Assembly: GCA_012103315.1 (NCBI GenBank) | Contig: WLWZ01000008.1 | Location: 124,001 to 188,000, forward strand | DNA length: 64,000 bases | From: Alphaproteobacteria bacterium | GTDB lineage: Bacteria > Pseudomonadota > Alphaproteobacteria > MPNO01 > UBA2964 | Direction: 5' to 3' | In this document: in pieces, positions 1-64,000 of the stretch | Layout: every line of letters starts with the position of its first letter | How positions within the stretch are numbered: position 1 is the first letter of the stretch | Made by a program: the position numbers and the translations under genes | Notes under the pieces: model-generated | The model's database searches: none | What the model was told of the DNA's origin: nothing | Seen by the model: only the letters and a program-made list of their open reading frames with translations

Positions 1-329
1 TTAACCACAACAGTACGGCTTCGTTTTCCCGTTGAATGAGGTGAGACCGGAGGGAGCGCTTGTGGTGTTACTTTTGGAGCTGGTGCCTTTTCTTGCGGCG
101 AAAGGGTACTGGCTGGCATAGCCGGTGTAGCAGATGACATTGTAGGAGATTCCGCGGCAAGGTTTGCTGCCCGTTCAACTGTCGACTTTTTCCTTCGACT
201 TTTGATGGACGGAGAATAAGGTTGAGAACCTTTCTGCGATGAAGTTACCCCTGCACCCGCACTGGTCGCGTCGGATATTTCGCCGGTCGTCGTTGCGACA
301 CGGTCTCTGGATTTAAGAAATTTAACCAC
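1..329 (-). CDS. Partial CDS at left edge, putative XrtA-type tyrosine autokinase N-terminus
   Basis: A minus-strand reading frame is open from a GTG at 329 to the window edge (109 codons, no stop). The visible part is low-complexity, rich in Ser, Thr, Ala, Pro and Lys, and contains the short motif STVERAANLAAE, which resembles the start of exopolysaccharide tyrosine autokinases; the catalytic Walker motifs would lie outside the window. It follows the chain-length determinant by 20 bp, where XrtA-type loci usually carry the autokinase. Identity is therefore inferred mainly from position. No ATG is in frame: the ATG at 342 runs into a stop after six codons, so GTG is the likely start. Confidence 0.45.
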   Translation of the reverse strand, partial: MVKFLKSRDRVATTTGEISDATSAGAGVTSSQKGSQPYSPSIKSRRKKSTVERAANLAAESPTMSSATPAMPASTLSPQEKAPAPKVTPQALPPVSPHSTGKRSRTVVV

Positions 330-349
330 TACTTACCGGCATTTCTGGG

Positions 350-2008
350 TCAAATGATGCCTAAGCCACGGATTTTATCTAGAACACCCAGGTCCTGAAG
401 TTTCCACATGACTTTACTTGCCCCAATGACCTCTACACCGACTAAAACGCTGAAAGCACCAAATAGGGATAGGCAAGCAAGTGAAAAACCTATGTTCCCA
501 CGAAGGCGTTTACGTTTTTCCAAGGGCGAAACAATCGTACTAATTTTACCGATGACCGGAACCGTAAATGTCTCTCTCAACTTTTGAATATTGGTGAACG
601 TCGTCTTAATCTGACTTAGTAAAAATGCGACTGATACCCCGACAATAAAACCCGCAAACAAAACAGCAACAAACATAACGGGTCGGTTCGGGCCCCTTGG
701 TTTAACAGGAAGTTTAGGAGGGTCGATAATTCGAAACTGTACTTTTTGCGCTTTGGTTTCTAAATCCCGAGCTAACTTAGCCGACTCCTGCCGTTGCCGA
801 AGTTCTTCATAACCTTTTTTAACAATGGCGTAGTCACGATTTAACTGAGCTAATTGGGCTTCCACTTGCGGGACAAGTTTCGCCATTTTTTCCCAGCGTT
901 CTACACCCTGTTTTTGTTTCTTCGCTCTATGTTTAAGAGCAGCCAACACGCCTTCTTGCTGGACAATTTGTAACTTCACCTTTTCATAAACCGGATTAGA
1001 AACCAGTTTTTTGTTTGGCGCAGCCACTGGTGGCTTGCTTTTATCAGGCCCCTCAATATTCGCCGCGGCCATTGCCTTACTTGCACCATCAAGCTTTTTC
1101 TGCAGCTCCGCTAGTCTCCGTTTCGTGCTAACGACGTCGGGGTGGTTCTCGGTATATTGGGTCAGCAGGGAATCAATTGTTTTTTGTAATTCCAAAATTC
1201 TGACATGATAATCTGAATCCGGTCCGATTGGTCCGCCGGAGGCCTGAAAGGACAAATTATCCTCTTTAGCCACCTCGAGATATTGTGGGACCTCCTTCAT
1301 CTGTTGGACAAGCTCATCGCGGATCATCGACGCTTCTTCAATTTGTCCTGTTGTCTCGGAGAATTTCTTCCGAACCACCTGCATATGCTCGTAATAATTA
1401 CGATCACCGGGAAGTAGCCCCATATTGTTGCGCTTAAACTTAGCGCGCTTACCTTCAGTCTCGATCAACTGTCGTTCATAGTCCCTGATTTGATCATCCA
1501 GGAAACTCCGTGTTGTTTCCATGTCCTTTCGACTGGCGCCAAGGTTTCCTTCGACAAAAATCTGCATGACAGCTTGAACAACACGCTTGGTAACACCGCG
1601 TTCAACATCTTCGTATGAGATCTGAAAAAGATTGCGGCCTTGTTGCTTTACACTGATCTTGGCCTTCAGCTCTTGGACGAGTTGTTCTTTGGCTTCGTCT
1701 CCCTTGATCTTAAGATCAAGGTCTGTCATCAGAATTATTTTCTCTAGGTTTGGGCGGCTCAACAATGTTCGCCGCATGATATCAATCTGTTGAAATAAAT
1801 TCATTTCAACAGCCAAACCCTTCATCAAAGGCCCGAGCATCGTATCCATATCAACATAAATTCTGGTGGACGCTTCGTAACGGTCAGGCAAATTGGATAC
1901 CATCATCCAACCCGCACCACTGATCGCCCACGCAGCAGCGATTACGTACCAGCGGCGACGCCAAATACCGTAAATATACCCAGAAATTTGTACAACAAGG
2001 TTGTTCAT
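350..2008 (-). CDS. XrtA-type polysaccharide chain length determinant (Wzz/PCP family)
   Basis: This is an inner-membrane polysaccharide co-polymerase that sets exopolysaccharide chain length and works with the export protein and autokinase. The 552 aa are longer than a simple Wzz. There is an N-terminal membrane segment (about 20-38), then YEASTRIYVD and a motif ending LMKGLAVE, typical of the exosortase-A-associated subgroup. A long charged periplasmic coiled-coil stretch (about 150-430) leads to a Pro-rich PRGPNRP motif. A second membrane segment (about 444-466) and a third (about 505-527) follow; the third is an extension beyond ordinary Wzz. The kinase part is not fused, consistent with a separate autokinase gene downstream. 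Confidence 0.88.
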   Translation of the reverse strand: MNNLVVQISGYIYGIWRRRWYVIAAAWAISGAGWMMVSNLPDRYEASTRIYVDMDTMLGPLMKGLAVEMNLFQQIDIMRRTLLSRPNLEKIILMTDLDLKIKGDEAKEQLVQELKAKISVKQQGRNLFQISYEDVERGVTKRVVQAVMQIFVEGNLGASRKDMETTRSFLDDQIRDYERQLIETEGKRAKFKRNNMGLLPGDRNYYEHMQVVRKKFSETTGQIEEASMIRDELVQQMKEVPQYLEVAKEDNLSFQASGGPIGPDSDYHVRILELQKTIDSLLTQYTENHPDVVSTKRRLAELQKKLDGASKAMAAANIEGPDKSKPPVAAPNKKLVSNPVYEKVKLQIVQQEGVLAALKHRAKKQKQGVERWEKMAKLVPQVEAQLAQLNRDYAIVKKGYEELRQRQESAKLARDLETKAQKVQFRIIDPPKLPVKPRGPNRPVMFVAVLFAGFIVGVSVAFLLSQIKTTFTNIQKLRETFTVPVIGKISTIVSPLEKRKRLRGNIGFSLACLSLFGAFSVLVGVEVIGASKVMWKLQDLGVLDKIRGLGII

Positions 2009-2130
2009 AAGGACGTACCCGTCACCTTATTCGGCTATTTGCCCCAGAACCGATTAGCCTGTACTCCCCAATACAGCCTATCTAATAATTCAATCCGCCA
2101 TTACAACAAAATACGGCTGCTTAATCGCCG

Positions 2131-2136
2131 ATTATA
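2131..2136 (-). promoter_or_regulatory. Possible -10 box for chain-length determinant gene
   Basis: A perfect TATAAT hexamer on the minus strand lies about 120 bp upstream of the chain-length determinant start. No good TTGACA-like -35 lies 16-18 bp further upstream, and the region is AT-rich, so this is only a candidate. Confidence 0.22.
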
Positions 2137-2162
2137 CAATAACTTAAAAAGGCAAACGCTAT

Positions 2163-2187
2163 CTTAAGTTCGGCTCTCCAACTTAAG
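2163..2187. repeat. Inverted repeat CTTAAGTT-N9-AACTTAAG
   Basis: Two perfect 8-bp arms (2163-2170 and 2180-2187) are separated by 9 bp upstream of the chain-length determinant gene. The geometry fits a dimeric regulator site or a small hairpin; neither strand has a T-run that would make it a terminator. Confidence 0.45.
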
Positions 2188-2322
2188 GAAGCGAAACTAC
2201 CAGCAGCTCGATTCCGTTACAACAGCAAAATGTATTCCTCAAATCACACAGGATTATTGTATTACAACAACTTACAGACAGTTACTTAGGTACCGTCTCG
2301 ACGAATTCAAGGAAAACGAAAG

Positions 2323-2345
2323 CCTATTCCGTATTTCGGAATAGG
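2323..2345 (-). terminator. Terminator-like hairpin downstream of export lipoprotein gene
   Basis: A perfect 9-bp stem (CCTATTCCG / CGGAATAGG) with a 5-nt loop lies about 30 bp after the stop of the export gene. On the minus strand it is followed by CTTTCGTTTTCC, a T-rich but imperfect tail. This fits an intrinsic terminator or attenuator between the two exopolysaccharide genes. Confidence 0.5.
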
Positions 2346-2375
2346 TGAAAGTTGATTGTCGGCTAAAATAAAATG

Positions 2376-3008
2376 TTAAAACCAAGCTTCCGGAATGACT
2401 ATGACATCCCCTGGCATAATTTTTACATTTGCCTTCATATTGCCGCCACGCAACAAATCATCGAGAAGAATTCGATAGGTTTTTTGTTCACCTTCAACAA
2501 TTCGAGTAATCGTTGCGTTGTTTCCGGCAGCAAATTCGGTGATACCGCCCACCGAAATCATGACATCCAGCAATGTCATTGTCGAACGATAGGGCAATGC
2601 TTGTGGACGAGCCGCTTCACCGACAATCCTTACCCGGTCTGCAAAAGGTCCGACAAAACGTCGTACGATCACCGTCACGATAGGATCCTGGATATATTTA
2701 CCAAGCTCCTTCTCAATAACTCTCGCCAACTCTGTCGGCGTCTTTCCTGTTGCCAACAAATCTTCAATCAGCGGGATTGTAATTCTACCATCTGGTCTAA
2801 CAGAAACAGAAGTCGACAATTCTCGATTCCGCCACACAAATATCTGGAGCGAATCGTCGGATCCAACTCGATATTCAGCATTTGCTTTGTCTTTTTCGGA
2901 AACCACCGGCACCGACGGTAGGGTTTCCAAGCTTTCACAACCGGCAAGGCCAAACGCGGCAAAAAAACCCGCCAGATAGACCAAAGTTTTTATCTTCATA
3001 AACGCCAT
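2376..3008 (-). CDS. Polysaccharide export lipoprotein (Wza/XrtA type)
   Basis: This periplasmic or outer-membrane component carries exopolysaccharide out of the cell. The 210-aa product begins with a lipoprotein signal peptide ending in the lipobox LAGC (lipid-modified Cys about residue 24). It then shows the Poly_export signature (YRVGSDDSLQIFVWRN, then RPDGRITIP with ELGKYIQDP) and an SLBB-like segment (VRIVGEAARPQALP, then DVMISVGGIT). The ending MPGDVIVIPEAWF is typical of the short exosortase-linked export proteins, which lack the C-terminal helix of E. coli Wza. A second Met at codon 4 could also be the start. It precedes the chain-length determinant on the same strand, with a long regulatory gap between them. 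Confidence 0.9.
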   Translation of the reverse strand: MAFMKIKTLVYLAGFFAAFGLAGCESLETLPSVPVVSEKDKANAEYRVGSDDSLQIFVWRNRELSTSVSVRPDGRITIPLIEDLLATGKTPTELARVIEKELGKYIQDPIVTVIVRRFVGPFADRVRIVGEAARPQALPYRSTMTLLDVMISVGGITEFAAGNNATITRIVEGEQKTYRILLDDLLRGGNMKANVKIMPGDVIVIPEAWF

Positions 3009-3125
3009 CCGCTTAGGTACCTTCCGAGGTCAAAATAAACCACCTAACCCATAATTAACTTTTCAACCCGAAGCCTGTCAAAGCAATTGCACCAATATTT
3101 CAACGATCAAAGTGCCGAAAATAGG

Positions 3126-4988
3126 TCACCGAAGCGTCACTGATTGATGCTCTTGTAACCATAACTCTAACATCATCAAGACCCACACCAACTCTCCATG
3201 ATAAGAGGCATGTCCCGTCCTAGAGGCCTGGATCACTTCATCGATGAACTCTACCCGATATATTCCTCTATCCTTGAGAGAAAATAGGGCAGCGTGAGCC
3301 ACCTCTTGTAGCGGTCCATGTTCGCGAAGCCAATAGCCAAACGGGAGGCCAAACCCATGCTTGGATTTCGTCAATGTGGATTTTGGCAAGAAGTCCTTAA
3401 AGGCATCTTTAAAAAACGTGCGCAATTGTATACCGCGCATCATTTGCTTCGCAGGAATTTGAGCAGCGACTTTAACAACGTGGGGATCCAGGAGCGGAAA
3501 TCCAACGGCCACACCTGCGGTTTCACACATGCGGCCTACCTTTCGCAGGTCATCATCCGCCAGTATCACCTGTAAATCGACATGCATCATCCGATGCAAC
3601 AATGACTCAGATGACGTTCGGTCATACGCCTCTCGTAAAAGGTCAATGGGACCGTCAATATCTACGCGGGCCGCAAAATCGTCGTCAAACATCTCGGATG
3701 CTGAACGACCCGAATAATAATTGGCAGCTTCCATTCTTTCCGGCATCGCCATATTTGCCTGCTCAACATAGCTTCTTCCTTTGCGAAACAATGTAATTGA
3801 ATCGCGGAAGGGGGCGTGTTCCAGCCCTGGTTCGATCATCCCGTTCCTAATCCAACGGGGAATTCGCGTGTACAAATCTAGAATTTTTTGACGCCCGTAT
3901 CGGCTGTTACCGGCAAAGAGCTCATCCCCACCATCACCGGCAAGAAGCAGTTCAACGCCATGTTCGCGCGCTAGCTTCGCGCAATAATAGGAAGGAACGA
4001 CAGATGTATTCGCAAATGGTTCATCATATGTCTTGGGTAACATCGATATGAGGTCGACGACATCATCTGCCGTTACATAATATTCGTGACAATTAGCGCC
4101 GAAGTGGGCCGCAGCCATACGTGCGAAAGACATTTCGTCGTATCCATCGACATCGAAGCCCATGGTAAAGCATGAAGCGGGGCCATCCACACAAGCTGCA
4201 AGGGAACCAAGAATTGTCGAGCTATCAACTCCCCCACTCAGAAAGGCGCCAACCCGATCTTCAGCAACGGCGCCCCGCGACCGATTGGTCGCCGCACTGA
4301 CAGCTTCCCGCAGCTCTCGGGATACAGCCGTAGCATCTATTCTCGTCGCGTCGGTGTACGGCATATTCCAGTACCGGCCAACTTCTGTCGCACCGTGACT
4401 AAAATGAAGGTACTGCGCTGGTAACAATTTGTAGCAATTTTGATAGATCGTTTCAGGAGCAGGTATCCGCGTAAAATACATTAAGTCGTAAACTGCCTGG
4501 GCGTTGACCTTAGTATCCACACCCGGATAAACACCCAAGCAATCAGTCATCGTCGCAAAAACCAGTGATCCGTCCTCAGGCTCCGTAAAACACATCGCGC
4601 GAGACGCCATTCGATCAATGGCAATTAATGCTTCTGCCTGATTAGAATCTATGAGGGCGAATGAAATATTATCAACGACATCTATAAGATTGCGGCCTAA
4701 ATCTTGCCACGCTTTGGCAAGCGCCAGAGCTGTTCCCGTATCACTCGCTATAGACTGGTATTTTGGATCAAGCCAGATTGGCAGGCCCGTTGCGACAACG
4801 GACAGTCCACCATCTTCCATCGCGTCACATTCAATTGATGCACCGGCGATCGCTAAAGCGCTACATGACTTGGTCTGAATAAATTCAGCATCGACGTCTC
4901 GGCGTGCGCAACGTAACGCAGCCTTCATATTCGCAATGACATTTCGCGCCGAATCGGAACTTCCGATGCCGCCGACCCACCCGCACAA
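3126..4988 (-). CDS. Asparagine-synthetase-like amidotransferase with divergent glutaminase half
   Basis: The C-terminal half is a clear asparagine synthase domain: an SGGVDSS PP-loop for ATP, then YDEPFANTS and GDGGDELFAGNSRYG. The N-terminal half has the shape of a class II glutamine amidotransferase but lacks the usual RGPD and NGEIYN substrate-binding motifs. The start matters: class II enzymes need Cys directly after the initiator Met. The TTG at 4988 gives exactly Met-Cys-Gly-Trp and is chosen here; a TTG three codons upstream (4997) would bury the Cys. Length is about 620 aa, as in exosortase-associated amidotransferases. The position among exopolysaccharide genes suggests amidation of a sugar acid or another polymer-linked carboxylate rather than free asparagine synthesis. 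Whether the glutaminase works is uncertain. Confidence 0.78.
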   Translation of the reverse strand: MCGWVGGIGSSDSARNVIANMKAALRCARRDVDAEFIQTKSCSALAIAGASIECDAMEDGGLSVVATGLPIWLDPKYQSIASDTGTALALAKAWQDLGRNLIDVVDNISFALIDSNQAEALIAIDRMASRAMCFTEPEDGSLVFATMTDCLGVYPGVDTKVNAQAVYDLMYFTRIPAPETIYQNCYKLLPAQYLHFSHGATEVGRYWNMPYTDATRIDATAVSRELREAVSAATNRSRGAVAEDRVGAFLSGGVDSSTILGSLAACVDGPASCFTMGFDVDGYDEMSFARMAAAHFGANCHEYYVTADDVVDLISMLPKTYDEPFANTSVVPSYYCAKLAREHGVELLLAGDGGDELFAGNSRYGRQKILDLYTRIPRWIRNGMIEPGLEHAPFRDSITLFRKGRSYVEQANMAMPERMEAANYYSGRSASEMFDDDFAARVDIDGPIDLLREAYDRTSSESLLHRMMHVDLQVILADDDLRKVGRMCETAGVAVGFPLLDPHVVKVAAQIPAKQMMRGIQLRTFFKDAFKDFLPKSTLTKSKHGFGLPFGYWLREHGPLQEVAHAALFSLKDRGIYRVEFIDEVIQASRTGHASYHGELVWVLMMLELWLQEHQSVTLR

Positions 4989-5098
4989 TCCAGACAATTT
5001 ATTGAAATTCCATAATTTTTTGTGATCCGGCGTTAAAGTTTATAAATTTACACCGACTAATATGTCAATCTTTGGCGGATGGAGATCGCGTTATACTT

Positions 5099-6298
5099 CT
5101 AGCCTTTTACCGAATTTTTCAAACTCCGGAGCGCGTCTTCAACCCAGTACTTGAACCGATTACGGCGAACGCTAATCCAAGCTAAATTATGGCGATTTGT
5201 ACTTAAACTGCGTTTGTGTTGACCCTCGCCAGCCATGAAATCATAGATCGCATTCTGCCGCGTCAGACCTCGTTCGATAGCCAGAAAGTGGGACACCAAC
5301 CCCGGCTTAAGAGCCCTATCTTCATCATAAGAAAACCCGCTCTGATAGCTATAAATTCGTTTGCGATGACAAATATTATAAAGATAACCAATAGAAGCAT
5401 CACCCGCCGTTACCGAGATCATTTCAATTTCGCCCACGCCGAACCGCTTCTGAATGAATTCTCGATGGAAAGATTCAAAAACCGGATTGGCAAACGCGCC
5501 GGCTTCACCTCGGCCATTCCAATAAGTCTGATGTAGCTCTTTTAGCCTATCGAGAAATTTAAGGGCTTCGTTTTCAGAAGATGCAACCTTAACCTCAACA
5601 GGGCCAATCTTTTCATAAGACCGGAGAGCACGCCTTACCTGCTGTCGGGTATTCCGGCTTAAATGATCGAGATAAGGTTTACCGGAATTCCGCACGAAAT
5701 TCAGATCAACATGATCACACGGTTTAAAATCCCAAAGATGTTGCGATGTACCAGTCAACTCGACTGTAGACAGGTCATTTTCGGGCAACCCACTTAGAAA
5801 AAACTCATCCCATTCCAGCAAACGCGATCCTAAAAACTCTAGGGCATAAGTTAGAATGCCGGCGGCATAATCAGGCTCAACCAAGATGCCATTATATTCG
5901 ACCGTAAGCGTATCAAGGCCCTTATTGCCAGTCTCATGCAAGTACAGCCCACGTGATTTCAACCAGCCATATCGAATTTGATCATGTCTGTTGACAACCG
6001 CGAGCCCAACAACCCGCTCCTCCGCCCGTGCGACGAGCAAAAGCGGTGCAACATCAGCAGGCAAGTTTTGAAGCCATGTTCCAACCCAGCCCCAACTCAA
6101 GAAAAGGGAAGGCTTCGCGGATTCTTCAAGTTTGGTCCATTGAGCCGCTAGGGCATTAAGGTCCGAAATTGGCTCTAGCGAGAACTGGCATATCGGCATA
6201 GCAATGTGTTCACGATCACTTTCTAGTCGCGTCAAGGTCAATACCTTTGCAGGATGCAGCACCGTTTTGTCAGCACGATAATCATTTGGCAAAGCCAT
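5099..6298 (-). CDS. CelD/BcsL-type GNAT acyltransferase (FemAB-like fold)
   Basis: This 399-aa protein has the double-GNAT layout of the CelD/Acetyltransf_6 family: an N-terminal half with SLFLSWGWVGTWLQ, then LSRNTRQQVRRALRSYE and the C-terminal acyl-CoA-binding half (GDASIGYLYN, then YSYQSGFSYDED and YDFMAGEGQHKRSLST). Such proteins are common in exopolysaccharide loci and are thought to acylate sugars or lipid-linked intermediates in the cytoplasm; the donor and acceptor cannot be read from sequence. It is divergent from a second member of the same broad family at 6455. The first 33 residues are atypical, and Met34 is a possible alternative start, but it has no better ribosome binding site. 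Confidence 0.75.
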   Translation of the reverse strand: MALPNDYRADKTVLHPAKVLTLTRLESDREHIAMPICQFSLEPISDLNALAAQWTKLEESAKPSLFLSWGWVGTWLQNLPADVAPLLLVARAEERVVGLAVVNRHDQIRYGWLKSRGLYLHETGNKGLDTLTVEYNGILVEPDYAAGILTYALEFLGSRLLEWDEFFLSGLPENDLSTVELTGTSQHLWDFKPCDHVDLNFVRNSGKPYLDHLSRNTRQQVRRALRSYEKIGPVEVKVASSENEALKFLDRLKELHQTYWNGRGEAGAFANPVFESFHREFIQKRFGVGEIEMISVTAGDASIGYLYNICHRKRIYSYQSGFSYDEDRALKPGLVSHFLAIERGLTRQNAIYDFMAGEGQHKRSLSTNRHNLAWISVRRNRFKYWVEDALRSLKNSVKG

Positions 6299-6454
6299 CC
6301 TATGCGTTCAGCAAACATTTTGAATATCCAGAGCCCGTGTTACCATTGACGCTATCATATCACTATAATCAAGGCGATTTGTTGAGCCCTATGAAAGAGT
6401 CGCCACGCGAATAAGTAATGTCACTCATTAATTCCGCAATATAAGAATAGGATC

Positions 6455-7561
6455 ATGCGTTCAAATTTTTTCGCGAAATTTGACGAGCTGCCACCGCACT
6501 ATGATGAGCTGTTGGAAGCTGCGGGGACCGAGAATTTTTATTATAGCTTTCCATGGTACCGCAATCTCATCGATACAACGAGCCATGCTGAAGAACAGCT
6601 TGTTATCTGCGGAGTCGAAAGCCCCGCTCCTACAGGGTCTCCGATTGCCCGAGCATTAATAGTTCTACGAAAACGTGTAGGGACACAGGGCGTCTTACGA
6701 CCACGTGAACTCCATCTGTTCGAAAATGTTTACACCCTGATTGCCGGGCCTGTAATCCGCCCAGATGAATCTAATATCGACAAAATCATGCAAACGCTGG
6801 CCGCTAAAATTACGACTGAACTAAGTAATATCGACGTTATCCAGCTGGGGTCGATGGACCCCAACTCAGTGGCCTATGATGCCTTGAAAAGCGCCTTCCA
6901 AAAACCGGGGTTCATGGTTCGGGGCGTTCATTCCTTCATTAACTGGTACGAACCAACCAAAGGCATTTCGTATGATCAGTATCACTCCTCTTTGTCTGGA
7001 AAGATGCGCAATCTCCTTAAGAGACGAAACCGTAAATTGGAGAAGGCTGGCAATGTCCGCTGGAAGTTAACGAAAGAACCGGCCGAAATACCGTCAGCAA
7101 TGGCAGATTACTCTTTAGTCTATGCGAATAGTTGGAAAACACCCGAAATATACCCAAATTTCATCGAAGGCTTTGTCAAAGCATGTGCTGAGATGAACGT
7201 CTTACGCCTCGGAATTTTGTATCTCGACGATCAACCAACTGCCGCTCAAATATGGACCGTCACAAATGGACAGGCGACCATCTACAAGCTTGCTTATGAC
7301 GAAAAGTTTAAAGCCCTCTCCGTCGGTTCAGCACTAACGGCGCGTATGATGGAACATGTATTGGAGAAAGAAGGATTATCAATTGTCGATTTTGGCTATG
7401 GGGATGATCCATATAAGAAAGACTGGACACGACAGCGACGCGACAGGATGGGATTACTGATATTTAATCTGCGAACCGTCCGAGGGAACTGGGCAGCGGG
7501 AAAGTTTACCCTCAAGCTTGCCGTCACCTCAGTCAAAGAGAAAATATTGGGCAAAACGTAG
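6455..7561 (+). CDS. FemAB/CelD-like GNAT acyltransferase
   Basis: This 368-aa cytoplasmic protein is distantly similar in layout to the divergent neighbour at 5099. It has an N-terminal FYYSFPWYRNLID segment, a basic central SGKMRNLLKRRNRKLEKAG motif typical of the family, then DDQPTAAQIWTV, YKLAYDEKFKALSVG and VDFGYGDDPYKKDW. These match the acceptor- and CoA-binding motifs of BioF2-like acetyltransferase domains. The ATG is preceded by AGGA at suitable spacing. A role in decorating the exopolysaccharide or its carrier is inferred from context only. The 156-bp divergent gap to 6298 should carry promoters for both genes. Confidence 0.7.
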   Translation: MRSNFFAKFDELPPHYDELLEAAGTENFYYSFPWYRNLIDTTSHAEEQLVICGVESPAPTGSPIARALIVLRKRVGTQGVLRPRELHLFENVYTLIAGPVIRPDESNIDKIMQTLAAKITTELSNIDVIQLGSMDPNSVAYDALKSAFQKPGFMVRGVHSFINWYEPTKGISYDQYHSSLSGKMRNLLKRRNRKLEKAGNVRWKLTKEPAEIPSAMADYSLVYANSWKTPEIYPNFIEGFVKACAEMNVLRLGILYLDDQPTAAQIWTVTNGQATIYKLAYDEKFKALSVGSALTARMMEHVLEKEGLSIVDFGYGDDPYKKDWTRQRRDRMGLLIFNLRTVRGNWAAGKFTLKLAVTSVKEKILGKT

Positions 7562-7695
7562 TCGGCCCATCAAATTAATCCATAATTTTGACGCATTGGT
7601 GACCAAAATAGAAAATTTACCGAGAGGCAATTTTCGCTTGTCGACCAGCGTTCAGATTTTTAGTGTTCGCCTATCGTAAAGCTGGAGGAGCTAAT

Positions 7696-8283
7696 ATGCG
7701 TTGCCTATGGATCATAGCAATCGGAGCATTGACGTTAAATATTAGTGCGCCGGTTAACGCTGAGCCAGTATACAACAAGCCTGTCTATAATCCGACGTCA
7801 AAAAGCTATTTTGAACTGTATAGCCCTGACGCCGATGACCCCAAGAAAAGACCGGTCTCAATCAGCGGTGGTATTGAGTGGATTCACGCCGCGCGAATAG
7901 CCCATAAAAAGTCTTTTCGGGGCACCCGGGGACGGCTCGCCATTGTAAATACCCAGCAAATACATGAATTTCTTCGCGACACCTTTGATCCGGCAGGAGC
8001 CGTATGGATTGGGCTGCGATATTGGTGCCGTTACAACAAACTTCAGTGGGTAAACGGAAAGTTCCACCCCTTCGATGGCTTCCACAAATGGGGCCGCCAC
8101 TGGAATCAAAATGCCGCCCAACCGTTGCAAGGGCCCAAACCGCCCTACTGCCCCAGATCACACAAGAAGGCTACCTTGGGTGTTCACTATTGGGGTACGA
8201 ATCACGGCTTCTTTTGGAATGCAAACGGAACCTACAAACAATTCAATGCCTTGTTTATCGAGTATCCAACAGGAAAGAAGTAA
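7696..8283 (+). CDS. Secreted C-type-lectin-like domain protein
   Basis: The start is set at the ATG at 7696, where GGAGGAG sits at normal spacing and which yields a clean signal peptide (MRCLWIIAIGAL to PVNA); an upstream GTG at 7663 would mask it. The mature 170-odd residues look like a C-type lectin fold: IEWIHAARIAH (helix), GRLAIVNTQQIHEFL (the usual 'LA.I.s..E..fl' step), VWIGLRYWC, LQWVNGK, a WGRHWN segment and the closing NALFIEYP strand. Cys residues at WCRYN and PPYCPRS may pair. Probably a periplasmic or extracellular carbohydrate-binding protein made with the exopolysaccharide. No known enzymatic motif was seen. Confidence 0.65.
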   Translation: MRCLWIIAIGALTLNISAPVNAEPVYNKPVYNPTSKSYFELYSPDADDPKKRPVSISGGIEWIHAARIAHKKSFRGTRGRLAIVNTQQIHEFLRDTFDPAGAVWIGLRYWCRYNKLQWVNGKFHPFDGFHKWGRHWNQNAAQPLQGPKPPYCPRSHKKATLGVHYWGTNHGFFWNANGTYKQFNALFIEYPTGKK

Positions 8284-8430
8284 GACCACAAGTATCTGGT
8301 GCCGCACGAATTTCGGAGGCCAAATTTTACATGTCACGATGAACACGGTAGAGGTAGTGGCCTTATATCCATCCAGATAAATTCGTGGATGTGCGTATTC
8401 AATTAATAACCAAGCGATAGAAATACCTTA

Positions 8431-9531
8431 ATGACGTTAGTGCACCTGATTGCTGCTGCAAGACCTAACTTTATGAAAGTGGCGCCACTTTATCACGAGC
8501 TTAACAGGTTGGATTGGTGCGAACCGGTAATTGTTCATACTGGGCAGCATTATGATGCCAATATGTCCGATAATTTCTTTGATGATCTGCAACTACCGTC
8601 ACCAGACATCCATCTTGGCATTGGCAGCGGCAGTCATGCCGAGCAGACTGCCGGTGTCATGACTGCTTATGAAAAAATTATTGTCGAGCAAAAACCCGAT
8701 TGGATAATTGTTGTTGGTGACGTTAACCCAACAATGGCGGTCACATTATGTGCAAAAAAACTTCTGGTTTCAGTCGCACACCTTGAAGCGGGACTGCGTT
8801 CAGGCGATAGGTCGATGCCGGAAGAATTAAACCGCCTCGTGACCGACTCAATAGCTGACGTCCTATGGACTCCATCCCCTGACGCCGATGAAAATCTCAT
8901 AAAAGAAGGAGTTGCTGTCAGCAAAATTAGTAATGTTGGCAATATCATGATTGATTCATACGAGCTACTGAGGGAGAAAATCCAAGCTGAAAGTGTTCCC
9001 GCAAAATATGATTTGCAGAGCGGTAAGTATGGCGTCGTAACTCTGCACCGTCCTAGCAATGTTGATAACCGGGATACGTTGACACTCCTCGCAGATTATC
9101 TCCGTGAGGTATCTCGAGAAATTCCTTTAGTATTTTCACTTCACCCCCGAACCAGAAAGAACTTAGAAACTTATGATTTGTTTGAACGCCTTGATGGAGC
9201 GCCCGGCATGCAAATCACGGATCCTCTTAGCTATATCCAGTTTATGGGCCTCGTTCGGGAGTCGAAGTTCTTAATTACGGACTCAGGCGGTGTCCAGGAA
9301 GAAACCAGCTACCTGGGGATCCCATGTGTAACACTGAGAGACACGACAGAACGACCTATCACCATATCGCTGGGCACGAACAAATTAGCCGCGCCTGACC
9401 AATTGATGGATTGCATATCAGATATCTCTCAAGGGAAATGGTCTAAGGGGCAGCGTCCACCACTTTGGGACGGCCATACAGCTCAACGGGTCGCAGAAGA
9501 TCTATACCGACGAACAACGAACGTGGCATAG
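8431..9531 (+). CDS. wecB: UDP-N-acetylglucosamine 2-epimerase (non-hydrolysing)
   Basis: It interconverts UDP-GlcNAc and UDP-ManNAc in the cytoplasm, supplying ManNAc-type sugars for polymer synthesis. The 366 aa match the family length. Conserved pieces include AARPNFMKVAPL near the N-terminus, HTGQHYD, VVGDVNPTMA, HLEAGLRSGD, PEELNR, TLHRPSNVDN, FSLHPRT and the UDP-binding ITDSGGVQEE followed by TLRDTTERP. The GDVNPTMA stretch replaces the more common GDTnSt form, a variant also found in other family members. It lies on the plus strand after the lectin-like gene and converges on the O-ligase gene. Confidence 0.93.
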   Translation: MTLVHLIAAARPNFMKVAPLYHELNRLDWCEPVIVHTGQHYDANMSDNFFDDLQLPSPDIHLGIGSGSHAEQTAGVMTAYEKIIVEQKPDWIIVVGDVNPTMAVTLCAKKLLVSVAHLEAGLRSGDRSMPEELNRLVTDSIADVLWTPSPDADENLIKEGVAVSKISNVGNIMIDSYELLREKIQAESVPAKYDLQSGKYGVVTLHRPSNVDNRDTLTLLADYLREVSREIPLVFSLHPRTRKNLETYDLFERLDGAPGMQITDPLSYIQFMGLVRESKFLITDSGGVQEETSYLGIPCVTLRDTTERPITISLGTNKLAAPDQLMDCISDISQGKWSKGQRPPLWDGHTAQRVAEDLYRRTTNVA

Positions 9532-9671
9532 CTTATCATCATGCTTACTGACTGCTTGGCGCCAGTCCGCTGGGTAATACTCATATCCTTAAGTCGGTAC
9601 GCTACCACGCCATCTCGACCTAAAAACCCAAGCGCAGGAAATTCATTTTCTAAACAGTAACAACCTGCATA

Positions 9672-11009
9672 CTACTTTTTGGCGTCGGCACGCAAAAACG
9701 ATTTCTTTGCCTGCGGTACGACAAAATCGTCTTCCTTTACCCCTTCAACAGGCGCCTCCACTAAGTCCTTTTTCAGTATTTCCTGCACAATCAGGCGGAG
9801 AATGATTGATAGGGCCGCGATGTGCCAGAATAGGTCATAATAGGCAAGGTTGAGAAATGCCCCGCCGGTGGCGTACCCAACAATACTGACCTGTATCATA
9901 GCGGCAAGGTCTCGTGCCCAAACCAAGTCTTCACGCACTCGAACGTTCCGGATCACCCATGAACATGAGAGAAATGCCACCAGAATACAGGACAAAAACA
10001 AAAGCAACCCGACGAAGCCGTGCATCGCCATTACCTGAAAGTAAATGCTATGGGCATTAACATGACGGTCTGGATTGGGCGCATATTTTCTGTACTGACT
10101 CACGTCATCATAAATCATGAAACCACCACCAAAAAAGGGATGATCAAGGGTAAATTTATAGGCGAAGGACCATGAATTGAGGCGCCCTATCGCCGAAGCA
10201 TCTTCCTCATACTCGCTAATGGTATCCATACGTTCGAACCAGGCGTCCGGCATAAAATTCAGCCCCGCCGTCGCGACAACAATGATGACAATAGCCGGCA
10301 ACACCTTGTTCTTGGATTTCAACCAAAGGAAGAGCGCCATCATACTCATAGCAATCAGAGCCCCACGTGAGTAAGAACTCAACGCCGAAATGATCATGAG
10401 AGGCATAGACACAAATAAACCGCGTTTAACCCATTTATGCATAGTATGCATGTGGAGATAACGCACCAACGGAACGACCATGATGGTCGCAACCGCTAAT
10501 GCGTTGTTCTCCTCAATTACAGATCCCGGTGGCCCAAACACTAGGAAATTCCCACCGGTCGCGAGGGAGAATGCCCCTCCCTTGACCGCAAAGAAGGCAA
10601 TGGAACCCGCTATCACCCAAATGAGCCAGTCCAGTTTCTTTTGTTCCTGTAGCATGACAACGGAAAGCAACGTTATGACCATCATTTTTATGACTTGTTG
10701 CAATTCTTTGAATGAGCCCGCGACGTCCGTCGCAAACACCGTAGAAATAGACATCCAAAGGGCAAAGGCCAGCATCAGAACCGTTCCGGGAGTCATCGGC
10801 AGTTTTTTGGGCTCTTTGGAAACAAGCCAAGCCCCAATGGTCAATACGCCGACAACCATCGCGAATGGAAACGAAAACGCGAACCCGTAAGAAAGACGGT
10901 GTGGGTTCATATAGGAGATCCAGGAATAAACATAGAGACCGATATACGGTCGCGTGCAAATGAAAGGCAAAGTTCCAAAGATCATCAGCGTGACGATTAA
11001 ACTTCGCAT
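9672..11009 (-). CDS. Exosortase-A-type O-glycosylation ligase / O-antigen ligase family membrane protein
   Basis: This 445-aa polytopic protein has about ten or more membrane segments and belongs to the Wzy/WaaL superfamily. The N-terminal RPYIGLYVYSWISYMNPHRLS is the hallmark of the subgroup found with exosortase A in exopolysaccharide loci. A large periplasmic loop with FFGGGFMIYDD and NPDRHVNAHSIYFQ carries the conserved H-x2-H/S-type catalytic region of the ligases. The C-terminal 35 residues are cytoplasmic and charged. It would polymerise or transfer the undecaprenyl-linked glycan at the periplasmic face. It heads a minus-strand gene order followed by the glycosyltransferase at 11056. 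Confidence 0.85.
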   Translation of the reverse strand: MRSLIVTLMIFGTLPFICTRPYIGLYVYSWISYMNPHRLSYGFAFSFPFAMVVGVLTIGAWLVSKEPKKLPMTPGTVLMLAFALWMSISTVFATDVAGSFKELQQVIKMMVITLLSVVMLQEQKKLDWLIWVIAGSIAFFAVKGGAFSLATGGNFLVFGPPGSVIEENNALAVATIMVVPLVRYLHMHTMHKWVKRGLFVSMPLMIISALSSYSRGALIAMSMMALFLWLKSKNKVLPAIVIIVVATAGLNFMPDAWFERMDTISEYEEDASAIGRLNSWSFAYKFTLDHPFFGGGFMIYDDVSQYRKYAPNPDRHVNAHSIYFQVMAMHGFVGLLLFLSCILVAFLSCSWVIRNVRVREDLVWARDLAAMIQVSIVGYATGGAFLNLAYYDLFWHIAALSIILRLIVQEILKKDLVEAPVEGVKEDDFVVPQAKKSFLRADAKK

Positions 11010-11055
11010 AAATTACGCGCCCTCATACGGAAGATTATTCTGGCGATTGTATAGC

Positions 11056-12111
11056 TTATCGAATATCACGCTTAAAAATCGGAAGCACCAAGCTTTTAAT
11101 AAACGCTTTCGCAAAGCTAACTGCAGGCACTGAGTATTTAGAAAGATTGTCATATCGATTTCTATACCTAATCACAGCCGGTCCCAGGACAATTGAGGAA
11201 GTAGCAACCGCAAGCCACCACACCTCTGACGCTTTGGCGAAAATCTGACTTTTGTCACCGGGTGATAACTCACGGCGTTCTACAAAACTGTCTACCATTT
11301 GGCGAAAAATATCACCGCCGCGCAGAAGATCCCCTCGGTGGCGACAGAATGACTTTTCCACCATTAAACACCAAATTATTTCCATATCTTTATCAGACAC
11401 GGAGTCTTCACCCATATATTCGTTATAGCGATCTCGTAAAAATGCTCGACCGTTTTCCGCCATTTCCTGTTTTCTCACGATGCTCGCATTTAGTCCGTGT
11501 TCGTTTATAGCGCCAAGGACATCTGGAAGAAGACGCATACTGCCAATTTCGCTAAGCCTGTGATAAAGGTCAAAATCTTCCGCACAATGATATTTGGCCC
11601 GATAGTCCAGCTCATTATCGATGATAACGCTGCGGCGAATCATAATAAAAGAATGTTGAATTATGGAACCGACAAAAAGGGACCAGGCCAATTCAATCGG
11701 TGTCGGGACCGGTAATGGTGGCACAGCAGGGCCACCTTTCGGCAAAATATCAATGCGTCCCGAGACGAGGACCAAAGACGAGTCCGCGTTCATGGCTTTT
11801 ACTTCCTTCGCTAGCCGATCCGGATAGCTGATATCGTCATGATCATGAGGGGCAATAAATTTGCCCCGCGCCAATGCCAGACCTCTATTTCGCGATCCAC
11901 TAATCCCCAATTTTTTTTCGTTCCGAACTAACCTAATGCGCGGGTCGTCAAATTGACGGATAATTTCGACAGTCCTATCCATCGATGCATCATCAATTAT
12001 AATAAGTTCAAAATCAGAGAACTCTTGGTTAAGCACGCTCCGCACCGCACCGGCGACAAATTTTTCGCCGTTATAGGTGGTCATGATCACGCTTACTAAA
12101 GGGTCATCCAT
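11056..12111 (-). CDS. Glycosyltransferase family 2
   Basis: A GT-A fold transferase of 351 aa. The nucleotide-binding start (VSVIMTTYNGEKFVAGAVRSV), DDAS at residues 40-43, the GISGSRNRGLALARG signature and the metal-binding HDHDD at residues 89-93 are all present. The acidic DxD therefore reads His-Asp-His-Asp-Asp. The C-terminal half (YHCAEDFDLYHRL) holds the ED catalytic base motif. It probably adds one sugar of the repeat unit at the cytoplasmic membrane face; donor and linkage cannot be told. It lies between the flippase and O-ligase genes on the same strand. Confidence 0.88.
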   Translation of the reverse strand: MDDPLVSVIMTTYNGEKFVAGAVRSVLNQEFSDFELIIIDDASMDRTVEIIRQFDDPRIRLVRNEKKLGISGSRNRGLALARGKFIAPHDHDDISYPDRLAKEVKAMNADSSLVLVSGRIDILPKGGPAVPPLPVPTPIELAWSLFVGSIIQHSFIMIRRSVIIDNELDYRAKYHCAEDFDLYHRLSEIGSMRLLPDVLGAINEHGLNASIVRKQEMAENGRAFLRDRYNEYMGEDSVSDKDMEIIWCLMVEKSFCRHRGDLLRGGDIFRQMVDSFVERRELSPGDKSQIFAKASEVWWLAVATSSIVLGPAVIRYRNRYDNLSKYSVPAVSFAKAFIKSLVLPIFKRDIR

Positions 12112-12148
12112 CCAGTGTACTCAGATTTTCTCGTACGGGCTTAACCAT

Positions 12149-13633
12149 TCAACCATTCGCTTTCCGCCGTAAAAATTTCAAAACATACCCTACAACAACA
12201 TTCTCCGGGCCTTCGGGCCGTCCCTGCGCTATCCAAAGCAGAAAAAGACAGACCACGAAACTAACGACTCCGACCATTACATCCATCGCGAGGGTTAATG
12301 CGGGAATGTCAATTGCGCCGATATGAAAAAAACGCACTATGAAAAACATCGCAGCCCCCGCTACCAAAGGCCGCCAAGTCACGAAAATTATTCGACCAAA
12401 TGTTACTGGAACAACAGCTTTTAAGACAAGAAACATAAGCGGCAGAACAATTATGATCGCGACCAATCTACCAGCGGCGACACCTTTGACACCCCAATAA
12501 TGGCTGCCGATTAAAATAAACGTAACCAACACAGCGAGGTGTAAAACAGTTAAAAGAACGAATGGGCGAAACCGGTCCATCGCCATCATAACTGTTCCTA
12601 TTCCACTGGTAATGCTGAAGACGCCCGCATACATCACGAGAAAATCAAAGACAGGCTGGATATACAACCAACGCTCGCCGAGAAATACGTGGATTAGGTC
12701 ATGCGAAACCGCAACCATACCGAAACAGATAGACATACACAGCACAGAGACCATCCCTAGTACTTTAAGATAACTTTCAACCAAGCGTGGTGGGTCATCT
12801 ATCATTTTTACATAGCTCGGATATAGGCCTCTCGCCAGTGGCATAACCACCTCGTTCGCAGGCATCGTTCCCACGTAAGCCGAGATGTAGTATCCGCCCA
12901 TCGCCCGAGTACCGAACATCTTACCCACGATGAACTCGTCAATCCGATCAAGCGCAAAATGAACCACATGCCGGATCAATATCCAGACTGAAAAGGCCCA
13001 CAATTCTGTAAATTTGGACAGCGAAAGCTTTGGTCTAAATGGGTGTAGGAAGTAGCTCAGCAGGACGTCCATAATAGCACCACCGAGCAATCCAATAACG
13101 ATCGCCCAGTAATTCTCCAACCAAAAAGCGAGGGAAACTGTAAGCGTAAAGGACAGAATTTTCTTGCAAACCCCGAAACGGAATTCCTTCGCGAAGTCTA
13201 GTTCTTTCCTAAACGCGACTGTGCCAATATTCTCCATTCCGATTGCAACTGCTCGAAATGCCAGAAACTGGATGACCAAGACAACACGTGGCTCATCAAA
13301 GAAACCCCCTATAAATGGGGCCAAAAGAAACAGGATGGCCGTAAGAATCGCACCTTGAAGAATATTGATCGTCCAAGCGGTATCATAGAAATCCCGTGTC
13401 GGATCTTTCTTCTGAATAAGCGCAAGGTCGACACCGAGATAGGCAAACATTTCAGCGAACCCAACCACAATCATGGCCATCGCAATAATCCCGAAATCCT
13501 CTGGCACGAGTAACCGGGCAAGTATGGCTGTGCTGACAATTCCGATTAAACGCATACACCAACGCATAGCGAGCATCCAAACGGAGCCTCGAACCATGTG
13601 TTTTTCAAAATCTGGAGTTGTTGTATCAGTCAA
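12149..13633 (-). CDS. PST-family polysaccharide flippase (WzxC-like)
   Basis: It is a 494-aa integral membrane protein with about 12-14 predicted helices; it starts GSVWMLAMRWCMRLIG and contains ILARLLVPEDFGIIAMAMIVVGF, characteristic of the PST/WzxC flippases that move lipid-linked repeat units to the periplasm. FGTRAMGGYYISAYVGTMPANEV and the LARGLYPSY region are also typical. The reading frame opens with TTG (13633) without a strong ribosome binding site; ATG at codon 13 (13597) would still leave the first helix intact. It sits 37 bp from the glycosyltransferase gene and 36 bp from the pyruvyl transferase gene, suggesting one transcript. Confidence 0.87.
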   Translation of the reverse strand: MTDTTTPDFEKHMVRGSVWMLAMRWCMRLIGIVSTAILARLLVPEDFGIIAMAMIVVGFAEMFAYLGVDLALIQKKDPTRDFYDTAWTINILQGAILTAILFLLAPFIGGFFDEPRVVLVIQFLAFRAVAIGMENIGTVAFRKELDFAKEFRFGVCKKILSFTLTVSLAFWLENYWAIVIGLLGGAIMDVLLSYFLHPFRPKLSLSKFTELWAFSVWILIRHVVHFALDRIDEFIVGKMFGTRAMGGYYISAYVGTMPANEVVMPLARGLYPSYVKMIDDPPRLVESYLKVLGMVSVLCMSICFGMVAVSHDLIHVFLGERWLYIQPVFDFLVMYAGVFSITSGIGTVMMAMDRFRPFVLLTVLHLAVLVTFILIGSHYWGVKGVAAGRLVAIIIVLPLMFLVLKAVVPVTFGRIIFVTWRPLVAGAAMFFIVRFFHIGAIDIPALTLAMDVMVGVVSFVVCLFLLWIAQGRPEGPENVVVGYVLKFLRRKANG

Positions 13634-13669
13634 TTGTCACGCCAATGGAACTGTTACAGACGCCACTTG

Positions 13670-14878
13670 TTAAACTTCCGCAGCAATTGCGGCAGCAATA
13701 TTGTCGAAGTTATCCCTGGTAGCTGCCAATAACCGGTCACGATTTTCGTCCCGCGCTTCCTGAGGGATAGCCAATACCTTCTTAGATTGGGAAATCAGTT
13801 TCTCTATGCCAGTACATTGATCCTGACCTTCTATTTCCCACGATTCACGATAGTGTTGAAGTTTTATAACATCCTCCAGGCCAAGATGTGGCACAGAGTA
13901 TGATTCCGAAGTCACGGCACCATGTAGGCTAGTCCCAATAAACAAACTACTATTCGCAATTAGATGCATAATATCAAAGATACTAATGTTTGCCTTTGGC
14001 AGAATTGCATCGGACTTCATCAATCCACAAAGTTGCGTTAATCCGATATGGTCTTCATGTCCCTGTGCACGGCCAATTGGCAACAATAATGGCGTCGCAT
14101 TGATCTCTTCCGCCAAATCATCCAATACAACCGCCAATTCATCAATCCGTGAAGCTTGCCACCCATTCCACATCTGAAAACAAAAATATTTTTTTGGACG
14201 GTTGAGAAATTCGTTGGTCGATGGTTCTACGTGTTGGGTTAGCCACGTAATAGGAAATAGATCTGACATAACAACCGCTGAATCGGGAACGAGCTTGACG
14301 TTATCATTCTGATCCATTGGCGCCAGCAGGGACTTGGTTGCTTGATCGCGGACGGAAATATAGGAGGCACGCGACAACGCCAATATAATCTGATCACGTT
14401 CCATAACGGGTAGGCGCGCGAGATATGACCCACCGACGCTATTATAGATGACTTTCACCCCGGGTGGCAGATGATCTGGATCAATTATCCACGGCCAAGG
14501 CGAAGGTGACCCGAAACGGTAGCGGCTTAACTCATTTATAGCACGAACACCAAGAAATTTTGCTGCGTAATATAGAAGAGATGTCTTCAGTCCGACTGAT
14601 AAATTCATATTCATGGCGTGCCAAGATGAACCCAATACACCACCGCCAGCGACAATCACGGTACTTCCTTCTGGAACATAGCCGGGTTTAAACAGGGCCC
14701 GAATTGGCAAAGTCTTTACAGCGCCAAACTCGGAAAGATCAGATTCAACCAAAGCATGTGCCGCAAACTGCAAACTTGAATTGCGGGATCGTAGAGCTTT
14801 TTCGACAATTATCGGAAATAACAAATCACCGTAATTAAACCGGTCATAGGCACCGAGAAGAAAAATGGGTTTTGTCAT
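13670..14878 (-). CDS. Polysaccharide pyruvyl transferase family protein
   Basis: This 402-aa protein matches the CsaB/WcaK-type pyruvyl transferase family, which places pyruvate ketals on glycans using phosphoenolpyruvate. It shows the N-terminal LLGAYDRFNYGDLLFP motif (asparagine-tyrosine-glycine-aspartate is the family mark), VIVAGGGVLGSSW, VKVIYNSVGGSY, ISVRDQAT and the C-terminal SSLFIGTSLHGAVTSESYSVPHLGL. The last contains the conserved SLHG-type active-site histidine. Given its neighbours, it probably modifies the exopolysaccharide with an acidic pyruvyl group, though some family members have other donors. Confidence 0.86.
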   Translation of the reverse strand: MTKPIFLLGAYDRFNYGDLLFPIIVEKALRSRNSSLQFAAHALVESDLSEFGAVKTLPIRALFKPGYVPEGSTVIVAGGGVLGSSWHAMNMNLSVGLKTSLLYYAAKFLGVRAINELSRYRFGSPSPWPWIIDPDHLPPGVKVIYNSVGGSYLARLPVMERDQIILALSRASYISVRDQATKSLLAPMDQNDNVKLVPDSAVVMSDLFPITWLTQHVEPSTNEFLNRPKKYFCFQMWNGWQASRIDELAVVLDDLAEEINATPLLLPIGRAQGHEDHIGLTQLCGLMKSDAILPKANISIFDIMHLIANSSLFIGTSLHGAVTSESYSVPHLGLEDVIKLQHYRESWEIEGQDQCTGIEKLISQSKKVLAIPQEARDENRDRLLAATRDNFDNIAAAIAAEV

Positions 14879-14927
14879 TACTCACTCTACCATCCTGAAT
14901 GCGAGTGCCCAGAGGACAATACAGCAC

Positions 14928-15839
14928 TCACCCTCTCTCGCCCTCATCTGATATATCATCCAAAAAACCTGCAAGTTGGGTTTCCCAGCTGGGCAGTTTG
15001 ACACCAAATGTTCTCTCAAGCTTGCTGCTATTTAGAACAGAATAAGCGGGACGGCGTGCCGGTGTCGGATACCCGTCTGTCGAAATGGGCATAACAGCCT
15101 TGCATCGATAAGAGACACCTTGACTTTGGCGAGCAGCAAAATAGCGCGACGCAAAGCCATGCCAGCTGATCTCACCTGCTCCCGTCACATGATACGTTCC
15201 GGATTTTTCCCGATACAACTCAGGAGTATCCAACCCCATGCGAATAATGGACGCTGTCGCTTCCGCTAGCGACCGCGCGGACGTTGGTGTTCCGATCTGA
15301 TCATCAACAACCGTGACCTCGTCACACTCCAGGAACAAGCGTTCCATGGTTTGAAGGAAATTACGTCCATGTTGAGCGTAAATCCATGAAGTCCGAAATA
15401 TCAAATGGGCGGCGCCCGATTCCTGGATCGCAATTTCACCATCTCGTTTAGAACGTCCGTAGACATTAAGCGGAGCGGATTCGTCAGATTCCAAATAGGG
15501 TCGGTCAGAGAAACCATCAAATACAAAATCCGTTGAGTAGTGAATGAGTGGGATGCCCATCCGTTGCGCTTCATTTGCCAGAACGCCCGGCGCTATTGTG
15601 TTAATCTCGATTGCTTGCTGTTCTTCCTCCTCCGCCCTATCAACCGCCGTGTAAGCGGCGGCATTAACGATGAGGTTGGGGGCAACATTTCTAGTGACTG
15701 AAACCAAATTCTGCGGCGCCGAAAAGTCAGCCGTTTTCCGGTCTGGAACGACGACATCCACAATATCAGACAGTACCCGTCGCAATTTTAAGCCCAATTG
15801 ACCCGAGGCCCCGAGAAGTAAAACGGATTTTTTTGACAC
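14928..15839 (-). CDS. rfbD: dTDP-4-dehydrorhamnose reductase
   Basis: This is the final step of dTDP-L-rhamnose synthesis, NAD(P)H-dependent, cytoplasmic. The 303-aa SDR protein has LLLGASGQLG near the N-terminus, NAAAYTAVDRAEEE, HYSTDFVFDG, and the YGRSKRDGE catalytic Tyr-Lys pair; the C-terminal RPAYSVLNSSKLE is family-typical. The start is GTG at 15839, 5 bp after the rfbC stop, with no clear ribosome binding site, so translation is probably coupled to rfbC. It is the last gene of the rfbB-A-C-D run on the minus strand. Confidence 0.94.
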   Translation of the reverse strand: MSKKSVLLLGASGQLGLKLRRVLSDIVDVVVPDRKTADFSAPQNLVSVTRNVAPNLIVNAAAYTAVDRAEEEEQQAIEINTIAPGVLANEAQRMGIPLIHYSTDFVFDGFSDRPYLESDESAPLNVYGRSKRDGEIAIQESGAAHLIFRTSWIYAQHGRNFLQTMERLFLECDEVTVVDDQIGTPTSARSLAEATASIIRMGLDTPELYREKSGTYHVTGAGEISWHGFASRYFAARQSQGVSYRCKAVMPISTDGYPTPARRPAYSVLNSSKLERTFGVKLPSWETQLAGFLDDISDEGERG

Positions 15840-15844
15840 TGCGA

Positions 15845-16402
15845 TTAGCCGGGAAAATGCGGTAGGTCAGCGAGAGAAATATCTCGCAACTTATTGCCGC
15901 CTTTATCCTTCTCTGAAAGCGAAGGATTCTGTTCTGGCCAGACGATACCAATATCGGAATCGTCCCATGCAATCGTCATTTCATGTTCAGCGCTGTAAGG
16001 ATTGCTACATTTATAGGCGAAAAGAACAGTATCACTCAGGACATAAAAACCGTGGGCAAAACCCTTAGGGATGAATAGTTGATGTGCGTTCTCAGCGGTT
16101 AGCTCAGCTGCCACCCAGTTCCCGAAATTAGGCGAATTAACTCGAACGTCGACAGCAACGTCAAATACCGCGCCATGGACAACATAGACCAACTTGTCTT
16201 GTGCCATAGGCTCTTGAAGATGCAAGCCGCGCAGAACGCCTCGCGTAGACATTGAAAGATTATCCTGCACAAAATCGCAAGCGATGCCCGCATCTTGATA
16301 ACGAGAGGCTTGGAATGTTTCGAGGAAATAACCTCTGGCGTCCCCAATGACCCGCGGCTCGACCAAAAGAACGCCCGGTATCGTCGTCTCGGAAACCTTC
16401 AC
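15845..16402 (-). CDS. rfbC: dTDP-4-dehydrorhamnose 3,5-epimerase
   Basis: A small cupin-fold epimerase (185 aa, the usual family length). It has [15 protein letters not shown] near the start, [20 protein letters not shown] (the conserved catalytic His), [14 protein letters not shown], and [16 protein letters not shown]. The start is GTG, overlapping the rfbA stop by 4 bp (GTGA), a sign of tight translational coupling. It supplies the epimerised sugar to RfbD. Confidence 0.95.
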
Positions 16403-17283
16403 TCGTGCATTTCCTCAAGTAGGTTTTGGAGATAGCCACCATATTCGGATTTACCTTCTAAAGCGACCAACGCCTCCAACTCATCGAGACCGATATAGCC
16501 CTCCCGCAACGCAATTTCTTCAAGACAGGCAATTTTGAGCCCCTGCCTATCTTCAACGGTGGCTACGAAACTTGACGCCTGCATTAACGAACTATGCGTC
16601 CCTGTATCGATCCAAGCATCGCCACGTCCTAGGCGTTCAACCTTGAGGGCACCTCGATCAAGGTAAGATCGGTTTACATCAGTAATTTCTAATTCACCTC
16701 GTGCGCTGGGGTTCATTTGTTTGGCGATTTCTACGATGTCCCGATCATAGAAATATAATCCGGTAACGGCCCATTTCGACTCTGGTGTTGACGGCTTTTC
16801 TACGATCGACAGCGCGTTGCCGACATCATCAAACGACACGACGCCGTAACGTTCTGGATCACTCACACGAAAGGCCAACACCGTTGCCCCATTTTCCATG
16901 GACGCCCAGGATTTCAGACGTCCTGCCAGGTCATGTCCAAAGAAAATATTATCACCCAAGATCAGTGATACACCTTCACCAGCGATGAAGGACTCACCAA
17001 TTAGAAAAGCTTCTGCGATTCCCCGAGGCTCATCTTGAACAGCATAGACAATCGATATGCCCCATTGGCTGCCATCTCCAAGAAGGCGCTCAAACAACGG
17101 TGCATCATGAGGGGTAGAGATGACCAACGCTTCGTTTATTCCGGCCAACATTAGGACACTTAATGGGTAGTAGATCATCGGCTTGTCATAAACCGGGATA
17201 AGTTGCTTACTTATCGCCCGCGTAGCGGGATAAAGCCTCGTCCCGGAACCGCCTGCGAGAATAATCCCTTTCTTAATGGTCAT
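16399..17283 (-). CDS. rfbA: Glucose-1-phosphate thymidylyltransferase
   Basis: It makes dTDP-glucose from glucose 1-phosphate and dTTP. The 294 aa fit the long RmlA form. The N-terminal nucleotide-binding signature [17 protein letters not shown] is intact, followed by [18 protein letters not shown], then [30 protein letters not shown], and [23 protein letters not shown] near the C-terminus is also classic. ATG start; 31 bp downstream of rfbB. Confidence 0.96.
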
Positions 17284-17314
17284 AGTCGTTGCCTACTATT
17301 CTATGGTTGATTGA

Positions 17315-18376
17315 TTAACGGTCGAGACCACGTCGTTCACCGGCATACGCGCCACTCCTAACCCGCTCACACCAAATCCGGTTGTTAAGATACCACTCAA
17401 TCGTTTTACGCAATCCACTGTCCAGCTTCTCCGCTGGCGACCAACCAATGTCACGTTTTATCTTTGATGCATCAATAGCATAACGGAAATCATGGCCAGG
17501 ACGATCTTCAACAAATTTGATCAGATTTTCATATTTCCCCTGGCCGGACGGGTGCAGTTCATCCAAGAGACGGCAGATTGATCGGACGAGTGCGATATTC
17601 GACTGCTCAGCATCGCCACCGATATTATAGGTTTCACCCGGCTCTCCGTTTTGAAGTACGACACCGACGGCTCGGGCATGGTCATCAACGAACAGCCAAT
17701 CGCGGACATTTTCACCAGTGCCATAGACCGGTAACGATTGCCCCGCCAAAGCATTTTCTATGATCACTGGAATTAATTTCTCAGGGAACTGGTAAGGCCC
17801 ATAGTTATTAGAACAGTTGGTAATCATCACCGGTACGCCAAATGTGTGATGCCAAGCACGAGCAAGATGATCTGAGGAAGCCTTGCTGGCGGAATATGGG
17901 GAATTTGGGCTATACGGTGTTGTTTCGGTAAATTTTCCTTGACCACCAAGACTACCAAATACTTCATCCGTTGAAACATGGATAAAACGAAATTCGGCTC
18001 TTTTTGCCGGGTTGAAACCTGCAATCAAACTACGAGCCTCTTCGAGTAAGTTGTAGGTTCCGACTATATTGGTCTCAATAAAATCAGCTGGGGAATCGAT
18101 AGAACGATCAACATGCGATTCTGCTGCCAAATGAACGACCGCATCCGGCTGAATTTGCTGGACAGTAATGGCTAGCGATTTTCGATCCCGAATGTCAACT
18201 TTATGGAGGTGGTAATCGCCATCATCTGCGACCGCCGAAACGTTGTCGAGATTTCCGGCATAGGTAAGGCAATCAATATTGTGAACGGCAAAATTCAAAT
18301 CCCGTCGAAAATGTCTAACGACAGCAGATCCGATAAACCCGGCGCCCCCTGTAACAACTACATTTTTGATAACCAT
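17315..18376 (-). CDS. rfbB: dTDP-glucose 4,6-dehydratase
   Basis: An extended SDR enzyme (353 aa) that makes dTDP-4-keto-6-deoxyglucose. Motifs: [15 protein letters not shown] for [43 protein letters not shown] with the catalytic Tyr-Lys, and [14 protein letters not shown]. The N-terminal variant [11 protein letters not shown] is ordinary. It is the first gene of the rhamnose run (rfbB-A-C-D); the 127-bp gap upstream (18377-18503), which also follows the kelch/beta-helix gene, contains a small inverted repeat (GTATCA/TGATAC at 18465-18482) but no clear promoter. Confidence 0.96.
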
Positions 18377-18503
18377 TATCCCTTATAAATAACCAAATCC
18401 GTTTTACAGTCGGCGCTCTCTCCAATTAGGGGGGCATATCTATATCAACGATGCCTGATGCTAAGTATCACAATAATGATACGCAAGTTCATGTTTAGCG
18501 GAT

Positions 18504-20636
18504 CTATCGTAACTGAAAAGTGCCTGCTTCATGCCCCAAGTCTTTTGGCAAAGGGTGGGAGAGTCTCGGGATTTCGTTTTTCTCAAGTCCGGCAGCCGAT
18601 CGGCTATAGAACAGCTTATTCATATGCGAATAATTCCGAAAACTACCCCAATTTTGAATACCAACAATTCTATTGCCTCTTATTTTGGAGTTATATGGCC
18701 CTCGCCACTGGCCAAATTGGCCTTTTGGTCGATCAAAAATCAACCAGCTGTTAGTGAGAGAGAAAAACGTTTTTGGGTGAAGCTTGCCATAACAATTCTG
18801 TGGTTCAAGTCCGACCCCAAAACTCTCGTCATTGTCTGCGTGTGGGCCTTTTTGAATAACCACGCGATTTAATCGAATGACGCCCCCGCATGGCATATCA
18901 CCTTCGCGGGAATTTCTGCTTCCCAATCCGAGTAAATAGGAATCAGAAATTTCAGTTGTTCGGGCACGACTTTTGACAATATGCCCGAAATAGTGGGATC
19001 GCCGGAGGGTAGACCGCACAATACGTAGTTTGTCGATGTACCCCGCATAAATTAGATGCATGGGCTCCCTACCACGCTTATGCCCAATATCTTCAACTAT
19101 TGTGTCTTCAACTATAAGAGTACCGCCTCTATTATCTGTCAAAATTCCCATCTCGGCATTGGCAATATGAGCGTGCCTAACGCGCACGTTAAAATTCTTA
19201 CCTTCGATTTTTAAGCCGGCGCAGTTGCCGCATCGAGCACGGAATGTTGTCCGAAAATTGTCAACGGTTACTGGCCCAACAGCGTTCTGAATCAACAGAA
19301 CACTCTTTCCCTTAGTCGTGCCAAGTATGCGAACCCCCTTTAGATCGAGCTTCATAGATTTGTTGACTACGGCGCCGGGGCGATAAATGCCAGGCGGCAC
19401 AACAACAGCAGATTCTGCCGACGCGCGATCAAGAATCGATTGAATTGAGTTAGTCTCAACAATCGTCCCTTTCAACTTCTTTGGATGACGGTAAACCCAC
19501 GCCCCGATTTTATGATCCGCATATCCTACATAGACATCAAATTTAGGAACCCGGACCCACTTTGAGTATACGCCGAATCCATAACGTGGCCCCTGCATGC
19601 CCCAATCAAATACACGCCAATCCCGGGTCTGTGGATCGTAGGTATGTATCAGGTCGGAACCGTTCCAGAAAATGAGTTTGTTGTCCCGCATCATCGCAAG
19701 TCCGCTATAGCCACTGACGCCGGCACCGGGGACAGAGTGTTTTATTCCACTTTTTGGCGGTTTCGTAAAAAGAAGTCCCGAACGATGTATTGACCAAATT
19801 CCGTCGCGGGATGCGTCATAGATTGAATTGCCATGCCGATAGTTGGGCCGGGACCCGATACGATTCCAGGTGCCGTCTTTTTCATTCAAAATCGCTTCAA
19901 CAATATCGCTACCAACGTAAATACTACCGTCTTTGTATTGAGCAGTTCTATAGGACCTCCGTTTCATCCATTGGGGCATGGGCGCCCGCTGCCGCCAGGA
20001 TAATGGGGCAAGCCCATTCCGCCTTTCGGTTTGCGAAGGGTTGAATTCCCAAATCGCACGTTTTGGGTAAAAACGGCCACGCCGGCATGAATACACGGAT
20101 GGAAACACCAATATGGTTCTTGTGGTTTTTGAAAATATTATTCCATCAAAAGTGCGCGACGACGGGGGGCCATTTCTGGGCACCAAACAAGTTACACCCT
20201 TCCTCGCCGCAAGAAGAGGAGGTGGGTCCGTCAATCGCGTCCATCGACCGCGCATGAGATCAAGTTCATAAACCTCGTTCCCGCCATAGTCTGTCGAACC
20301 ACCACCATGGAAATACATTTTCAGATCTATAGAATCGAATGCCGCCCCATTTAGAGCACGGATGACACTGCTTGGCCCTGTGGCCATACGAATTTTCTGT
20401 GATAAAGACTTAGGGAAGATGTCACTAATGGACGCACCATCCATATGACACCAGCCACCATCGCGGCGATCCAGTTCTTTAGAGCAATCTATAAGTGTTT
20501 TCCGGCTACGGACTTCCCTTACGTCGATTGGTTCATCGGGTTTTATTTCTGCTTGCGCCCATGAACTCTGAGAGAAAATTGGAACCAATGCAGCACTGGT
20601 CAAAAGAATGGTGCCAATTGAAACGATACGCCACAT
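18504..20636 (-). CDS. Secreted kelch-like propeller plus parallel beta-helix protein
   Basis: This 710-aa protein has a cleavable signal peptide (about residues 1-28, ending SSWAQA). Residues about 100-380 contain repeated propeller-like blades (NEVYELDLMRGRWTRL, AIWEFNPSQ, then DLIHTYDPQTRDWRVFDWG), as in kelch or galactose-oxidase-like domains. From about 400 on, VVVPPGIYRPGAVVNKSMKLDLKGVRI starts a right-handed beta-helix with recurring short strands (LKIEGKNFNVRVRHAHIAN, LIVEDTIVEDIG, LRIVRSTLRRSHYFGHI). It carries several Cys (CGNCAG and others). Beta-helix proteins at such loci are often polysaccharide lyases, epimerases or binding proteins; no catalytic set could be fixed, so function is unknown beyond a likely polysaccharide-facing role. 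Confidence 0.7.
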   Translation of the reverse strand: MWRIVSIGTILLTSAALVPIFSQSSWAQAEIKPDEPIDVREVRSRKTLIDCSKELDRRDGGWCHMDGASISDIFPKSLSQKIRMATGPSSVIRALNGAAFDSIDLKMYFHGGGSTDYGGNEVYELDLMRGRWTRLTDPPPLLAARKGVTCLVPRNGPPSSRTFDGIIFSKTTRTILVFPSVYSCRRGRFYPKRAIWEFNPSQTERRNGLAPLSWRQRAPMPQWMKRRSYRTAQYKDGSIYVGSDIVEAILNEKDGTWNRIGSRPNYRHGNSIYDASRDGIWSIHRSGLLFTKPPKSGIKHSVPGAGVSGYSGLAMMRDNKLIFWNGSDLIHTYDPQTRDWRVFDWGMQGPRYGFGVYSKWVRVPKFDVYVGYADHKIGAWVYRHPKKLKGTIVETNSIQSILDRASAESAVVVPPGIYRPGAVVNKSMKLDLKGVRILGTTKGKSVLLIQNAVGPVTVDNFRTTFRARCGNCAGLKIEGKNFNVRVRHAHIANAEMGILTDNRGGTLIVEDTIVEDIGHKRGREPMHLIYAGYIDKLRIVRSTLRRSHYFGHIVKSRARTTEISDSYLLGLGSRNSREGDMPCGGVIRLNRVVIQKGPHADNDESFGVGLEPQNCYGKLHPKTFFSLTNSWLIFDRPKGQFGQWRGPYNSKIRGNRIVGIQNWGSFRNYSHMNKLFYSRSAAGLEKNEIPRLSHPLPKDLGHEAGTFQLR

Positions 20637-20702
20637 TCCGCTATTCCTTCAGCGAGTAGGAGTAAATTCAATTCCTATATCGCTCGGTGATCGCCAATCA
20701 GA

Positions 20703-21683
20703 TCAAACGCCCTCATATGATTTAAACCAATCAACAAATTTGGGAACACCACTATCGATTGGCGTCGTTGGTTCATAGCCGAGATCTGTCCTAATTGCCT
20801 CAATATCAGCGAAACTCTCTTTGACATCGCCAGGCTGCATCGGTTGGAAATCGATCATAGCCTTTTTGCCCAACGCTTCTTCAATAAGCCCAATCATCCG
20901 CATTAGCGGTTCGCTGCGATGATTGCCAATATTGTATAAACGACATGGTGCTTGCCCATCTATGGATACAGGCGGGTTGTCGAGAGACGCGATCACGCCC
21001 GCGACGATATCATCGATATATGTGAAATCGCGTTTCATGTCCCCATTATTAAATACCGGGATCGTACGCCCTTCAGAGATCGCCTTACAAAAAATATACA
21101 TGGCCATATCCGGTCGACCCCAAGGACCATATACCGTAAAAAACCTCAGCCCTGTCTGCGGGAAGCCGTAGAGATGTCCATAACAATGGCTCATCAGCTC
21201 GTCCGCCTTCTTGGTCGCCGCATAAAGAGAAACCGGCGTATCGGTTCGATCATCAACGGAAAATGGCAGCTTGGTGTTTCCGCCATAGACAGAGCTCGAA
21301 CTCGCATAGACGAGATGCTCAAAATTCGGTTGATTCCGGCAAATTTCAAGAATGGCCATGTGTCCTACGAGATTTGCCTGGACATAGGCAAATGGGTTTT
21401 CGATAGAATATCTGACCCCTGCCTGGGCGGCGAGGTGCACGACACGCCGTAAATCTCCAGCACCAGCGACGACAGTTTTCATCGTTTCGAGATCAGAAAT
21501 ATCAACTCGATGAAACGTAAATCCGTTATGTTTTTGAAGCCGTTCAAGACGAGCCTCTTTCAAATGTACGTCGTAGTAATCGTTGACGATATCGACGCCG
21601 ACAACCTCTTCACCACGTGCCAATAAAGTTTCGCTCACATGGTATCCGATAAACCCGGCGGCACCGGTTACAAGAATGGGCAT
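20703..21683 (-). CDS. NAD-dependent epimerase, UDP-glucuronate 4-epimerase type
   Basis: An extended SDR protein of 326 aa. It opens ILVTGAAGFIGYHVSETLL with VDIVNDYYDVHLKEARLERL, the signature of the UDP-glucuronate/UDP-galacturonate 4-epimerases. HLAAQAGVRYSIENP, YASSSSVYGGNTKLPF, YAATKKADELMSH (catalytic Tyr-Lys) and RFFTVYGPWGRPDMA follow. It would provide galacturonic acid for the exopolysaccharide, which fits an acidic, pyruvylated, rhamnose-containing polymer. The exact substrate is inferred from family similarity. Confidence 0.88.
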   Translation of the reverse strand: MPILVTGAAGFIGYHVSETLLARGEEVVGVDIVNDYYDVHLKEARLERLQKHNGFTFHRVDISDLETMKTVVAGAGDLRRVVHLAAQAGVRYSIENPFAYVQANLVGHMAILEICRNQPNFEHLVYASSSSVYGGNTKLPFSVDDRTDTPVSLYAATKKADELMSHCYGHLYGFPQTGLRFFTVYGPWGRPDMAMYIFCKAISEGRTIPVFNNGDMKRDFTYIDDIVAGVIASLDNPPVSIDGQAPCRLYNIGNHRSEPLMRMIGLIEEALGKKAMIDFQPMQPGDVKESFADIEAIRTDLGYEPTTPIDSGVPKFVDWFKSYEGV

Positions 21684-21779
21684 CTTCTTTTACTCGTTTT
21701 GAACAAACGTCCAGAATGGTCGAAACTCTTAGCATGTTTCACGATAAATACCAGAGCTGGTCAAGAAATTCCGAAAGAT

Positions 21780-22928
21780 TTATCCCTCTGAACCCAATAG
21801 GTTACGGGCTGTTTTCAACTCCCATACGGCGTTATGAAATTGTCGCCCACGACGCCAGTAGGCGCAAACCGCATTCGCGACTTCGATAGAAATTCCCAGA
21901 AATACATCCTGAAAAGAAGTTGGGTCACTGGCAGTTTCCATGAAAATACATCGCGAAGAAGTGTTGGTCACCTGGTAAATATGAAGCGCATCGTCCATAG
22001 AAAGACCAACTGTCCTGACGAGTACCGCCAAGCCAACGCCTCCCGTTTCAAATACTAGACGTCGGATAAGGCGGTTTTCGACACTGGTTAGTTGAGCGAT
22101 CCCCGCTTCGAACAGCAGAAAGTCGCCATTCCTGAATATCGCCGCGAGCGCGTCGGGATTCAAATACCCCGCTTCCTGCAACGCCTCCACGACGACGACC
22201 GGCGTTGAACATTTTGGGGTGCTGGAGTTTGCGATTACTTCTATCGCCGCCTTTTCGATATAACCGTCAACAGCTGAATTAGTCGCGTCGAGCTGATCAA
22301 CAATAAGATGTCTCAACGCCGCGGCAACCAACCAAATCAGCTCAATTTTTATATCTGGGTCGAGGTCTTTAGAACACAAGAGTGGATTATCAAATCCATC
22401 CACATACCCCCCGCGACCATGACGCCGCCTTTCGAGAAGCAGGCTGAGCGAAGGGTTTCCTGCAATTCCCAGGACCTCACAAAGGTTCTCTGTTTTCTCT
22501 GAAAGCGATCCTGCGCTATCAATTCGGGCAGCAGATTGCAGCTCCTTCTCGGTATTAAAAATACAAAGCCGCATAACGGCTTCTTCGACAGCACAACACC
22601 CGTTTAACGAACGGGCGTTGACTAGAAAATCAAAAACTTGAGCGGCGCGCTCCGAGGACAATTCTTTCAACGCGGTTCCATCAGGATCGTGCTCAGCAGC
22701 AATGATAGGAAGACAAGTTTGTAGGTTGATCGTTAGATCAAATATCAACTGCCGAAGCATCTGCAGAAGTGATGCGCGATCACGATCAGAAAGGGCTCCC
22801 TGTTCGCCACCTAACAGCGATTTAGTGACGGATGAAAATACGTGACCGTTTTCCACAGCTTTATTTGCGGCATGTCTTTGGACAGTACTAACTGTCCACT
22901 CCTCTGCGTTCGGTTCAGTTCTCTTCAT
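21780..22928 (-). CDS. DUF2336 domain protein
   Basis: An alpha-helical soluble protein of 382 aa, without signal peptide or membrane segment. The C-terminal half resembles the DUF2336 family common in Alphaproteobacteria: LAAIFRNGDFLLFEAGIAQLT, RRLVFETGGVGLAVLVRTVGLS, and VFLGISIEVANAVCAYWRRG. Function is unknown. The start was moved to the ATG at 22928, which has GAGAAG at normal spacing; the upstream GTG at 22937 lies inside that ribosome binding site. It stands at the boundary between the exopolysaccharide locus and the metabolic genes and may not belong to either. Confidence 0.72.
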   Translation of the reverse strand: MKRTEPNAEEWTVSTVQRHAANKAVENGHVFSSVTKSLLGGEQGALSDRDRASLLQMLRQLIFDLTINLQTCLPIIAAEHDPDGTALKELSSERAAQVFDFLVNARSLNGCCAVEEAVMRLCIFNTEKELQSAARIDSAGSLSEKTENLCEVLGIAGNPSLSLLLERRRHGRGGYVDGFDNPLLCSKDLDPDIKIELIWLVAAALRHLIVDQLDATNSAVDGYIEKAAIEVIANSSTPKCSTPVVVVEALQEAGYLNPDALAAIFRNGDFLLFEAGIAQLTSVENRLIRRLVFETGGVGLAVLVRTVGLSMDDALHIYQVTNTSSRCIFMETASDPTSFQDVFLGISIEVANAVCAYWRRGRQFHNAVWELKTARNLLGSEG

Positions 22929-23247
22929 CGCTAACACTTCTCATCTACGCGGAACCATTGAGGCACCGTGTCGTCGCCAATATCTATCGCGTATTCAAAA
23001 TTCGACTTGCCGTACAAGAGCAATTGTCAGCTCTAACGGAGTCTTTAACGCCAACACGTTATCAAAAATTAGTTAAATTTCTTTATTCGCAAGCCGTGCT
23101 GGGATTGCTATCATCCGAGACTAATAATGCTCTAACAAATAGGCAACTATAGCGATAGTTATCTTTAATTTTTTCGTATTTTTTCTACTATTCCGACCGC
23201 TCTAAAGCAGGCCAAGAGCGGCCGATGACTTTCGCAATCAATTTTAG
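22929..23247. other. Intergenic region without supported genes
   Basis: About 320 bp lie between the DUF2336 start and the stop of the LLM oxidoreductase. It should hold the DUF2336 promoter. A 7-bp inverted repeat (CCGCTCT / AGAGCGG, 23197-23221) follows the LLM stop, but neither strand has a U-run, so a terminator is not supported. Nothing else stands out. Confidence 0.5.
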
Positions 23248-24300
23248 TTAGGAAAAGTGCGGAATAACTTTTGCACCAAACAAGCGCACTGATTTTTCGG
23301 CTTCATCCGCCGGTAATGTCGTGAAGTTCACCTGAAGAGATCCATCGTCAAAACCGCCGACCTGATCGTTGTAGTCTTCAATCATATCGATGAGCTCTTC
23401 AGGTGTGCCAACCCAGGCTGAACATTTCTCGATCTGGGTATCGAGATTTTCCTGTCGTAACGTTTCGACAATCTTGTCGTAATGAGCATAGTCATTTGAT
23501 GCAGACCCAGTCGTCCAACCGCTTGCAGCATCACATAAGGAAACAAAGTAGTTATCGACATGCGGACGCGCGATCCGCAACGCTTCATCGTGATCTTCAT
23601 GACAGAACATAAAGAACGCAAGCATGACGCGTCCCTGCCCCGGGTGACCCGCTGCCTTCCAGGCGTCGCGATAGATATCCAACAGGTCTTTCATCTTTCC
23701 GCCAGCAATCGGGATACCCATTATCCAGGTTCCGTTGCGACCGGCTTTTTCAAACGAGGCCTCCGTGGCAACTGAAGCTGTCCAGAGTTTGGGATGGGGT
23801 CGCTGAGTCGGGCGCGGATAGGAAGTGACGTTTTCAAAACTGTGGAACTGGCCACCGGACGACACGTCTTCTTCGGTCAGCAAGCGGATAATCTGCTCTA
23901 CACCTTCATCAAAACGGGCGACACTCTCATCAAGGCTGATCTTGAAGGCTTCAAATTCCTTTGGGATAAACGCGCGTGCCAGGCCAACTTCCAGCCGGCC
24001 ATTAGAAATGCCGTCCAGCATCCCTATTTCACCTGCCAGCTTCAACGGATTGTTAAACACCGGCAAAACGGCGCCGGTAATCAACCGCGCTTTTTTAGCC
24101 CGTTGAGCCGCGGCGGACAGAAAGACAATCGGGTTAGGGCTATAGCCACCATAAGTGTGGAAATAGTGCTCAACGATACGAACGTGGTTGTAGCCACACT
24201 CATCGAGCATGTCACACAGACTAAGACATTCCTCATAATATTGCGCCGCTGATTTTTCATCAGGCGTCACATTGGGGAAAAACTGAACACCAAACTCCAT
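23248..24300 (-). CDS. LLM-class flavin-dependent oxidoreductase
   Basis: A 350-aa TIM-barrel protein of the bacterial luciferase-like family. Motifs: FGVQFFPN at the start, YNHVRIVEHYF, SPNPIVFLSAAA, ITGAVLPVFNNPLKLAGEIGM, and SNGRLEVGLARAF, then WTASVATEASFEKAGRNG. It probably uses FMN (or F420) for an oxygenase or dehydrogenase reaction; the substrate is unknown. The start is the ATG at 24300 with GGAG upstream; a TTG two codons earlier is less likely. It differs in sequence from the two LLM proteins near the F420 genes, so it is an independent branch. It is 136 bp from iorB on the same strand. Confidence 0.85.
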   Translation of the reverse strand: MEFGVQFFPNVTPDEKSAAQYYEECLSLCDMLDECGYNHVRIVEHYFHTYGGYSPNPIVFLSAAAQRAKKARLITGAVLPVFNNPLKLAGEIGMLDGISNGRLEVGLARAFIPKEFEAFKISLDESVARFDEGVEQIIRLLTEEDVSSGGQFHSFENVTSYPRPTQRPHPKLWTASVATEASFEKAGRNGTWIMGIPIAGGKMKDLLDIYRDAWKAAGHPGQGRVMLAFFMFCHEDHDEALRIARPHVDNYFVSLCDAASGWTTGSASNDYAHYDKIVETLRQENLDTQIEKCSAWVGTPEELIDMIEDYNDQVGGFDDGSLQVNFTTLPADEAEKSVRLFGAKVIPHFS

Positions 24301-24436
24301 ACCCAATCTCCACTCGCTTTATTTCTTGCCGTCAGACTGTGATCTGTCAGAGGTCTTGCAATTAATGACATGCAGAATACGCGGTTTTGTATCCCCTTGT
24401 CGAAGGACTCAACAAGATTTAGCGACTGCCACTATA

Positions 24437-25981
24437 TTATTCAGCCGCGCTTCCCATTGTCGCTTTAGAAATTTCCGCAAGGACATCACCAAGCCTGGTT
24501 CCTTCAGGATCGCTTAACGCCGCTGCCCGCGCATTTGCCACCGCGTCAGTTGCAAGGTCAGCCGCCATAGCACCGCCCAAAGCTGGCGCAATAACCTGTT
24601 CCCTAATCGCAGTATAGTTCTCGGTTCCACGACGATGCGTGTCGCCATAACCCTTAATCAACCGTGCACACTCGACCGTTTCCATTGCAAGCCGCTGATC
24701 CACCGTAAGCGCTACCTTTACGTCCTCTAACCACGTCTCGATAGAAGCTTGCTCTTCGCTGTATCGATATGTCCCACGGCGCCATCGCCGCAGGCCTGCA
24801 AGGAGCCGTAGCCGCAAATACCCAGTCACCGTAGTGCTCTTGAGATGAAGACCAAAGTTACTGCGATCCCGCCAGCCCTGCCGTTCTGCGAGAGACATGA
24901 GCCACCGCCCTAACCCCGCTGGAAGCACCGAACACAACTCATCAATACCTGGCTTGAGGTAATCGACAACGACAATCGGTTCACCCTCTTTAGCGCCAAC
25001 TTCTTCACGAATACGGTCCATTCGATCACCTGCGGACTTCAATTGCGCAACCCGAATGACATCTTCATATGACATTCGCAGCGCCAACTGTCTTCCCGCT
25101 TCGGCAGTGACATCACCATCGCCGCCCGCCATATTTTCAGCATTGAGAACTGCCGACAATCGATCGAGATAGCCCTCCGCATAGGCAATATCCTGATAGC
25201 CAGTAAGGCGCGTAACCGCTTCGAGAAAAATTGTCTGGCAGACCTCCGGAAATTCAGAATGCACCCGAGCCCTCAGTTTCTCGGGCATTGTATAGCCTAC
25301 ATCATGCTCCTTAGAATTATGATCAACCTTTTCGGGCTCATCAGAAAAACTGAAATTGAGCCCGATTTCAAAGCCCTCAATATTAGGCCCGATCGCAATC
25401 CCTGAATCTTCGATTGCTCCCTTATAATCTTCGACAGCCATCGGCAGCTGGCCAACTCCTGCCAACACACCGAACAGAATCGCGTTCAAACTCACGCCAC
25501 GCCCCTGCGCGACCTGCCGCAAATCAGCGAGGTAGGCATGCTTGGTACGTTCGCGTGCCGCCATGTGTAGTCGTTCGACATCATATCGACCATCTGCCAT
25601 ATCGCTGCGTTCCCCTATCGCGTAGACACGATGGGTGGACGCAATTAGATGGGTCCTGTCTGGCGTCACGAATCCATTTGAAATCGCCCGACCAGCCTCA
25701 GCGAATTCGCTTGCGAGCATGATATCAATATCACCAACGCCTGGATAAAGTGCCATAACTGGACGTTTACCACCTAGATCAGCAATCGATACTGGAAACA
25801 CTTCTATATAATAGACCGTCGCGCCGGTACGCTGAGCAACCCCCGGGATCGACGTGCTTTGAACGGGATATCCAGCACGCTGTGCGGCAGCCACGATCCA
25901 CGTTGCAAGAACACCGCCGCCTTCTCCACCAATCGCCGATACCTGCAGCGTAATAGGCCGAATGTCGTCTAGTTTTGACAC
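24437..25981 (-). CDS. iorB: Indolepyruvate ferredoxin oxidoreductase, beta subunit (long form)
   Basis: The N-terminal 200 residues carry the gamma-type domain of 2-oxoacid:ferredoxin oxidoreductases: ITLQVSAIGGEGGGVLATWIV, STSIPGVAQRTGATVYYIE, and ALYPGVGDIDIMLASEFAEAGRA. The rest (about 300 aa) is the extra helical extension found in long IorB proteins of Proteobacteria. It pairs with IorA to convert aryl pyruvates to arylacetyl-CoA. The start is GTG at 25981, sharing one base with the iorA TAG; an upstream in-frame ATG lies inside iorA and is less likely. Length from this start is 514 aa. Confidence 0.85.
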   Translation of the reverse strand: MSKLDDIRPITLQVSAIGGEGGGVLATWIVAAAQRAGYPVQSTSIPGVAQRTGATVYYIEVFPVSIADLGGKRPVMALYPGVGDIDIMLASEFAEAGRAISNGFVTPDRTHLIASTHRVYAIGERSDMADGRYDVERLHMAARERTKHAYLADLRQVAQGRGVSLNAILFGVLAGVGQLPMAVEDYKGAIEDSGIAIGPNIEGFEIGLNFSFSDEPEKVDHNSKEHDVGYTMPEKLRARVHSEFPEVCQTIFLEAVTRLTGYQDIAYAEGYLDRLSAVLNAENMAGGDGDVTAEAGRQLALRMSYEDVIRVAQLKSAGDRMDRIREEVGAKEGEPIVVVDYLKPGIDELCSVLPAGLGRWLMSLAERQGWRDRSNFGLHLKSTTVTGYLRLRLLAGLRRWRRGTYRYSEEQASIETWLEDVKVALTVDQRLAMETVECARLIKGYGDTHRRGTENYTAIREQVIAPALGGAMAADLATDAVANARAAALSDPEGTRLGDVLAEISKATMGSAAE

Positions 25982-28122
25982 TAGGATGCAACCGTTGGCA
26001 TTTTCGGCGAAAGCAGAGCAATAACCCCAATACGCGTTTTCCAAAGTAGCCGATCAAAGAGGTTTGGATTCCGGACAATCCGCGCTTCAAAAAAAGACGG
26101 ACATAGCACCGCTGCGTGCGAGACTTCACCACAAACCCCACACCCAACACAGTCATTATTGACGTGGGCAACCGGGTCCGTCCGCAACGGGTCAGATGAC
26201 GGCTTGATGGTCAGGGACGGACAACCGGACAATCGGATGCAGGAATGATCGCCGGTGCAAACATCTTCGTCGACACCGAATCTGGTCCGAACATCACGCT
26301 TCCCTTCCTTGAGTCGTTTGGCGACCTCCGGCCTAATACGGCGTTGCCGCGCTAGCTGGCATTCGCCGTCAGCAATAATGACTTTCAGTCCACCTTCAGC
26401 TGTCGTCATCGCCTTGCGCAGAGTCTTGACCATGCTTGCGATTGAATAGGTCCGAACCGTCTTAAGCCAACGGACCCCAAAGCCGCGCAGAACCTTCTCA
26501 ATCGACATATCGCGCTTATTGCCAGAACGGTCGCGTAAGCTTGAAGGCAGCAATTGCCAACCGGTTGCCGAGGTATAACCGTTCTTCACAACCAATAAGA
26601 CCGCATCGTTACCATTGGCTTGGGCAGCAGCCACTCCACTCGACATACCGTTATGCCAAAACCCGCCATCGCCCATGATACTAATGACACGTTTATGAAA
26701 ATTCGGTGCCAGTCCTGCCGAACTGGCAAGACCTAACCCATACCCCATGACCGTGTTACCGACATTAAAAGGCGGCAGGGCCGCAAAGGTGTGGCAACCA
26801 ATATCAGCGCTAATGTGAGCTGGTCCGAGTTCCTTCTCCATAATTTTAAGCGCGCTGAAAATAGGCCGTTCAGGGCACCCAGTACAAAAACTTGGTGTCC
26901 TCAGAGGCAACCCGTCCCCTAATATCTCACGGGCATCATCGCGATCGGAGAAAAGCTGATCAATCTCCTCCAACACTGTGTCTATGTTTAGTCCTGACGG
27001 TGCGTGTTTCGCTAGAAATCCGTGCACGCCTTTTAACATCACTTCGGATGTATATTCCCCGGCCATCGGAAAGACGTCTTTACCGATGATCTTGGTGTTT
27101 ACATCTTTCTTCCGCAGGATCGCGTTGATTGCCTGCTCAATGAATTCCGGCTGCCCCTCTTCAACAACCAGCACCGAATCCTTACCAACGCAAAATTCTG
27201 CGATTTCATCAGGCACAATCGGATAAGTAACGTTCATGACCAATGTCGAGATACGACAATTGCCATAGCTATCGGCAAGGCCAAACTGTCGTAGAGCCCG
27301 CATCAAGGTGTTGTATACGCCGCCCTGAACTATAATACCGACCTCGGGAACATCGCCGTCAAACCGCTCGTTTAAATTGTTCTCGGCGATATATTTTATT
27401 GCCGCCGGCAAACGATGTTCGATCTTGTGCTTCTCCTGCGAATAGGTCGCCGGGGGTAAACAGACGCGAGAGAAATCAAATTCTGCTTCAGGTATTTTGT
27501 TATTACGTGAATAAAGCGGGTGCACATTATCCTTTGCATCGAAATGACCGTAGACATGGCAGGCGCGAATACGGAGCTCCAGCATCGCCGGCATATTTGA
27601 GGCTTCCGAAAGATTAAAAGCCTCTTCCACCATGCGCGTAATCGTCGGCAATTCAGGCCTTGGGTCCAGCAGACACATCGACGATTTCATCGCAAAGGCA
27701 TGCGTCCGCTCCTGGATAATGCTGGAGCCTTCACCGTAATCTTCACCAACGACGATCAATGCGCCGCCTTTTACACCGGCAGAAGCCAAATTGGATAATC
27801 CGTCAGACGCCACATTGGTCCCAACGACCGACTTCCAGGTTACCGCACCACGGATTGGGTAATTGACCGATGCCGCCAGCATGGCCGCCGCAGAGGCTTC
27901 ATTGGCACAAACTTCAAAATGAATACCGAGGTCATCAAGCAAGGGTTCTGCATCAGACAATACATCCATCAAATGTGAAATTGGCGCACCTTGATATCCC
28001 CCGACATAGGAAACACCAGACTGTAGCAACGCCTTTGTAACACCAAGGATCCCCTCGCCATGGAACATGTCGCCATCGCCAAGCCGCAGTGTCGTAACTT
28101 CTTTTTTAAACGAACGTTCCAT
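25981..28122 (-). CDS. iorA: Indolepyruvate ferredoxin oxidoreductase, alpha subunit
   Basis: The catalytic subunit (713 aa from the chosen ATG at 28122; an upstream TTG gives 15 odd residues). It has the pyrimidine-binding half (YVGGYQGAPISHLMDVL, HFEVCANEASAAAMLAASVNYP), a TPP-binding half (SIMGDGGFWHNG, then VVKNGYTSATGWQ), and at the C-terminus a ferredoxin-like segment with Cys clusters (CTGDHSCIRLSGC, then NDCVGCGVCGEV). This is the family that oxidatively decarboxylates indole-, phenyl- or hydroxyphenylpyruvate to acyl-CoA with ferredoxin as acceptor. It implies a route for aromatic amino acid breakdown. It is divergent from the acyl-CoA ligase at 28299. Confidence 0.9.
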   Translation of the reverse strand: MERSFKKEVTTLRLGDGDMFHGEGILGVTKALLQSGVSYVGGYQGAPISHLMDVLSDAEPLLDDLGIHFEVCANEASAAAMLAASVNYPIRGAVTWKSVVGTNVASDGLSNLASAGVKGGALIVVGEDYGEGSSIIQERTHAFAMKSSMCLLDPRPELPTITRMVEEAFNLSEASNMPAMLELRIRACHVYGHFDAKDNVHPLYSRNNKIPEAEFDFSRVCLPPATYSQEKHKIEHRLPAAIKYIAENNLNERFDGDVPEVGIIVQGGVYNTLMRALRQFGLADSYGNCRISTLVMNVTYPIVPDEIAEFCVGKDSVLVVEEGQPEFIEQAINAILRKKDVNTKIIGKDVFPMAGEYTSEVMLKGVHGFLAKHAPSGLNIDTVLEEIDQLFSDRDDAREILGDGLPLRTPSFCTGCPERPIFSALKIMEKELGPAHISADIGCHTFAALPPFNVGNTVMGYGLGLASSAGLAPNFHKRVISIMGDGGFWHNGMSSGVAAAQANGNDAVLLVVKNGYTSATGWQLLPSSLRDRSGNKRDMSIEKVLRGFGVRWLKTVRTYSIASMVKTLRKAMTTAEGGLKVIIADGECQLARQRRIRPEVAKRLKEGKRDVRTRFGVDEDVCTGDHSCIRLSGCPSLTIKPSSDPLRTDPVAHVNNDCVGCGVCGEVSHAAVLCPSFFEARIVRNPNLFDRLLWKTRIGVIALLSPKMPTVAS

Positions 28123-28298
28123 CGTAGAACTACTTTCCCCGTGTATAGCGCAAACATAACAGCGCAAGCCTGCGGTTCAAACCTTCGTCCATTCTAACGC
28201 ATCATCGACCAGTACGATTTCTCTAGATTGTTGAGTGCGCAACAGTTTGCAATAAGATAGTATCGCAAAAGAATATAGTTTATGGGAGCCAACACCCC

Positions 28299-29837
28299 TT
28301 GCTCACCGGCGACATCCTAAAGCTTAGCGCTGAACGCCACCCTAATCGTACCGCCCTAATTTGCGGTGACGATAGAATTTCCTACGGCGACCTTAGTAAA
28401 GCAGCCAACAGTTTTGGCCATGCCTTGCTCCAAAATAACATTGGCAAAGGGACAAATTGGGCGATCATGTCCCGCAATCTTCCCGAATATGTCATTGCGC
28501 ATTTTGGTGGTGCTCAGACCGGTGCCATGCTCGTTAATCTTCTCCCCGCCTACGCACCAGATGAGTTGGTCGCGATATTGGGCCGGACAAATGCCAGCCT
28601 CATCGTGGTCGAGCAAGCGTTCCAAGCCAAGCTAGCAGAAGTTATCGATCAACTCCCCAACCTCAACCGGGTCGTCGTCATCGGTGAACCGACCCAAGAA
28701 GGTTGGATCGCGTTCAACGACTTTATCAAGGGTCAGCCGGACACGCCCTGCGAAATAGAACTATCCGAGATGGACCCATTCGCGATGACATTTACCGGAG
28801 GTACGACGGGGCTTCCGAAAGGCGCGGTGGTCTGCCACCAGGCGCGTTCTGTGAGCTGCTATACGACAGCTATCGAACACGGCGTAACGGAGTCAGATAT
28901 CGTAGCCATGGTGACACCGTTCTATCATGCAATGGGATCACTGGTTTGGTTACCGACAGCGATGTTCGTCGGTGCAACTGCGGTTGTCGTGACCGGTTGG
29001 GACGCAGATAGCTTCGTCGATCTGACCGCACAGCACGGCATCACCTGCACGTTCATGGTTCCCGTCCAGTTGAGGCAAATATTGTCGGACGACCACTTCC
29101 TTGCAGATAAACTGAGGAGTCTCACCAACATCGCCTGCGGTGGCGCTATTACGCCAGCCGACCTCGTCACAGAGGTGGGTCAAAAAATGCCGGATACACA
29201 GTTCACCAACCATTATGGCCAATCAGAAACCGGACCAATCTGTGTGTATCGACCATCACACCCCCAGGACAAGGCGGATACGGTTGGCCGTATTGCGGTC
29301 GGTATCGATTTAAAAATCGTCGACCCCGACGGCAATGAAGTAGACACGGATGAAACCGGTGAAATTATCTCTCGCGGCCCGTTTCTCATGTCCGGCTATT
29401 ATAATAATCAAGCAGAAACCGACGCCTATTTTGCCAATGGTGACGGGTGGGGCTGGACAGGGGATTTAGCGAAAAAAGATGCTGAAGGCTTCATAACCCT
29501 CGTAGGACGGTCAAAAGATATGATCGTGTCCGGTGGCGTGAACATCTATCCTCGTGAAGTAGAGATTGTCCTCGAAGGACATGATGCCATTATCGATTGC
29601 ACGGTCTTTGGTATCCCTGATGATCAGTGGGGCGAAGCCCTCGTCGCCTATGTCGTTTTGAATCAGAAGTCCGCGCTAGACGAAAACGCAATCATCAATC
29701 ATTGCACAGAGCATCTAGCACGATTCAAACGGCCAAAACATATTCAGATCGTCGACGCCATCGCCAAAACACCATCAGGCAAAGTGCAGAAACCAATCCT
29801 GCGCAGGTCTTTTTTGCAGGAGCAAGAAACCTCCTGA
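28299..29837 (+). CDS. Acyl-CoA synthetase (class I adenylate-forming)
   Basis: A 512-aa AMP-forming ligase of the acyl/aryl-CoA synthetase superfamily. It has the P-loop-like TFTGGTTGLPKGAV, HAMGSLVWLP, NHYGQSETGP, GWTGDLAKKD, and the hinge GRSKDMIVSGGVNIYPREVE, and ends near KTPSGKVQKPILRR with the catalytic lysine. The substrate cannot be read. The start is TTG with GGGAG upstream: the nearby ATG at 28281 stops after 12 codons. The divergent position to iorAB hints that it acts on aryl or fatty acids linked to that pathway. Confidence 0.87.
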   Translation: MLTGDILKLSAERHPNRTALICGDDRISYGDLSKAANSFGHALLQNNIGKGTNWAIMSRNLPEYVIAHFGGAQTGAMLVNLLPAYAPDELVAILGRTNASLIVVEQAFQAKLAEVIDQLPNLNRVVVIGEPTQEGWIAFNDFIKGQPDTPCEIELSEMDPFAMTFTGGTTGLPKGAVVCHQARSVSCYTTAIEHGVTESDIVAMVTPFYHAMGSLVWLPTAMFVGATAVVVTGWDADSFVDLTAQHGITCTFMVPVQLRQILSDDHFLADKLRSLTNIACGGAITPADLVTEVGQKMPDTQFTNHYGQSETGPICVYRPSHPQDKADTVGRIAVGIDLKIVDPDGNEVDTDETGEIISRGPFLMSGYYNNQAETDAYFANGDGWGWTGDLAKKDAEGFITLVGRSKDMIVSGGVNIYPREVEIVLEGHDAIIDCTVFGIPDDQWGEALVAYVVLNQKSALDENAIINHCTEHLARFKRPKHIQIVDAIAKTPSGKVQKPILRRSFLQEQETS

Positions 29838-29843
29838 TCAGAG

Positions 29844-30689
29844 TCAGCCACCCTGCAAGAATCTGATTTCTATTTCCTTGGGAAGGGTTTTCCGGCTCAC
29901 CAAAATCGTTGCCCCGGTCTCTGTTTTAATCGGATAAAGTTTCCGAGCCATTTCAAAGAACCGTTCAGCAGCACCGATGAACCCGAAGTGCATCGGGATA
30001 ACCATGCGTGGTGAAACTTGTTCAATAACCGCCAAAGCCTGTTCGTGCTGGATCGTCATACCGCCATCGATCGGCACAAACAGAATATCAATCCGGCCAA
30101 GCTGTTTCAGCTGATCTTTAGTCAGCACATGATGCAAATGGCCGACATGAGCAATACACAGACCAGAAATTTCAAATACAAAGATTGAGTTTCCGTTGCC
30201 CTTGGGGTCGCCATATTCACCAATATTGGTCGGAACATTAAACACCCGCAAATCTTTGTGCCGCAAGTCATGGCGCGCCATTTTGCCGGTCTCTATAGAC
30301 CAACCTCGTAGCACAGTTTGAATTCTGCGATCAGGAAACGGCGTAAAATGACCTTCATGAGAATTGTTCATCGTCACAATATCGGGGACAAAATTTGGCG
30401 ATGAAAGTCCATTAAAATCTGTGACGGCAGTAACACCGCCAGGCGTCTCGATAAGAAAGCTGGAATGACCAAAATAGGAAATGCTGACTTGCCCCTTTGG
30501 CACCGCCGCAACTGAAAACGGAATAGGTTGGGTTGAAGCAAGTTGAAAACCCGCTGGTTGTCCGACAAGTCCGAGAAGACAAGCCGCTATCGCCGAACCT
30601 GGCGCAAACACCAAGATAGCAGTCAAAGGGACAACAAACGGCAACGATTGCCGGATCTTTTGAAAGATAAAAGCCACAGTTTTCTGCAC
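29844..30689 (-). CDS. Metallo-beta-lactamase-fold protein with atypical metal site
   Basis: A 281-aa secreted or membrane-anchored protein: N-terminal hydrophobic segment ending SAIAACL, then VSISYFGHSSFLIETPGGVTAVTDF. The fold is that of UlaG-like proteins (Lactamase_B_3), with PIDGGMT and MVIPMHFG at the end. The metal motifs differ from the standard: HxHxDH is NNSHEGHF, and the GD-L-G-H motif is HVGHLHHVL. Two family ligands (first His and Asp) are therefore replaced, so activity is uncertain. The start is GTG with AGGGTGG at good spacing. It converges on the acyl-CoA ligase, 6 bp away. Confidence 0.8.
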   Translation of the reverse strand: MQKTVAFIFQKIRQSLPFVVPLTAILVFAPGSAIAACLLGLVGQPAGFQLASTQPIPFSVAAVPKGQVSISYFGHSSFLIETPGGVTAVTDFNGLSSPNFVPDIVTMNNSHEGHFTPFPDRRIQTVLRGWSIETGKMARHDLRHKDLRVFNVPTNIGEYGDPKGNGNSIFVFEISGLCIAHVGHLHHVLTKDQLKQLGRIDILFVPIDGGMTIQHEQALAVIEQVSPRMVIPMHFGFIGAAERFFEMARKLYPIKTETGATILVSRKTLPKEIEIRFLQGG

Positions 30690-30879
30690 GGAAACCCACC
30701 CTAAAAGTGTTTCACGATGTTGGTCGTTTCTACTTTATCAAGCACCATAAACGCCGGACAGAGAAATGCCAGCGCGTCTCAACCATTCGGATTCCGTTGC
30801 TCAATTAAAAGTGACTCGGCGTGATTTCCGCATGTTCCACACCAGTCGTACGCTTGTCGCTCGAAAGAGTTGCGGGAAA

Positions 30880-31569
30880 ATGGCTGGCACAAATCGAATA
30901 CTCCTTGTTGAAGACGATCCTGAGATGCAACGTTCTCTATTGGATCAGCTCGCGCTACACGAGGAATTCGATACGGTTGCTGCTAATGACGGTACCAGTG
31001 CGTTAGAAATCGTCGGCACCGAACATTTCGATATGATCCTGCTCGATGTTGGTCTCCCGGATATGGATGGTCGTGATACCTGTCGGCTTATCCGTCGCAA
31101 AGGCATCCATACACCTGTCATTATGTTGACCGGTATGGATAGCGACGCCGACATTATTCTCGGACTCGACGCGGGCGCTAATGACTATGTAATCAAACCA
31201 TTCAAGATGGGAATATTGCTCGCGAGAGTTAGAGCCCATCTAAGGCAACACGAGGCCAGCGAAGACGCTGCCTTTAATCTAGGGCCATTCAGCTTCAGGC
31301 CCAGTATCCGCACCCTGACACATCGTGACACTAAGCAAGAAATTCTTCTCAGCGATAAGGAATGTGCCATTTTGCGATACCTGTATCGTGCAGGCGATAA
31401 GATCGTTGGTTGCGACACCCTATATAGCGAGGTGTGGAATCATGCGGCACCGCTAGCGACGCATACGCTGCAAACCCATATTTATAGACTTCGGCAAAAA
31501 ATCGAGCCCGACCCCGCCAACCCGATAATTTTGATTTCTGAATCAGGCGGATACCGGGTCAAACGCTAA
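30880..31569 (+). CDS. OmpR-family response regulator (orphan)
   Basis: A 229-aa two-domain regulator. The receiver has VEDD, the phospho-acceptor Asp56 (in DMILLDVGLPDMDG), MLTGMD and YVIKPF. The C-terminal winged helix shows LSDKECAILRYLYRAG, the recognition THTLQTHIYRLRQKIE and the wing SESGGYRVKR. It binds DNA when phosphorylated. No histidine kinase is next to it, so the partner is elsewhere. The start at ATG 30880 (GGGAA upstream) places the domain start normally; an upstream ATG at 30766 adds 38 residues of no known role. Confidence 0.85.
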   Translation: MAGTNRILLVEDDPEMQRSLLDQLALHEEFDTVAANDGTSALEIVGTEHFDMILLDVGLPDMDGRDTCRLIRRKGIHTPVIMLTGMDSDADIILGLDAGANDYVIKPFKMGILLARVRAHLRQHEASEDAAFNLGPFSFRPSIRTLTHRDTKQEILLSDKECAILRYLYRAGDKIVGCDTLYSEVWNHAAPLATHTLQTHIYRLRQKIEPDPANPIILISESGGYRVKR

Positions 31570-31726
31570 AATCCTTTGCAAAACTCATGGCGTTGTCACG
31601 AAGAATTGAGGTGGAATTACTGGCGAAGAACGCCGACCGGCGAGTAGCCTAGTCCTGTAGAAACTTAACTAAAGGCGCCTAGCTGACGCGGGCATACGAA
31701 AAATAAATCAACGGAGGGTATCCAAG

Positions 31727-32773
31727 ATGAAACCGATGAAGTCCCGTTTACTTGCAACGACGGTAATACCGCTCGCCATGGCTGCGGGGTTTACCCTCGT
31801 CACTGTAGTAGAAGCGCCAACGGCCGTTGCTGGCCATCATCAGAAAGGCTGCAATCCTTGCGCTGCAAAGCGTGGTTGCAATCCATGTGCTGCAAAGCGC
31901 GGTTGCAATCCATGCGCCGCCAAACGCGGATGTAATCCATGCGCGGCTAAGCGCGGTTGCAATCCCTGTGCTGCAAAGCGTGGCTGTAATCCTTGTGCCG
32001 CTCGGGGCTGTAATCCCTGCGGTGCAAATCCATGCAACCCATGTGCGGGTGGCGCTGCTTCTTACAGCAGCAAGTGCGTTGTTCCACGTCTTGCCAACGC
32101 CAATCCTTGTGCTGCTAAACGCGGTTGTAACCCCTGCGCCGCAAAGCGTGGCTGCAATCCCTGCGCCGCAAAGCGTGGCTGCAATCCTTGTGCTGCAAAA
32201 CGCGGTTGCAACCCCTGCGCCGCAAAGCGTGGCTGCAATCCTTGTGGTCCCTGTGGCGCAGCTCCTTCGGTCAAGTTGACTAAAGGTGAAACCATCGCGG
32301 TCTACAAATGTCTGCAAGGCGAAATGAAAGCCGCCTACTCCAAGTCAGGCAATCTTTGGGCGAAGTGGTATGCACACTGGAAGAAGTTCTCTAACCAGCC
32401 CTACGTCTCCGCTACCCATGGCGGGCGCCTTGTCCACAACTATGCCAGTAAGAAGGCAAGTGGGCAGTATGCCAAGTTCGAGAAAGTCGGAAAAATGACT
32501 CGCGGCGGCGTTCTTGCCAAAGACAGCTTTACAGTCACGCCGCAGGGCAAGGTCAGTGTCGGCCCACTGTTCCTCATGGAAAAGATGAAGAGTGGCTTTA
32601 ACAAGGCGAGCAGCGATTGGCGCTATACGCTGATCATGCCAAATGGCCAAACTGTTGGCACAACCAATGGCAAGGGATCAAAGAACGTCAAGTTCTGCAT
32701 CGATTGCCATGCCGCTGTTGCTGACAATCAGTATGCCATGTTCTTCCTGCCAGCAAAGTTCCGGGCGAAATAA
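31727..32773 (+). CDS. Secreted CNPC-repeat protein with C-terminal cytochrome P460-like domain
   Basis: A 348-aa exported protein. Residues 1-36 are a signal peptide (…APTAVAG). Residues 41-177 hold two blocks of a nonapeptide repeat GCNPCAAKR (nine exact copies) giving 13 CNPC motifs in all, separated by a spacer at about 110-125 with SSKCVVPR. The rest (about 185-348) matches the cytochrome P460 layout: HGGRLVHNYA, WRYTLIMPNG and a haem c motif C324-I-D-C-H328 near the end, followed by DNQYAMFF. P460 haems are c-type with an extra cross-link; the reaction here is unknown. The repeats lack the histidine of haem motifs and so more likely bind metal or form disulfides. GGAGGG gives a strong ribosome binding site. 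Confidence 0.82.
   Translation: MKPMKSRLLATTVIPLAMAAGFTLVTVVEAPTAVAGHHQKGCNPCAAKRGCNPCAAKRGCNPCAAKRGCNPCAAKRGCNPCAAKRGCNPCAARGCNPCGANPCNPCAGGAASYSSKCVVPRLANANPCAAKRGCNPCAAKRGCNPCAAKRGCNPCAAKRGCNPCAAKRGCNPCGPCGAAPSVKLTKGETIAVYKCLQGEMKAAYSKSGNLWAKWYAHWKKFSNQPYVSATHGGRLVHNYASKKASGQYAKFEKVGKMTRGGVLAKDSFTVTPQGKVSVGPLFLMEKMKSGFNKASSDWRYTLIMPNGQTVGTTNGKGSKNVKFCIDCHAAVADNQYAMFFLPAKFRAK
31847..32257 (+). repeat. 27-bp tandem coding repeats (GCNPCAAKR)
   Basis: Two blocks (31847-32053 and 32102-32257) of in-frame 27-bp units code for the nonapeptide. Copies differ at silent third positions (for example AAA/AAG, TGT/TGC), so the peptide is kept while the DNA drifts: selection acts on the protein, and the array is not a fresh slippage product. 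Confidence 0.9.
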
Positions 32774-32792
32774 ATTTTACCCGCGCAAACGA

Positions 32793-32824
32793 AAAGGGCC
32801 GGTCTTCTGACCGGCCCTTTTTTT
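32793..32824 (+). terminator. Strong Rho-independent terminator, probably bidirectional
   Basis: A perfect 12-bp stem (AAAGGGCCGGTC / GACCGGCCCTTT) with a TTCT loop is followed by further Ts (32818-32824). It lies about 20 bp after the P460 gene stop. The A-run on the left side makes it work for the converging receptor gene on the minus strand as well. Confidence 0.93.
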
Positions 32825-32842
32825 ATCTTCGCGACTATCAGG

Positions 32843-33889
32843 TTATTTGTAACCCAACATCTTTTTCGTATCATTCACCACCCCATCAGGCGTCGCGATG
32901 ATACCATCAACGATTTTCTGCACATACTTACCTGGCGCGGTACCGACGAGCATGTTGCGTTTCTTGGTTTCCGCCAGGAAACCTTTAGAAACGACCGCTT
33001 TATCAAAAGCCGCTCGCAACATGGCAACACGATCAGCTGGCGCGCCAGGGGGCATTGCGTAGGCTCGACCGACAGGGGCGTAGCCAGCAATAAAGCTCAT
33101 AATTCTTTTCAGTTTCGCCGTCTTGGCGAGCTCAACAATTGTCGGAACATTCGGCAAATCGGGATGACGTTCCAGTGCCGTCAACGCAACGGGTTTGATC
33201 AACTTCTGCTTCAACCAATCCCCACGACGCGCTTTCCAACTGTTCCACGCACCCGGCTGATAATTACATTCGCCGCGTTGCATAGCGATATTTTGACGCG
33301 CTGAACCCTGATAACCCGTCAGAGTTTTCATTTTGAGGCCCGCAGCAACGGAAAGCGCTTTCGCGTTGATATAGCCCTGTGCCGCTTTGCCTGCCGTACA
33401 GGCAATAATCGTGCCCAGTTTTTCGCCTTTCAACGTATTGAGATCTCTGCTCGGCAAGGATTTATAGAGCATATGGGCAGCATCCATGCTGACCAGCCGC
33501 CCAATATAATTGAACTTGGAGGCATCATAGCGATATCCCTGTTTCCCCTTATTCAGGCGTTGAAATAGAGCTGCTGTCTGTGACAGGAGCGACATATAAG
33601 TGCCGTCCTTTGGCGCCACTTTATACATATAGTTAGCTGCCTTAAGGCCGCCAGCGCCTGGCATAAACTGCAACACTATTGGCGGCGTATCCGGAATAAA
33701 CTGCTTCAAATGTTTCGGCAGCGTGGTGGAATACAGATGATACCCACCACCAGGGCCAAACGCGATAACAATAGAAATCACCTTATCTTTGTAAAATCCT
33801 GCTTTCGCTGACTGGTTTGGCAACGCAATTGCTGCAATGACCGCAAGCGCTAGTACCGCAATTGAAGTCCTGAACATCTTAAAACGCAT
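32843..33889 (-). CDS. TTT/Bug-family solute-binding protein
   Basis: A periplasmic receptor (348 aa) with signal peptide ending SAKAG, then FYKDKVISIVIAFGPGGGYHLY, FMPGAGGLKAANYMY, and ADRVAMLRAAFDKA. These match the Bug receptors of tripartite tricarboxylate-type transporters, which bind small carboxylates. No TctA or TctB membrane genes are in the window, so it is an orphan here or shares a distant permease. GGGAGG sits just before the ATG. Sequence between residues 180 and 240 (AMQRGECNYQPGAWNSWKAR) is atypical. Confidence 0.82.
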   Translation of the reverse strand: MRFKMFRTSIAVLALAVIAAIALPNQSAKAGFYKDKVISIVIAFGPGGGYHLYSTTLPKHLKQFIPDTPPIVLQFMPGAGGLKAANYMYKVAPKDGTYMSLLSQTAALFQRLNKGKQGYRYDASKFNYIGRLVSMDAAHMLYKSLPSRDLNTLKGEKLGTIIACTAGKAAQGYINAKALSVAAGLKMKTLTGYQGSARQNIAMQRGECNYQPGAWNSWKARRGDWLKQKLIKPVALTALERHPDLPNVPTIVELAKTAKLKRIMSFIAGYAPVGRAYAMPPGAPADRVAMLRAAFDKAVVSKGFLAETKKRNMLVGTAPGKYVQKIVDGIIATPDGVVNDTKKMLGYK

Positions 33890-34043
33890 AATGTCCTCCC
33901 TAGGTTAATCGAACCAAAATTGAATTTATTCTTCAAAAAAAAGCTAACAGATACACCCTGTCAAACCTAGCCCAAGACAACACTAAAATTGAGGTCACTC
34001 TGGACGAGGGTGCGAGAACAAAAGTTCGGAATTAGCAAACCCG

Positions 34044-35501
34044 TTACACGAATTCCGGCTTCTCTTTGACGTAGTGCTCGCTCATCGGTTTACGGAAGGC
34101 TTCCATCATCTCGCGGTTGAGATCAACCGGTGGTTTCTGATCGGCAGGGATCAGTGGCTTATAAACAACATCACCGATCTCTTCGGCAAAGGTGTCTTTC
34201 GCCCGCTGAACCAGTGCTGGATTCGACAGCAAGTCGACGACCGTTCCGGCGAGTGTTTTGGCACCGGCGACAGATCCCTTATGCGCAATGGTCGTCGCGA
34301 GCGCCGCGCCTCCTGCCCAATGATGAAACGGGACATTCGGGACATTGGACGGAAACCCAACGCGGCCCATTGGCACTTTCCACGATACATCACCGCAATC
34401 GTTCGATGGCGCGCGTTGCGCGGTCGGACCGAGTAACGGCTTCACTTCCGTCCTTAGCCCTTCGGGTGTGACGTTAGCGGCCTTCTGCAATTCTTCGGCA
34501 AAGGACTGTTCGTCATCTGTCCATTCAGGAACGCCTACCAAATCAAGATTGCCCTGAACAACCTCCGCCAACCCCTGATTGGTTCGCACGGGCCAAACAG
34601 CGCTCATCACTTCGATGTCGACCTCGGTATTGGTCATCATCGCTGCCCCTTCAGCGATTTTTTTGCCTTGCTCAAAAACCTTTCGAGCTCCTTCTGCGGT
34701 TGGTGCCCGGAACGTCCACCAGACCATCGCCTTTGCCGGGATGGTATTGGGCTGGTCACCGCCATCCTTGATCACACGATGCGCCCGCATATCGGGTTCC
34801 ATATGTTCACGGAACTGCGCCATCCCCATATCCATCAGGACGAAACCATCGAGGGCGTCCCGCGCCCGCCACGGTGCGGTCGATGCATGTGCGGTCTCTC
34901 CCTTGAAGGTGAAGTATGCTGACACAGCAGCCGAATGGGTTAGCCCGTAGACTGTCGCCATATCGCCCCCAATATGATCATGAATTGCGACATCAACGTC
35001 ATCAAACCAGCCATCGCGTACATAGTAAGGTCGGCTGATTAACTGTTCTTCACCTGGCGCACCAAACACCTTGAGCGTGCCCTCTAGACCAAACTCGTCT
35101 ATCGCGCGTTTCGCGGCGATGGCACCCGACACCATCACTGCGGCATTACAGTTATGGCCCTCACAATGGCCGGGACCGTAGGTGGTGATATTTTTTTGCT
35201 CAGTTTCTCCTGATGCCTGACTGTTATTCGGATTGGCGTCATATTCCGTATGCAGGGCAATAACCGGCTCGCCTGACCCGTATGAGGCACAAAAGCCCGT
35301 TGGAAAACCTGAGATGCCGCGCTCAACCGAGAATCCTTCCTTCTCGAGCGTCTCGGTCATCAGCTTGGCGCTTTCAACCTCCTGCATGCCCAGCTCACCG
35401 AAATAGAACACCGAGTCGCCGATGGTCGCGATTGCCTCCGCATTGCGGTCGACAAAATCAAAGACAAAGGATTTTTCCGGCGCGAGATTACTATCCGCCA
35501 T
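34044..35501 (-). CDS. M20-family amidohydrolase (AbgB-like)
   Basis: A 485-aa cytoplasmic metallo-amidohydrolase. The metal/catalytic region reads ALHTEYDAN, GPGHCEGHNCNAA and GAPGEEQ, with the dimerisation lid in between (AYFTFKGETAHASTAPWRARDALDG) and a C-terminal NDCGDVSWKVPMGRVGFP. This resembles AbgB-type p-aminobenzoyl-glutamate hydrolases and related M20D enzymes. The substrate is unknown. The start at ATG 35501 has GGGAG at 8 bp; an upstream ATG at 35525 adds eight residues. It follows the radical SAM gene by 93 bp on the same strand and may share its transcript. Confidence 0.85.
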   Translation of the reverse strand: MADSNLAPEKSFVFDFVDRNAEAIATIGDSVFYFGELGMQEVESAKLMTETLEKEGFSVERGISGFPTGFCASYGSGEPVIALHTEYDANPNNSQASGETEQKNITTYGPGHCEGHNCNAAVMVSGAIAAKRAIDEFGLEGTLKVFGAPGEEQLISRPYYVRDGWFDDVDVAIHDHIGGDMATVYGLTHSAAVSAYFTFKGETAHASTAPWRARDALDGFVLMDMGMAQFREHMEPDMRAHRVIKDGGDQPNTIPAKAMVWWTFRAPTAEGARKVFEQGKKIAEGAAMMTNTEVDIEVMSAVWPVRTNQGLAEVVQGNLDLVGVPEWTDDEQSFAEELQKAANVTPEGLRTEVKPLLGPTAQRAPSNDCGDVSWKVPMGRVGFPSNVPNVPFHHWAGGAALATTIAHKGSVAGAKTLAGTVVDLLSNPALVQRAKDTFAEEIGDVVYKPLIPADQKPPVDLNREMMEAFRKPMSEHYVKEKPEFV

Positions 35502-35594
35502 GGCGTTTCTCCCTATGGAATTCATTTTCCCAATTTCACACCGGACTAAGAGAGCGGTCTAGAGCAATCTTCTACAAAAAATTTAGGAAGAAGG

Positions 35595-36554
35595 TCAGCT
35601 TTGGCTACAGGCACCCCCGCCGAGAACACAAAACTTTGCGCAATGCGGATGATTGAGAGGTATATCGTCAGATGACTCGGCAAGCGTAGTACCTAGTTCA
35701 AACTGGTCATCGTAAGGCAACAAAGTGCAGGCGATCACGGCCGGTTTTTCAGCACCCTTGCGCTTTACAACCATTCGCGAAGTTGCGCACATCATCGTGC
35801 CAGGATCGACATCGAGAATCGACCAGCACTGATCTGTAATCTCGGGCACGTCCTGTTTCTCATCCATCTCTGGAAACAACACCAGCCGCGACGAATCATC
35901 CGCATCCATTGAAATGTCATGCTCGGCAAACAGCTCAGCATAACCTTCCCGCATCGCCATCTCTTCTTCACCCCATGGCGTTCGGCCAGCAATGTCGAAA
36001 TTAAATTTGTTTTGCGACAACCAGATCAACCCATCGAGCATCGGCTGCCAGCTACCCGGTCCACGTTCTTCTTCATGACGTTGTTGCGTGTAATGGTCAA
36101 CGGAGACACGAACCACCAGCTTATCGTTAAACCAGTATTTTAGTTTCTTCAGCGCCGCTTCGTGATGCCGCATTGGCTTCATGGCGTTTGTCAGCACCAG
36201 AGCCCGAAAACCGCGCAACAAAGCCACCTCCAACATCTGGATCATGTCGAGGTTCATGAAGGGTTCACCACCGGTAAAACCGATTTCTTCGGTCTCTAGG
36301 CTCTCGTCCCGTATCTCATCGAGATACGAACGCACTTCATCTATTGTAATGTAGGATAGCCGGTCATTTCGCGGGCTGGATTCGATGTAGCAATTTGCGC
36401 AGGTCAGATTGCACAACGTACCGGTATTGATCCATAACGTTTTGAGTCCGTCTAGCGATACTTGGGCACGCGTTTCCCCCGCCGCTGTGACGTCCGGATC
36501 CTGAAACTTTTTTGGATCGAGTGACTTGCTCTCGGGCTGGCTTACGCCGTCCAT
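35595..36554 (-). CDS. Radical SAM protein with SPASM-like C-terminal cysteines
   Basis: A 319-aa radical SAM enzyme: the 4Fe-4S/SAM motif is C48-x3-C52-x2-C55 (TLCNLTCANCY), and GGEP lies at 95-98. The C-terminal part carries more Cys (MMCATS, VIACTLLPYD, then HCAKFCVLGGGACSQS), laid out like the SPASM/twitch domains that bind an extra iron-sulfur cluster. SPASM enzymes often modify peptides or small metabolites; no precursor peptide was found. It follows the VOC gene by 13 bp and the rhodanese gene precedes that, so the three form an operon. Confidence 0.85.
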   Translation of the reverse strand: MDGVSQPESKSLDPKKFQDPDVTAAGETRAQVSLDGLKTLWINTGTLCNLTCANCYIESSPRNDRLSYITIDEVRSYLDEIRDESLETEEIGFTGGEPFMNLDMIQMLEVALLRGFRALVLTNAMKPMRHHEAALKKLKYWFNDKLVVRVSVDHYTQQRHEEERGPGSWQPMLDGLIWLSQNKFNFDIAGRTPWGEEEMAMREGYAELFAEHDISMDADDSSRLVLFPEMDEKQDVPEITDQCWSILDVDPGTMMCATSRMVVKRKGAEKPAVIACTLLPYDDQFELGTTLAESSDDIPLNHPHCAKFCVLGGGACSQS

Positions 36555-36567
36555 TCTTCAATTCCTG

Positions 36568-37182
36568 TTAACGTCGCAGGGAAGGATCCTGCAACGTCAT
36601 ATCCTGTCCAGGTGGCGCGTCATCAAGAGCATCTTCCAATGATGCCACCGGACGCCAATTTTCAGCGGGACACGCCTCTTCATTGGGACCGACCTGATCC
36701 AGGAGACAATAGATTTCAAGGAAATGGCCATCCGGGTCACGGAATTCAACCGCCACTTGGCAGCCAGCGCGACGCCGCCCGGAAAACTCGATATGAACAT
36801 TATTTTTTTCAAGATGATCACGCGCCTGAAAAACTTCATCCAGCGTTTCAACCTGAAAGGCCATGTGATGCATCTCGGTATTATCGACCACCCGTTCCAA
36901 TCCGCCGACCAGCGCCACGCCATGATGATCATTGTTGAACCGCATGAAAACCATACGGCCCGGCATCATGCTTTCTGGATAGGTATCCGAAACACGAAAG
37001 CCCAACACTTGTGTGTAAAACGCGGTGGAACGGTCAACGTCTTTGACGTTCAAGACCACATGGCCAATCTTGGTAATGTCGAATGGCATGTCTGCCGGCG
37101 GCACCATTTTCCGGAGCACCTGCATATCGGGGGCCTCAAGAGATTCCTGATCGACAAAATCCCGCTTGAACTGTTTAGCCAT
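36568..37182 (-). CDS. VOC-family metalloprotein (glyoxalase/dioxygenase-like)
   Basis: A 204-aa protein with two beta-alpha-beta-beta-beta units of the vicinal oxygen chelate fold. Likely metal ligands are the His in IGHVVLNVKDVDRSTAFY, the His in HHMAFQVETLD and the Glu in DPDGHFLEIYC. Family members include extradiol dioxygenases and glyoxalases. A 25-residue C-terminal tail has no obvious role. It sits between the rhodanese and radical SAM genes with gaps of 12 and 13 bp. GGGAG precedes the ATG. Confidence 0.85.
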   Translation of the reverse strand: MAKQFKRDFVDQESLEAPDMQVLRKMVPPADMPFDITKIGHVVLNVKDVDRSTAFYTQVLGFRVSDTYPESMMPGRMVFMRFNNDHHGVALVGGLERVVDNTEMHHMAFQVETLDEVFQARDHLEKNNVHIEFSGRRRAGCQVAVEFRDPDGHFLEIYCLLDQVGPNEEACPAENWRPVASLEDALDDAPPGQDMTLQDPSLRR

Positions 37183-37194
37183 CGGTAAGTCTCC

Positions 37195-38010
37195 CTATTC
37201 TATCGGTACGTCTGGGTCATTGCCCCACTCGGACCAAGAACCGTCATACCCTTTGATATTGGTATAGCCCAGTGACTTGAGCACCATATAGGTATGCGAA
37301 GACCGGTGATGGGTTTGGCAGTGAGCGATAATTTCCTTATCAGGAGTCACACCAAGATCGGTCAACATGGCGGTTATCTCGTCGGCAGACTTGAGCCGAA
37401 TATTACGATCCCGATCTATCGCCAACATCCAGTCAAAATTAACGGCGCCCGGGATATGACCACCGCGCGCCGCACGCATATCGTCCCCGGAATATTCCGC
37501 GGGTGTCCGACAATCGAGCACAACGACATTGTCATCATCGAGATGCTCTAGAATATAATTCTTCTCCGCCAGTGCCCCGTCGCCAATCGACACCGCATAG
37601 TCGCCCGGGGTCGGCGCATTTGCTTCGGTTTCACGCGGATGACCCTCTCCACCCCAACTATGAAAACCACCATTGAGCAGCGATGCGTTTGGGTGGCCGA
37701 CAACATCGAGTGTCCACAAGAAGCGGCTGGCCTTGCCGGTGCCTTCAGTGTCATAGGCTACGACGTGATGATCACGCGTGAGACCGATACCTGACAGGGC
37801 AGCCGATAGCTGTTCAGCGCTGGGGAGAGTGCCCATTGCGGGGGGCCGCGGCCCAATCAAAGACGCAAAGGAGAGATTGACCGCGCCCGGAACATGGCCC
37901 TCGGCATAGAGCCCAGGCTCATTCAAATCGACAATCAATAGACCATCGGCTCCCAGCGCCGCTTCTAGCTCGGCGGGTTCGACAATCAAAGGCAGTAAAG
38001 GTTCAACCAT
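37195..38010 (-). CDS. Two-domain rhodanese-type sulfurtransferase
   Basis: A 271-aa protein of two rhodanese domains. The N-terminal, inactive-type domain has GHVPGAVNL; the second has LDCRTPAEYSGDD, ARGGHIPGAVNFDW and the active loop AHCQTHHRSSHTY, with the catalytic Cys in CQTHHRS. Such enzymes move sulfane sulfur between donors and thiols or proteins. As the first gene of the rhodanese-VOC-radical SAM operon it could deliver sulfur to the pathway; this is inferred. Confidence 0.87.
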   Translation of the reverse strand: MVEPLLPLIVEPAELEAALGADGLLIVDLNEPGLYAEGHVPGAVNLSFASLIGPRPPAMGTLPSAEQLSAALSGIGLTRDHHVVAYDTEGTGKASRFLWTLDVVGHPNASLLNGGFHSWGGEGHPRETEANAPTPGDYAVSIGDGALAEKNYILEHLDDDNVVVLDCRTPAEYSGDDMRAARGGHIPGAVNFDWMLAIDRDRNIRLKSADEITAMLTDLGVTPDKEIIAHCQTHHRSSHTYMVLKSLGYTNIKGYDGSWSEWGNDPDVPIE

Positions 38011-38097
38011 CTAGCAGATCTTTCTTATAAGAGAATTCATTGCGCGCATCCTATCTTATGGCGATACAGGGAGAAAGAAGCAGAATGGAAGCGCCCT

Positions 38098-39492
38098 TCA
38101 AAACCCCGTGTAAAATATAGCGGTGCCTAAAACAGTCGAAACAGCGAGTGTCGGGATCATACCGACTTTAAAGCGCAGCATCGCAACCATTGCCGCAACG
38201 GCGAGAATGACGGCGGCGATTTCAACAGTGTTCCAAACAGGTACATAAAGTCGCAACGGACCGAAATTTTGTTCCTCGACTTTTTCAAATGCTACATGGA
38301 GCCCAAACCAAACTGCGAGATTGAGCACCACACCAACGATGGCAGCCGTAATCGCTGACAGGGCTGCCGACAGTGATTTGTTGCCCCGCAGAGATTCGAT
38401 GTAAGGCCCACCGAGGAAAATCCACAGGAAGCACGGCACAAAGGTCACCCAGGTCGTAATCGCCGCCCCCAGGACACCGGCCAGCATCGGATCGAGCATT
38501 CCTGGATTTCTGTAGGCGCCCATAAACCCGACAAACTGCACAACCATGATGAGCGGTCCCGGCGTGGTTTCCGCCATGCCAAGGCCGTCAAGCATCTCCC
38601 CGGGAGCCAGCCAGCCATAAGTCGATACCGCCTGCTGCGCGACATAGGCCAATACCGCATAGGCCCCGCCAAAAGTAACGACCGCCATCTTGCTAAAAAA
38701 CAGGCTTTCCTGTGTGAAGACGTTGTTCATACCCATCCAGGCAATCAGGACTGTGACGGGACCCAGCCACAGCACGAGACAAAGCGACGTCACTCTTATC
38801 GCCCGCGCCAGGGACGGTTTCGTATGGTTCAACTTTCCAGCGGCTTCCGCGGCGTCAATAACATCATTTTCCGTCGTTTCTGCCTCGCCATGACCACCAC
38901 CCCCAGAGAAGATCATGGGGTTCACGCGGCCACCGATATAGCCAATAACCGCCGCGGCAATCACAATCACCGGGAAAGGAACGGCAAAGAAGAAGATCGC
39001 AACAAACGCAGTGACAGCGATGGCGATCATTAGGTTGTTGGTAAGCGCCCGGCTACCGATCCGTAAAACGGCCTGAACCACGACCGCCAACACCGCTGCT
39101 TTGATGCCAAAGAAAATAGCCTGAACAATCGAGAGGTCATTGAACCCCGCATAGAGAACGCTGAGCGCCAGGATAACGACGGCACCCGGCACGATAAATA
39201 ACGTCCCAGCAACGAGACCACCCCAGGTTCTATGCAACAGCCAGCCTATATACGTCGCGAGCTGCTGCGCTTCGGGTCCGGGCAACAGCATGCAGTAATT
39301 TAGAGCATGCAAAAACCGGCCTTCGCTAATCCACTTTTTGTCTTCAACCAGCACTCGGTGCATCAGAGCGATTTGGCCCGCAGGACCACCAAAGCTAAGG
39401 AGTGCGATTTTAGTCCACGCCCCCAAAGCTTCACGGAAGCTGACGCCGATAATCCCACTTCGGTCTTTCTCTTCCGAGTTGCTTTCCGACAT
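38098..39492 (-). CDS. chrA: Chromate transporter family protein (long form)
   Basis: A 464-aa integral membrane protein with two CHR domains. The first has the signature LLSFGGPAGQIALMHRVLVEDKKWIS and NYCMLLPGPEAQQLATYIGWL; the second has MAVVTFGGAYAVLAYVAQQAV and MLDGLGMAETTPGPLIMVVQFVGF. This is the long-chain ChrA type, an exporter of chromate or another anion coupled to the membrane gradient. The substrate is not certain; such genes are often found with sulfur metabolism. It is divergent from the molybdenum hydroxylase operon. Confidence 0.88.
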   Translation of the reverse strand: MSESNSEEKDRSGIIGVSFREALGAWTKIALLSFGGPAGQIALMHRVLVEDKKWISEGRFLHALNYCMLLPGPEAQQLATYIGWLLHRTWGGLVAGTLFIVPGAVVILALSVLYAGFNDLSIVQAIFFGIKAAVLAVVVQAVLRIGSRALTNNLMIAIAVTAFVAIFFFAVPFPVIVIAAAVIGYIGGRVNPMIFSGGGGHGEAETTENDVIDAAEAAGKLNHTKPSLARAIRVTSLCLVLWLGPVTVLIAWMGMNNVFTQESLFFSKMAVVTFGGAYAVLAYVAQQAVSTYGWLAPGEMLDGLGMAETTPGPLIMVVQFVGFMGAYRNPGMLDPMLAGVLGAAITTWVTFVPCFLWIFLGGPYIESLRGNKSLSAALSAITAAIVGVVLNLAVWFGLHVAFEKVEEQNFGPLRLYVPVWNTVEIAAVILAVAAMVAMLRFKVGMIPTLAVSTVLGTAIFYTGF

Positions 39493-39602
39493 CTGTTTAG
39501 CCCAAACGTTTATTTCTCTTGGAAACTAACACGCATTAATGCCTAAACCGACAAGCTGATTCATATGTTTTTGGATACAGGACCTTGAAATTGATTGAGT
39601 TA

Positions 39603-39628
39603 CATATTGTTTACTACCCAACAATATG
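39603..39628. promoter_or_regulatory. Palindromic operator-like site CATATTGT-N10-ACAATATG
   Basis: Two perfect 8-bp arms with a 10-bp spacer sit in the 206-bp divergent gap between chrA and the molybdenum hydroxylase operon, about 70 bp before its first ATG. Spacing fits a dimeric helix-turn-helix regulator (for example MarR- or TetR-like). No regulator gene adjoins it. Confidence 0.5.
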
Positions 39629-39698
39629 ATATCGAAGGGTTTCTGGACCTAATTGGCCTAAAAGCCCTGATATTCGCCCCAAAATAAGGTGGGAGCCG

Positions 39699-40184
39699 AT
39701 GAAAAACTTTATTTCAATGACGCTTAATGGCCGCAGTCGCGATGACGCGGTACCCGGGAATATGTTGCTCGTGGATTTCCTACGGGAAACTGTTGGAATG
39801 ACCGGCACCAAGATCGGCTGCGATGGTGGGGAGTGTGGGTGCTGCACCGTGCTGATTGACGGAAAACCGCGCCACGCCTGTCTCACTTTGGCAGCATCCT
39901 GCGACGGCACCGAAGTCGAAACCATTGAATCACTTGAAACCGGCGGTCGTCTCTCGGCGATCCAGCGTGGTTTCCATGAAAAACTCGGCGCCCAATGCGG
40001 TTTCTGCACGCCCGGCATGGTGATGGCTGCGGAAGGACTCCTGCGCGAAAACGCTAATCCAAACGAAGATGAAATACGACAAGGTATGGCCGCCAATATC
40101 TGCCGCTGCACCGGCTATGTAAAAATCATTGAATCCGTTCAGGCCGCCGCCGAGGAAATCGCCTCGAAGGAGGATGCCGCATGA
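39699..40184 (+). CDS. Molybdenum hydroxylase small 2x[2Fe-2S] subunit
   Basis: A 161-aa subunit of the xanthine dehydrogenase family. It has the plant-ferredoxin-type cluster (C41, C46, C49, C61 in CDGGECGCC and HAC) and the helical-domain cluster (C100, C103, C135, C137 in CGFCTPG and ICRCTGY). It relays electrons between the molybdopterin and FAD subunits. The ribosome binding site AGGTGGGAG precedes the ATG. Its end overlaps the large subunit start by 4 bp (ATGA). Confidence 0.93.
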   Translation: MKNFISMTLNGRSRDDAVPGNMLLVDFLRETVGMTGTKIGCDGGECGCCTVLIDGKPRHACLTLAASCDGTEVETIESLETGGRLSAIQRGFHEKLGAQCGFCTPGMVMAAEGLLRENANPNEDEIRQGMAANICRCTGYVKIIESVQAAAEEIASKEDAA

Positions 40185-42523
40185 ATGAGACCATGCCCAT
40201 CGATCCTGAAAAGGTCGAACCCGTAAAATCAGTTGGCGTCCCCATGCCGCTGGTCGACGGCCCCGAAAAAGTATCTGGCAAAGCAAACTACACCGCAGAC
40301 TTTATGGAACTCGACGCGCTCGTCGGTCGCATTCTCCGCTCGCCGGTTGCCCATGCCGAAATCCTAAGCATCGACACCGCCGCCGCTGAAGCCCTCCCAG
40401 GCGTCGAAGCTTTAGTCACCGGCGCTGACTTTGTCGGCCAGTTTGGCGTTCTGCCAATTGCCCGGACGGAGTGGCCGATTGCCCGCGACCGAGTGCGCTA
40501 TCGTGGCGAACCAATTGCCGCCGTTGCGGCGATAGATGTCGAGACCGCCCAGAAAGCGCTCGATCTCATTGAATTCGAATATACGGAACTACCGGCCTAT
40601 TTCACGGCAGACGATGCGATAGCCGAGGGCGTCACGCCTCTGCATGAAAAACGCCCCAACAATGTCGAACGCCATGTTGAATATGATCTAGGCGAAGTTG
40701 ACAAAGGGTTTGAAGACGCCGACCTGATCCGTGAAGGCACATATGACTGCGCTGAGGTTTGCCAGGTGCAGACCGAACCGCATGCCGCCCTCGCCGCCTA
40801 TGATGGCGAACGCGATCAGCTCACCGTTCATGCCAGCACCCAAGTGCCGTACTACGTACATCTCATGCTTGAGCAAACACTCGGCATGCCAAAGTCCAAA
40901 ATTCGCGTCATCAAACCCCATATCGGTGGTGGGTTTGGCTCCCGAACCGAGTGCCTGCATGTTGAACTCGTCGCGAGCGCGCTGGCCCGTAAATGCAATG
41001 GCACTGTTCGGATCATTCTGAGCCGCGAAGAGACCTTTGTTACCCATCGTGGGCGCCCGGAACAAAAAACCACCCTCAAAATAGGCATGTCCAAAGATGG
41101 TCGGATTACCGCTGTTGATACGACGACGACGCAGCATGGTGGTGCTTATGCCGGCTATGGGACAGTCACCATCCTTTATTCAGGATCGATGGTCTTCGCG
41201 CTCTATGACATTCAGAATGCGCGCTATAACGGCTATCGCGTCCTGACCAATACCCCACCTTGTGGTGCTTTTCGCGGACACGGCACGGTCAACGTACGCT
41301 TTGCATTTGAAAGCCTGATGGACGATATGGCCACCGAGCTTGGTCTCGATCCGTTTGAAGTCCGCCGCAAAAATCTGCTCAAAGCCCCAACTTTCACCGC
41401 CAATGATTTGATGGTGAACAGTTATGGCCTGCCGGAATGTCTCGACATCGTGGAAAAAGCCAGCGGTTGGAAAGACCGCAAGGGCAAGCTGGAACCTTAT
41501 CGTGGTCTCGGCATCGCCTGCTCCCATTATGTTAGTGGTGCCTCGAAGCCGGTGAACTGGACCGGAGAACCGCACGCTACCGTCAACATCAAGCTCGATT
41601 TCGATGGCAGCCTGACGATCCTGACCGGCGCCCCGGAGATCGGACAAGGATCGAGCACCATTCTCACGCAATGTGTTGCCGAAGTTCTAGGCCTCGACGT
41701 AACCCGTATCCGCATTCTCACGTCGGACAGTCTGGTCACGCCGAAAGATAATGGCGCCTACTCCTCTCGCGTCACCTATATGGTTGGCAACGCCGCCATT
41801 GATGCCGCGACGAACCTCAAGGCGATCCTGACGGAAGCGGCTGCCCGTAAGATGGATGTCCAGCCAGAAGATGTTGAATGTCTCGGCGAGGTCTATCGCG
41901 CCGGGTCGCAAGATCAGGGGATGACCTTCGAGGAGGTTGTCATTGCAGCGTTGGAAGGCACTGGCACCATCACAGCCCGGGGCAATTTTGACACCATCCC
42001 CGAAAGCTGGGGCGGTGATAAATATCGCGGTGCCGCCATCGGTGGCTCCATGGCATTTTCCTATGCTGCGCAGGTTGTCGAGATAGCCATCGACCCGGAT
42101 ACCGCCGATATCCACGTCGAAAAAGTTTGGGTCGCGCACGATTGCGGCAAAGCATTGAACCCACTCTCCGTCGAAGGCCAAATCGAAGGTTCAGTCTGGA
42201 TGGGAATGGGGCAGGCGATGACCGAAGAAACCCGTTATCATAATGGACTCGGGATAACCGGTAACATGCTGGATTACCGCGTGCCGACGATTATCGAGAG
42301 CCCACCGATTGAAACCCATATCGTTGAATCCATCGATCCGCATGGCCCGTTTGGCGCCAAGGAAGCGGGCGAAGCATCGCTTGCAGGGTTCCTGCCTGCC
42401 CTGACCAATGCCATCGCCGATGCGCTGGACATTCGCGTCTCCGAACTGCCAATCACCCCCGACCGGCTGATGGAAATCATGGAAGACAAGAAAAAAGAAG
42501 CCAGCAAGAAGGTGGATGCATAA
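40181..42523 (+). CDS. Molybdopterin-binding large subunit, 4-hydroxybenzoyl-CoA-reductase-like
   Basis: A 780-aa catalytic subunit with VDGPEKVSGKANYTADF at the start of the N-terminal domain and the cofactor-binding motifs HIGGGFGSRTE, CGAFRGHGTVN, EIGQGSSTILTQ, AYSSR and GPFGAKEAGEASL, in which the Glu before the last Ala-Gly is the usual catalytic base. The family oxidises or reduces heterocycles, aldehydes, CO or aromatic CoA thioesters. With the special beta subunit downstream, the 4-hydroxybenzoyl-CoA reductase branch is most likely, but the substrate has not been shown. It shares 1 bp (TAATG) with the next gene. Confidence 0.88.
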   Translation: MNETMPIDPEKVEPVKSVGVPMPLVDGPEKVSGKANYTADFMELDALVGRILRSPVAHAEILSIDTAAAEALPGVEALVTGADFVGQFGVLPIARTEWPIARDRVRYRGEPIAAVAAIDVETAQKALDLIEFEYTELPAYFTADDAIAEGVTPLHEKRPNNVERHVEYDLGEVDKGFEDADLIREGTYDCAEVCQVQTEPHAALAAYDGERDQLTVHASTQVPYYVHLMLEQTLGMPKSKIRVIKPHIGGGFGSRTECLHVELVASALARKCNGTVRIILSREETFVTHRGRPEQKTTLKIGMSKDGRITAVDTTTTQHGGAYAGYGTVTILYSGSMVFALYDIQNARYNGYRVLTNTPPCGAFRGHGTVNVRFAFESLMDDMATELGLDPFEVRRKNLLKAPTFTANDLMVNSYGLPECLDIVEKASGWKDRKGKLEPYRGLGIACSHYVSGASKPVNWTGEPHATVNIKLDFDGSLTILTGAPEIGQGSSTILTQCVAEVLGLDVTRIRILTSDSLVTPKDNGAYSSRVTYMVGNAAIDAATNLKAILTEAAARKMDVQPEDVECLGEVYRAGSQDQGMTFEEVVIAALEGTGTITARGNFDTIPESWGGDKYRGAAIGGSMAFSYAAQVVEIAIDPDTADIHVEKVWVAHDCGKALNPLSVEGQIEGSVWMGMGQAMTEETRYHNGLGITGNMLDYRVPTIIESPPIETHIVESIDPHGPFGAKEAGEASLAGFLPALTNAIADALDIRVSELPITPDRLMEIMEDKKKEASKKVDA

Positions 42524-43503
42524 TGGAGTTAATGCCTGAATTCGATCTGCACCGCCCGACTGCCGTTGAAGAGGCCGTAAAGCTTTGTAACGAAACAGAT
42601 GGTGCTCTTTATGTCGCTGGTGGCACTGACATGATCGTCAATGTCCGGCGCGGCATAGAACAGCCCACCGCGCTGATTGATCTCTCGGCCGTGGAAGAGC
42701 TTCAACAAATCACCGAAGACGCCGACGGATTACATATCGGTGCTGCTGTTACACTTGAGACTGTTTCCAATGACGTTCGCGTTCAGAAAGACTTCACAGC
42801 CGTCGCTGAAGCAGCAGCGGCAGTCGCCGGCCCAACCCATCAAAGCTACGGCACGGTTGGTGGCAATTTATGCCTCGACACACGATGCCTATTCTATAAC
42901 CAGTCAGAATGGTGGCGAAAATCGAACGATTATTGCCTAAAAAAGAACGGCACAATTTGTCATGTCGCCCCCGGCGGCAAGCGCTGCTTTGCTGCCTTCT
43001 CCGGTGATGTCGCCCCGGCAGCCCTCATCCATAATGCTGAGGTTGATCTGGTCGGCCCTAACGGTCGCCGCCGTGTACCGCTCACCGATATCTATCGCAA
43101 TGACGGCATGAACCATCTCGCTATTGAACCCGGCGAACTTCTGGCTGTTCTTCACCTGCCTAAATCTGAAGCAGGCCAACCAAGCACGTATGAAAAAGCC
43201 CGCGTGCGCGGATCGATTGATTTCCCACTCGCCGGAGCTGCCGTCTGGATCAAGCAGTCCAGCGGTAAAATCGACGAATTACGGATTGCCCTGACCGCCG
43301 TGAACCCATATCCGCATCTGATCAAAGGGCTAGAGAAATTCACAGGTGCCGTGCTCGACGATGCTGTTCTCGATGAGATTGCTGAAATTGTTCAAAGCCA
43401 GGCTAAACCAATGAAGACGACAACTGTTAAGCCGTGGTACCGGCGGCGCGTTGTTGGCTCCATTGCACGGCGGCTGACCAAACGTCTTTCAGAAGCCAGC
43501 TAG
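42523..43503 (+). CDS. FAD-binding subunit with extra 4Fe-4S loop (HcrB-like)
   Basis: A 326-aa FAD subunit. The FAD-binding motifs YVAGGTDMIVNVRRG and TVGGNLC are followed by an insertion with Cys at 122, 138, 146 and 155 (TRCLFYNQSEWW, NDYCLKKNGTICHVAPGGKRC). Plain xanthine dehydrogenase and CO dehydrogenase lack this; it is the mark of 4-hydroxybenzoyl-CoA reductase beta subunits, where those Cys hold a 4Fe-4S cluster used to feed low-potential electrons. The spacing C-x15-C-x7-C-x8-C is intact. This makes the operon a candidate reductase of aromatic acyl-CoA. Confidence 0.88.
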   Translation: MELMPEFDLHRPTAVEEAVKLCNETDGALYVAGGTDMIVNVRRGIEQPTALIDLSAVEELQQITEDADGLHIGAAVTLETVSNDVRVQKDFTAVAEAAAAVAGPTHQSYGTVGGNLCLDTRCLFYNQSEWWRKSNDYCLKKNGTICHVAPGGKRCFAAFSGDVAPAALIHNAEVDLVGPNGRRRVPLTDIYRNDGMNHLAIEPGELLAVLHLPKSEAGQPSTYEKARVRGSIDFPLAGAAVWIKQSSGKIDELRIALTAVNPYPHLIKGLEKFTGAVLDDAVLDEIAEIVQSQAKPMKTTTVKPWYRRRVVGSIARRLTKRLSEAS

Positions 43504-43561
43504 ACCCCGCAGATATTCTCGTCGTAACTTAATAGACACATAACCTTAGTGGGATGTGAAA

Positions 43562-44677
43562 ATGCGTGACGACGTCATAGAAAAACAGAAAACAGCGATG
43601 GCCGCGGCGGGGCTCGATTGCCTGGTCGCGATTTCACCAGAAAACTTTGCGTACACCACCGGCTTCGTCGTCCCTTCGCAACCACTCATGCGCTGGCGCC
43701 ATGCCATCTGCGCCGTTAACTCCGACGGAAAAACAGGCATCGTCGCGGTTGATATGGAAGAGACGACAGTCCGCGGCAAACTGCCTGATGCCGATATTCG
43801 CATCTGGGGCGAGTTCACCGACAAACCGATGAATGCGCTCGCCCAGTTGATCTCCGATCTCGGAGCGACTAATGGTAAAATCGGTCTCGAGATGAACTAC
43901 CTGCCAGCTGCGGATCATGAACATCTAAAGCGTCTTTTGCCTGGCGCGATGTTTGTCGCCGCAGACCCGATATTTGATCAGCTCCGCCAAATCAAAACGC
44001 CGGAAGAGATTAATCTGCTACGCCGCCTGTCGCGTATTTCTGATACCGCTATCGCGGCTTCCTTCGACGCAGTCAAAGCAGGTATGACGGAGATGGATAT
44101 GGCCGCTGCCCTGACCCGCAGCGTTTATGAACAGGGTGCGGAACATTTCAAGTTAATGATCGTCGCAACAGGACCGCGCTCGGAACTGCCTAATGTTGGC
44201 CCGACCGAACGCGTTCTTGAAGCAGGAGACATTTGCCGTGTGGAAATCTTCTCGATCATTGACGGCTATCATGCAGGCGTTTGCCGCACCGCCTCAGTCG
44301 AAGACCCACCAGAGAAAGCCGTCGAGATATGGAAAAACCTGGTTGAGTGCAAATACCGCGTACTGGACGCCATCAAACCTGGTGCCAGCGCCAAACATGT
44401 CTATGAAATTTTCCTTGAGAAATTTGGCGAGCTTGGTCTACCGCCGATCTCTTTCGTTGGGCACGGTATTGGACTGCATCTGCATGAAGACCCCTATCTC
44501 GGGAAGTATGACGATTACACATTAGAAGCTGGCATGGTGCTCGGCATCGAACCGCTCGTCTATCAATCCGGCCACGGCTTTGGGCTGCAACTGAAAGACA
44601 TGGTCACCGTCACCGAGACCAGCTCGGAACTACTCTCGGACGTCACTAATACCGATACGCTTTATCGCATCGGCTGA
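43562..44677 (+). CDS. M24-family protein, creatinase-like, with altered metal site
   Basis: A 371-aa pita-bread-fold protein with an N-terminal creatinase domain (AMAAAGLDCLVAISPENFAYTTGF). The C-terminal domain has GHGIGLHLHEDP and GIEPLV, keeping one His and one Glu of the five metal ligands, but the two Asp positions read Glu and Gly (VEIFSIIDGYHAGVCRT) and the last Glu reads Lys (QLKDMVTVT). Such loss is known in creatinase, which needs no metal. It is therefore probably a C-N hydrolase or a non-catalytic relative rather than an aminopeptidase. The start is the ATG at 43562 with GGGAT upstream; a GTG six bases earlier is too close to it. Confidence 0.8.
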   Translation: MRDDVIEKQKTAMAAAGLDCLVAISPENFAYTTGFVVPSQPLMRWRHAICAVNSDGKTGIVAVDMEETTVRGKLPDADIRIWGEFTDKPMNALAQLISDLGATNGKIGLEMNYLPAADHEHLKRLLPGAMFVAADPIFDQLRQIKTPEEINLLRRLSRISDTAIAASFDAVKAGMTEMDMAAALTRSVYEQGAEHFKLMIVATGPRSELPNVGPTERVLEAGDICRVEIFSIIDGYHAGVCRTASVEDPPEKAVEIWKNLVECKYRVLDAIKPGASAKHVYEIFLEKFGELGLPPISFVGHGIGLHLHEDPYLGKYDDYTLEAGMVLGIEPLVYQSGHGFGLQLKDMVTVTETSSELLSDVTNTDTLYRIG

Positions 44678-44701
44678 AAACAGCTACATAAGGAAGTCGC
44701 C

Positions 44702-44992
44702 ATGAAACGATACATGCTGTTGCATTTTGGATTCGAGAAACCAACACCAGATATTATGACCGCCTGGAAGAACTGGTTTGAATCAATTGCTGACATAACT
44801 GTTGAAAATGGCGGTTTCCACGGTGGCGCGCGAGAAATCTCGCATGATGGCAGCAAAGACATCACTATGGGCGCAGGGTCGATTACCGGCTATTCAATTA
44901 TCAATGCAGTGAGCCTGGAAGAGGCTGAACAAATCGCAGCGCAAAACCCTTTTATCGAGAGCATCCGAGTCTATGAAATTGTGACTGGATAA
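44702..44992 (+). CDS. YCII-related small protein
   Basis: A 96-aa protein of the YCII/DGPF fold (ferredoxin-like): KRYMLLHFGFEKP, then AWKNWFESIA, GGAREISHDGSK, and AVSLEEAEQIAAQNPFIESIRVYEI. The family is small and mostly of unknown function, with some members acting as dehydratase-like enzymes or in stress. AAGGAAG precedes the ATG. It follows the M24 gene by 24 bp and probably shares its transcript. Confidence 0.8.
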   Translation: MKRYMLLHFGFEKPTPDIMTAWKNWFESIADITVENGGFHGGAREISHDGSKDITMGAGSITGYSIINAVSLEEAEQIAAQNPFIESIRVYEIVTG

Positions 44993-45025
44993 GACTGTTC
45001 ACATATATCGCCAAGTTTTCCAACA

Positions 45026-46012
45026 TCACCCCGTGAACTCGCGGATCACCTGTAGCGCCAGAGTCTTTGATTCCTCATCACCCGCGACCTGAATCACTGG
45101 CTCATCGAGCCCGGTGGCGACATAGGCCTCGAGACTTTTCTTGCAATCGGCGACGGTGCCCGCGACACCAAACGCCTCAATCGCGTCATCGGGGACATAG
45201 GTCGCCGCTTTCTCCAGGTCACGTGCCGCGACAGCATCGACAATTGCGTCCTGATCAATCGGAATGCCCGACGAGGCGATATTCTCCGCCATCAACCGAT
45301 TGCGAAACAGGAAAGCAAGCTTGCGCCGCACATCTTCACGTGCGGAAGTGCCATCTTCCGAGACCGAGAAATGGATAAAGGCAGCGGTCCGCAGCACTGA
45401 TGCATCGCGTCCCGCCTTCTCTGCTCCTTCACGAAACAATTTCAGACAGTTCTCTACAAACGGCACCGAGAACCCCGCTGACATCAACATGCCATCGGCA
45501 ACCTCACCCGCTTTGCTCGCGACCTCACTGCCGAGGGCGGTGACAAAAATCGGTATCGATTGTTCTGTCTTGAAGGACATCCGCGCACCGGCGAGGTTAT
45601 AGGCTTCGGTTTCGCTTTGTACCGGCTCCGTGCTCCACATCGCCCGCAGATCACGGACGTATTCTTCCACCGTCTGCACGGCGTCTTGCGGTTCTTTGCC
45701 AGACTCTTTCATGTCCAGCGTATTGCCAATTGCCACCGAGACCCCAACCCGGCCGGGAAAGGCTTCCGCCATCGTCGCGAGTGACATCGCGGTTGGTGTT
45801 GGATGAAACAGATAAGGCGTCACGGCTGCCGGGATAACCATTGCGTTTTTGGTTTTCATCGCAAAGGCCATACAGGAAACCAACGACTCCCGATAGCCGA
45901 TATGTTCCGTCATCCATAGCCCGGTGGCCCCGGCTTCTTCAGCCAGTGCAGCCACCCGAAATGTTTCCGGTGCGTCTTCAAAACCATCAAAACGGATGCC
46001 GATTTTCGGCAT
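45026..46012 (-). CDS. LLM-class oxidoreductase, probably F420-dependent (copy 1)
   Basis: A 328-aa TIM-barrel protein. IGIRFDGFEDAPETFRVAALAEEAGATGLW, then VIPAAVTPYLFHPTPTAMSLATMAEAFPGRVGVSVAIGN resemble F420-dependent methylene-tetrahydromethanopterin reductase-like enzymes. It is about half identical to the next gene. The start was set at the ATG at 46012 (AAGGGAA upstream), six codons after a longer start. It is last in a minus-strand operon (opine-type, opine-type, LLM, LLM) divergent from the F420 genes. Confidence 0.88.
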   Translation of the reverse strand: MPKIGIRFDGFEDAPETFRVAALAEEAGATGLWMTEHIGYRESLVSCMAFAMKTKNAMVIPAAVTPYLFHPTPTAMSLATMAEAFPGRVGVSVAIGNTLDMKESGKEPQDAVQTVEEYVRDLRAMWSTEPVQSETEAYNLAGARMSFKTEQSIPIFVTALGSEVASKAGEVADGMLMSAGFSVPFVENCLKLFREGAEKAGRDASVLRTAAFIHFSVSEDGTSAREDVRRKLAFLFRNRLMAENIASSGIPIDQDAIVDAVAARDLEKAATYVPDDAIEAFGVAGTVADCKKSLEAYVATGLDEPVIQVAGDEESKTLALQVIREFTG

Positions 46013-46033
46013 GGTAATTCCCTTCGGCAAGCT

Positions 46034-47032
46034 TTAACGACCTGCGGTAAACTCGCGAATAACCTCGAGTGCCAGCGCTTTTTCTTCTTCGGTACCGCTA
46101 ACCTCAATCACCGGTTCATCAACCCCGGCATCGATATAGGCCTGCAGCTGTTCGCGGCACTGGTCTGGCGTACCCGCGACGGTGAATTGGGTTACCGCTT
46201 CGGGCGGGATCAACTGCGCAGCTTCTTCCAGTTTGCGCGCCTTGACCAGCTCGATAATCGCTTCATGATCAATCGGAATACCAACCGACGCGATATTGTC
46301 GGCCTGCGCGGAGTTACGGAACAGGAACGCGATCTTGCGACGGTTGGCTTCCACTGCATCGGTGCCGTTTTTAGAACACGCAAAATACACAAAGCCAGCC
46401 TTACGAACCTCTGATGGATCGCGACCTGCCTTCTCAATACCAGCTTCAGCATAGGCAGCGCATTTCTGGATCGAGGCCAGTGACAGCCCACCGGAATAGA
46501 GCACACCATCAGCAATACGTCCGGCAAGCCCCAAAACCTGTGGCCCAGTTGAGGCAATAAAGGTTGGAATTTCCTGCGGTGGTTTGAACGCCAACCGCGC
46601 ACCGCGCAACTGCCAGATCAATCCTTCCTGATCGACAGTCTCGCCATTCCACAAGGCGCGTAAGGCTTCGACATATTCACGGATAACCCGCACCGGTTTT
46701 TCGGGATGCGGCACACCGGATTCGCGAAGATTCAACAGATTGCCGACCGACACACAAATACCGACCCGGCCGGGGGCGGCTTCAGCCATCGTCGCGAACT
46801 GCATCGCGGTTGGCATCGGATGCCAGATATAGGGCATCACAGCGGTCGGAATGACCATGGCGCGTTGCGTCTTGAGCGCGAAGGCCATGCAGGAGACCGC
46901 AGCCTCACGATAGCCGAGATGTTCCGCCATCCAGATGGTATCAGCGCCCGCCTCTTCCGCCTGTGCCGATACCTCAATGGTTTCACCAACGGGATCAAAC
47001 CCGTCAAACCGCATCCCAAGCCTTACCGCCAT
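46034..47032 (-). CDS. LLM-class oxidoreductase, probably F420-dependent (copy 2)
   Basis: A 332-aa paralogue of the neighbour, with matching blocks RLGMRFDGFDPVGETIEVSAQAEEAGADTIW, MVIPTAVMPYIWHPMPTAMQFATMAEAAPGRVGICVS and NIASVGIPIDHEAI. Tandem LLM pairs can act on related substrates or form mixed oligomers. F420 use is inferred from the neighbourhood and family. GGGAG lies before the ATG; the gap to copy 1 is 21 bp and to the opine-type gene 12 bp. Confidence 0.88.
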   Translation of the reverse strand: MAVRLGMRFDGFDPVGETIEVSAQAEEAGADTIWMAEHLGYREAAVSCMAFALKTQRAMVIPTAVMPYIWHPMPTAMQFATMAEAAPGRVGICVSVGNLLNLRESGVPHPEKPVRVIREYVEALRALWNGETVDQEGLIWQLRGARLAFKPPQEIPTFIASTGPQVLGLAGRIADGVLYSGGLSLASIQKCAAYAEAGIEKAGRDPSEVRKAGFVYFACSKNGTDAVEANRRKIAFLFRNSAQADNIASVGIPIDHEAIIELVKARKLEEAAQLIPPEAVTQFTVAGTPDQCREQLQAYIDAGVDEPVIEVSGTEEEKALALEVIREFTAGR

Positions 47033-47044
47033 TGTTCTGTCTCC

Positions 47045-48154
47045 CTAATCGTCAAATCCGTTTTCCAGCAGATCAAGAAACCTCTCTTTCGTCACCCCGG
47101 CAAGCCCCATCTTTTCCAGCGTCAGCGCATCCGTCGTCAGATCGCGCCCCAGCGACACCGAGGCGAGGTGGATAATGTGATCAATCGTTGGCGTCGGCAC
47201 CCCTGCCAGCCGGCCTAGCTCCGAATAGATGATATGGCCATAGGGTACGTCTTCAAGAAAATAGCGGTGCTCCAACTGCGGCGGCGCCGGTATCCACTTA
47301 TCGGGCTCGCTCTGATGGAAGGCTTCATAGGCAGTGCCGCTCTCGCGTGCCGCCTCGGTTGTATAACCCATCTGATAGAACAGCTCGACAAATGGCATGG
47401 TCTTGGCGTTCAGCGCATCGGCAACCGCGACCCGTTCTCGGTCCACTGCATCGATCAGCCGACCAACCGATGGGGTAATGCCATCATAATAATGTCGGAA
47501 ATCACCGCCGGTTGCCTCGACACGTCCGGCATTGCACAGGAAGGCAGGCGGATGATGAATGGCGTTGCCGTACGGGAACACGGTTTCCAGCACGTTGGAG
47601 AATTCCTTCACCGCCGGGTAGACCGTGCTGACGATATCAAACTGGCGTTTGGTTTCCTTTCCCGGAAAGCCACCAAACACCATAAAGTCAGACACCCGCG
47701 AAATCCGACACGTCGTCGAGCCGGTGCGGCGACACAGATACGGCAGCGTCGCAGTCTCACAGAACACCGGGTTCTTGATGCCATTGGCGCGCAAGATATG
47801 CGGAATCAGCATCAGCGTATGGCCGGGCGAAACAAACAATGTCTGGTCGTCGGTCAGATGCGGCGCCGCCGCTGAGATCCACTTTTCATGCAGATGAGCC
47901 GGGCTGACGATCATCACCAGCTCAGCACCTGCCATCGCGGTAGTGGCGTCTGACGTGATCACCGGGATTTTGGCGAAGCCTTTGCCAAACGGCGCGTCAT
48001 ATTCGATACCGCCAATTTCCTGGAGTGGTGCAAGCGCACTTTCATCCTGGCTATAGAGGCGGATTTCAAATCCCAGCGTTGTCAGATGTGCCGCCGCTGA
48101 GGTGCCGCCGCCACCAGCGCCAAAAATCGCTATGCTCGTAACAGGTGCCGCCAT
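47045..48154 (-). CDS. Octopine/nopaline dehydrogenase family protein (copy 1)
   Basis: A 369-aa NAD(P)-binding protein. The Rossmann start IAIFGAGGGGTSAAAHL and the all-helical C-terminal domain (IHHPPAFLCNAG, ITPSVGRLIDAVDRERVAVADAL) mark the opine dehydrogenase family, in which the His in the H-P-x-x-x-x-N-A motif is catalytic. Members join an amino acid to an oxo acid or do the reverse. It shares one base (TAATG) with the paralogue upstream. About 40-45% of its C-terminal residues look shared with that gene. Confidence 0.85.
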   Translation of the reverse strand: MAAPVTSIAIFGAGGGGTSAAAHLTTLGFEIRLYSQDESALAPLQEIGGIEYDAPFGKGFAKIPVITSDATTAMAGAELVMIVSPAHLHEKWISAAAPHLTDDQTLFVSPGHTLMLIPHILRANGIKNPVFCETATLPYLCRRTGSTTCRISRVSDFMVFGGFPGKETKRQFDIVSTVYPAVKEFSNVLETVFPYGNAIHHPPAFLCNAGRVEATGGDFRHYYDGITPSVGRLIDAVDRERVAVADALNAKTMPFVELFYQMGYTTEAARESGTAYEAFHQSEPDKWIPAPPQLEHRYFLEDVPYGHIIYSELGRLAGVPTPTIDHIIHLASVSLGRDLTTDALTLEKMGLAGVTKERFLDLLENGFDD

Positions 48155-49257
48155 TACGCACCCTCCTCAACGAACTTCAAAACGTGACCCGCATCCAATC
48201 CGCCAAGTCCCATCGCCTCCAGCGTGAGACCATCGGTCGCGTACGGGATATCCATCATTTCTGATGTCAGGTGGATGATGCCATCAATGGTTGGTGTCGG
48301 CACACCGGCGAGACGACCAAACCCAGCGAACGGCACCAGCCCATACCCAACATCCTCATGGATGTAGCGATGATCCAGTGAGGGTGGGCTTTTGATTTTC
48401 CAGTTCGGCTCGCTTTCAACACAGGCGCGCGAGATGTCACCAGACTCCATCGCCTCTTTGGTCGTCAGCCCCGCCTGATAGAAATTCTCCAGAAAACTCG
48501 CGGTCGGAACACCCAGTGCTTCAGCCACTGCCATACGCTCCGCATCAAGTTCAGTTATCACGCGGCCTACCGCCGGGGTTATGCCTTCACGGTAAAACAG
48601 AAAATCACCGTCGGTATCTTCAATCCACCCTGCATTCATCAGCATACCGGGCGCGTGAAAGACCGCATTGATGTTGGTCAGTGCGGTTTCCAGGACACTG
48701 CTCACCAAAGTGATTTCCGGGTAAAGCGGTTTCACAAGATCAAACATTTCCGTGGCATGCTTGCCGGGAAAAGCCGCGAATTTGAGTTTCTTGGTGTAAG
48801 AAAAGATATCGACGGCCGCAGGTCCCGTTTTACGGCATATATAGGTCAGCGTGACGGTCTCACAGGTTTTAACCGGCTCCGTATATCCCGCTCGGCGCAA
48901 TTCACTGACGAAATGCAGCGCCCCACCCGTATGGCCGGGATTTACGAACACCGGAATGTCCGGTGTCAGCAGTGGCGCCAATGCTTCAGCGTAAAAACCG
49001 TGCGCCACTGAGGGTACCACCAACATTACAATGTCAGCGCCAGAAACCGCTTCCTCAATATCGGTGGTCAGTAGATGAACGGGGATCAGTCCATCCTGAA
49101 CGCCAGCGGCCTGAATACCGCCCTGGTTCCGCAACGGAGACAGACTTTCTTCACGGCGCGCATGTAGGCGAACCTCAAAACCCCGTGCCGTCAGATCAGC
49201 CGCTGCCGCACAGCCACCGTGACCTGCTCCCAAGATTGCTATTTTATGAACCGTCAT
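48154..49257 (-). CDS. Octopine/nopaline dehydrogenase family protein (copy 2)
   Basis: A 367-aa paralogue: AILGAGHGGCAAAADL at the N-terminus, then VNPGHTGGALHFV, FHAPGMLMNAG (catalytic His region), ITPAVGRVITELDAERMAVAEAL, and GRLAGVPTPTIDGIIHLTSEM. It is the first gene of the minus-strand block, divergent from fbiC by 52 bp. The GGGAG before the ATG is only one base away, an unusually tight spacing. With copy 1 it may form a heteromeric or sequential opine-type dehydrogenase. Confidence 0.85.
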   Translation of the reverse strand: MTVHKIAILGAGHGGCAAAADLTARGFEVRLHARREESLSPLRNQGGIQAAGVQDGLIPVHLLTTDIEEAVSGADIVMLVVPSVAHGFYAEALAPLLTPDIPVFVNPGHTGGALHFVSELRRAGYTEPVKTCETVTLTYICRKTGPAAVDIFSYTKKLKFAAFPGKHATEMFDLVKPLYPEITLVSSVLETALTNINAVFHAPGMLMNAGWIEDTDGDFLFYREGITPAVGRVITELDAERMAVAEALGVPTASFLENFYQAGLTTKEAMESGDISRACVESEPNWKIKSPPSLDHRYIHEDVGYGLVPFAGFGRLAGVPTPTIDGIIHLTSEMMDIPYATDGLTLEAMGLGGLDAGHVLKFVEEGA

Positions 49258-49309
49258 TCTCCCACAGGCCTTTGATCAGCCGTTCTTTTCCTCGCCTCGC
49301 TAACGCAGT
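49258..49309. promoter_or_regulatory. 52-bp divergent promoter region between opine/LLM and F420 operons
   Basis: The two operons start back to back with only 52 bp between ATGs, so their promoters must overlap or lie partly in coding sequence. No clear -35/-10 boxes or palindromes were seen; the region is fairly GC-balanced. Coordinated control of both operons is inferred from this geometry. Confidence 0.35.
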
Positions 49310-51685
49310 ATGGTCGCAAATATCACTTACGTCATCCGTATCAGGACAGCCTCATTGGGCGCGCAAAAGATCTCTACCGACCATCTTCTAAAGGCTCCGC
49401 TCTCTGAATTGCTGGAGCACGCAGCGACACTACGCGATTCTGGCCACACGGATCGCCTGTCCTACTCTCGGAAAGTGTTTATCCCGCTGACGAGACTGTG
49501 CCGCGATAGCTGCAGCTACTGTACCTTCGCGACAACGCCGAGCAATGTGCCGACACCGTATCTGTCACCCGATGATATTCTCAAAATTGCCCGAAATGGC
49601 GAAGCGGCAGGCTGCAAGGAAGCTTTGTTTACGTTAGGTGACAAGCCTGAATTGCGATATGAGGCGGCACGCGAAGCGCTGTCTGACATGGGCTATGACT
49701 CAACCATCCATTATTTGGCAGCTATGTGCCGACTTGTGTTTGAAGAGACCGGTCTGTTACCGCATGCCAATCCTGGGGCAATGACAACCGAGGAATTGGA
49801 TATGCTGCGCCCCGTCACCGTCTCGATGGGCATGATGCTCGAATCGACGGCGCCTACCCTATGTGAACCTGGGGGTGTGCATTACGGGTCTCCCGACAAG
49901 ACACCAGAGTCACGGCTACAAACACTGCGCAATGCAGGCGAGGCAAAAGTCCCTTTTACGACTGGTATTCTTATCGGCATCGGTGAGACTCGGGAGCAGC
50001 GGCTCGGTGATCTTCTAACGATCCGCGATGTCCATGAAACTCATGGCCATATCCAGGAAGTCATCATTCAAAATTTCCGCGCCAAGCCGACAACACGGAT
50101 GGCCAATGCGCCGGAACCTGATCTTGATGATTTGCTATGGACCATCGCCTGCGCGCGGCTAATCTTTGGACCGGAAATGAATATTCAGGCGCCACCCAAT
50201 CTCAGCCCGGGTGTTTATCCAAAGCTCGTGAGCGCTGGGCTAAATGATTGGGGCGGTATTTCGCCCGTGACCCCGGACCACGTAAACCCTGAAGCGGCCT
50301 GGCCCGAAATCGAAACGCTCGCGGAACGGTCCGCAGAAACAGGGAAGACATTGGTCGAAAGGTTGGCGGTCTATCCGTCCCACATTCGGGACGCAACCCA
50401 TTGGATGGAACCCGCGATGGCAACGGCCACCCTTCGTGCCAGCGACGCGGGTGGGCTTGCCCGTACAGAAGATTGGGCGCCAGGTGTCGACACCGCATCC
50501 CCCGCAATTTCGACACTACGTTCTCGTCCTTCACCCGGCATCAGCACCATTCTCGAAAAGGCCGCTTTAGGTGATGTACCAAACGAGACAGAGATTGCCC
50601 GATTATTTCAAGCACGCGATATCGACTTCGTCGAACTATGTGAAACTGCTAACACACTGCGCCGGGCGACCAATGGCGACGACGTCACCTATGTCGTAAA
50701 CCGCAACATCAACTATACAAATATTTGTACCTATCGTTGTACCTTCTGCGCCTTTTCAAAAGGTAAGACAGCAGAGAATTTACGCGGCAAACCATACCGG
50801 CTCGATATGGAAGAGATCGGGCGGCGCACGGCGGAGGCCTGGTCCCGAGGTGCCACTGAAGTGTGCCTGCAAGGTGGTATTCATCCCGACTATACCGGCG
50901 AGACCTATCTCGATATCTGCGCTGCCGTCAAAGACGCCGCACCCGACATGCATATCCACGCTTTTTCGCCTTTGGAGATCACACAAGGTGCACAGACTTT
51001 AAATCTCTCCATCGAAGGTTTTCTCTCGCGTCTGAAGGACGCAGGTCTGTCGACTCTGCCCGGTACCGCCGCGGAAATTCTCGATGACGAGGTTCGGGCA
51101 ATACTGTGTCCCGACAAGCTCAACACAGATGAATGGCTGTCTGTCATGGAAACTGCCCATGGGCTCGGCCTCCGGACGACGGCCACAATCATGTATGGCC
51201 ATATGGAACAAACCGTCCACTGGGCCAGACACTTACTTCGGATTCGCGCACTTCAGGAGCGCACCGGTGGATTTACTGAATTCGTTCCTCTGCCCTTTGT
51301 GCATATGGAAGCACCTGCATACCTCAAGGGATTTGCTCGGCGAGGACCAACATTTCGGGAAGCCGTTTTGATGCATGCTATTTCTCGGATCGTCTTGCAT
51401 CCCATTATCCCAAATATTCAGGTTTCCTGGGTCAAGATGGGTGAAGAAGGTATTCAGGCATGTCTAAATTCTGGGGTTAACGATCTCGGCGGTACCTTGA
51501 TGAACGAAAGTATTTCGCGAGCCGCTGGCACAGTCCATGGCCAGGAATGTGGGCCGCTTGAAATGGAACGGATGATCACAGATGCCGGACGGCGCGCTGT
51601 TCAACGAACAACACTCTATAATAAAGTCCCCTCTGAACGCATTTCAGCATCCTACAATGCAGAACCCCTAGCGGCGATTGCCTGA
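49310..51685 (+). CDS. fbiC: Bifunctional FO synthase (CofGH type)
   Basis: A 791-aa fusion of two radical SAM modules. CofG half: C64-x3-C68-x2-C71 (CRDSCSYC), then ALFTLGDKPE and IQEVIIQNFRAKP. CofH half: C473-x3-C477-x2-C480 (CTYRCTFC), then VCLQGGIHPDYTG and GGFTEFVPLPFVHMEAPAYLKG. The fused form makes the deazaflavin FO from 5-amino-6-ribitylaminouracil and tyrosine. The fused arrangement is that of bacterial F420 makers rather than the separate archaeal genes. The first 45 residues are short compared with actinobacterial versions. First gene of the operon. Confidence 0.96.
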   Translation: MVANITYVIRIRTASLGAQKISTDHLLKAPLSELLEHAATLRDSGHTDRLSYSRKVFIPLTRLCRDSCSYCTFATTPSNVPTPYLSPDDILKIARNGEAAGCKEALFTLGDKPELRYEAAREALSDMGYDSTIHYLAAMCRLVFEETGLLPHANPGAMTTEELDMLRPVTVSMGMMLESTAPTLCEPGGVHYGSPDKTPESRLQTLRNAGEAKVPFTTGILIGIGETREQRLGDLLTIRDVHETHGHIQEVIIQNFRAKPTTRMANAPEPDLDDLLWTIACARLIFGPEMNIQAPPNLSPGVYPKLVSAGLNDWGGISPVTPDHVNPEAAWPEIETLAERSAETGKTLVERLAVYPSHIRDATHWMEPAMATATLRASDAGGLARTEDWAPGVDTASPAISTLRSRPSPGISTILEKAALGDVPNETEIARLFQARDIDFVELCETANTLRRATNGDDVTYVVNRNINYTNICTYRCTFCAFSKGKTAENLRGKPYRLDMEEIGRRTAEAWSRGATEVCLQGGIHPDYTGETYLDICAAVKDAAPDMHIHAFSPLEITQGAQTLNLSIEGFLSRLKDAGLSTLPGTAAEILDDEVRAILCPDKLNTDEWLSVMETAHGLGLRTTATIMYGHMEQTVHWARHLLRIRALQERTGGFTEFVPLPFVHMEAPAYLKGFARRGPTFREAVLMHAISRIVLHPIIPNIQVSWVKMGEEGIQACLNSGVNDLGGTLMNESISRAAGTVHGQECGPLEMERMITDAGRRAVQRTTLYNKVPSERISASYNAEPLAAIA

Positions 51686-51697
51686 AGAGACATCATT

Positions 51698-52390
51698 ATG
51701 ACTGACGCCAAACCTCTCATCGCCGTTATTGGTGGTACCGGTAACCAGGGCTCCGGCCTCGCAACGCGTTGGGCCAAAGCAGGGTACTCTGTGATCATCG
51801 GGTCTCGTGACAGCAGCAAAGCTGAACAGGTTGCCACGGAAATTACAACAATGGCACCTGCCGGCAACAACTGGGGAAATGTCCGCGGTACAGATAATCT
51901 TTCTGCTGCAACAGAGTGCGAGATTGCTGTGTTGGCGGTCCCCTATTCCAACCAGCTCGACACACTCAAACCCATTGCCAATGCCCTCAAAGGCAAAATT
52001 TTGATCGACGCAACAGCACCCGTACAGCCACCCAAAGTCAGCACCGTGCAGCTACCAGAAGGTGGTTCCGCCGTTGTCGCCGCCCAGGAACTCGTCGGCG
52101 AGAAGGTAACGGTCATCGCCGCTTTCCAGAACATCGCCGCTCAGCATCTCGCCGACCTCGATCACGATATTGATTGTGACGTCCTCGTTTGCGGGAACAA
52201 AAAGGCCGACCGGGAAATGGCGATCCAGCTTGCCAACGATGCCGGGATGACCGCCTGGCATGCAGGTCCGTTGGCCAATGCCGCCGCCGCAGAGGCAATG
52301 ACGTCGGTTTTGATCTTTATCAACCGGGCGCACAAAATTCCCGGCTCGGGTATTCGCATCACCGGCACACCTGAAGAAGCAAACGACTGA
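51698..52390 (+). CDS. npdG: NADPH-dependent F420 reductase
   Basis: A 230-aa Rossmann protein: IAVIGGTGNQGSGLATRWAKAGYSVIIGSRD, then IAVLAVPYSNQLDTL, ILIDATAPV, and VIAAFQNIAAQHLADLDHDIDCDVLVCG. These are the marks of F420:NADP oxidoreductase, which recharges F420 to F420H2 with NADPH. Placed 12 bp after fbiC, it links cofactor making with its reduction and so with the LLM enzymes across the divergent gap. Confidence 0.93.
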   Translation: MTDAKPLIAVIGGTGNQGSGLATRWAKAGYSVIIGSRDSSKAEQVATEITTMAPAGNNWGNVRGTDNLSAATECEIAVLAVPYSNQLDTLKPIANALKGKILIDATAPVQPPKVSTVQLPEGGSAVVAAQELVGEKVTVIAAFQNIAAQHLADLDHDIDCDVLVCGNKKADREMAIQLANDAGMTAWHAGPLANAAAAEAMTSVLIFINRAHKIPGSGIRITGTPEEAND

Positions 52391-52393
52391 AAA

Positions 52394-53224
52394 ATGGATG
52401 CGTCTCCGGCCAATTCGGATAACAAAGTTGCCGCTAATTCTAGCGGTCAACTTTCGATTACCGCGCTGTCAAACATTCCGTTGGTACACCCCGGAGATGA
52501 CCTGCCCGACATTATCTGCAACGGGTTATCGGACAGCGAATTAGCCCTGCAGGATGGAGACATCCTGGTTTTAGCACAAAAGATCGTGTCAAAATCCGAG
52601 GGCCGCTATGCCGCTCTGAGCTCCGTTACGCCCTCCACTAAAGCGATCGAGCTCGCTGAAGAGGTTGATAAGGACTCTCGCCTTGTTGAGCTGATCTTAT
52701 CTGAGTCGACAGACATCGTGAGAATACGCAAAGGCGTTCTGATCGTTGAGCACAACCTCGGCATCGTTATGGCGAATGCGGGCATAGACGCGTCAAACGT
52801 CGAACCGCTTGAGGGTGAAGCAAGCGGTGAAGTCGCGCAGCAGGTGTTGTTATTACCTAAAGATCCTGACGAAAGCTGCAATTCTCTTCGTAACGTTCTC
52901 CACGAAAAGATGGGTGTCGATGTCGCCGTGATTATCAATGACAGCGTTGGACGCGCCTGGCGCAACGGCACGGTCGGCATGGCCATTGGAACCGCGGGGA
53001 TCGATGCTCTCCTCGACTTGAATGGTCACCCAGATTTGTTTGATCGCCCTTTGCAGGCAACCCAGGTTGGGCTCGCTGACGAACTCGCCGCCGCTGCGTC
53101 CATCGTCATGGGACAAGCAGATGAGGGACGCCCCGTCGTTCACATTAGGGGCTACGCAGTGCAAACCGCCGGAGGCAATGCGCAGGATTTAATCCGCGCA
53201 CAGGAACAGGATTTGTTCCGCTGA
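52394..53224 (+). CDS. cofE: Coenzyme F420-0:L-glutamate ligase
   Basis: A 276-aa GTP-dependent ligase that adds glutamates to F420-0. Motifs: GDILVLAQKIVSKSEGR, LILSESTDIVRIRKGVLIVEHNLGIVMANAGID, VAVIINDSVGRAWRNGTVGMAIG. It is the short form: the FMN-binding nitroreductase-like domain fused in actinobacterial FbiB is absent. The gene begins 3 bp after npdG. Confidence 0.94.
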   Translation: MDASPANSDNKVAANSSGQLSITALSNIPLVHPGDDLPDIICNGLSDSELALQDGDILVLAQKIVSKSEGRYAALSSVTPSTKAIELAEEVDKDSRLVELILSESTDIVRIRKGVLIVEHNLGIVMANAGIDASNVEPLEGEASGEVAQQVLLLPKDPDESCNSLRNVLHEKMGVDVAVIINDSVGRAWRNGTVGMAIGTAGIDALLDLNGHPDLFDRPLQATQVGLADELAAAASIVMGQADEGRPVVHIRGYAVQTAGGNAQDLIRAQEQDLFR

Positions 53225-53240
53225 CCAAAACATTGTCGAC

Positions 53241-54191
53241 ATGATCCTCGCATTTGCAGGCGGTGTTGGTGGCGCAAAACTGGCGCATGGATTGGCCCGT
53301 ACCCTTGATCCATCGGCGTTAGTAATCGCAGTGAATACCGGCGATGATTTCTTGCATCTCGATTATTTTATCTGTCCCGACCTTGATTCCGTCCTCTACA
53401 AGCTTGCTGGGATTAATGACGTAGAACGCGGTTGGGGAATCCGGGACGAAACCTGGAACTTCATGGAAACGCTAAAACAAGTCGGTGGTGAAGACTGGTT
53501 CCAACTCGGCGATAAAGATCTTACGACCCATATCGACCGCACCCGTTGGCTGACCGAAGGCCAAACGCTCTCCGACGTTACTCACGCGCTATGCCAGCAA
53601 CACAATGTCGCCCATGCCATTGTGCCGATGACTGATCATCGTGTCGGCACAATTGTTGATACCAAAGAAGGTGACTTCTTTTTTCAGAATTATTTCGTCC
53701 GTCTGCGATGCGAGCCGGAATATACCGGCGTCCATTACAAAGGCATGGAAGATGCGGAACCATCGCCACAATTTGCGAAAGCAATGAGCAACCCCGACTT
53801 ACGGGCAATCGTGTTTTGTCCTTCCAACCCCTTTGTCAGCATTGATCCTATTCTCAACGTGCCTGGCGTTTCCATTGCTCTCGATAAGACGGACGTTCCT
53901 ATTGTCGCGGTTTCCCCCATCATTGGTGGGCAGGCTGTAAAAGGACCGGCGGCAAAAATGATGGCAGAGTTAAGGCTCCCAGTATCACCGCTAGGGATTG
54001 CCCAGCATTATGGTGAATTGATTGATGGGCTGGTAATCGACAAGCAGGACAGCAATCTAGCCGATGAAATCAGAGCTGCTGGAATAGGCGTACACGTCAC
54101 AAACACACTGATGAAATCAGCGGAAGATGAAAGTAATCTGGCGCAGGAAACCTTGAAATTCGCGACAACTCTAGCGCGGAAAAAGGTCTGA
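53241..54191 (+). CDS. cofD: 2-phospho-L-lactate transferase (F420-0 synthesis)
   Basis: A 316-aa transferase joining a guanylated three-carbon phospho-acid to FO. ILAFAGGVGGAKLAHGLA opens the fold, then VNTGDDFLHLDYFICPDLDSVLYKLAGIND, LGDKDLTTHIDRTRWL, FCPSNPFVSIDPIL and AVSPIIGGQAVKGPAAKMM. The three-carbon donor (phospholactate, phosphoenolpyruvate or 3-phosphoglycerate) depends on CofC/CofD specificity. No strong ribosome binding site precedes the ATG, so coupling with cofE is likely (16-bp gap). Confidence 0.95.
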   Translation: MILAFAGGVGGAKLAHGLARTLDPSALVIAVNTGDDFLHLDYFICPDLDSVLYKLAGINDVERGWGIRDETWNFMETLKQVGGEDWFQLGDKDLTTHIDRTRWLTEGQTLSDVTHALCQQHNVAHAIVPMTDHRVGTIVDTKEGDFFFQNYFVRLRCEPEYTGVHYKGMEDAEPSPQFAKAMSNPDLRAIVFCPSNPFVSIDPILNVPGVSIALDKTDVPIVAVSPIIGGQAVKGPAAKMMAELRLPVSPLGIAQHYGELIDGLVIDKQDSNLADEIRAAGIGVHVTNTLMKSAEDESNLAQETLKFATTLARKKV

Positions 54192-54196
54192 CCAAT

Positions 54197-54808
54197 ATGT
54201 CTGTCGTCGCTGTCATTCCCATCAAACCCTTCGCAGAAGGCAAAAGTCGGCTCGCTTCAGTTTTGACTAACGACCAGCGACGGACCCTGAACAGAAATAT
54301 GTTCTGCCACGTGCTCAAAACCGCATTCGCCACGCAGGAAATCGACGAAATCCTGGTTATCAGCAGCGATGAAGAGGCTCTTACTTTAGCGGAGCAAGCG
54401 GGAGCACACGCTATTTTAGAGGCTGAAAACTCTAACCTCAATGCAGCTCTTGATATTGGCCGTAAAGCAAGCTTGGCACTCGGGGCTGCGTCTTTATTAG
54501 TCATCCCTGCCGACTTAGCCCAGCTCGCCCCTTCAGACCTGAGCGCATTGCTCACCGCATCCGATCAATCCCCTTCGGCAGCAATCTTCGTCGCGTCAGA
54601 TCAGAGTCAGAAAGGCACTAATGCCCTGTATATGCGACCTATCGATGCCATACCCTTTTCGTTTGGCCCTGACAGTTTCGAGAAACATCAGGGCGCAGCC
54701 AAAGATGCGGGATGCAATGTCAGCGTTATCGTAAGACCAAATTTAGCGTTCGATATCGACGAACCAGAAGACTTGCGTGGTTTGGACGAAAATTACTGGC
54801 GCGCTTAA
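54197..54808 (+). CDS. cofC: 2-phospholactate-type guanylyltransferase
   Basis: A 203-aa nucleotidyltransferase: VAVIPIKPFAEGKSRLA, NMFCHVLKTAF, VISSDEEALTLAEQAG, LLVIPADLAQL, GTNALYMRP and LAFDIDEPEDL. It activates the three-carbon donor with GTP for CofD. It ends the F420 operon, overlapping the converging MFS gene by 4 bp. The specificity between phospholactate, PEP and 3-phosphoglycerate cannot be read by eye. Confidence 0.93.
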   Translation: MSVVAVIPIKPFAEGKSRLASVLTNDQRRTLNRNMFCHVLKTAFATQEIDEILVISSDEEALTLAEQAGAHAILEAENSNLNAALDIGRKASLALGAASLLVIPADLAQLAPSDLSALLTASDQSPSAAIFVASDQSQKGTNALYMRPIDAIPFSFGPDSFEKHQGAAKDAGCNVSVIVRPNLAFDIDEPEDLRGLDENYWRA

Positions 54809-56058
54809 TCGCGATCCTGTTGTTTCGCGATAAGAGCCTCTATCGGCTCTTTAACACGCCATGCAAACATAAATACAACGAGGCAGACCACCCCACTTAT
54901 GGCAATCGGTTTGCTAAGTCCAAATACTTCCGAGAGAGCGCCCATCACAAGCGATCCGATAGCCGCACCGCCGATCCAGAGCAATCCGTATAGCGCCATA
55001 ACCCGCCCGCGCATCGTTTCCTCCGCCACGGCTTGAACGAGCGATTGAATACAGGTCCCAACCAACGAATACTGAATACCGAAAAACACCATACAGACCA
55101 CCGCTACTTCAAAATGCGACGTGTTGGTGAACACCACGAGAACGATTGCACCAACGAGGACGGCATAGGTGGTAACCCGAGCCAACCCGTCAAAACGGCC
55201 CCGTTGCGCAATGGTAATTCCCGCTGTCACCGCGCCAATACCCATCGCCGACGTCAAAATGGCAAGACCGTCTGCACCCTGACCAAAGATGCCTGATGAA
55301 AACCCAGGAAGGAGTTCAACCAATGGCCTGGTCAGAAAAGACGATCCGAACAATATTAACAATGAAGGACCGATGACGGGATGTGATGCGGCATAGCGAT
55401 ATCCCGCAATGATATCACCCACAATCGATAGCCCGGACGCCGGATGCTTGGGCGCAGGGGGCACGCGTACCAACCACAAGGCCGCAAAGAACCAAAAATA
55501 CAAAATTGTATTGACCAGGAAGACAGCGTTAACGCCCCAAAAATGTAGAATTGCAGCGCCAATCGCGGGCCCGACAACGCGGGCGCTATTCCAGGTGAAC
55601 CCACCAAAAGCAATTGCGGCTGGTAAATCCTCGCGAGTCACAAGGGCTGGCGGCAATGAAGCCCGGATCGGCTGAAATAATGCATGATCCATACCGGTGA
55701 TAAACGCAAATAACAGCAAAAGCTCGATATTCAGCCAGCCCGCATAGGCGGTTATCATCAGCGAGGCTGTCACGGACACGTTTAAAAACTGGATAATTCG
55801 CGCCATGGTAATGCGCTCGAAGCGGTCCGCCATATATCCGGCAAAAGGGCTCAACAGAACGACCGGTACTAGATCGGCAAACCCCATCAGCCCAAGCCAC
55901 CAGCCTGATTCGGTTAGCTCCCAGGTCAACCAGCCGATAGCCAGACGCTGCGCCCACACGCCACATTGCGACGGGAAATTACCAATCGCAAAGATCGCAA
56001 AGTTGCGATGTGAGAAGGCTCCGATGAGACCGCGACTTTTGGATCTGCCGTTTGTCAC
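54805..56058 (-). CDS. MFS transporter
   Basis: A 417-aa protein with about 12 membrane helices of the EntS-like MFS_3 type: FRNFAIF-like start (FSHRNFAIFAIGNF), AGYMADRFERITMARI loop, and ETMRGRVMALYGLLWIGGAAIGSL. Possibly an exporter; the substrate is unknown. The start is GTG with a weak ribosome binding site. It converges on cofC. Confidence 0.85.
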   Translation of the reverse strand: MTNGRSKSRGLIGAFSHRNFAIFAIGNFPSQCGVWAQRLAIGWLTWELTESGWWLGLMGFADLVPVVLLSPFAGYMADRFERITMARIIQFLNVSVTASLMITAYAGWLNIELLLLFAFITGMDHALFQPIRASLPPALVTREDLPAAIAFGGFTWNSARVVGPAIGAAILHFWGVNAVFLVNTILYFWFFAALWLVRVPPAPKHPASGLSIVGDIIAGYRYAASHPVIGPSLLILFGSSFLTRPLVELLPGFSSGIFGQGADGLAILTSAMGIGAVTAGITIAQRGRFDGLARVTTYAVLVGAIVLVVFTNTSHFEVAVVCMVFFGIQYSLVGTCIQSLVQAVAEETMRGRVMALYGLLWIGGAAIGSLVMGALSEVFGLSKPIAISGVVCLVVFMFAWRVKEPIEALIAKQQDRD

Positions 56059-56154
56059 TTTACAAACCGTCTACTGTTTATAGGCAAAAGATTTCCTATG
56101 GTGATATTATGCTGCTACATGGCCAATGTCGCGGTCAGGAGTTAACTAAATACG

Positions 56155-56811
56155 ATGAACGGATCATCCGACAACGAGAACCTAGAGACTGGTGCAGGGG
56201 CGTCCGACGCGCTTGATCTCGGCGACGAGACCATACCCCAAGAAGCTCGCGAGGCAATCAAACATCTAATTTCTGAGATAAACGCCCTGCGCAAAGAGAT
56301 CGAAGCCAATAATGATCGCATTGCCGAGCTTGAAACTCTGGCTGATCGTGACCCACTCGTGCCGGTCGTCAACCGGCGCGCCTTTGTGCGCGAACTCAGC
56401 CGAGCCAAGGCCTATGCCGACAGGTACGGCGGCACCAACTGCCTGCTCTATCTCGATATCGACGGAATGAAACGACTCAATGACCAACACGGCCATGCCA
56501 CCGGTGATGTCGCGTTGATGACGTTGGCGGACATTTTGCAGCAAAATGTTCGCGCGTCAGATCTTGTGGGTCGTCTCGGGGGCGATGAATTCGGTGTCCT
56601 TCTCGCTCAAGCAGGTCGCGAGACCGCTGAAAAAAAGGTGATCCAGCTCCAAGAGCTTATCCAACAGGCGAAAATCAAACTCGCAACTGAAAGCCAGACA
56701 CTCTCAGCGACATTTGGTGTCATCGAAATGACAGAGGACATGTCTCCTGAAGATGCGTTGGAACAGGCTGACAAGGCAATGTATGACCGCAAACAGGCCC
56801 GACGATCATAA
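56155..56811 (+). CDS. Diguanylate cyclase (GGDEF)
   Basis: A 218-aa soluble protein. Residues 31-65 form a coiled coil, then a GGDEF domain with the intact GGDEF motif at 142-146, GHATGDVALMTLADIL and the inhibitory I-site RxxD at 133-136, the usual five residues upstream. So it should make cyclic di-GMP and be product-inhibited. No sensor domain precedes it, so it may sense by oligomerisation or a partner. Its target is not known, but c-di-GMP often controls exopolysaccharide. Confidence 0.9.
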   Translation: MNGSSDNENLETGAGASDALDLGDETIPQEAREAIKHLISEINALRKEIEANNDRIAELETLADRDPLVPVVNRRAFVRELSRAKAYADRYGGTNCLLYLDIDGMKRLNDQHGHATGDVALMTLADILQQNVRASDLVGRLGGDEFGVLLAQAGRETAEKKVIQLQELIQQAKIKLATESQTLSATFGVIEMTEDMSPEDALEQADKAMYDRKQARRS

Positions 56812-56821
56812 ATCGGAAACC

Positions 56822-57493
56822 CTAACCGATATGCTCAGCCATAAACGCTTGAGTGCGCTGCCAGGCTAAAGCCGACGCATCAGAATCATAGCGTTCGGGC
56901 CGGACGTGACTGTCAAAGCCGTGGCGAATGCCGTCATAAATAAACCAGCCCACCTCGGGACAACGTTCTTTAAACATCGCCACATCTTCCGGCGGCACAG
57001 CCGTATCAAGGGATCCCACATGGCTGATTATCGGGCATTGCGCGGTTTCTTCAGGGAAATCGCACATGTTGGAGCCGTAATAAGCGATTGCGGCATCGAA
57101 TTCGCAGCGACACGCCGCTAGCCAAGTGATCGTCCCACCGAAGCAATAGCCCGAAATAGCGACCTTCCCTGCTGACGCAATACGCGCCGCGGCTGTGGTC
57201 ACATCGTCGAGCACCTGATCATAATTCACAGCGTGGCTGATTTCCTTCCCGCGCCGCATACCGTCTGCGTCGTAAGGCAAAACCAAATCGTTTTCAGCTC
57301 GATCAAACAAGGCCGGCGCAATCGCGCAAAATCCCGCAGCGGCATATTTATCGCAAACACTCTTGAGATAATCGTTCACGCCATACATCTCCATCCCGAT
57401 GACGATTCCGCCGCGCGGTGATTCCGCCGGCGCAGCGAGATAGGCGCTAAATTGATGGCCATCAGATGCAGCTAAATTAACTGTCGTTCCCAT
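56822..57493 (-). CDS. Dienelactone hydrolase family protein
   Basis: A 223-aa alpha/beta hydrolase. The nucleophile is Cys in SGYCFGG, and the acid and His are in SLDTAVP and IRHGFDS; the order fits dienelactone hydrolase. It may open lactones from chlorinated or plain ring-cleavage products. The start was moved to the ATG at 57493, with GAGGGA upstream; the longer frame would run into the divergent gene's start. Confidence 0.85.
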   Translation of the reverse strand: MGTTVNLAASDGHQFSAYLAAPAESPRGGIVIGMEMYGVNDYLKSVCDKYAAAGFCAIAPALFDRAENDLVLPYDADGMRRGKEISHAVNYDQVLDDVTTAAARIASAGKVAISGYCFGGTITWLAACRCEFDAAIAYYGSNMCDFPEETAQCPIISHVGSLDTAVPPEDVAMFKERCPEVGWFIYDGIRHGFDSHVRPERYDSDASALAWQRTQAFMAEHIG

Positions 57494-57585
57494 AATGTCC
57501 CTCGATAGACGAATTCCGTTACCCGCCATACTATCGGAGACGACGGGGCAACCAACCCCGGCCATGTAATTTAAGGATCCGATCA

Positions 57586-58557
57586 ATGCTGAAACTTCGC
57601 TTTGCCGCCGGCGGCTATGACCGACTCGACGCGCTGCAATATCGAATAATCCAACCGGAAGGCATTGAGTTGGAATTCAACGAAATAAATGCGCCACGAA
57701 AAATTTTTGATGGCATGTTGGGCGGTGGTTTATTCGATGTGTCGGAGTTCTCCAGCTCTGAATTTATTACCCGCTCATTGCGCGGCAATTTCCCGTTTGT
57801 CGGCATTCCTGTGTTCCCATCCAAAGCCTTTCGCCATGGGTTTATCTATCTCAATAGACACGCCGGTATTACCACGCCCAAGGATCTCGAAGGCAAGCGT
57901 ATCGGCGTTCCGCAACATTCGCAGACTGCTGCTGTCTGGATCAGGGGACACCTCCAGCACGACTACGACGTCGATTGGTCGGGTGTTCGTTGGGTAGAAG
58001 GATCGGTCGAACAAGCCGGTGAACATGCCAAAATCGAAACCACGTCTCCCGCAGTACCCCCTATTCTTGAGCCCAACACCTCTGGCAAATCAATGAGCGA
58101 CCTGTTGGCCGACGGCGAAATCGACGCTATTTTGGGTTCGCGACGCCCGAAAGCCATGGGCAAGCACCCAGATGTCATCCGGCTATTTCCTGATTATCGT
58201 GCAATGGAACGGGAATTTTATCAGCGCACTAAAATCCACCCGATCATGCATGTCATCGCCATTCGTCAGGACGTCTATGAGAAAGACCCATGGATAGCCA
58301 AGAGCCTATATAATGCTTTTGACGCCTCAAAGAATTGGGCATTGGACAAGCTGCGCATCTCGGCAGCGCAACACTGCATGCTGCCGTTCATGTTTGCCGA
58401 CATGGATGAGGTTGATGAAATTTTTGGCGGCGACCCATGGCCCTACGGCCTCGAAGCCAACCGTCCGACGCTGGAAGCGTTGGTTCAGCATCTGTGCGAG
58501 CAATATCTGATCGCCGAAACAGTCCCTCTCGAAGAGCTTTTCGTTGCCGTTGACTAA
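57586..58557 (+). CDS. 4,5-dihydroxyphthalate-decarboxylase-like protein
   Basis: A 323-aa protein with a binding-protein-like fold but no signal peptide (starts LKLRFAAGGYDRLDALQ), so cytoplasmic. VGIPVFPSKAFRHGFIYLNR, DLEGKRIGVPQHSQTAAVWIRGHLQHDYD and DAILGSRRPKAMGKHPDVIRLFPDY match the family in which the phthalate catabolic decarboxylase was named. Substrate and even enzymatic role are unproven; many relatives are annotated as ABC binding proteins. AAGGA lies before the ATG. Confidence 0.72.
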   Translation: MLKLRFAAGGYDRLDALQYRIIQPEGIELEFNEINAPRKIFDGMLGGGLFDVSEFSSSEFITRSLRGNFPFVGIPVFPSKAFRHGFIYLNRHAGITTPKDLEGKRIGVPQHSQTAAVWIRGHLQHDYDVDWSGVRWVEGSVEQAGEHAKIETTSPAVPPILEPNTSGKSMSDLLADGEIDAILGSRRPKAMGKHPDVIRLFPDYRAMEREFYQRTKIHPIMHVIAIRQDVYEKDPWIAKSLYNAFDASKNWALDKLRISAAQHCMLPFMFADMDEVDEIFGGDPWPYGLEANRPTLEALVQHLCEQYLIAETVPLEELFVAVD

Positions 58558-58965
58558 CTAGGACGCCTCCGGGCCTTCAAGGAACTTGTTGGGCTTCAAG
58601 AACATCGCCAGCAACAGACAACCGTCCGGCGACCAGGCATCGTGTTTGCTGCCCGCAGGACGCCAAGCATAATCGCCTGCTTTGCACTCGCCTTCAAAAT
58701 CACGCAGGCTGCCTTCAAGGACATAGCTTTGTTCAATGTCCGTGTGCTCATGCATCGGGAGCTTCGCACCAGGCTGCCAGCGAAACAGAGCCGTCATGAC
58801 GCCACGTTCCTCATCCTTGAACAGGATCTTCATTTCAATCCCGTCATAATAGGTGTCCATCCAGGGCAAGCCATCAACGTCGAGATAACGCGTACTCGAA
58901 GGCTTCATCGTACTATCATCAAAATTTGGGGTATGGGGTCCAGTGGCGGCAACGGAATCAGGCAT
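58558..58965 (-). CDS. Cupin-domain protein
   Basis: A 135-aa single cupin: LFRWQPGAKLPMHEHTDIEQSYVLEGSL supplies the HEH…E metal site, then GDYAWRPAGSKHDAWSPDG. Cupins of this kind can be dioxygenases or regulators of anti-sigma type. The start at the ATG at 58965 has AAGGAG at normal spacing. It converges on the decarboxylase-like gene with no gap. Confidence 0.83.
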   Translation of the reverse strand: MPDSVAATGPHTPNFDDSTMKPSSTRYLDVDGLPWMDTYYDGIEMKILFKDEERGVMTALFRWQPGAKLPMHEHTDIEQSYVLEGSLRDFEGECKAGDYAWRPAGSKHDAWSPDGCLLLAMFLKPNKFLEGPEAS

Positions 58966-59044
58966 GACAACACTCCTTCTGTGGTCGTGGTGCATCCTGT
59001 AAACTATAGGACAGGACGCAAAGGAAAACCACGCGGATCAGCTA

Positions 59045-59761
59045 ATGCATGATGTAACAATAAGACAAGAGATCATCGACCGAGTGCTCGCCCGGCGTGG
59101 CCGCCATCATTTATTTGAGGCACTCGAGCCACAGCGGACAGCCCTTCTTGTCATCGATATGCAGAACATGTTCTGCGAGCCAGGCGCCCCTGCGGAAGTT
59201 TCAGCTTCGCGGGGAATATGTGACAACATTACACGTCTGTGTGCCGAGATGCGCGACCTCGGCGGGCTGGTGATTTGGATTACCAGCGCCACCACCTTCG
59301 CCAATGGGCGCAGCGATTGGGAAACTTTTCTGCACAATTTCGTGACCGACGACGTGCGGCGCGACCGGCAGGAATATCTCTCGCCCGGTGGGCATGGCGA
59401 ACAAATTTGGCGCGATCTCGATCCTCAAGAAAGCGATCTTCATATTCGCAAGAACCGCTATTCGGCCCTGACCCCCGGCGCCTCCATGCTACAGAGCGCG
59501 CTTGCCAGTCATGACATTCAAAACATTCTGATTGCCGGGACCAAAACCAATATTTGTTGTGAAAGCACAGGGCGCGATGCCATGCAGCTCGATCATCAAG
59601 TCGTTATGGTGGAAGATTGCTGCGCGGCCTTGTCCGACGAAGAACATCGTTCAGCTCTGGAAAACATGATCCAGCAATTCGGTGATGTCATGACAACCGA
59701 CGAGGTCATTTCTGTTCTAAAGAATCGGCCAAATGACCAATCAAAACCTTCGACACGTTGA
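59045..59761 (+). CDS. Isochorismatase-family cysteine hydrolase
   Basis: A 238-aa protein with the Asp-Lys-Cys triad: VIDMQNMFCEPGAP (Asp), HIRKNRYSAL (Lys) and GTKTNICCEST (Cys). The family hydrolyses N-carbamoyl compounds, isochorismate or nicotinamide. It may cleave an amide or carbamoyl group from a compound taken up by the TRAP system that follows; this is inferred. It is 53 bp before dctP. Confidence 0.87.
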   Translation: MHDVTIRQEIIDRVLARRGRHHLFEALEPQRTALLVIDMQNMFCEPGAPAEVSASRGICDNITRLCAEMRDLGGLVIWITSATTFANGRSDWETFLHNFVTDDVRRDRQEYLSPGGHGEQIWRDLDPQESDLHIRKNRYSALTPGASMLQSALASHDIQNILIAGTKTNICCESTGRDAMQLDHQVVMVEDCCAALSDEEHRSALENMIQQFGDVMTTDEVISVLKNRPNDQSKPSTR

Positions 59762-59814
59762 CCGAAGATGCGGCCAGCGCTAACCATGACGCATGGAACA
59801 CAGGGGCAAGGAAG

Positions 59815-60921
59815 ATGAACAAGATTGGGGCAATCGTTATCGCGGCCATCGCACTATCTGTCGGGCTGGCCATCGGCATGCGGATGGATGGCGGCGCGCC
59901 TATGCAAAAAGCCGCAGCACCAGCAGTGAAATCGGAAACGCCGAAGATTGACGCCCCGGTTAAATGGAAACTGGCAAGTGCCTATCCCGGACGGATGGTC
60001 CAGCTTGGCCTGCTCGGCAAGAACTTGCCCGCAAAGCTCAAAGCCATTTCTGGTGGCAATATCGATCTCAGCTTCTTCGAGCCCAAAGCTCTCGCCCCAC
60101 CATTGCAATATTTTGACGCCGTCGCTAAAGGCGCAATTGACGCAGCCTGGACGACGCCTGGCTATTGGTACGGCAAAGAAAAAGCGCTGGTGATGTTCAG
60201 CTCGGTGCCGTTTGGACCTTCTGCTGGGGAATATCTCGCTTGGTTTTATTATGGCGGTGGCCAGCAGCTGATGGATGGAATCTATAAAAAGCATGGCCTC
60301 AAATCGCTTATTTGCGGGCTCATCGCCCCCGAAGCTTCCGGTTGGTTCCGTAAAGAAGTTAAAACTGTTGAGGACCTGAAAGGTCTCAAAATGCGGTTCT
60401 TTGGCCTCGGTGGCCGGGTAATGCAAAAGCTTGGTGTCGCAACACAGCTATTGGCGGGCGGCGATATTTACCCGGCACTCGAACGTGGCACGCTGGATGC
60501 AACTGAATATTCGATGCCGGCGATTGATTACGATCTCGGCTTTTACCAAATCGCCAAGCATTACTATTTCCCCGGCTGGCATCAACAATCAACGATGCTG
60601 GAACTCCTCATTAACCGAAAGAAATGGGACGGGTTATCGGCCACACAGCAGGCGCAATTCCGCACCGCCTGCGGCGACAATATCCGTGAGGGGCTCGCCG
60701 AAGGCGAAGCCATCCAGTCGAAGGCTCTCAAAGCCCTAAAGGAAAAGGGCGTTCAAATTCACCGCTGGCCAGACGAAATTCTTACCGCCTTCAAAACGGC
60801 TTGGGATGAAGTCGTCAAGGAAGACACGGCCGCCGACGCAACCTTCGCCGAGGTTTGGAAATCGTATGATGCGTTCCGTGAAGAATATAAAATTTGGAAA
60901 GAACACGGCTATCTACAATAG
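59815..60921 (+). CDS. dctP: TRAP transporter solute-binding subunit
   Basis: The periplasmic binding protein of a TRAP transporter (368 aa from ATG 59815): N-terminal export signal (IGAIVIAAIALSVGLAIGM), WKLASAYPG, then LKGLKMRFFGLGGRVMQKLGVATQLLAGGDIYPALERGTLDATEYSMP, with the conserved ligand-contact Arg. Close to TRAP receptors of 2-oxo-acid or mannitol-chloroaromatic type. A longer start would add 19 residues before the signal. First of the P-Q-M operon. Confidence 0.9.
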   Translation: MNKIGAIVIAAIALSVGLAIGMRMDGGAPMQKAAAPAVKSETPKIDAPVKWKLASAYPGRMVQLGLLGKNLPAKLKAISGGNIDLSFFEPKALAPPLQYFDAVAKGAIDAAWTTPGYWYGKEKALVMFSSVPFGPSAGEYLAWFYYGGGQQLMDGIYKKHGLKSLICGLIAPEASGWFRKEVKTVEDLKGLKMRFFGLGGRVMQKLGVATQLLAGGDIYPALERGTLDATEYSMPAIDYDLGFYQIAKHYYFPGWHQQSTMLELLINRKKWDGLSATQQAQFRTACGDNIREGLAEGEAIQSKALKALKEKGVQIHRWPDEILTAFKTAWDEVVKEDTAADATFAEVWKSYDAFREEYKIWKEHGYLQ

Positions 60922-60942
60922 GTAGCTGGTCGAGAGACCATC

Positions 60943-61518
60943 GTGGAATCCCTCGTACGCTTCGCTAACATAATAGAAAATGCGATTACCCGGATTGGCC
61001 GCATCGCGGCTTGGGCCGGGCTCGCGCTGGTGCTGGTCACGGTTTTCGATGTCATCACCCGCAACTTCTCACAATCTTCATGGGATGTTCTCCGTAACCT
61101 GAGCATTGCTCAGCAGAAATCGTTTGGCTCCACCTTATTGCAAGAGCTGGAATGGCATCTGCACACGGTCCTGTTCCTGTTCTGCCTCGGCTACGCCTAT
61201 ATAAAAGGGGCGCATATTCGCATCGACGTGTTCCGGGAGAAATTCTCGGAGAGCACCAAGGCTTGGATTGAGATCGCTGGCATCATTCTGTTTCTGCTGC
61301 CGTTCTGCCTATTGGTCATCACTTTCAGCATCGACTTCGCAACCAGCTCATATCTACAACATGAGGGGTCAGCCTCCGGTGGTGGCTTACCTAATCGTTG
61401 GATTATCAAAGCGACTCTTCCCGCTGGTCTCATCCTGCTCGCTATTTCCGGTATCGCGATTTTGTTGAAGCAAATTGCTGTGCTCGCGGGTCTAGTCCTG
61501 CAACAGGAAGATAGCTGA
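60943..61518 (+). CDS. dctQ: TRAP transporter small permease
   Basis: A 191-aa membrane protein with four helices: ITRIGRIAAWAGLALVLVTVFDVITRNF, QELEWHLHTVLFLFCLGYAYIKGAHIRIDVFREKF, then FATSSYLQHEGSASGGG. This is the DctQ signature. The start is GTG. It shares one base (TGATG) with dctM. Confidence 0.9.
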   Translation: MESLVRFANIIENAITRIGRIAAWAGLALVLVTVFDVITRNFSQSSWDVLRNLSIAQQKSFGSTLLQELEWHLHTVLFLFCLGYAYIKGAHIRIDVFREKFSESTKAWIEIAGIILFLLPFCLLVITFSIDFATSSYLQHEGSASGGGLPNRWIIKATLPAGLILLAISGIAILLKQIAVLAGLVLQQEDS

Positions 61519-62912
61519 TGCTGGCTTCCTCCCTGCCCCTCCTGATGTTTGCCGCTTTAGCAGTGCTATTATTTTCCGGATTTCCGGTAGCCTTTGTTCT
61601 GGGCGGGTTGGCGCTGGTGTTTGGGTGCCTTGGCATTCTCGCCGACAGTTTCACCTTTATTCAGTTCTATAACATCGTGCCGCGGATCTGGGGCGGCATC
61701 GCAGAAAACCTCATCCTCGTCGCGATCCCAATGTTTATCCTAATGGGCACTGTACTGGAACGTGCCGGAATTGCGGGCGAATTATTGCGTTGTCTTGATC
61801 GATTGCTGTGTCGCGTGCCAGGTGGCCTCGCCCTGGCCGTGACATTGATGGGCACCATCATGGCGGCGACCACCGGCATTATCGGTGCCTCCGTTGTGAT
61901 GATGACGCTGCTCGCTTTGCCCACGATGTTACAAGCACGCTATCAGGCCGGATTCGCCTCAGGCACTGTCGCGGCAGCCGGAACGCTCGGGATCCTCATT
62001 CCGCCCTCCATCATGCTGGTGGTAATGGCCGAGATGCTCAACAAGTCGGTCGGCACTTTGTTCTTTGCTGCCTTTATCCCCGGTCTTCTGCTCGCCGCGC
62101 TCTACGCGGTCTTTACCGTTTGTACGGCGATCTTCCGTCCTAACCTCGCGCCATCGCGCGAAGCGATAAAAGGCGACGATGACAGCCTGATTATCCTCAT
62201 CATCACCGGCATCTTGCCGCCCGCTTTGCTGATCACGCTGGTCCTCGGCTCGATCCTGCTGGGTTGGGCATCACCGACCGAAGCGGCAGGCGTGGGCGCC
62301 TTCGGGGCCCTATTGCTGGCGTTCTTTATGCCGAGTCTTGTTCAGAAACAACAACCAGTCCCCTCAATCCCAGTTCCGTATCTCAGCGTCGTTCGGGATT
62401 CGCTCGAACGCGCCGCGCTAACCGGCGGCATGTTGTTTGGCATTTTTATCGGGGCGACAGCCTTCTCACTTATCTTCCGAGCGCTTGGCGGCGATGGCGT
62501 CATCACCGGGTTAGCTGAATACAGCGGACTCGGTGCCTGGGGCATGTTGGCCGTGCTGATGGCAGTAATATTTCTGCTGGGGTTCTTCTTTGACTGGATC
62601 GAGATCACGTTGATCGTCCTGCCGATCTTTATCCCTATCGTTGAACTACTCGACTTCGGGGATCATGTTTCCAAAGTCGAGGTGCTGTATTGGTTCGCTA
62701 TTCTGATGGCAATCAATCTGCAAACCAGCTTTCTGACACCGCCGTTCGGCTTTGCTTTGTTCTATGTGAAAGGGGCAGCGCCGTCCGTCGTCTCAATGCA
62801 AGAAATTTGGCGCGGCAGTGTGCCATTTGTTGCGCTCCAATTGCTTGCGTTAGCGCTAGTGATGGCATTCCCCGATATCGCGCTATGGCTGCCACGAACC
62901 TATTTAAATTAG
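61518..62912 (+). CDS. dctM: TRAP transporter large permease
   Basis: A 464-aa integral membrane protein with 12-13 helices: LFSGFPVAFVLGGLALVFG, AVTLMGTIMAATTGIIGASVVMMTLLALP, ASGTVAAAGTLGILIPPSIMLVV and TEAAGVGAFGALLLA. It moves the substrate with sodium. It converges on the MFS gene, overlapping by 4 bp. Confidence 0.93.
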   Translation: MLASSLPLLMFAALAVLLFSGFPVAFVLGGLALVFGCLGILADSFTFIQFYNIVPRIWGGIAENLILVAIPMFILMGTVLERAGIAGELLRCLDRLLCRVPGGLALAVTLMGTIMAATTGIIGASVVMMTLLALPTMLQARYQAGFASGTVAAAGTLGILIPPSIMLVVMAEMLNKSVGTLFFAAFIPGLLLAALYAVFTVCTAIFRPNLAPSREAIKGDDDSLIILIITGILPPALLITLVLGSILLGWASPTEAAGVGAFGALLLAFFMPSLVQKQQPVPSIPVPYLSVVRDSLERAALTGGMLFGIFIGATAFSLIFRALGGDGVITGLAEYSGLGAWGMLAVLMAVIFLLGFFFDWIEITLIVLPIFIPIVELLDFGDHVSKVEVLYWFAILMAINLQTSFLTPPFGFALFYVKGAAPSVVSMQEIWRGSVPFVALQLLALALVMAFPDIALWLPRTYLN

Positions 62913-64000
62913 GGATTTGGTTTTTCCTGCGCGCCAGAATCGCGGAGGGCGAGATAGCCAAGCACGGCCAAGATTGCGCCACCAATAATAAAGAAGGACA
63001 TTTCGAGCCCGAAGAGCTTCGCAGTTGCGCCCATCAAGATCGGCAGGAACACTGCCGCTATGCGCCCTGCCGTGACCCGCAGTCCCGCACCCTTGCCCTG
63101 GGCCTCACCAGCGGCCTGCGCCACCATGGAGATTTCCATCGCCTGCGCGACACCAGACGTCGCACCACGGATCGCCATCGCAATTACAAATAGAAGATAG
63201 AGACCAAATACGCCTGCGACCGGTGCCCAATCAATACCGATCCCGAAGAAATCAAAGATCGCGGCAACTGGTGAGACATCCATCGTAAAGCCGGTCCAGC
63301 CTATGAGCGGCGTAATCGTCATCATGACCACGCCTAGCGCGATTGAAGACAGCAGAATCCGCCGGTTCGAAAACTTAGTCGCCAGCCAACCCGTACTGAT
63401 CGCGCCAACCCCACCAACAAAGCCCAATACTGAAAACAGAAAGCCAATAAGTGTACCCGAGATGCCAATGCCATTGAGATAGATGACATAAAAGTTCGAC
63501 TGCATTGCAACACCAGAATGGCGCAAGATTGTTACCATAAAGACCAACCCAATTGCCGGGATGGCAACCAGCCGGAAAGCATCGAGATAATCATTGAGCT
63601 TTGGCATAACGTCGCTGACTGTCGTTGCCGTCTTGGATGCCTCCGCCTTTGGTTTCGGCGGCGCGGGCACAAAAAATGTTGAGATAAAAGTCAACGTCGC
63701 CCACAGACTGAGAAAGGAAAAGGCCCACCACGCCCCGGCGAAATCCCAGATCGCGCCGACGATTGGTGGACCAAATATTGTGCCTATTCGTGTCGCCAAC
63801 GTTAACCGCCCAGTATAAACCGGCCGCCCACGCATTAAACTGCCGGTCAGAGATTGTGCGCCAATCCAGGTCGTCATCACTGCCAACCCGCCAAACATCT
63901 GAAACAGGATGAGCATCGGAATTAACGGTGCCATCGGATACAGCATCGGGATAACAATGGCGGCACCGGCAAAGATCAACATTACGCGCCGCGTACCAAA
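62909..64000 (-). CDS. MFS transporter, truncated at right window edge
   Basis: An MFS protein whose reading frame stays open to the edge: the codons before the Met at 63982 read FGTRRV, the conserved basic loop between helices 2 and 3, so this Met is internal and the N-terminus lies outside. The rest shows about 10 helices with SLMRGRPVYTGRL, TRIGTIFGPPIVGAIWDFAGAWWAF and SGVAQAMEISMVAQAAGEAQGKGAGLR. Substrate unknown. About 60-70 N-terminal residues are missing. Confidence 0.83.
   Translation of the reverse strand, partial: FGTRRVMLIFAGAAIVIPMLYPMAPLIPMLILFQMFGGLAVMTTWIGAQSLTGSLMRGRPVYTGRLTLATRIGTIFGPPIVGAIWDFAGAWWAFSFLSLWATLTFISTFFVPAPPKPKAEASKTATTVSDVMPKLNDYLDAFRLVAIPAIGLVFMVTILRHSGVAMQSNFYVIYLNGIGISGTLIGFLFSVLGFVGGVGAISTGWLATKFSNRRILLSSIALGVVMMTITPLIGWTGFTMDVSPVAAIFDFFGIGIDWAPVAGVFGLYLLFVIAMAIRGATSGVAQAMEISMVAQAAGEAQGKGAGLRVTAGRIAAVFLPILMGATAKLFGLEMSFFIIGGAILAVLGYLALRDSGAQEKPNP

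Follow-up and report, generated by a model that had tools for sequence, protein, structure and literature searches.

A two-module protein, predicted propeller and beta-helix, encoded in an exosortase-A exopolysaccharide locus

The window analysed here is a stretch of alphaproteobacterial DNA of 64,000 nucleotides. Positions 18504-20636 of its minus strand are filled exactly by an ATG-initiated open reading frame of 710 codons, and the ORFs on the opposite strand are short. Two genes from sister genomes match it. One, 62% identical, spans residues 1-570 of the 710-residue protein, and the second spans residues 1-700, but in pieces. The ORF is therefore a real coding gene. It is part of a run of minus-strand genes, in the order epimerase, 710-codon gene, rmlB, rmlA, rmlC, rmlD, pyruvyl transferase, flippase, glycosyltransferase and O-ligase. 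The features are as follows.

18504..20636, minus strand: whole gene, 710 codons, with a signal-peptide-like start, a predicted Kelch propeller and a right-handed beta-helix (ORF and models)
20553..20636, minus strand: signal-peptide-like N-terminus, residues 1-28 (judged by eye)
19479..20474, minus strand: predicted Kelch-type propeller, residues 55-386 (full-length model, VIA match to 9mey_B)
20295..20297, minus strand: Ser114 (TCG), at a site that is His in 18 of 19 relatives (GGGHxDYxGNE motif)
20154..20156, minus strand: Arg161 (CGC), at a site that is His in 18 of 19 relatives (HTY/HSY motif)
18537..19442, minus strand: predicted right-handed parallel beta-helix, about residues 399-700, the last 70 residues modelled poorly (model and VIA)
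19056..19058, minus strand: invariant His527, HxxY motif (family alignment)
18981..18983, minus strand: invariant His552, GHxxKSRA motif (family alignment)
18972..18974, minus strand: invariant Lys555, GHxxKSRA motif (family alignment)
18831..18833, minus strand: invariant Asn602 (family alignment)
20703..21683, minus strand: NAD-dependent sugar-nucleotide epimerase, UDP-uronate 4-epimerase-like by eye, upstream, 66 bases from the 710-codon gene
14928..18376, minus strand: rmlB, rmlA, rmlC and rmlD, dTDP-L-rhamnose synthesis (rmlD by Pfam; rmlA, rmlB and rmlC by eye)
13670..14878, minus strand: polysaccharide pyruvyl transferase (PF04230, E 6e-18)
12149..13633, minus strand: Wzx-type flippase (PF13440, E 2e-72)
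11056..12111, minus strand: family-2 glycosyltransferase
9672..11009, minus strand: XrtA-system O-ligase/polymerase-like protein TIGR03097 (480.9 bits, cut-off 188.1)
350..2008, minus strand: XrtA-system polysaccharide chain-length determinant TIGR03007 (487.2 bits, cut-off 278.85)

The rmlB gene starts 127 bases past the 710-codon gene. A scan of the minus strand found no promoter-like site, and the terminator-like sites were not clearly above shuffles; the spacing of the genes suggests that the run may be an operon. The pyruvyl transferase agrees with the initial annotation, which had placed the protein in an exopolysaccharide locus with pyruvylated sugars. For the galacturonate-type sugars, which were also proposed, the epimerase at 20703-21683 is present, but it reaches no curated cut-off and survives where the rest of the cassette has gone. 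It is therefore an unsure guide to the polymer.

Exosortase A is encoded just beyond the window, together with nine more XrtA-system families, namely the PrsK kinase, glycosyltransferases TIGR03013 and TIGR03087, an amidotransferase, FemAB, a deacetylase, an ATPase, the TIGR03016 outer-membrane protein and a tyrosine autokinase; all ten of the proteins scanned are over their cut-offs. The 710-codon gene is an accessory gene in what is a complete exopolysaccharide locus of the exosortase-A (XrtA) type. According to a published study (PMC9850573), loci of the XrtA/PEP-CTERM kind contribute to floc formation in some bacteria. Elsewhere in the window, positions 3126-4997 encode a second XrtA amidotransferase-like protein (290 bits, cut-off 816.9), the canonical copy being L078:7975-9894, and positions 49310-51685 encode a bifunctional FO synthase, CofGH (1145 bits, cut-off 1018), which points to coenzyme F420 synthesis here.

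The start of the 710-residue protein, MWRIVSIGTILLTSAALVPIFSQSSWAQA, resembles a Sec signal peptide when judged by eye, in line with the secretion proposed in the initial annotation, and from this sequence we infer export to the periplasm or cell surface. The protein was rejected as a PEP-CTERM sorted substrate: the PEP tripeptide is absent from its C-terminus, and there is no hydrophobic C-terminal stretch (no 15-residue segment within the final 45 residues exceeds a hydropathy of -0.22).

The full-length model, generated from a 15-row alignment, has a mean pLDDT of 72.7 and a pTM of 0.72, and its N-terminal half is all-beta. When compared by VIA with solved Kelch domains, modelled residues 55-385 match LZTR1 (9mey_B) with Z 23.4 and an rmsd of 3.0 over 273 aligned residues. 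The Pfam Kelch scores are weak (PF24681, E 0.0016, 18.2 against a gathering threshold of 50 bits; PF13415, E 0.0041, 17.7 against 22 bits; PF13418, 13.3 against 21.6 bits). The N-terminal half is thus predicted to belong to the Kelch propellers at fold level only, every Pfam Kelch score being under gathering. The C-terminal half modelled alone, from a 6-row alignment, has a pLDDT of 70 overall and a pTM of 0.76, with pLDDT blocks of 56 to 94 over the first 250 residues and a poor model for the last 70. Its best VIA match is the alginate lyase 6kfn (Z 21.4, rmsd 2.7, 231 aligned), and the 50 matches listed all have Z of at least 19.0. Further matches are to phage tailspikes, a PL6 lyase, a polygalacturonase (Z 19.5) and the adhesin PfbA (3zpp, Z 19.6). 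Pfam Beta_helix scores 12.7 bits on this protein, against a gathering threshold of 25.9, and the model gives good support to a right-handed parallel beta-helix of the pectate-lyase-like superfamily. Structure prediction therefore gave both of the folds that the initial annotation had described in one protein. Searches with the 710-residue protein gave no PHROGs match and, by sequence, no PDB match, and a BFVD search with the beta-helix half returned generic tail-spike and pectate-lyase names only.

The whole protein was matched in 26 of 385 genomes of the same class. In 25 of these the match is through the beta-helix half, mostly to proteins without a propeller, and in one (G234) it is through the propeller half only. 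A search of plasmids with the whole protein likewise gave beta-helix matches only, in two records. Pfam Beta_helix matches 23 of the 27 family members with an E-value of 0.001 or better. His527, His552, Lys555 and Asn602 are invariant in all 27 rows of the family alignment, and in 29 of 29 when two viral rows are added, while Asn471, Ala473, Gly497, Tyr530, Gly551, Ser556 and Ala558 are near-invariant. The beta-helix half belongs to an unnamed family with an invariant residue set, and this polar set is a candidate for the conserved site that had been anticipated in one or other half. The spacing of His527 and Tyr530 is the same as that of His552 and Lys555, and the two pairs are 25 residues apart, about one coil, so that they may be stacked on one face of the helix. 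A stand-alone member of the family, L044:7904-9370 in genome G344, has a C-terminal part that looks winged-helix-like by eye.

The conserved residues gave no sequence match to lyase, hydrolase or epimerase families. A PDB profile search with the family alignment (A11) had one match, to the PL6 entry 7dmk (E 0.003), which covers only profile positions 12-111 of 247; PL6 lyases have a catalytic Lys/Arg region. In Foldseek the best E-value for the beta-helix half is 0.0066, and the epimerase AlgE4 (2pyg) is at rank 7 with E 0.022. Mannuronan C5-epimerases (AlgE/AlgG) have a catalytic Tyr/Asp/His/Lys arrangement. Lyases, hydrolases, tailspikes and an adhesin all lie within about 2.4 Z in the VIA comparison, and the beta-helix fold therefore names the superfamily and no reaction. 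In view of this narrow spread among the top VIA matches and of the Foldseek E-value, the beta-helix was not assigned to PL6, fucoidan lyase, AlgE or polygalacturonase, and a family outside the matches listed may also apply.

The distribution of the protein is tied to that of the XrtA system. Of the 385 genomes, 38 have TIGR03097 above its cut-off. It is present in 21 of the 26 matched genomes against 17 of the other 359 (Fisher p 7e-20), with neither in 342; when the genus of the window is removed the counts are 19 with both, 4 with the match only, 17 with the ligase only and 342 with neither (p 1e-18), and both p-values overstate independence because the genomes are related. The link is imperfect, in that five matched genomes (G005, G019, G023, G381 and G387) have no TIGR03097 over cut-off, and 17 genomes have TIGR03097 without the beta-helix family. 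Ten of the 21 genomes with both have them on one shared contig, 2.6 to 188 kb apart and in nine cases within 54 kb. In the remaining 11 they are on different contigs, and all of these assemblies have at least 100 contigs. The fused homologue of G344, described below, is encoded close to TIGR03007, TIGR03019 and TIGR03097 proteins.

The propeller family is rarer than the beta-helix family, being found in 8 of the 385 same-class genomes, 2 of 398 genomes of the phylum and 10 viral-contig loci; propeller searches of plasmids and of phages gave no match. There are 19 relatives with a readable motif (G315, on L077, is a profile match in which the motif was not found, and was left out). At the first conserved His the sole exception among them is L013, and at the second it is G387 (ESY). 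The window copy has replaced both, with Ser114 and Arg161. The second His is common in Kelch motifs generally and may have a structural role. Comparison of the sequences suggests that the window propeller may have changed or partly lost its function. The replacement of both family-conserved His in the window copy weakens the earlier idea that the propeller holds a second active site. In another genome of the phylum (G479) the propeller heads a 1524-residue protein, L046:8237-12811, with repeated extracellular-type domains, as judged by eye.

On the basis of these observations we hypothesise, at roughly even probability, that the 710-residue protein is exported and acts on the exopolysaccharide of its own XrtA locus, with the beta-helix cutting or tailoring the polymer and the propeller binding glycan; export, catalysis, substrate and propeller role are all presumed. 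Once in the periplasm or at the cell surface, the protein would meet the exopolysaccharide made by the locus. The beta-helix would be the working part, and a putative groove with His527, His552, Lys555 and Asn602, together with Tyr530 and Arg557, would cut or modify the chain. Trimming or remodelling of the polymer by a depolymerase, either a lyase or a hydrolase, would be its most likely action, an epimerase being less likely, and the Kelch propeller would be a glycan-binding or docking module that keeps the polymer close to the helix. A uronic acid in the polymer would permit a lyase, and the upstream epimerase hints at one, but from below cut-off. The initial annotation was right on the anatomy of the protein, and the function it suggested, tailoring of the polymer, is plausible. 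The XrtA locus, the altered propeller motif and the phage-like match to the architecture are additions to it.

Non-catalytic beta-helices exist, and it is conceivable, if fairly unlikely, that the protein is a non-catalytic factor in assembly, export or matrix structure, with both halves binding polymer and the conserved residues binding sugar or metal. There are weak NosD-type matches (NCBIfam, 21.1 bits; PF05048 in 18 of 29 family members, with E up to 1), the beta-helix adhesin PfbA scores level with the enzymes, and the propeller resembles a binding module. However, the NosD score is far under the cut-off of 300 bits, so that the NosD family (TIGR04247) was rejected, and the His/His/Lys/Asn set, invariant in every row, would seem more like an active site than a scaffold.

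Within the genus, the 710-codon gene shares the fate of the polymer cassette. It is found in three of nine genomes, four of the nine being less than 75% complete. G000, the genome of the window, has an undamaged copy; that of G005 is truncated after residue 570, and that of G011 is disrupted by a frame change together with an in-frame stop codon. G000 is also the only genome with an undamaged flippase, which is broken in G011 and was not found in the remaining seven. The 710-codon gene is thus undamaged only in the genome that also has a working-length flippase gene. The G011 cassette (L002:10001-18903) is decaying: only a remnant of rmlB is left, and the breaks extend to rmlA, the flippase, the glycosyltransferase and the 710-codon gene. 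The luciferase-like, TPP-enzyme, epimerase and O-ligase genes of G011 align in one piece, with one in-frame TAG in the O-ligase match region, and the breaks are therefore not general sequence error. Error in the sequences of these metagenome-assembled genomes (MAGs) may lie behind the breaks in G005 and G011.

Between the window copy and its sisters, dN is 0.24-0.29 in the two domains, each of which has a saturated dS; the neighbouring epimerase gives a dN of 0.06-0.09. In the tree, the stem branch of the beta-helix of the window and L002 is very long, at 3.25 changes per column. The gene might therefore be a declining remnant in the genus, a former polymer enzyme under relaxed constraint, whose window copy has yet to be inactivated. 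The broken sister copies, the high dN and the loss of both propeller His all fit this reading, which we nevertheless regard as unlikely: the window copy reads through all 710 codons and keeps all four beta-helix invariants, the whole G011 cassette (rmlB, rmlA, wzx and GT2) is broken, so that the decay may concern the polymer and not the gene, and the sister breaks may be sequence error, as noted. On the preferred reading, that of a polymer-tailoring protein, activity in the source strain may be reduced or changed, since the propeller has lost two His, the stem branch is long and both sister genes are broken. It is worth adding that the DUF2336 gene at 21780-22937, beside the polysaccharide cassette, is fast-changing, with 37-45% identity to the sister copies; near it, the epimerase, luciferase-like and TPP-enzyme proteins are 87-95% identical to their sisters, and DUF6537 is 69-78% identical.

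The joining of propeller and beta-helix has recurred, and is found in the window lineage, in G344 and in L072. In G344 both modules are in one 873-residue ORF, with 31% identity over residues 58-684. L072 is a phage-like viral contig, with a 779-residue ORF in which a propeller is followed by a linker, Fn3-like by eye, and then a beta-helix, in the same order as in the window. The beta-helix of this ORF carries AHNVYIG and GHTLKSRA, and a nearby ORF matches a tail fibre (E 4e-7). A single clade for the fused beta-helices was rejected (lnL 51 lower, p-AU 0.0002) in a tree of 27 of the 29 rows of A11, two rows of less than 150 residues having been dropped; support for most of the deep branches of this tree is weak. 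That the two modules have been joined repeatedly suggests that they work together. Two further viral-contig proteins (L064:1736-5323 and L065:497-5650) have the same propeller family behind a different beta-helix, in reverse order; they were rejected as the same module pair, since the A1 profile misses their beta-helix. A search of viral contigs with the whole 710-residue protein gave no match.

The architecture had been called new. No paper on the combination of a Kelch propeller and a beta-helix was found in the literature: the excerpt of PMC1569441 contains neither "kelch" nor "lyase", its "helix" being a transmembrane helix, and that of PMC9850573 contains neither "helix" nor "kelch". The architecture is however not unique to the strain, being found also in G344 and in L072. 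The shared module order, close to a tail-fibre match, and the presence of the propeller family on other viral contigs raise the idea of a captured phage tail depolymerase, retained by chance or as phage defence. We consider this very unlikely, because the beta-helix family is widespread among cellular XrtA genomes, the beta-helices of L072 and of the window do not fall together in the tree, and transfer from host to phage fits equally well.

Galactose oxidase has copper ligands and a Tyr-Cys cross-link in its propeller. That the propeller is the enzyme, with a galactose-oxidase-like or metal-dependent site, and the beta-helix a stalk, is the least probable reading: galactose oxidase 9g43 is among the Foldseek matches (rank 15) and the HxDYxGNE loop is conserved in the family, but this is a fold match only, the best scores are to Kelch domains of eukaryotic binding proteins, and Ser and Arg replace the two conserved His in the window copy, so that a galactose-oxidase reading was set aside.

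A wider proposal, which is possible but on the doubtful side, is that the HxDYxGNE Kelch propeller and the GHxxKSRA beta-helix form a reusable glycan machine joined more than once, with which XrtA loci would tailor their own polymer and phages would penetrate it. In that case the beta-helix would represent a new family of carbohydrate-active proteins linked to exosortase-A loci; the polymers of such loci have been little characterised. To our knowledge, enzymes that process the polymers of XrtA loci have been little studied, and a beta-helix family that has invariant residues and is statistically tied to such loci provides a concrete gene to test. If the 710-residue protein cuts the polymer, it would be a tool for dissolving and analysing such exopolysaccharides, and the phage-like homologue suggests a route by which phages pass them.

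Comparison with known systems supports the individual parts. The N-terminal half has the fold of Kelch propellers such as LZTR1, MKLN1, KLHDC2/3 and the plant specifier proteins (Z 20.5-23.4), but is only 11-19% identical to the solved examples, falls below the Pfam Kelch cut-offs and has the HxDYxGNE signature. The alginate lyase PsAly of Paenibacillus FPU-7 (6kfn) uses Tyr184 and Lys221 (PMC6796002), and the window family has the near-invariant Tyr530 and the invariant Lys555; PsAly has no sequence match with the 710-residue protein. The two pairs were not equated, because interpolation over the aligned range fits the Tyr but leaves Lys555 about ten residues short of Lys221. RbmB of Vibrio cholerae, a polysaccharide lyase predicted to fold as a beta-helix, cleaves Vibrio polysaccharide (PMC11637428) and so acts on the exopolysaccharide of its own organism. 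The beta-helix half matches it by VIA (9ozd, 9ozl; Z 19.6, 248 aligned, rmsd 4.7), although there is no significant sequence match. VexL (6fi2; Z 19.4, 240 aligned, rmsd 3.4) is also a beta-helix, and according to its PDB title is a periplasmic capsule depolymerase of a surface-polymer export system; unlike the present protein, it comes from an ABC-transporter capsule system. We know of no propeller in RbmB or in VexL. WceF of Pantoea stewartii is a stewartan hydrolase of an exopolysaccharide locus, with a trimeric, tailspike-like beta-helix (PMC7949094). Like the predicted beta-helix half described here, it is a right-handed beta-helix encoded within an exopolysaccharide cluster, with a fold common to phage tailspikes; the differences are that WceF is a trimer from another kind of locus, and that the abstract mentions no Kelch propeller for it. 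A beta-helix enzyme that works on the polymer of its own organism is of a known kind, as in WceF, RbmB and VexL, while the propeller-beta-helix architecture and the link to XrtA look new.

Follow-up and report, generated by a model that had tools for sequence, protein, structure and literature searches.

Results

The array-P460 gene and its immediate flanks

The DNA analysed here, referred to below as the window, is a stretch of 64,000 nucleotides (window positions 1–64,000) corresponding to positions 124,001–188,000 of the forward strand of contig WLWZ01000008.1 in assembly GCA_012103315.1. An open reading frame at 31727..32773 on the forward strand encodes a protein of 348 aa from an ATG start codon, in exact agreement with the original prediction as to coordinates, strand and length, and homologues of this gene, termed here the array-P460 gene, were found. 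A ribosome-binding site, GGAGGG, can be read 8 nt 5' of the ATG (31713..31718, +), and downstream lies an intrinsic terminator with a 14-bp stem, a 4-nt loop and a T tract (32791..32822, +), by far the strongest stem in a terminator scan whose background rate is high. Residues 1–36 (31727..31834, +) form a signal-peptide-like segment with a basic start, a hydrophobic core and an AVAG end, and judged from this N-terminus the protein would be exported; attachment of haem c requires export. None of the NCBIfam models matched the protein, and an antisense open reading frame of 189 aa (31748–32317) was dismissed as a mechanical mirror of the repeats described below.

Just 5' of the array-P460 gene and on the same strand lies a gene for an OmpR-type response regulator (30766..31569, +; Pfam Response_reg and Trans_reg_C), which is also found next to array-P460 in the close relatives L005–L008 and, from this adjacency, is the probable regulator of the gene. 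Further along the window is a radical SAM gene (35595–36554, −) with sub-threshold likeness to the Rv1681-family and ArsS models; two close relatives, L006 and L008, also have it in the vicinity of array-P460, beside genes for a VOC/glyoxalase protein and a peptidase of the M20 type.

The Cys array

The 13 CNPC motifs that had been predicted to lie in two blocks are present, with starts at residues 42, 51, 60, 69, 78, 87, 95 and 103 in block 1 (residues 41–106, 8 CNPC; 31847..32044, +) and at residues 134, 143, 152, 161 and 170 in block 2 (residues 126–177; 32102..32257, +), where the last CNPC is followed by a CGPC at residue 173. The regular spacing of nine residues, also part of that prediction, holds for most positions but shortens to eight residues towards the close of block 1. 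The corresponding 27-bp periodicity was detected by TRF. The whole protein contains 32 Cys, with CxxCH solely at residues 324–328, and the array (residues 41–181) has 29 Cys in 141 residues together with 23 Lys/Arg and no Asp or Glu, making it strongly basic and giving it the high Cys density and low complexity of metallothionein-type sequences. Nine GCNPCAAKR units gave 168 pairwise nucleotide differences, all in third codon positions, so that the copies do vary silently as had been proposed; the nine were picked for their identical peptide, and the informative part is therefore the amount of silent difference only. Because the differences between units are all silent, we regard the array peptide as being under purifying selection.

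In AlphaFold2 models, which rest on shallow alignments of 20–21 sequences, residues 1–110 and 130–178 were predicted to be disordered, whereas the segment between the two blocks (residues 111–129, including SSKCVVPRL; 32057..32113, +) was modelled confidently as a strand and a helix (pLDDT about 86/71). This segment carries the conserved motif C-[VI]-[VI]-P-[RS]-[LVI], with one Cys, which occurs mid-array in nearly all relatives of the protein, related forms being present in L009–L011. According to the models the segment probably docks on the haem domain, which would leave block 1 as a tail and make a loop of block 2.

The haem domain

The P460-like haem domain claimed for the C-terminal part of the protein, an assignment that was to stand or fall by a profile search, was recovered by that search: PF16694 matched residues 215–336 with a modest score that slightly exceeds the curated cut-off (E 2.4e-6; 28.4 bits, against 27), and all 20 of the 20 members of the family alignment matched the same model. 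A PDB sequence search with the P460 domain alone returned chance matches only, a profile being needed. AlphaFold2 modelled residues 185 (approximately) to 348 with confidence as one domain, for which the best Foldseek matches all belonged to the P460/c'-beta family, and VIA-align gave Z scores of 11.8 against the T. thermophilus cytochrome c'-beta (7ead; 126/135 residues aligned, 2.9 Å) and 11.5 against the M. capsulatus P460 (9hrk). We therefore assign residues 185–346 (32279..32764, +) to the cytochrome P460/c'-beta superfamily.

The haem-c motif, C-I-D-C-H, is located at residues 324–328 (32696..32710, +), and its Cys and His residues are invariant in the alignment (A2). A 2025 review of the superfamily (PMC11928373) defines true P460s by a haem–lysine cross-link, which c'-beta proteins do not have. 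Lys265 of the window protein (32519..32521, +) aligns with Met79 of NeCP-beta (7s5o) and, by way of L031, a canonical P460 of the same genome, with the cross-linking lysine of N. europaea P460 (Lys70, in the VKE of 2je2); the position is nearly invariant in alignment A2. Because Lys265 aligns with the cross-linking lysine, the protein is P460-like at this position, and these alignments suggest that its haem is probably cross-linked to Lys265. For the distal carboxylate (Glu96/Asp102), which has been linked to NH2OH oxidation, the alignments tentatively place Phe282 or Gly290 at the equivalent position, in a gap-adjacent region with an invariant Glu285 nearby.

Variation of the array among alphaproteobacterial relatives

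A scan of genome contigs for array-P460 genes identified 22 loci, all from Alphaproteobacteria/Rhodospirillales metagenome-assembled genomes (MAGs), three of which (L011, L015 and L023) are truncated by contig ends. The Cys array precedes the haem domain in every locus but L026. Comparison of copy number among relatives, a check proposed with the original prediction, showed that the array is kept in about 20 and that the number of CNPC motifs ranges from 6 to 55: relatives with 85–95% identical haem domains have 6, 12, 13, 14 or 18, and L009 has 55. The spacers vary as well, and so do the repeats themselves (CNPCNPCAAKK, CGPCGACNPC), all of which are CGAC-like in L115 and, as far as the array can be read, in L023. 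L112 and L113 have arrays of single NPCAAK repeats without CxxC, and strict CxxC pairing is for this reason not essential. Met and His are absent from the alphaproteobacterial arrays. Neither the P460 domain nor the SUMF1-like partner described below had a relative in the plasmid collection that we searched.

Genes associated with the array

In 10 of the 22 loci, the gene immediately 5' of array-P460 is divergent from it and encodes a protein with a PF03781 (FGE/SUMF1-type) domain and an N-terminus resembling a signal peptide; a c-type cytochrome gene is close by in 13. The window genome carries the SUMF1-like ortholog (61% identical) on another contig (C23), where it adjoins DUF6969, cytochrome c and apt, which elsewhere are the neighbours of array-P460. 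Orthologs, separated from paralogs by a clear gap, were present in 19 of 21 array-P460 genomes and absent from that of the array-less L026. In an order-level sample of 27 genomes, eight had the SUMF1-like gene, eight had array-P460 and seven had both. A class-level sample of 386 alphaproteobacterial genomes, each at least 85% complete, contained 29 with the SUMF1-like gene and 34 with array-P460 (both, 23; SUMF1-like only, 6; array-P460 only, 11; neither, 346), a co-occurrence with a Fisher p of about 2e-23, calculated with kinship ignored and from a set in which many genomes are MAGs. Five of the six genomes with the SUMF1-like gene only have a Cys-array open reading frame adjacent to it, the exception being G083, so that 28 of the 29 SUMF1-like genomes also have a Cys-array gene; conversely, the SUMF1-like gene is missing from 11 of the 34 array-P460 genomes. 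The two genes are divergent and at most 0.9 kb apart in 15 of the 23 genomes with both.

DUF6969 was found in 32 of the 34 array-P460 genomes and in 27 of the 29 SUMF1-like genomes, as against 93 of all 386, and it lies on one strand with the SUMF1-like gene, at most 2.4 kb away, in 25 of the 27 genomes with both. The DUF6969 protein (PF22308; L035:8453–9211) is His-rich with no evident signal peptide, and its gene is also common where no array is nearby. An array-specific role for DUF6969 was considered and rejected, as an array was nearby in only 3 of 20 sampled DUF6969 loci from genomes with no strong array-P460 match.

The SUMF1-like partner has both the PF03781 domain and a modelled SUMF1 fold that matches FGE, PvdO and ToxD, in an AlphaFold2 model of moderate quality (pLDDT 75, low in the Cys loop). 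An invariant GCGxC is present in the C-terminal loop of the 21 alphaproteobacterial members (C256-G-x-C259). A tie between the C256/C259 pair and the arrays was rejected, as genomes with a partner lacking C256 also carry NPC arrays, and the idea that the partner requires a CxP motif was unsupported, Pro-less CGAC arrays co-occurring with it in L023 and L115.

Arrays outside the Alphaproteobacteria and their gene neighbourhoods

In a sample of the phylum, seven genomes from outside the Alphaproteobacteria had the SUMF1-like gene, and all seven encode NPC-array proteins. Here the array is joined to a cytochrome c domain of the SoxA/TsdA type (PF21342, assigned by scanning four proteins, the others being alike by sequence), some arrays also standing alone; the fused loci are L165, L166, L167, L169, L170, L171 and L172. 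In L181 and L182, DUF6969 is directly 3' of the array-cytochrome gene. The non-alphaproteobacterial arrays have either Met/His-rich spacers (NPCNPCAMKHKM) or NPCAAK/NPCAEK repeats. The search for arrays has low sensitivity where these have diverged: it missed those of the alphaproteobacterial genomes G375 and G279, which can be seen in the sequence. The array is thus a module, which occurs alone or on SoxA/TsdA-type cytochrome c as well as in the P460 setting to which the original prediction had confined it. It has thus become attached to two haem-c domains that are unrelated to each other, and has kept its partner genes in both settings; since these partners accompany arrays on different haem domains, the array rather than the P460 domain is likely to be the centre of the system.

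Neighbours of the non-alphaproteobacterial arrays include an arsenite methyltransferase (ArsM) with ArsS (L185), ArsS (L184) and ACR3 (L181); a multihaem cytochrome is also among the neighbours of SoxA/TsdA-type arrays. The window genome itself contains a stand-alone, exported-looking CNPCAAK array of 94 aa with no haem domain (L003:1489–1773 and L036:4533–8900, contig C2), which has the gene for a MerA/lipoamide-dehydrogenase-like oxidoreductase on one side and that for a sensor histidine kinase on the other, the set being preceded by a VTT protein. The MerA-like oxidoreductase and the kinase flank the stand-alone array in L075, L087 and L088 as they do in the window genome. These arsenic/mercury-type neighbours flank stand-alone or SoxA-type arrays, not array-P460 genes, and on the whole gene context leans towards soft-metal(loid)/thiol chemistry with no specific metal.

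A sulfur transporter gene of the YeeE type (Sulf_transp) lies near the array genes in L122 (4725–6419) and, assigned by sequence likeness, in L009 (1001–2738) and L010 (1422–3235). It is accompanied by a DUF302 protein in L122 and by an exported-looking protein with no Pfam match in L009.

Discussion

The observed architecture, fold, conservation, copy-number change and genomic linkage of the array-P460 protein can be accommodated in a reading that we tentatively prefer, while placing it somewhat short of an even chance: the array would be a disordered poly-thiol module, used to bind soft metal(loid)s or to carry out thiol redox chemistry beside a haem and serviced by the SUMF1-like and DUF6969 proteins. 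The protein would be an exported haem-c member of the P460 superfamily with an intrinsically disordered, easily amplified module, its haem held at C324/C327/H328 and probably cross-linked to Lys265. Residues 111–129 would fold onto or beside the haem domain, leaving block 1 as a free tail and block 2 as a loop tethered near the haem. The thiols of the array may bind soft metal(loid)s in the class of Cu(I) or As(III), or may react by redox chemistry, and electrons could travel by way of the haem to a soluble cytochrome c, the product of the c-type cytochrome gene found alongside in many relatives; the SUMF1/FGE-fold protein and DUF6969 might mature, chaperone or load the array. Several findings weigh against this reading: the arsenic/mercury-type genes lie beside stand-alone or SoxA-type arrays rather than array-P460, the alphaproteobacterial arrays have neither Met nor His and in L112 and L113 no CxxC either, and 11 of the 34 array-P460 genomes are without the SUMF1-like gene. 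As the array recurs on an unrelated haem protein with the same partners, we suspect a redox or metal-handling system that has yet to be described. We put forward more doubtfully the wider proposal of a periplasmic system of the Pseudomonadota, in which a poly-Cys module carried on a P460 or SoxA/TsdA haem-c domain, or alone, is modified or metal-loaded by the SUMF1-fold protein with DUF6969 and acts as a haem-coupled poly-thiol cofactor.

The array is probably what the SUMF1-like protein acts on, and the question of how it does so bears on an alternative that we consider rather unlikely, namely that the array is a peptide substrate, many Cys of which are oxidized in the periplasm by the SUMF1/FGE-like enzyme to formylglycine or another product that the haem domain uses or regenerates. 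FGE oxidizes the peptidyl Cys of CXPXR motifs through a Cu(I) bis-thiolate (PMC12123546), most arrays contain CxP (CNPC, CGPC, CSPC), and the head-to-head genes with their near-perfect co-occurrence, the invariant GCGxC of the 21 alphaproteobacterial partners and the fold matches to FGE, PvdO and ToxD are all in keeping with such chemistry. However, the Cys pair of the partner is spaced C-x2-C, as against C336/C341 for the Cu(I) pair of human FGE (from structure entry titles); three non-alphaproteobacterial members, seen in full sequence, are down to one Cys (GGVC) though arrays are present in their genomes; the window array lacks the Arg at +4 of CXPXR, and the CGAC arrays found alongside the partner in L023 and L115 lack its Pro. 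These four observations make FGE chemistry less sure than action on the array as such, and full CNPC arrays also occur without the partner (family f40). The independent fusion of arrays to SoxA/TsdA-type cytochrome c domains, together with the Sulf_transp gene near the array in L122 and, by likeness, in L009 and L010, would instead suit a multi-site sulfur carrier, in effect a multiplied SoxY arm bearing persulfide or thiosulfonate that the haem domain oxidizes. We think this unlikely, as the alphaproteobacterial fusions carry P460 rather than Sox domains and have no sox genes beside them, and linkage to the sulfur transporter is sparse.

Regular, low-complexity Cys repeats whose copy number is free to vary might also be expected of a disulfide-cross-linked structural matrix or anchor for the haem domain, comparable with the CGP-repeat proteins of sperm tails, and one array member weakly matches the Pfam MSSP model (E 9e-4). 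Such a role appears very improbable to us: the array is predicted to be disordered, single-NPC arrays have no CxxC pairing, and the conserved partner genes are left unexplained. The Drosophila male-specific sperm proteins share regular C-x-P repeats with the array (Cys-Gly-Pro in their case) but lack a haem domain, and the likeness is almost certainly one of convergent low complexity. Slippage alone, giving a functionless but tolerated expansion, could account for the 6, 12, 13 and 18 copies found among relatives with about 95% identical haem domains; it does not account for 168 pairwise nucleotide differences that are all silent, for the same motif on different domains in distant lineages or for the dedicated partner genes. 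The purely silent differences and the recurrence of the array go most of the way to refuting such an expansion, and we regard it as barely credible.

The preferred reading, that of a metal(loid)-binding or redox-active poly-thiol module beside a haem, can be set against several known systems. Like metallothioneins and other Cys-rich metal buffers, the array has a high Cys density, low complexity, predicted disorder and a variable number of repeats; unlike them, it is apparently exported, fused to a haem-c domain and built of nonapeptide repeats, and its metal binding is a proposal. The partner shares PF03781 and the fold of the FGE/SUMF1 superfamily, for which the array is a thiol-rich candidate substrate, but differs from FGE in its signal-peptide-like N-terminus, in having CGxC rather than C-x4-C, in the lack of any sulfatase partner seen and in the incomplete CXPXR of the arrays. 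SoxA/TsdA-type cytochrome c proteins of other Pseudomonadota carry the same NPC array on a domain that differs from the P460 haem domain and that the window protein does not possess.

Searches of the open-access literature for the array motif, for DUF6969 and for P460 with CXXC or SUMF1 returned nothing relevant. Relative to that literature the array, the mid-array segment, the two haem-domain partners and the SUMF1-like/DUF6969 association are new, the haem superfamily itself being known. If the preferred reading is correct, two haem-c domains of separate origin have each acquired a poly-thiol module, a candidate client is at hand for an orphan branch of the FGE/SUMF1 superfamily, DUF6969 (present in 93 of the 386 alphaproteobacterial genomes sampled) gains its first functional context, and a metal(loid), NO or sulfur process is indicated in uncultured Alphaproteobacteria.

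The window protein shares its fold, the CxxCH near the C-terminus and the Lys at the cross-link position with members of the P460/c'-beta superfamily from N. europaea, M. capsulatus and Nitrosomonas sp. AL212; it differs in its array, a search of the 2025 review (PMC11928373) by terms having revealed no mention of a fusion or Cys-rich extension. Besides array-P460, the window genome contains four more genes of the P460 family (L030/L031, L032 and L002). Two are canonical P460s in tandem (L030/L031, C2:396678–397723), another is the third to match PF16694 strongly, and the remaining one encodes a domain related to that of array-P460 but has no array. In L021, three P460-family genes occur within 7 kb (3433–4113, 4302–5498 and 9285–10088), and only the middle one carries the Cys array.
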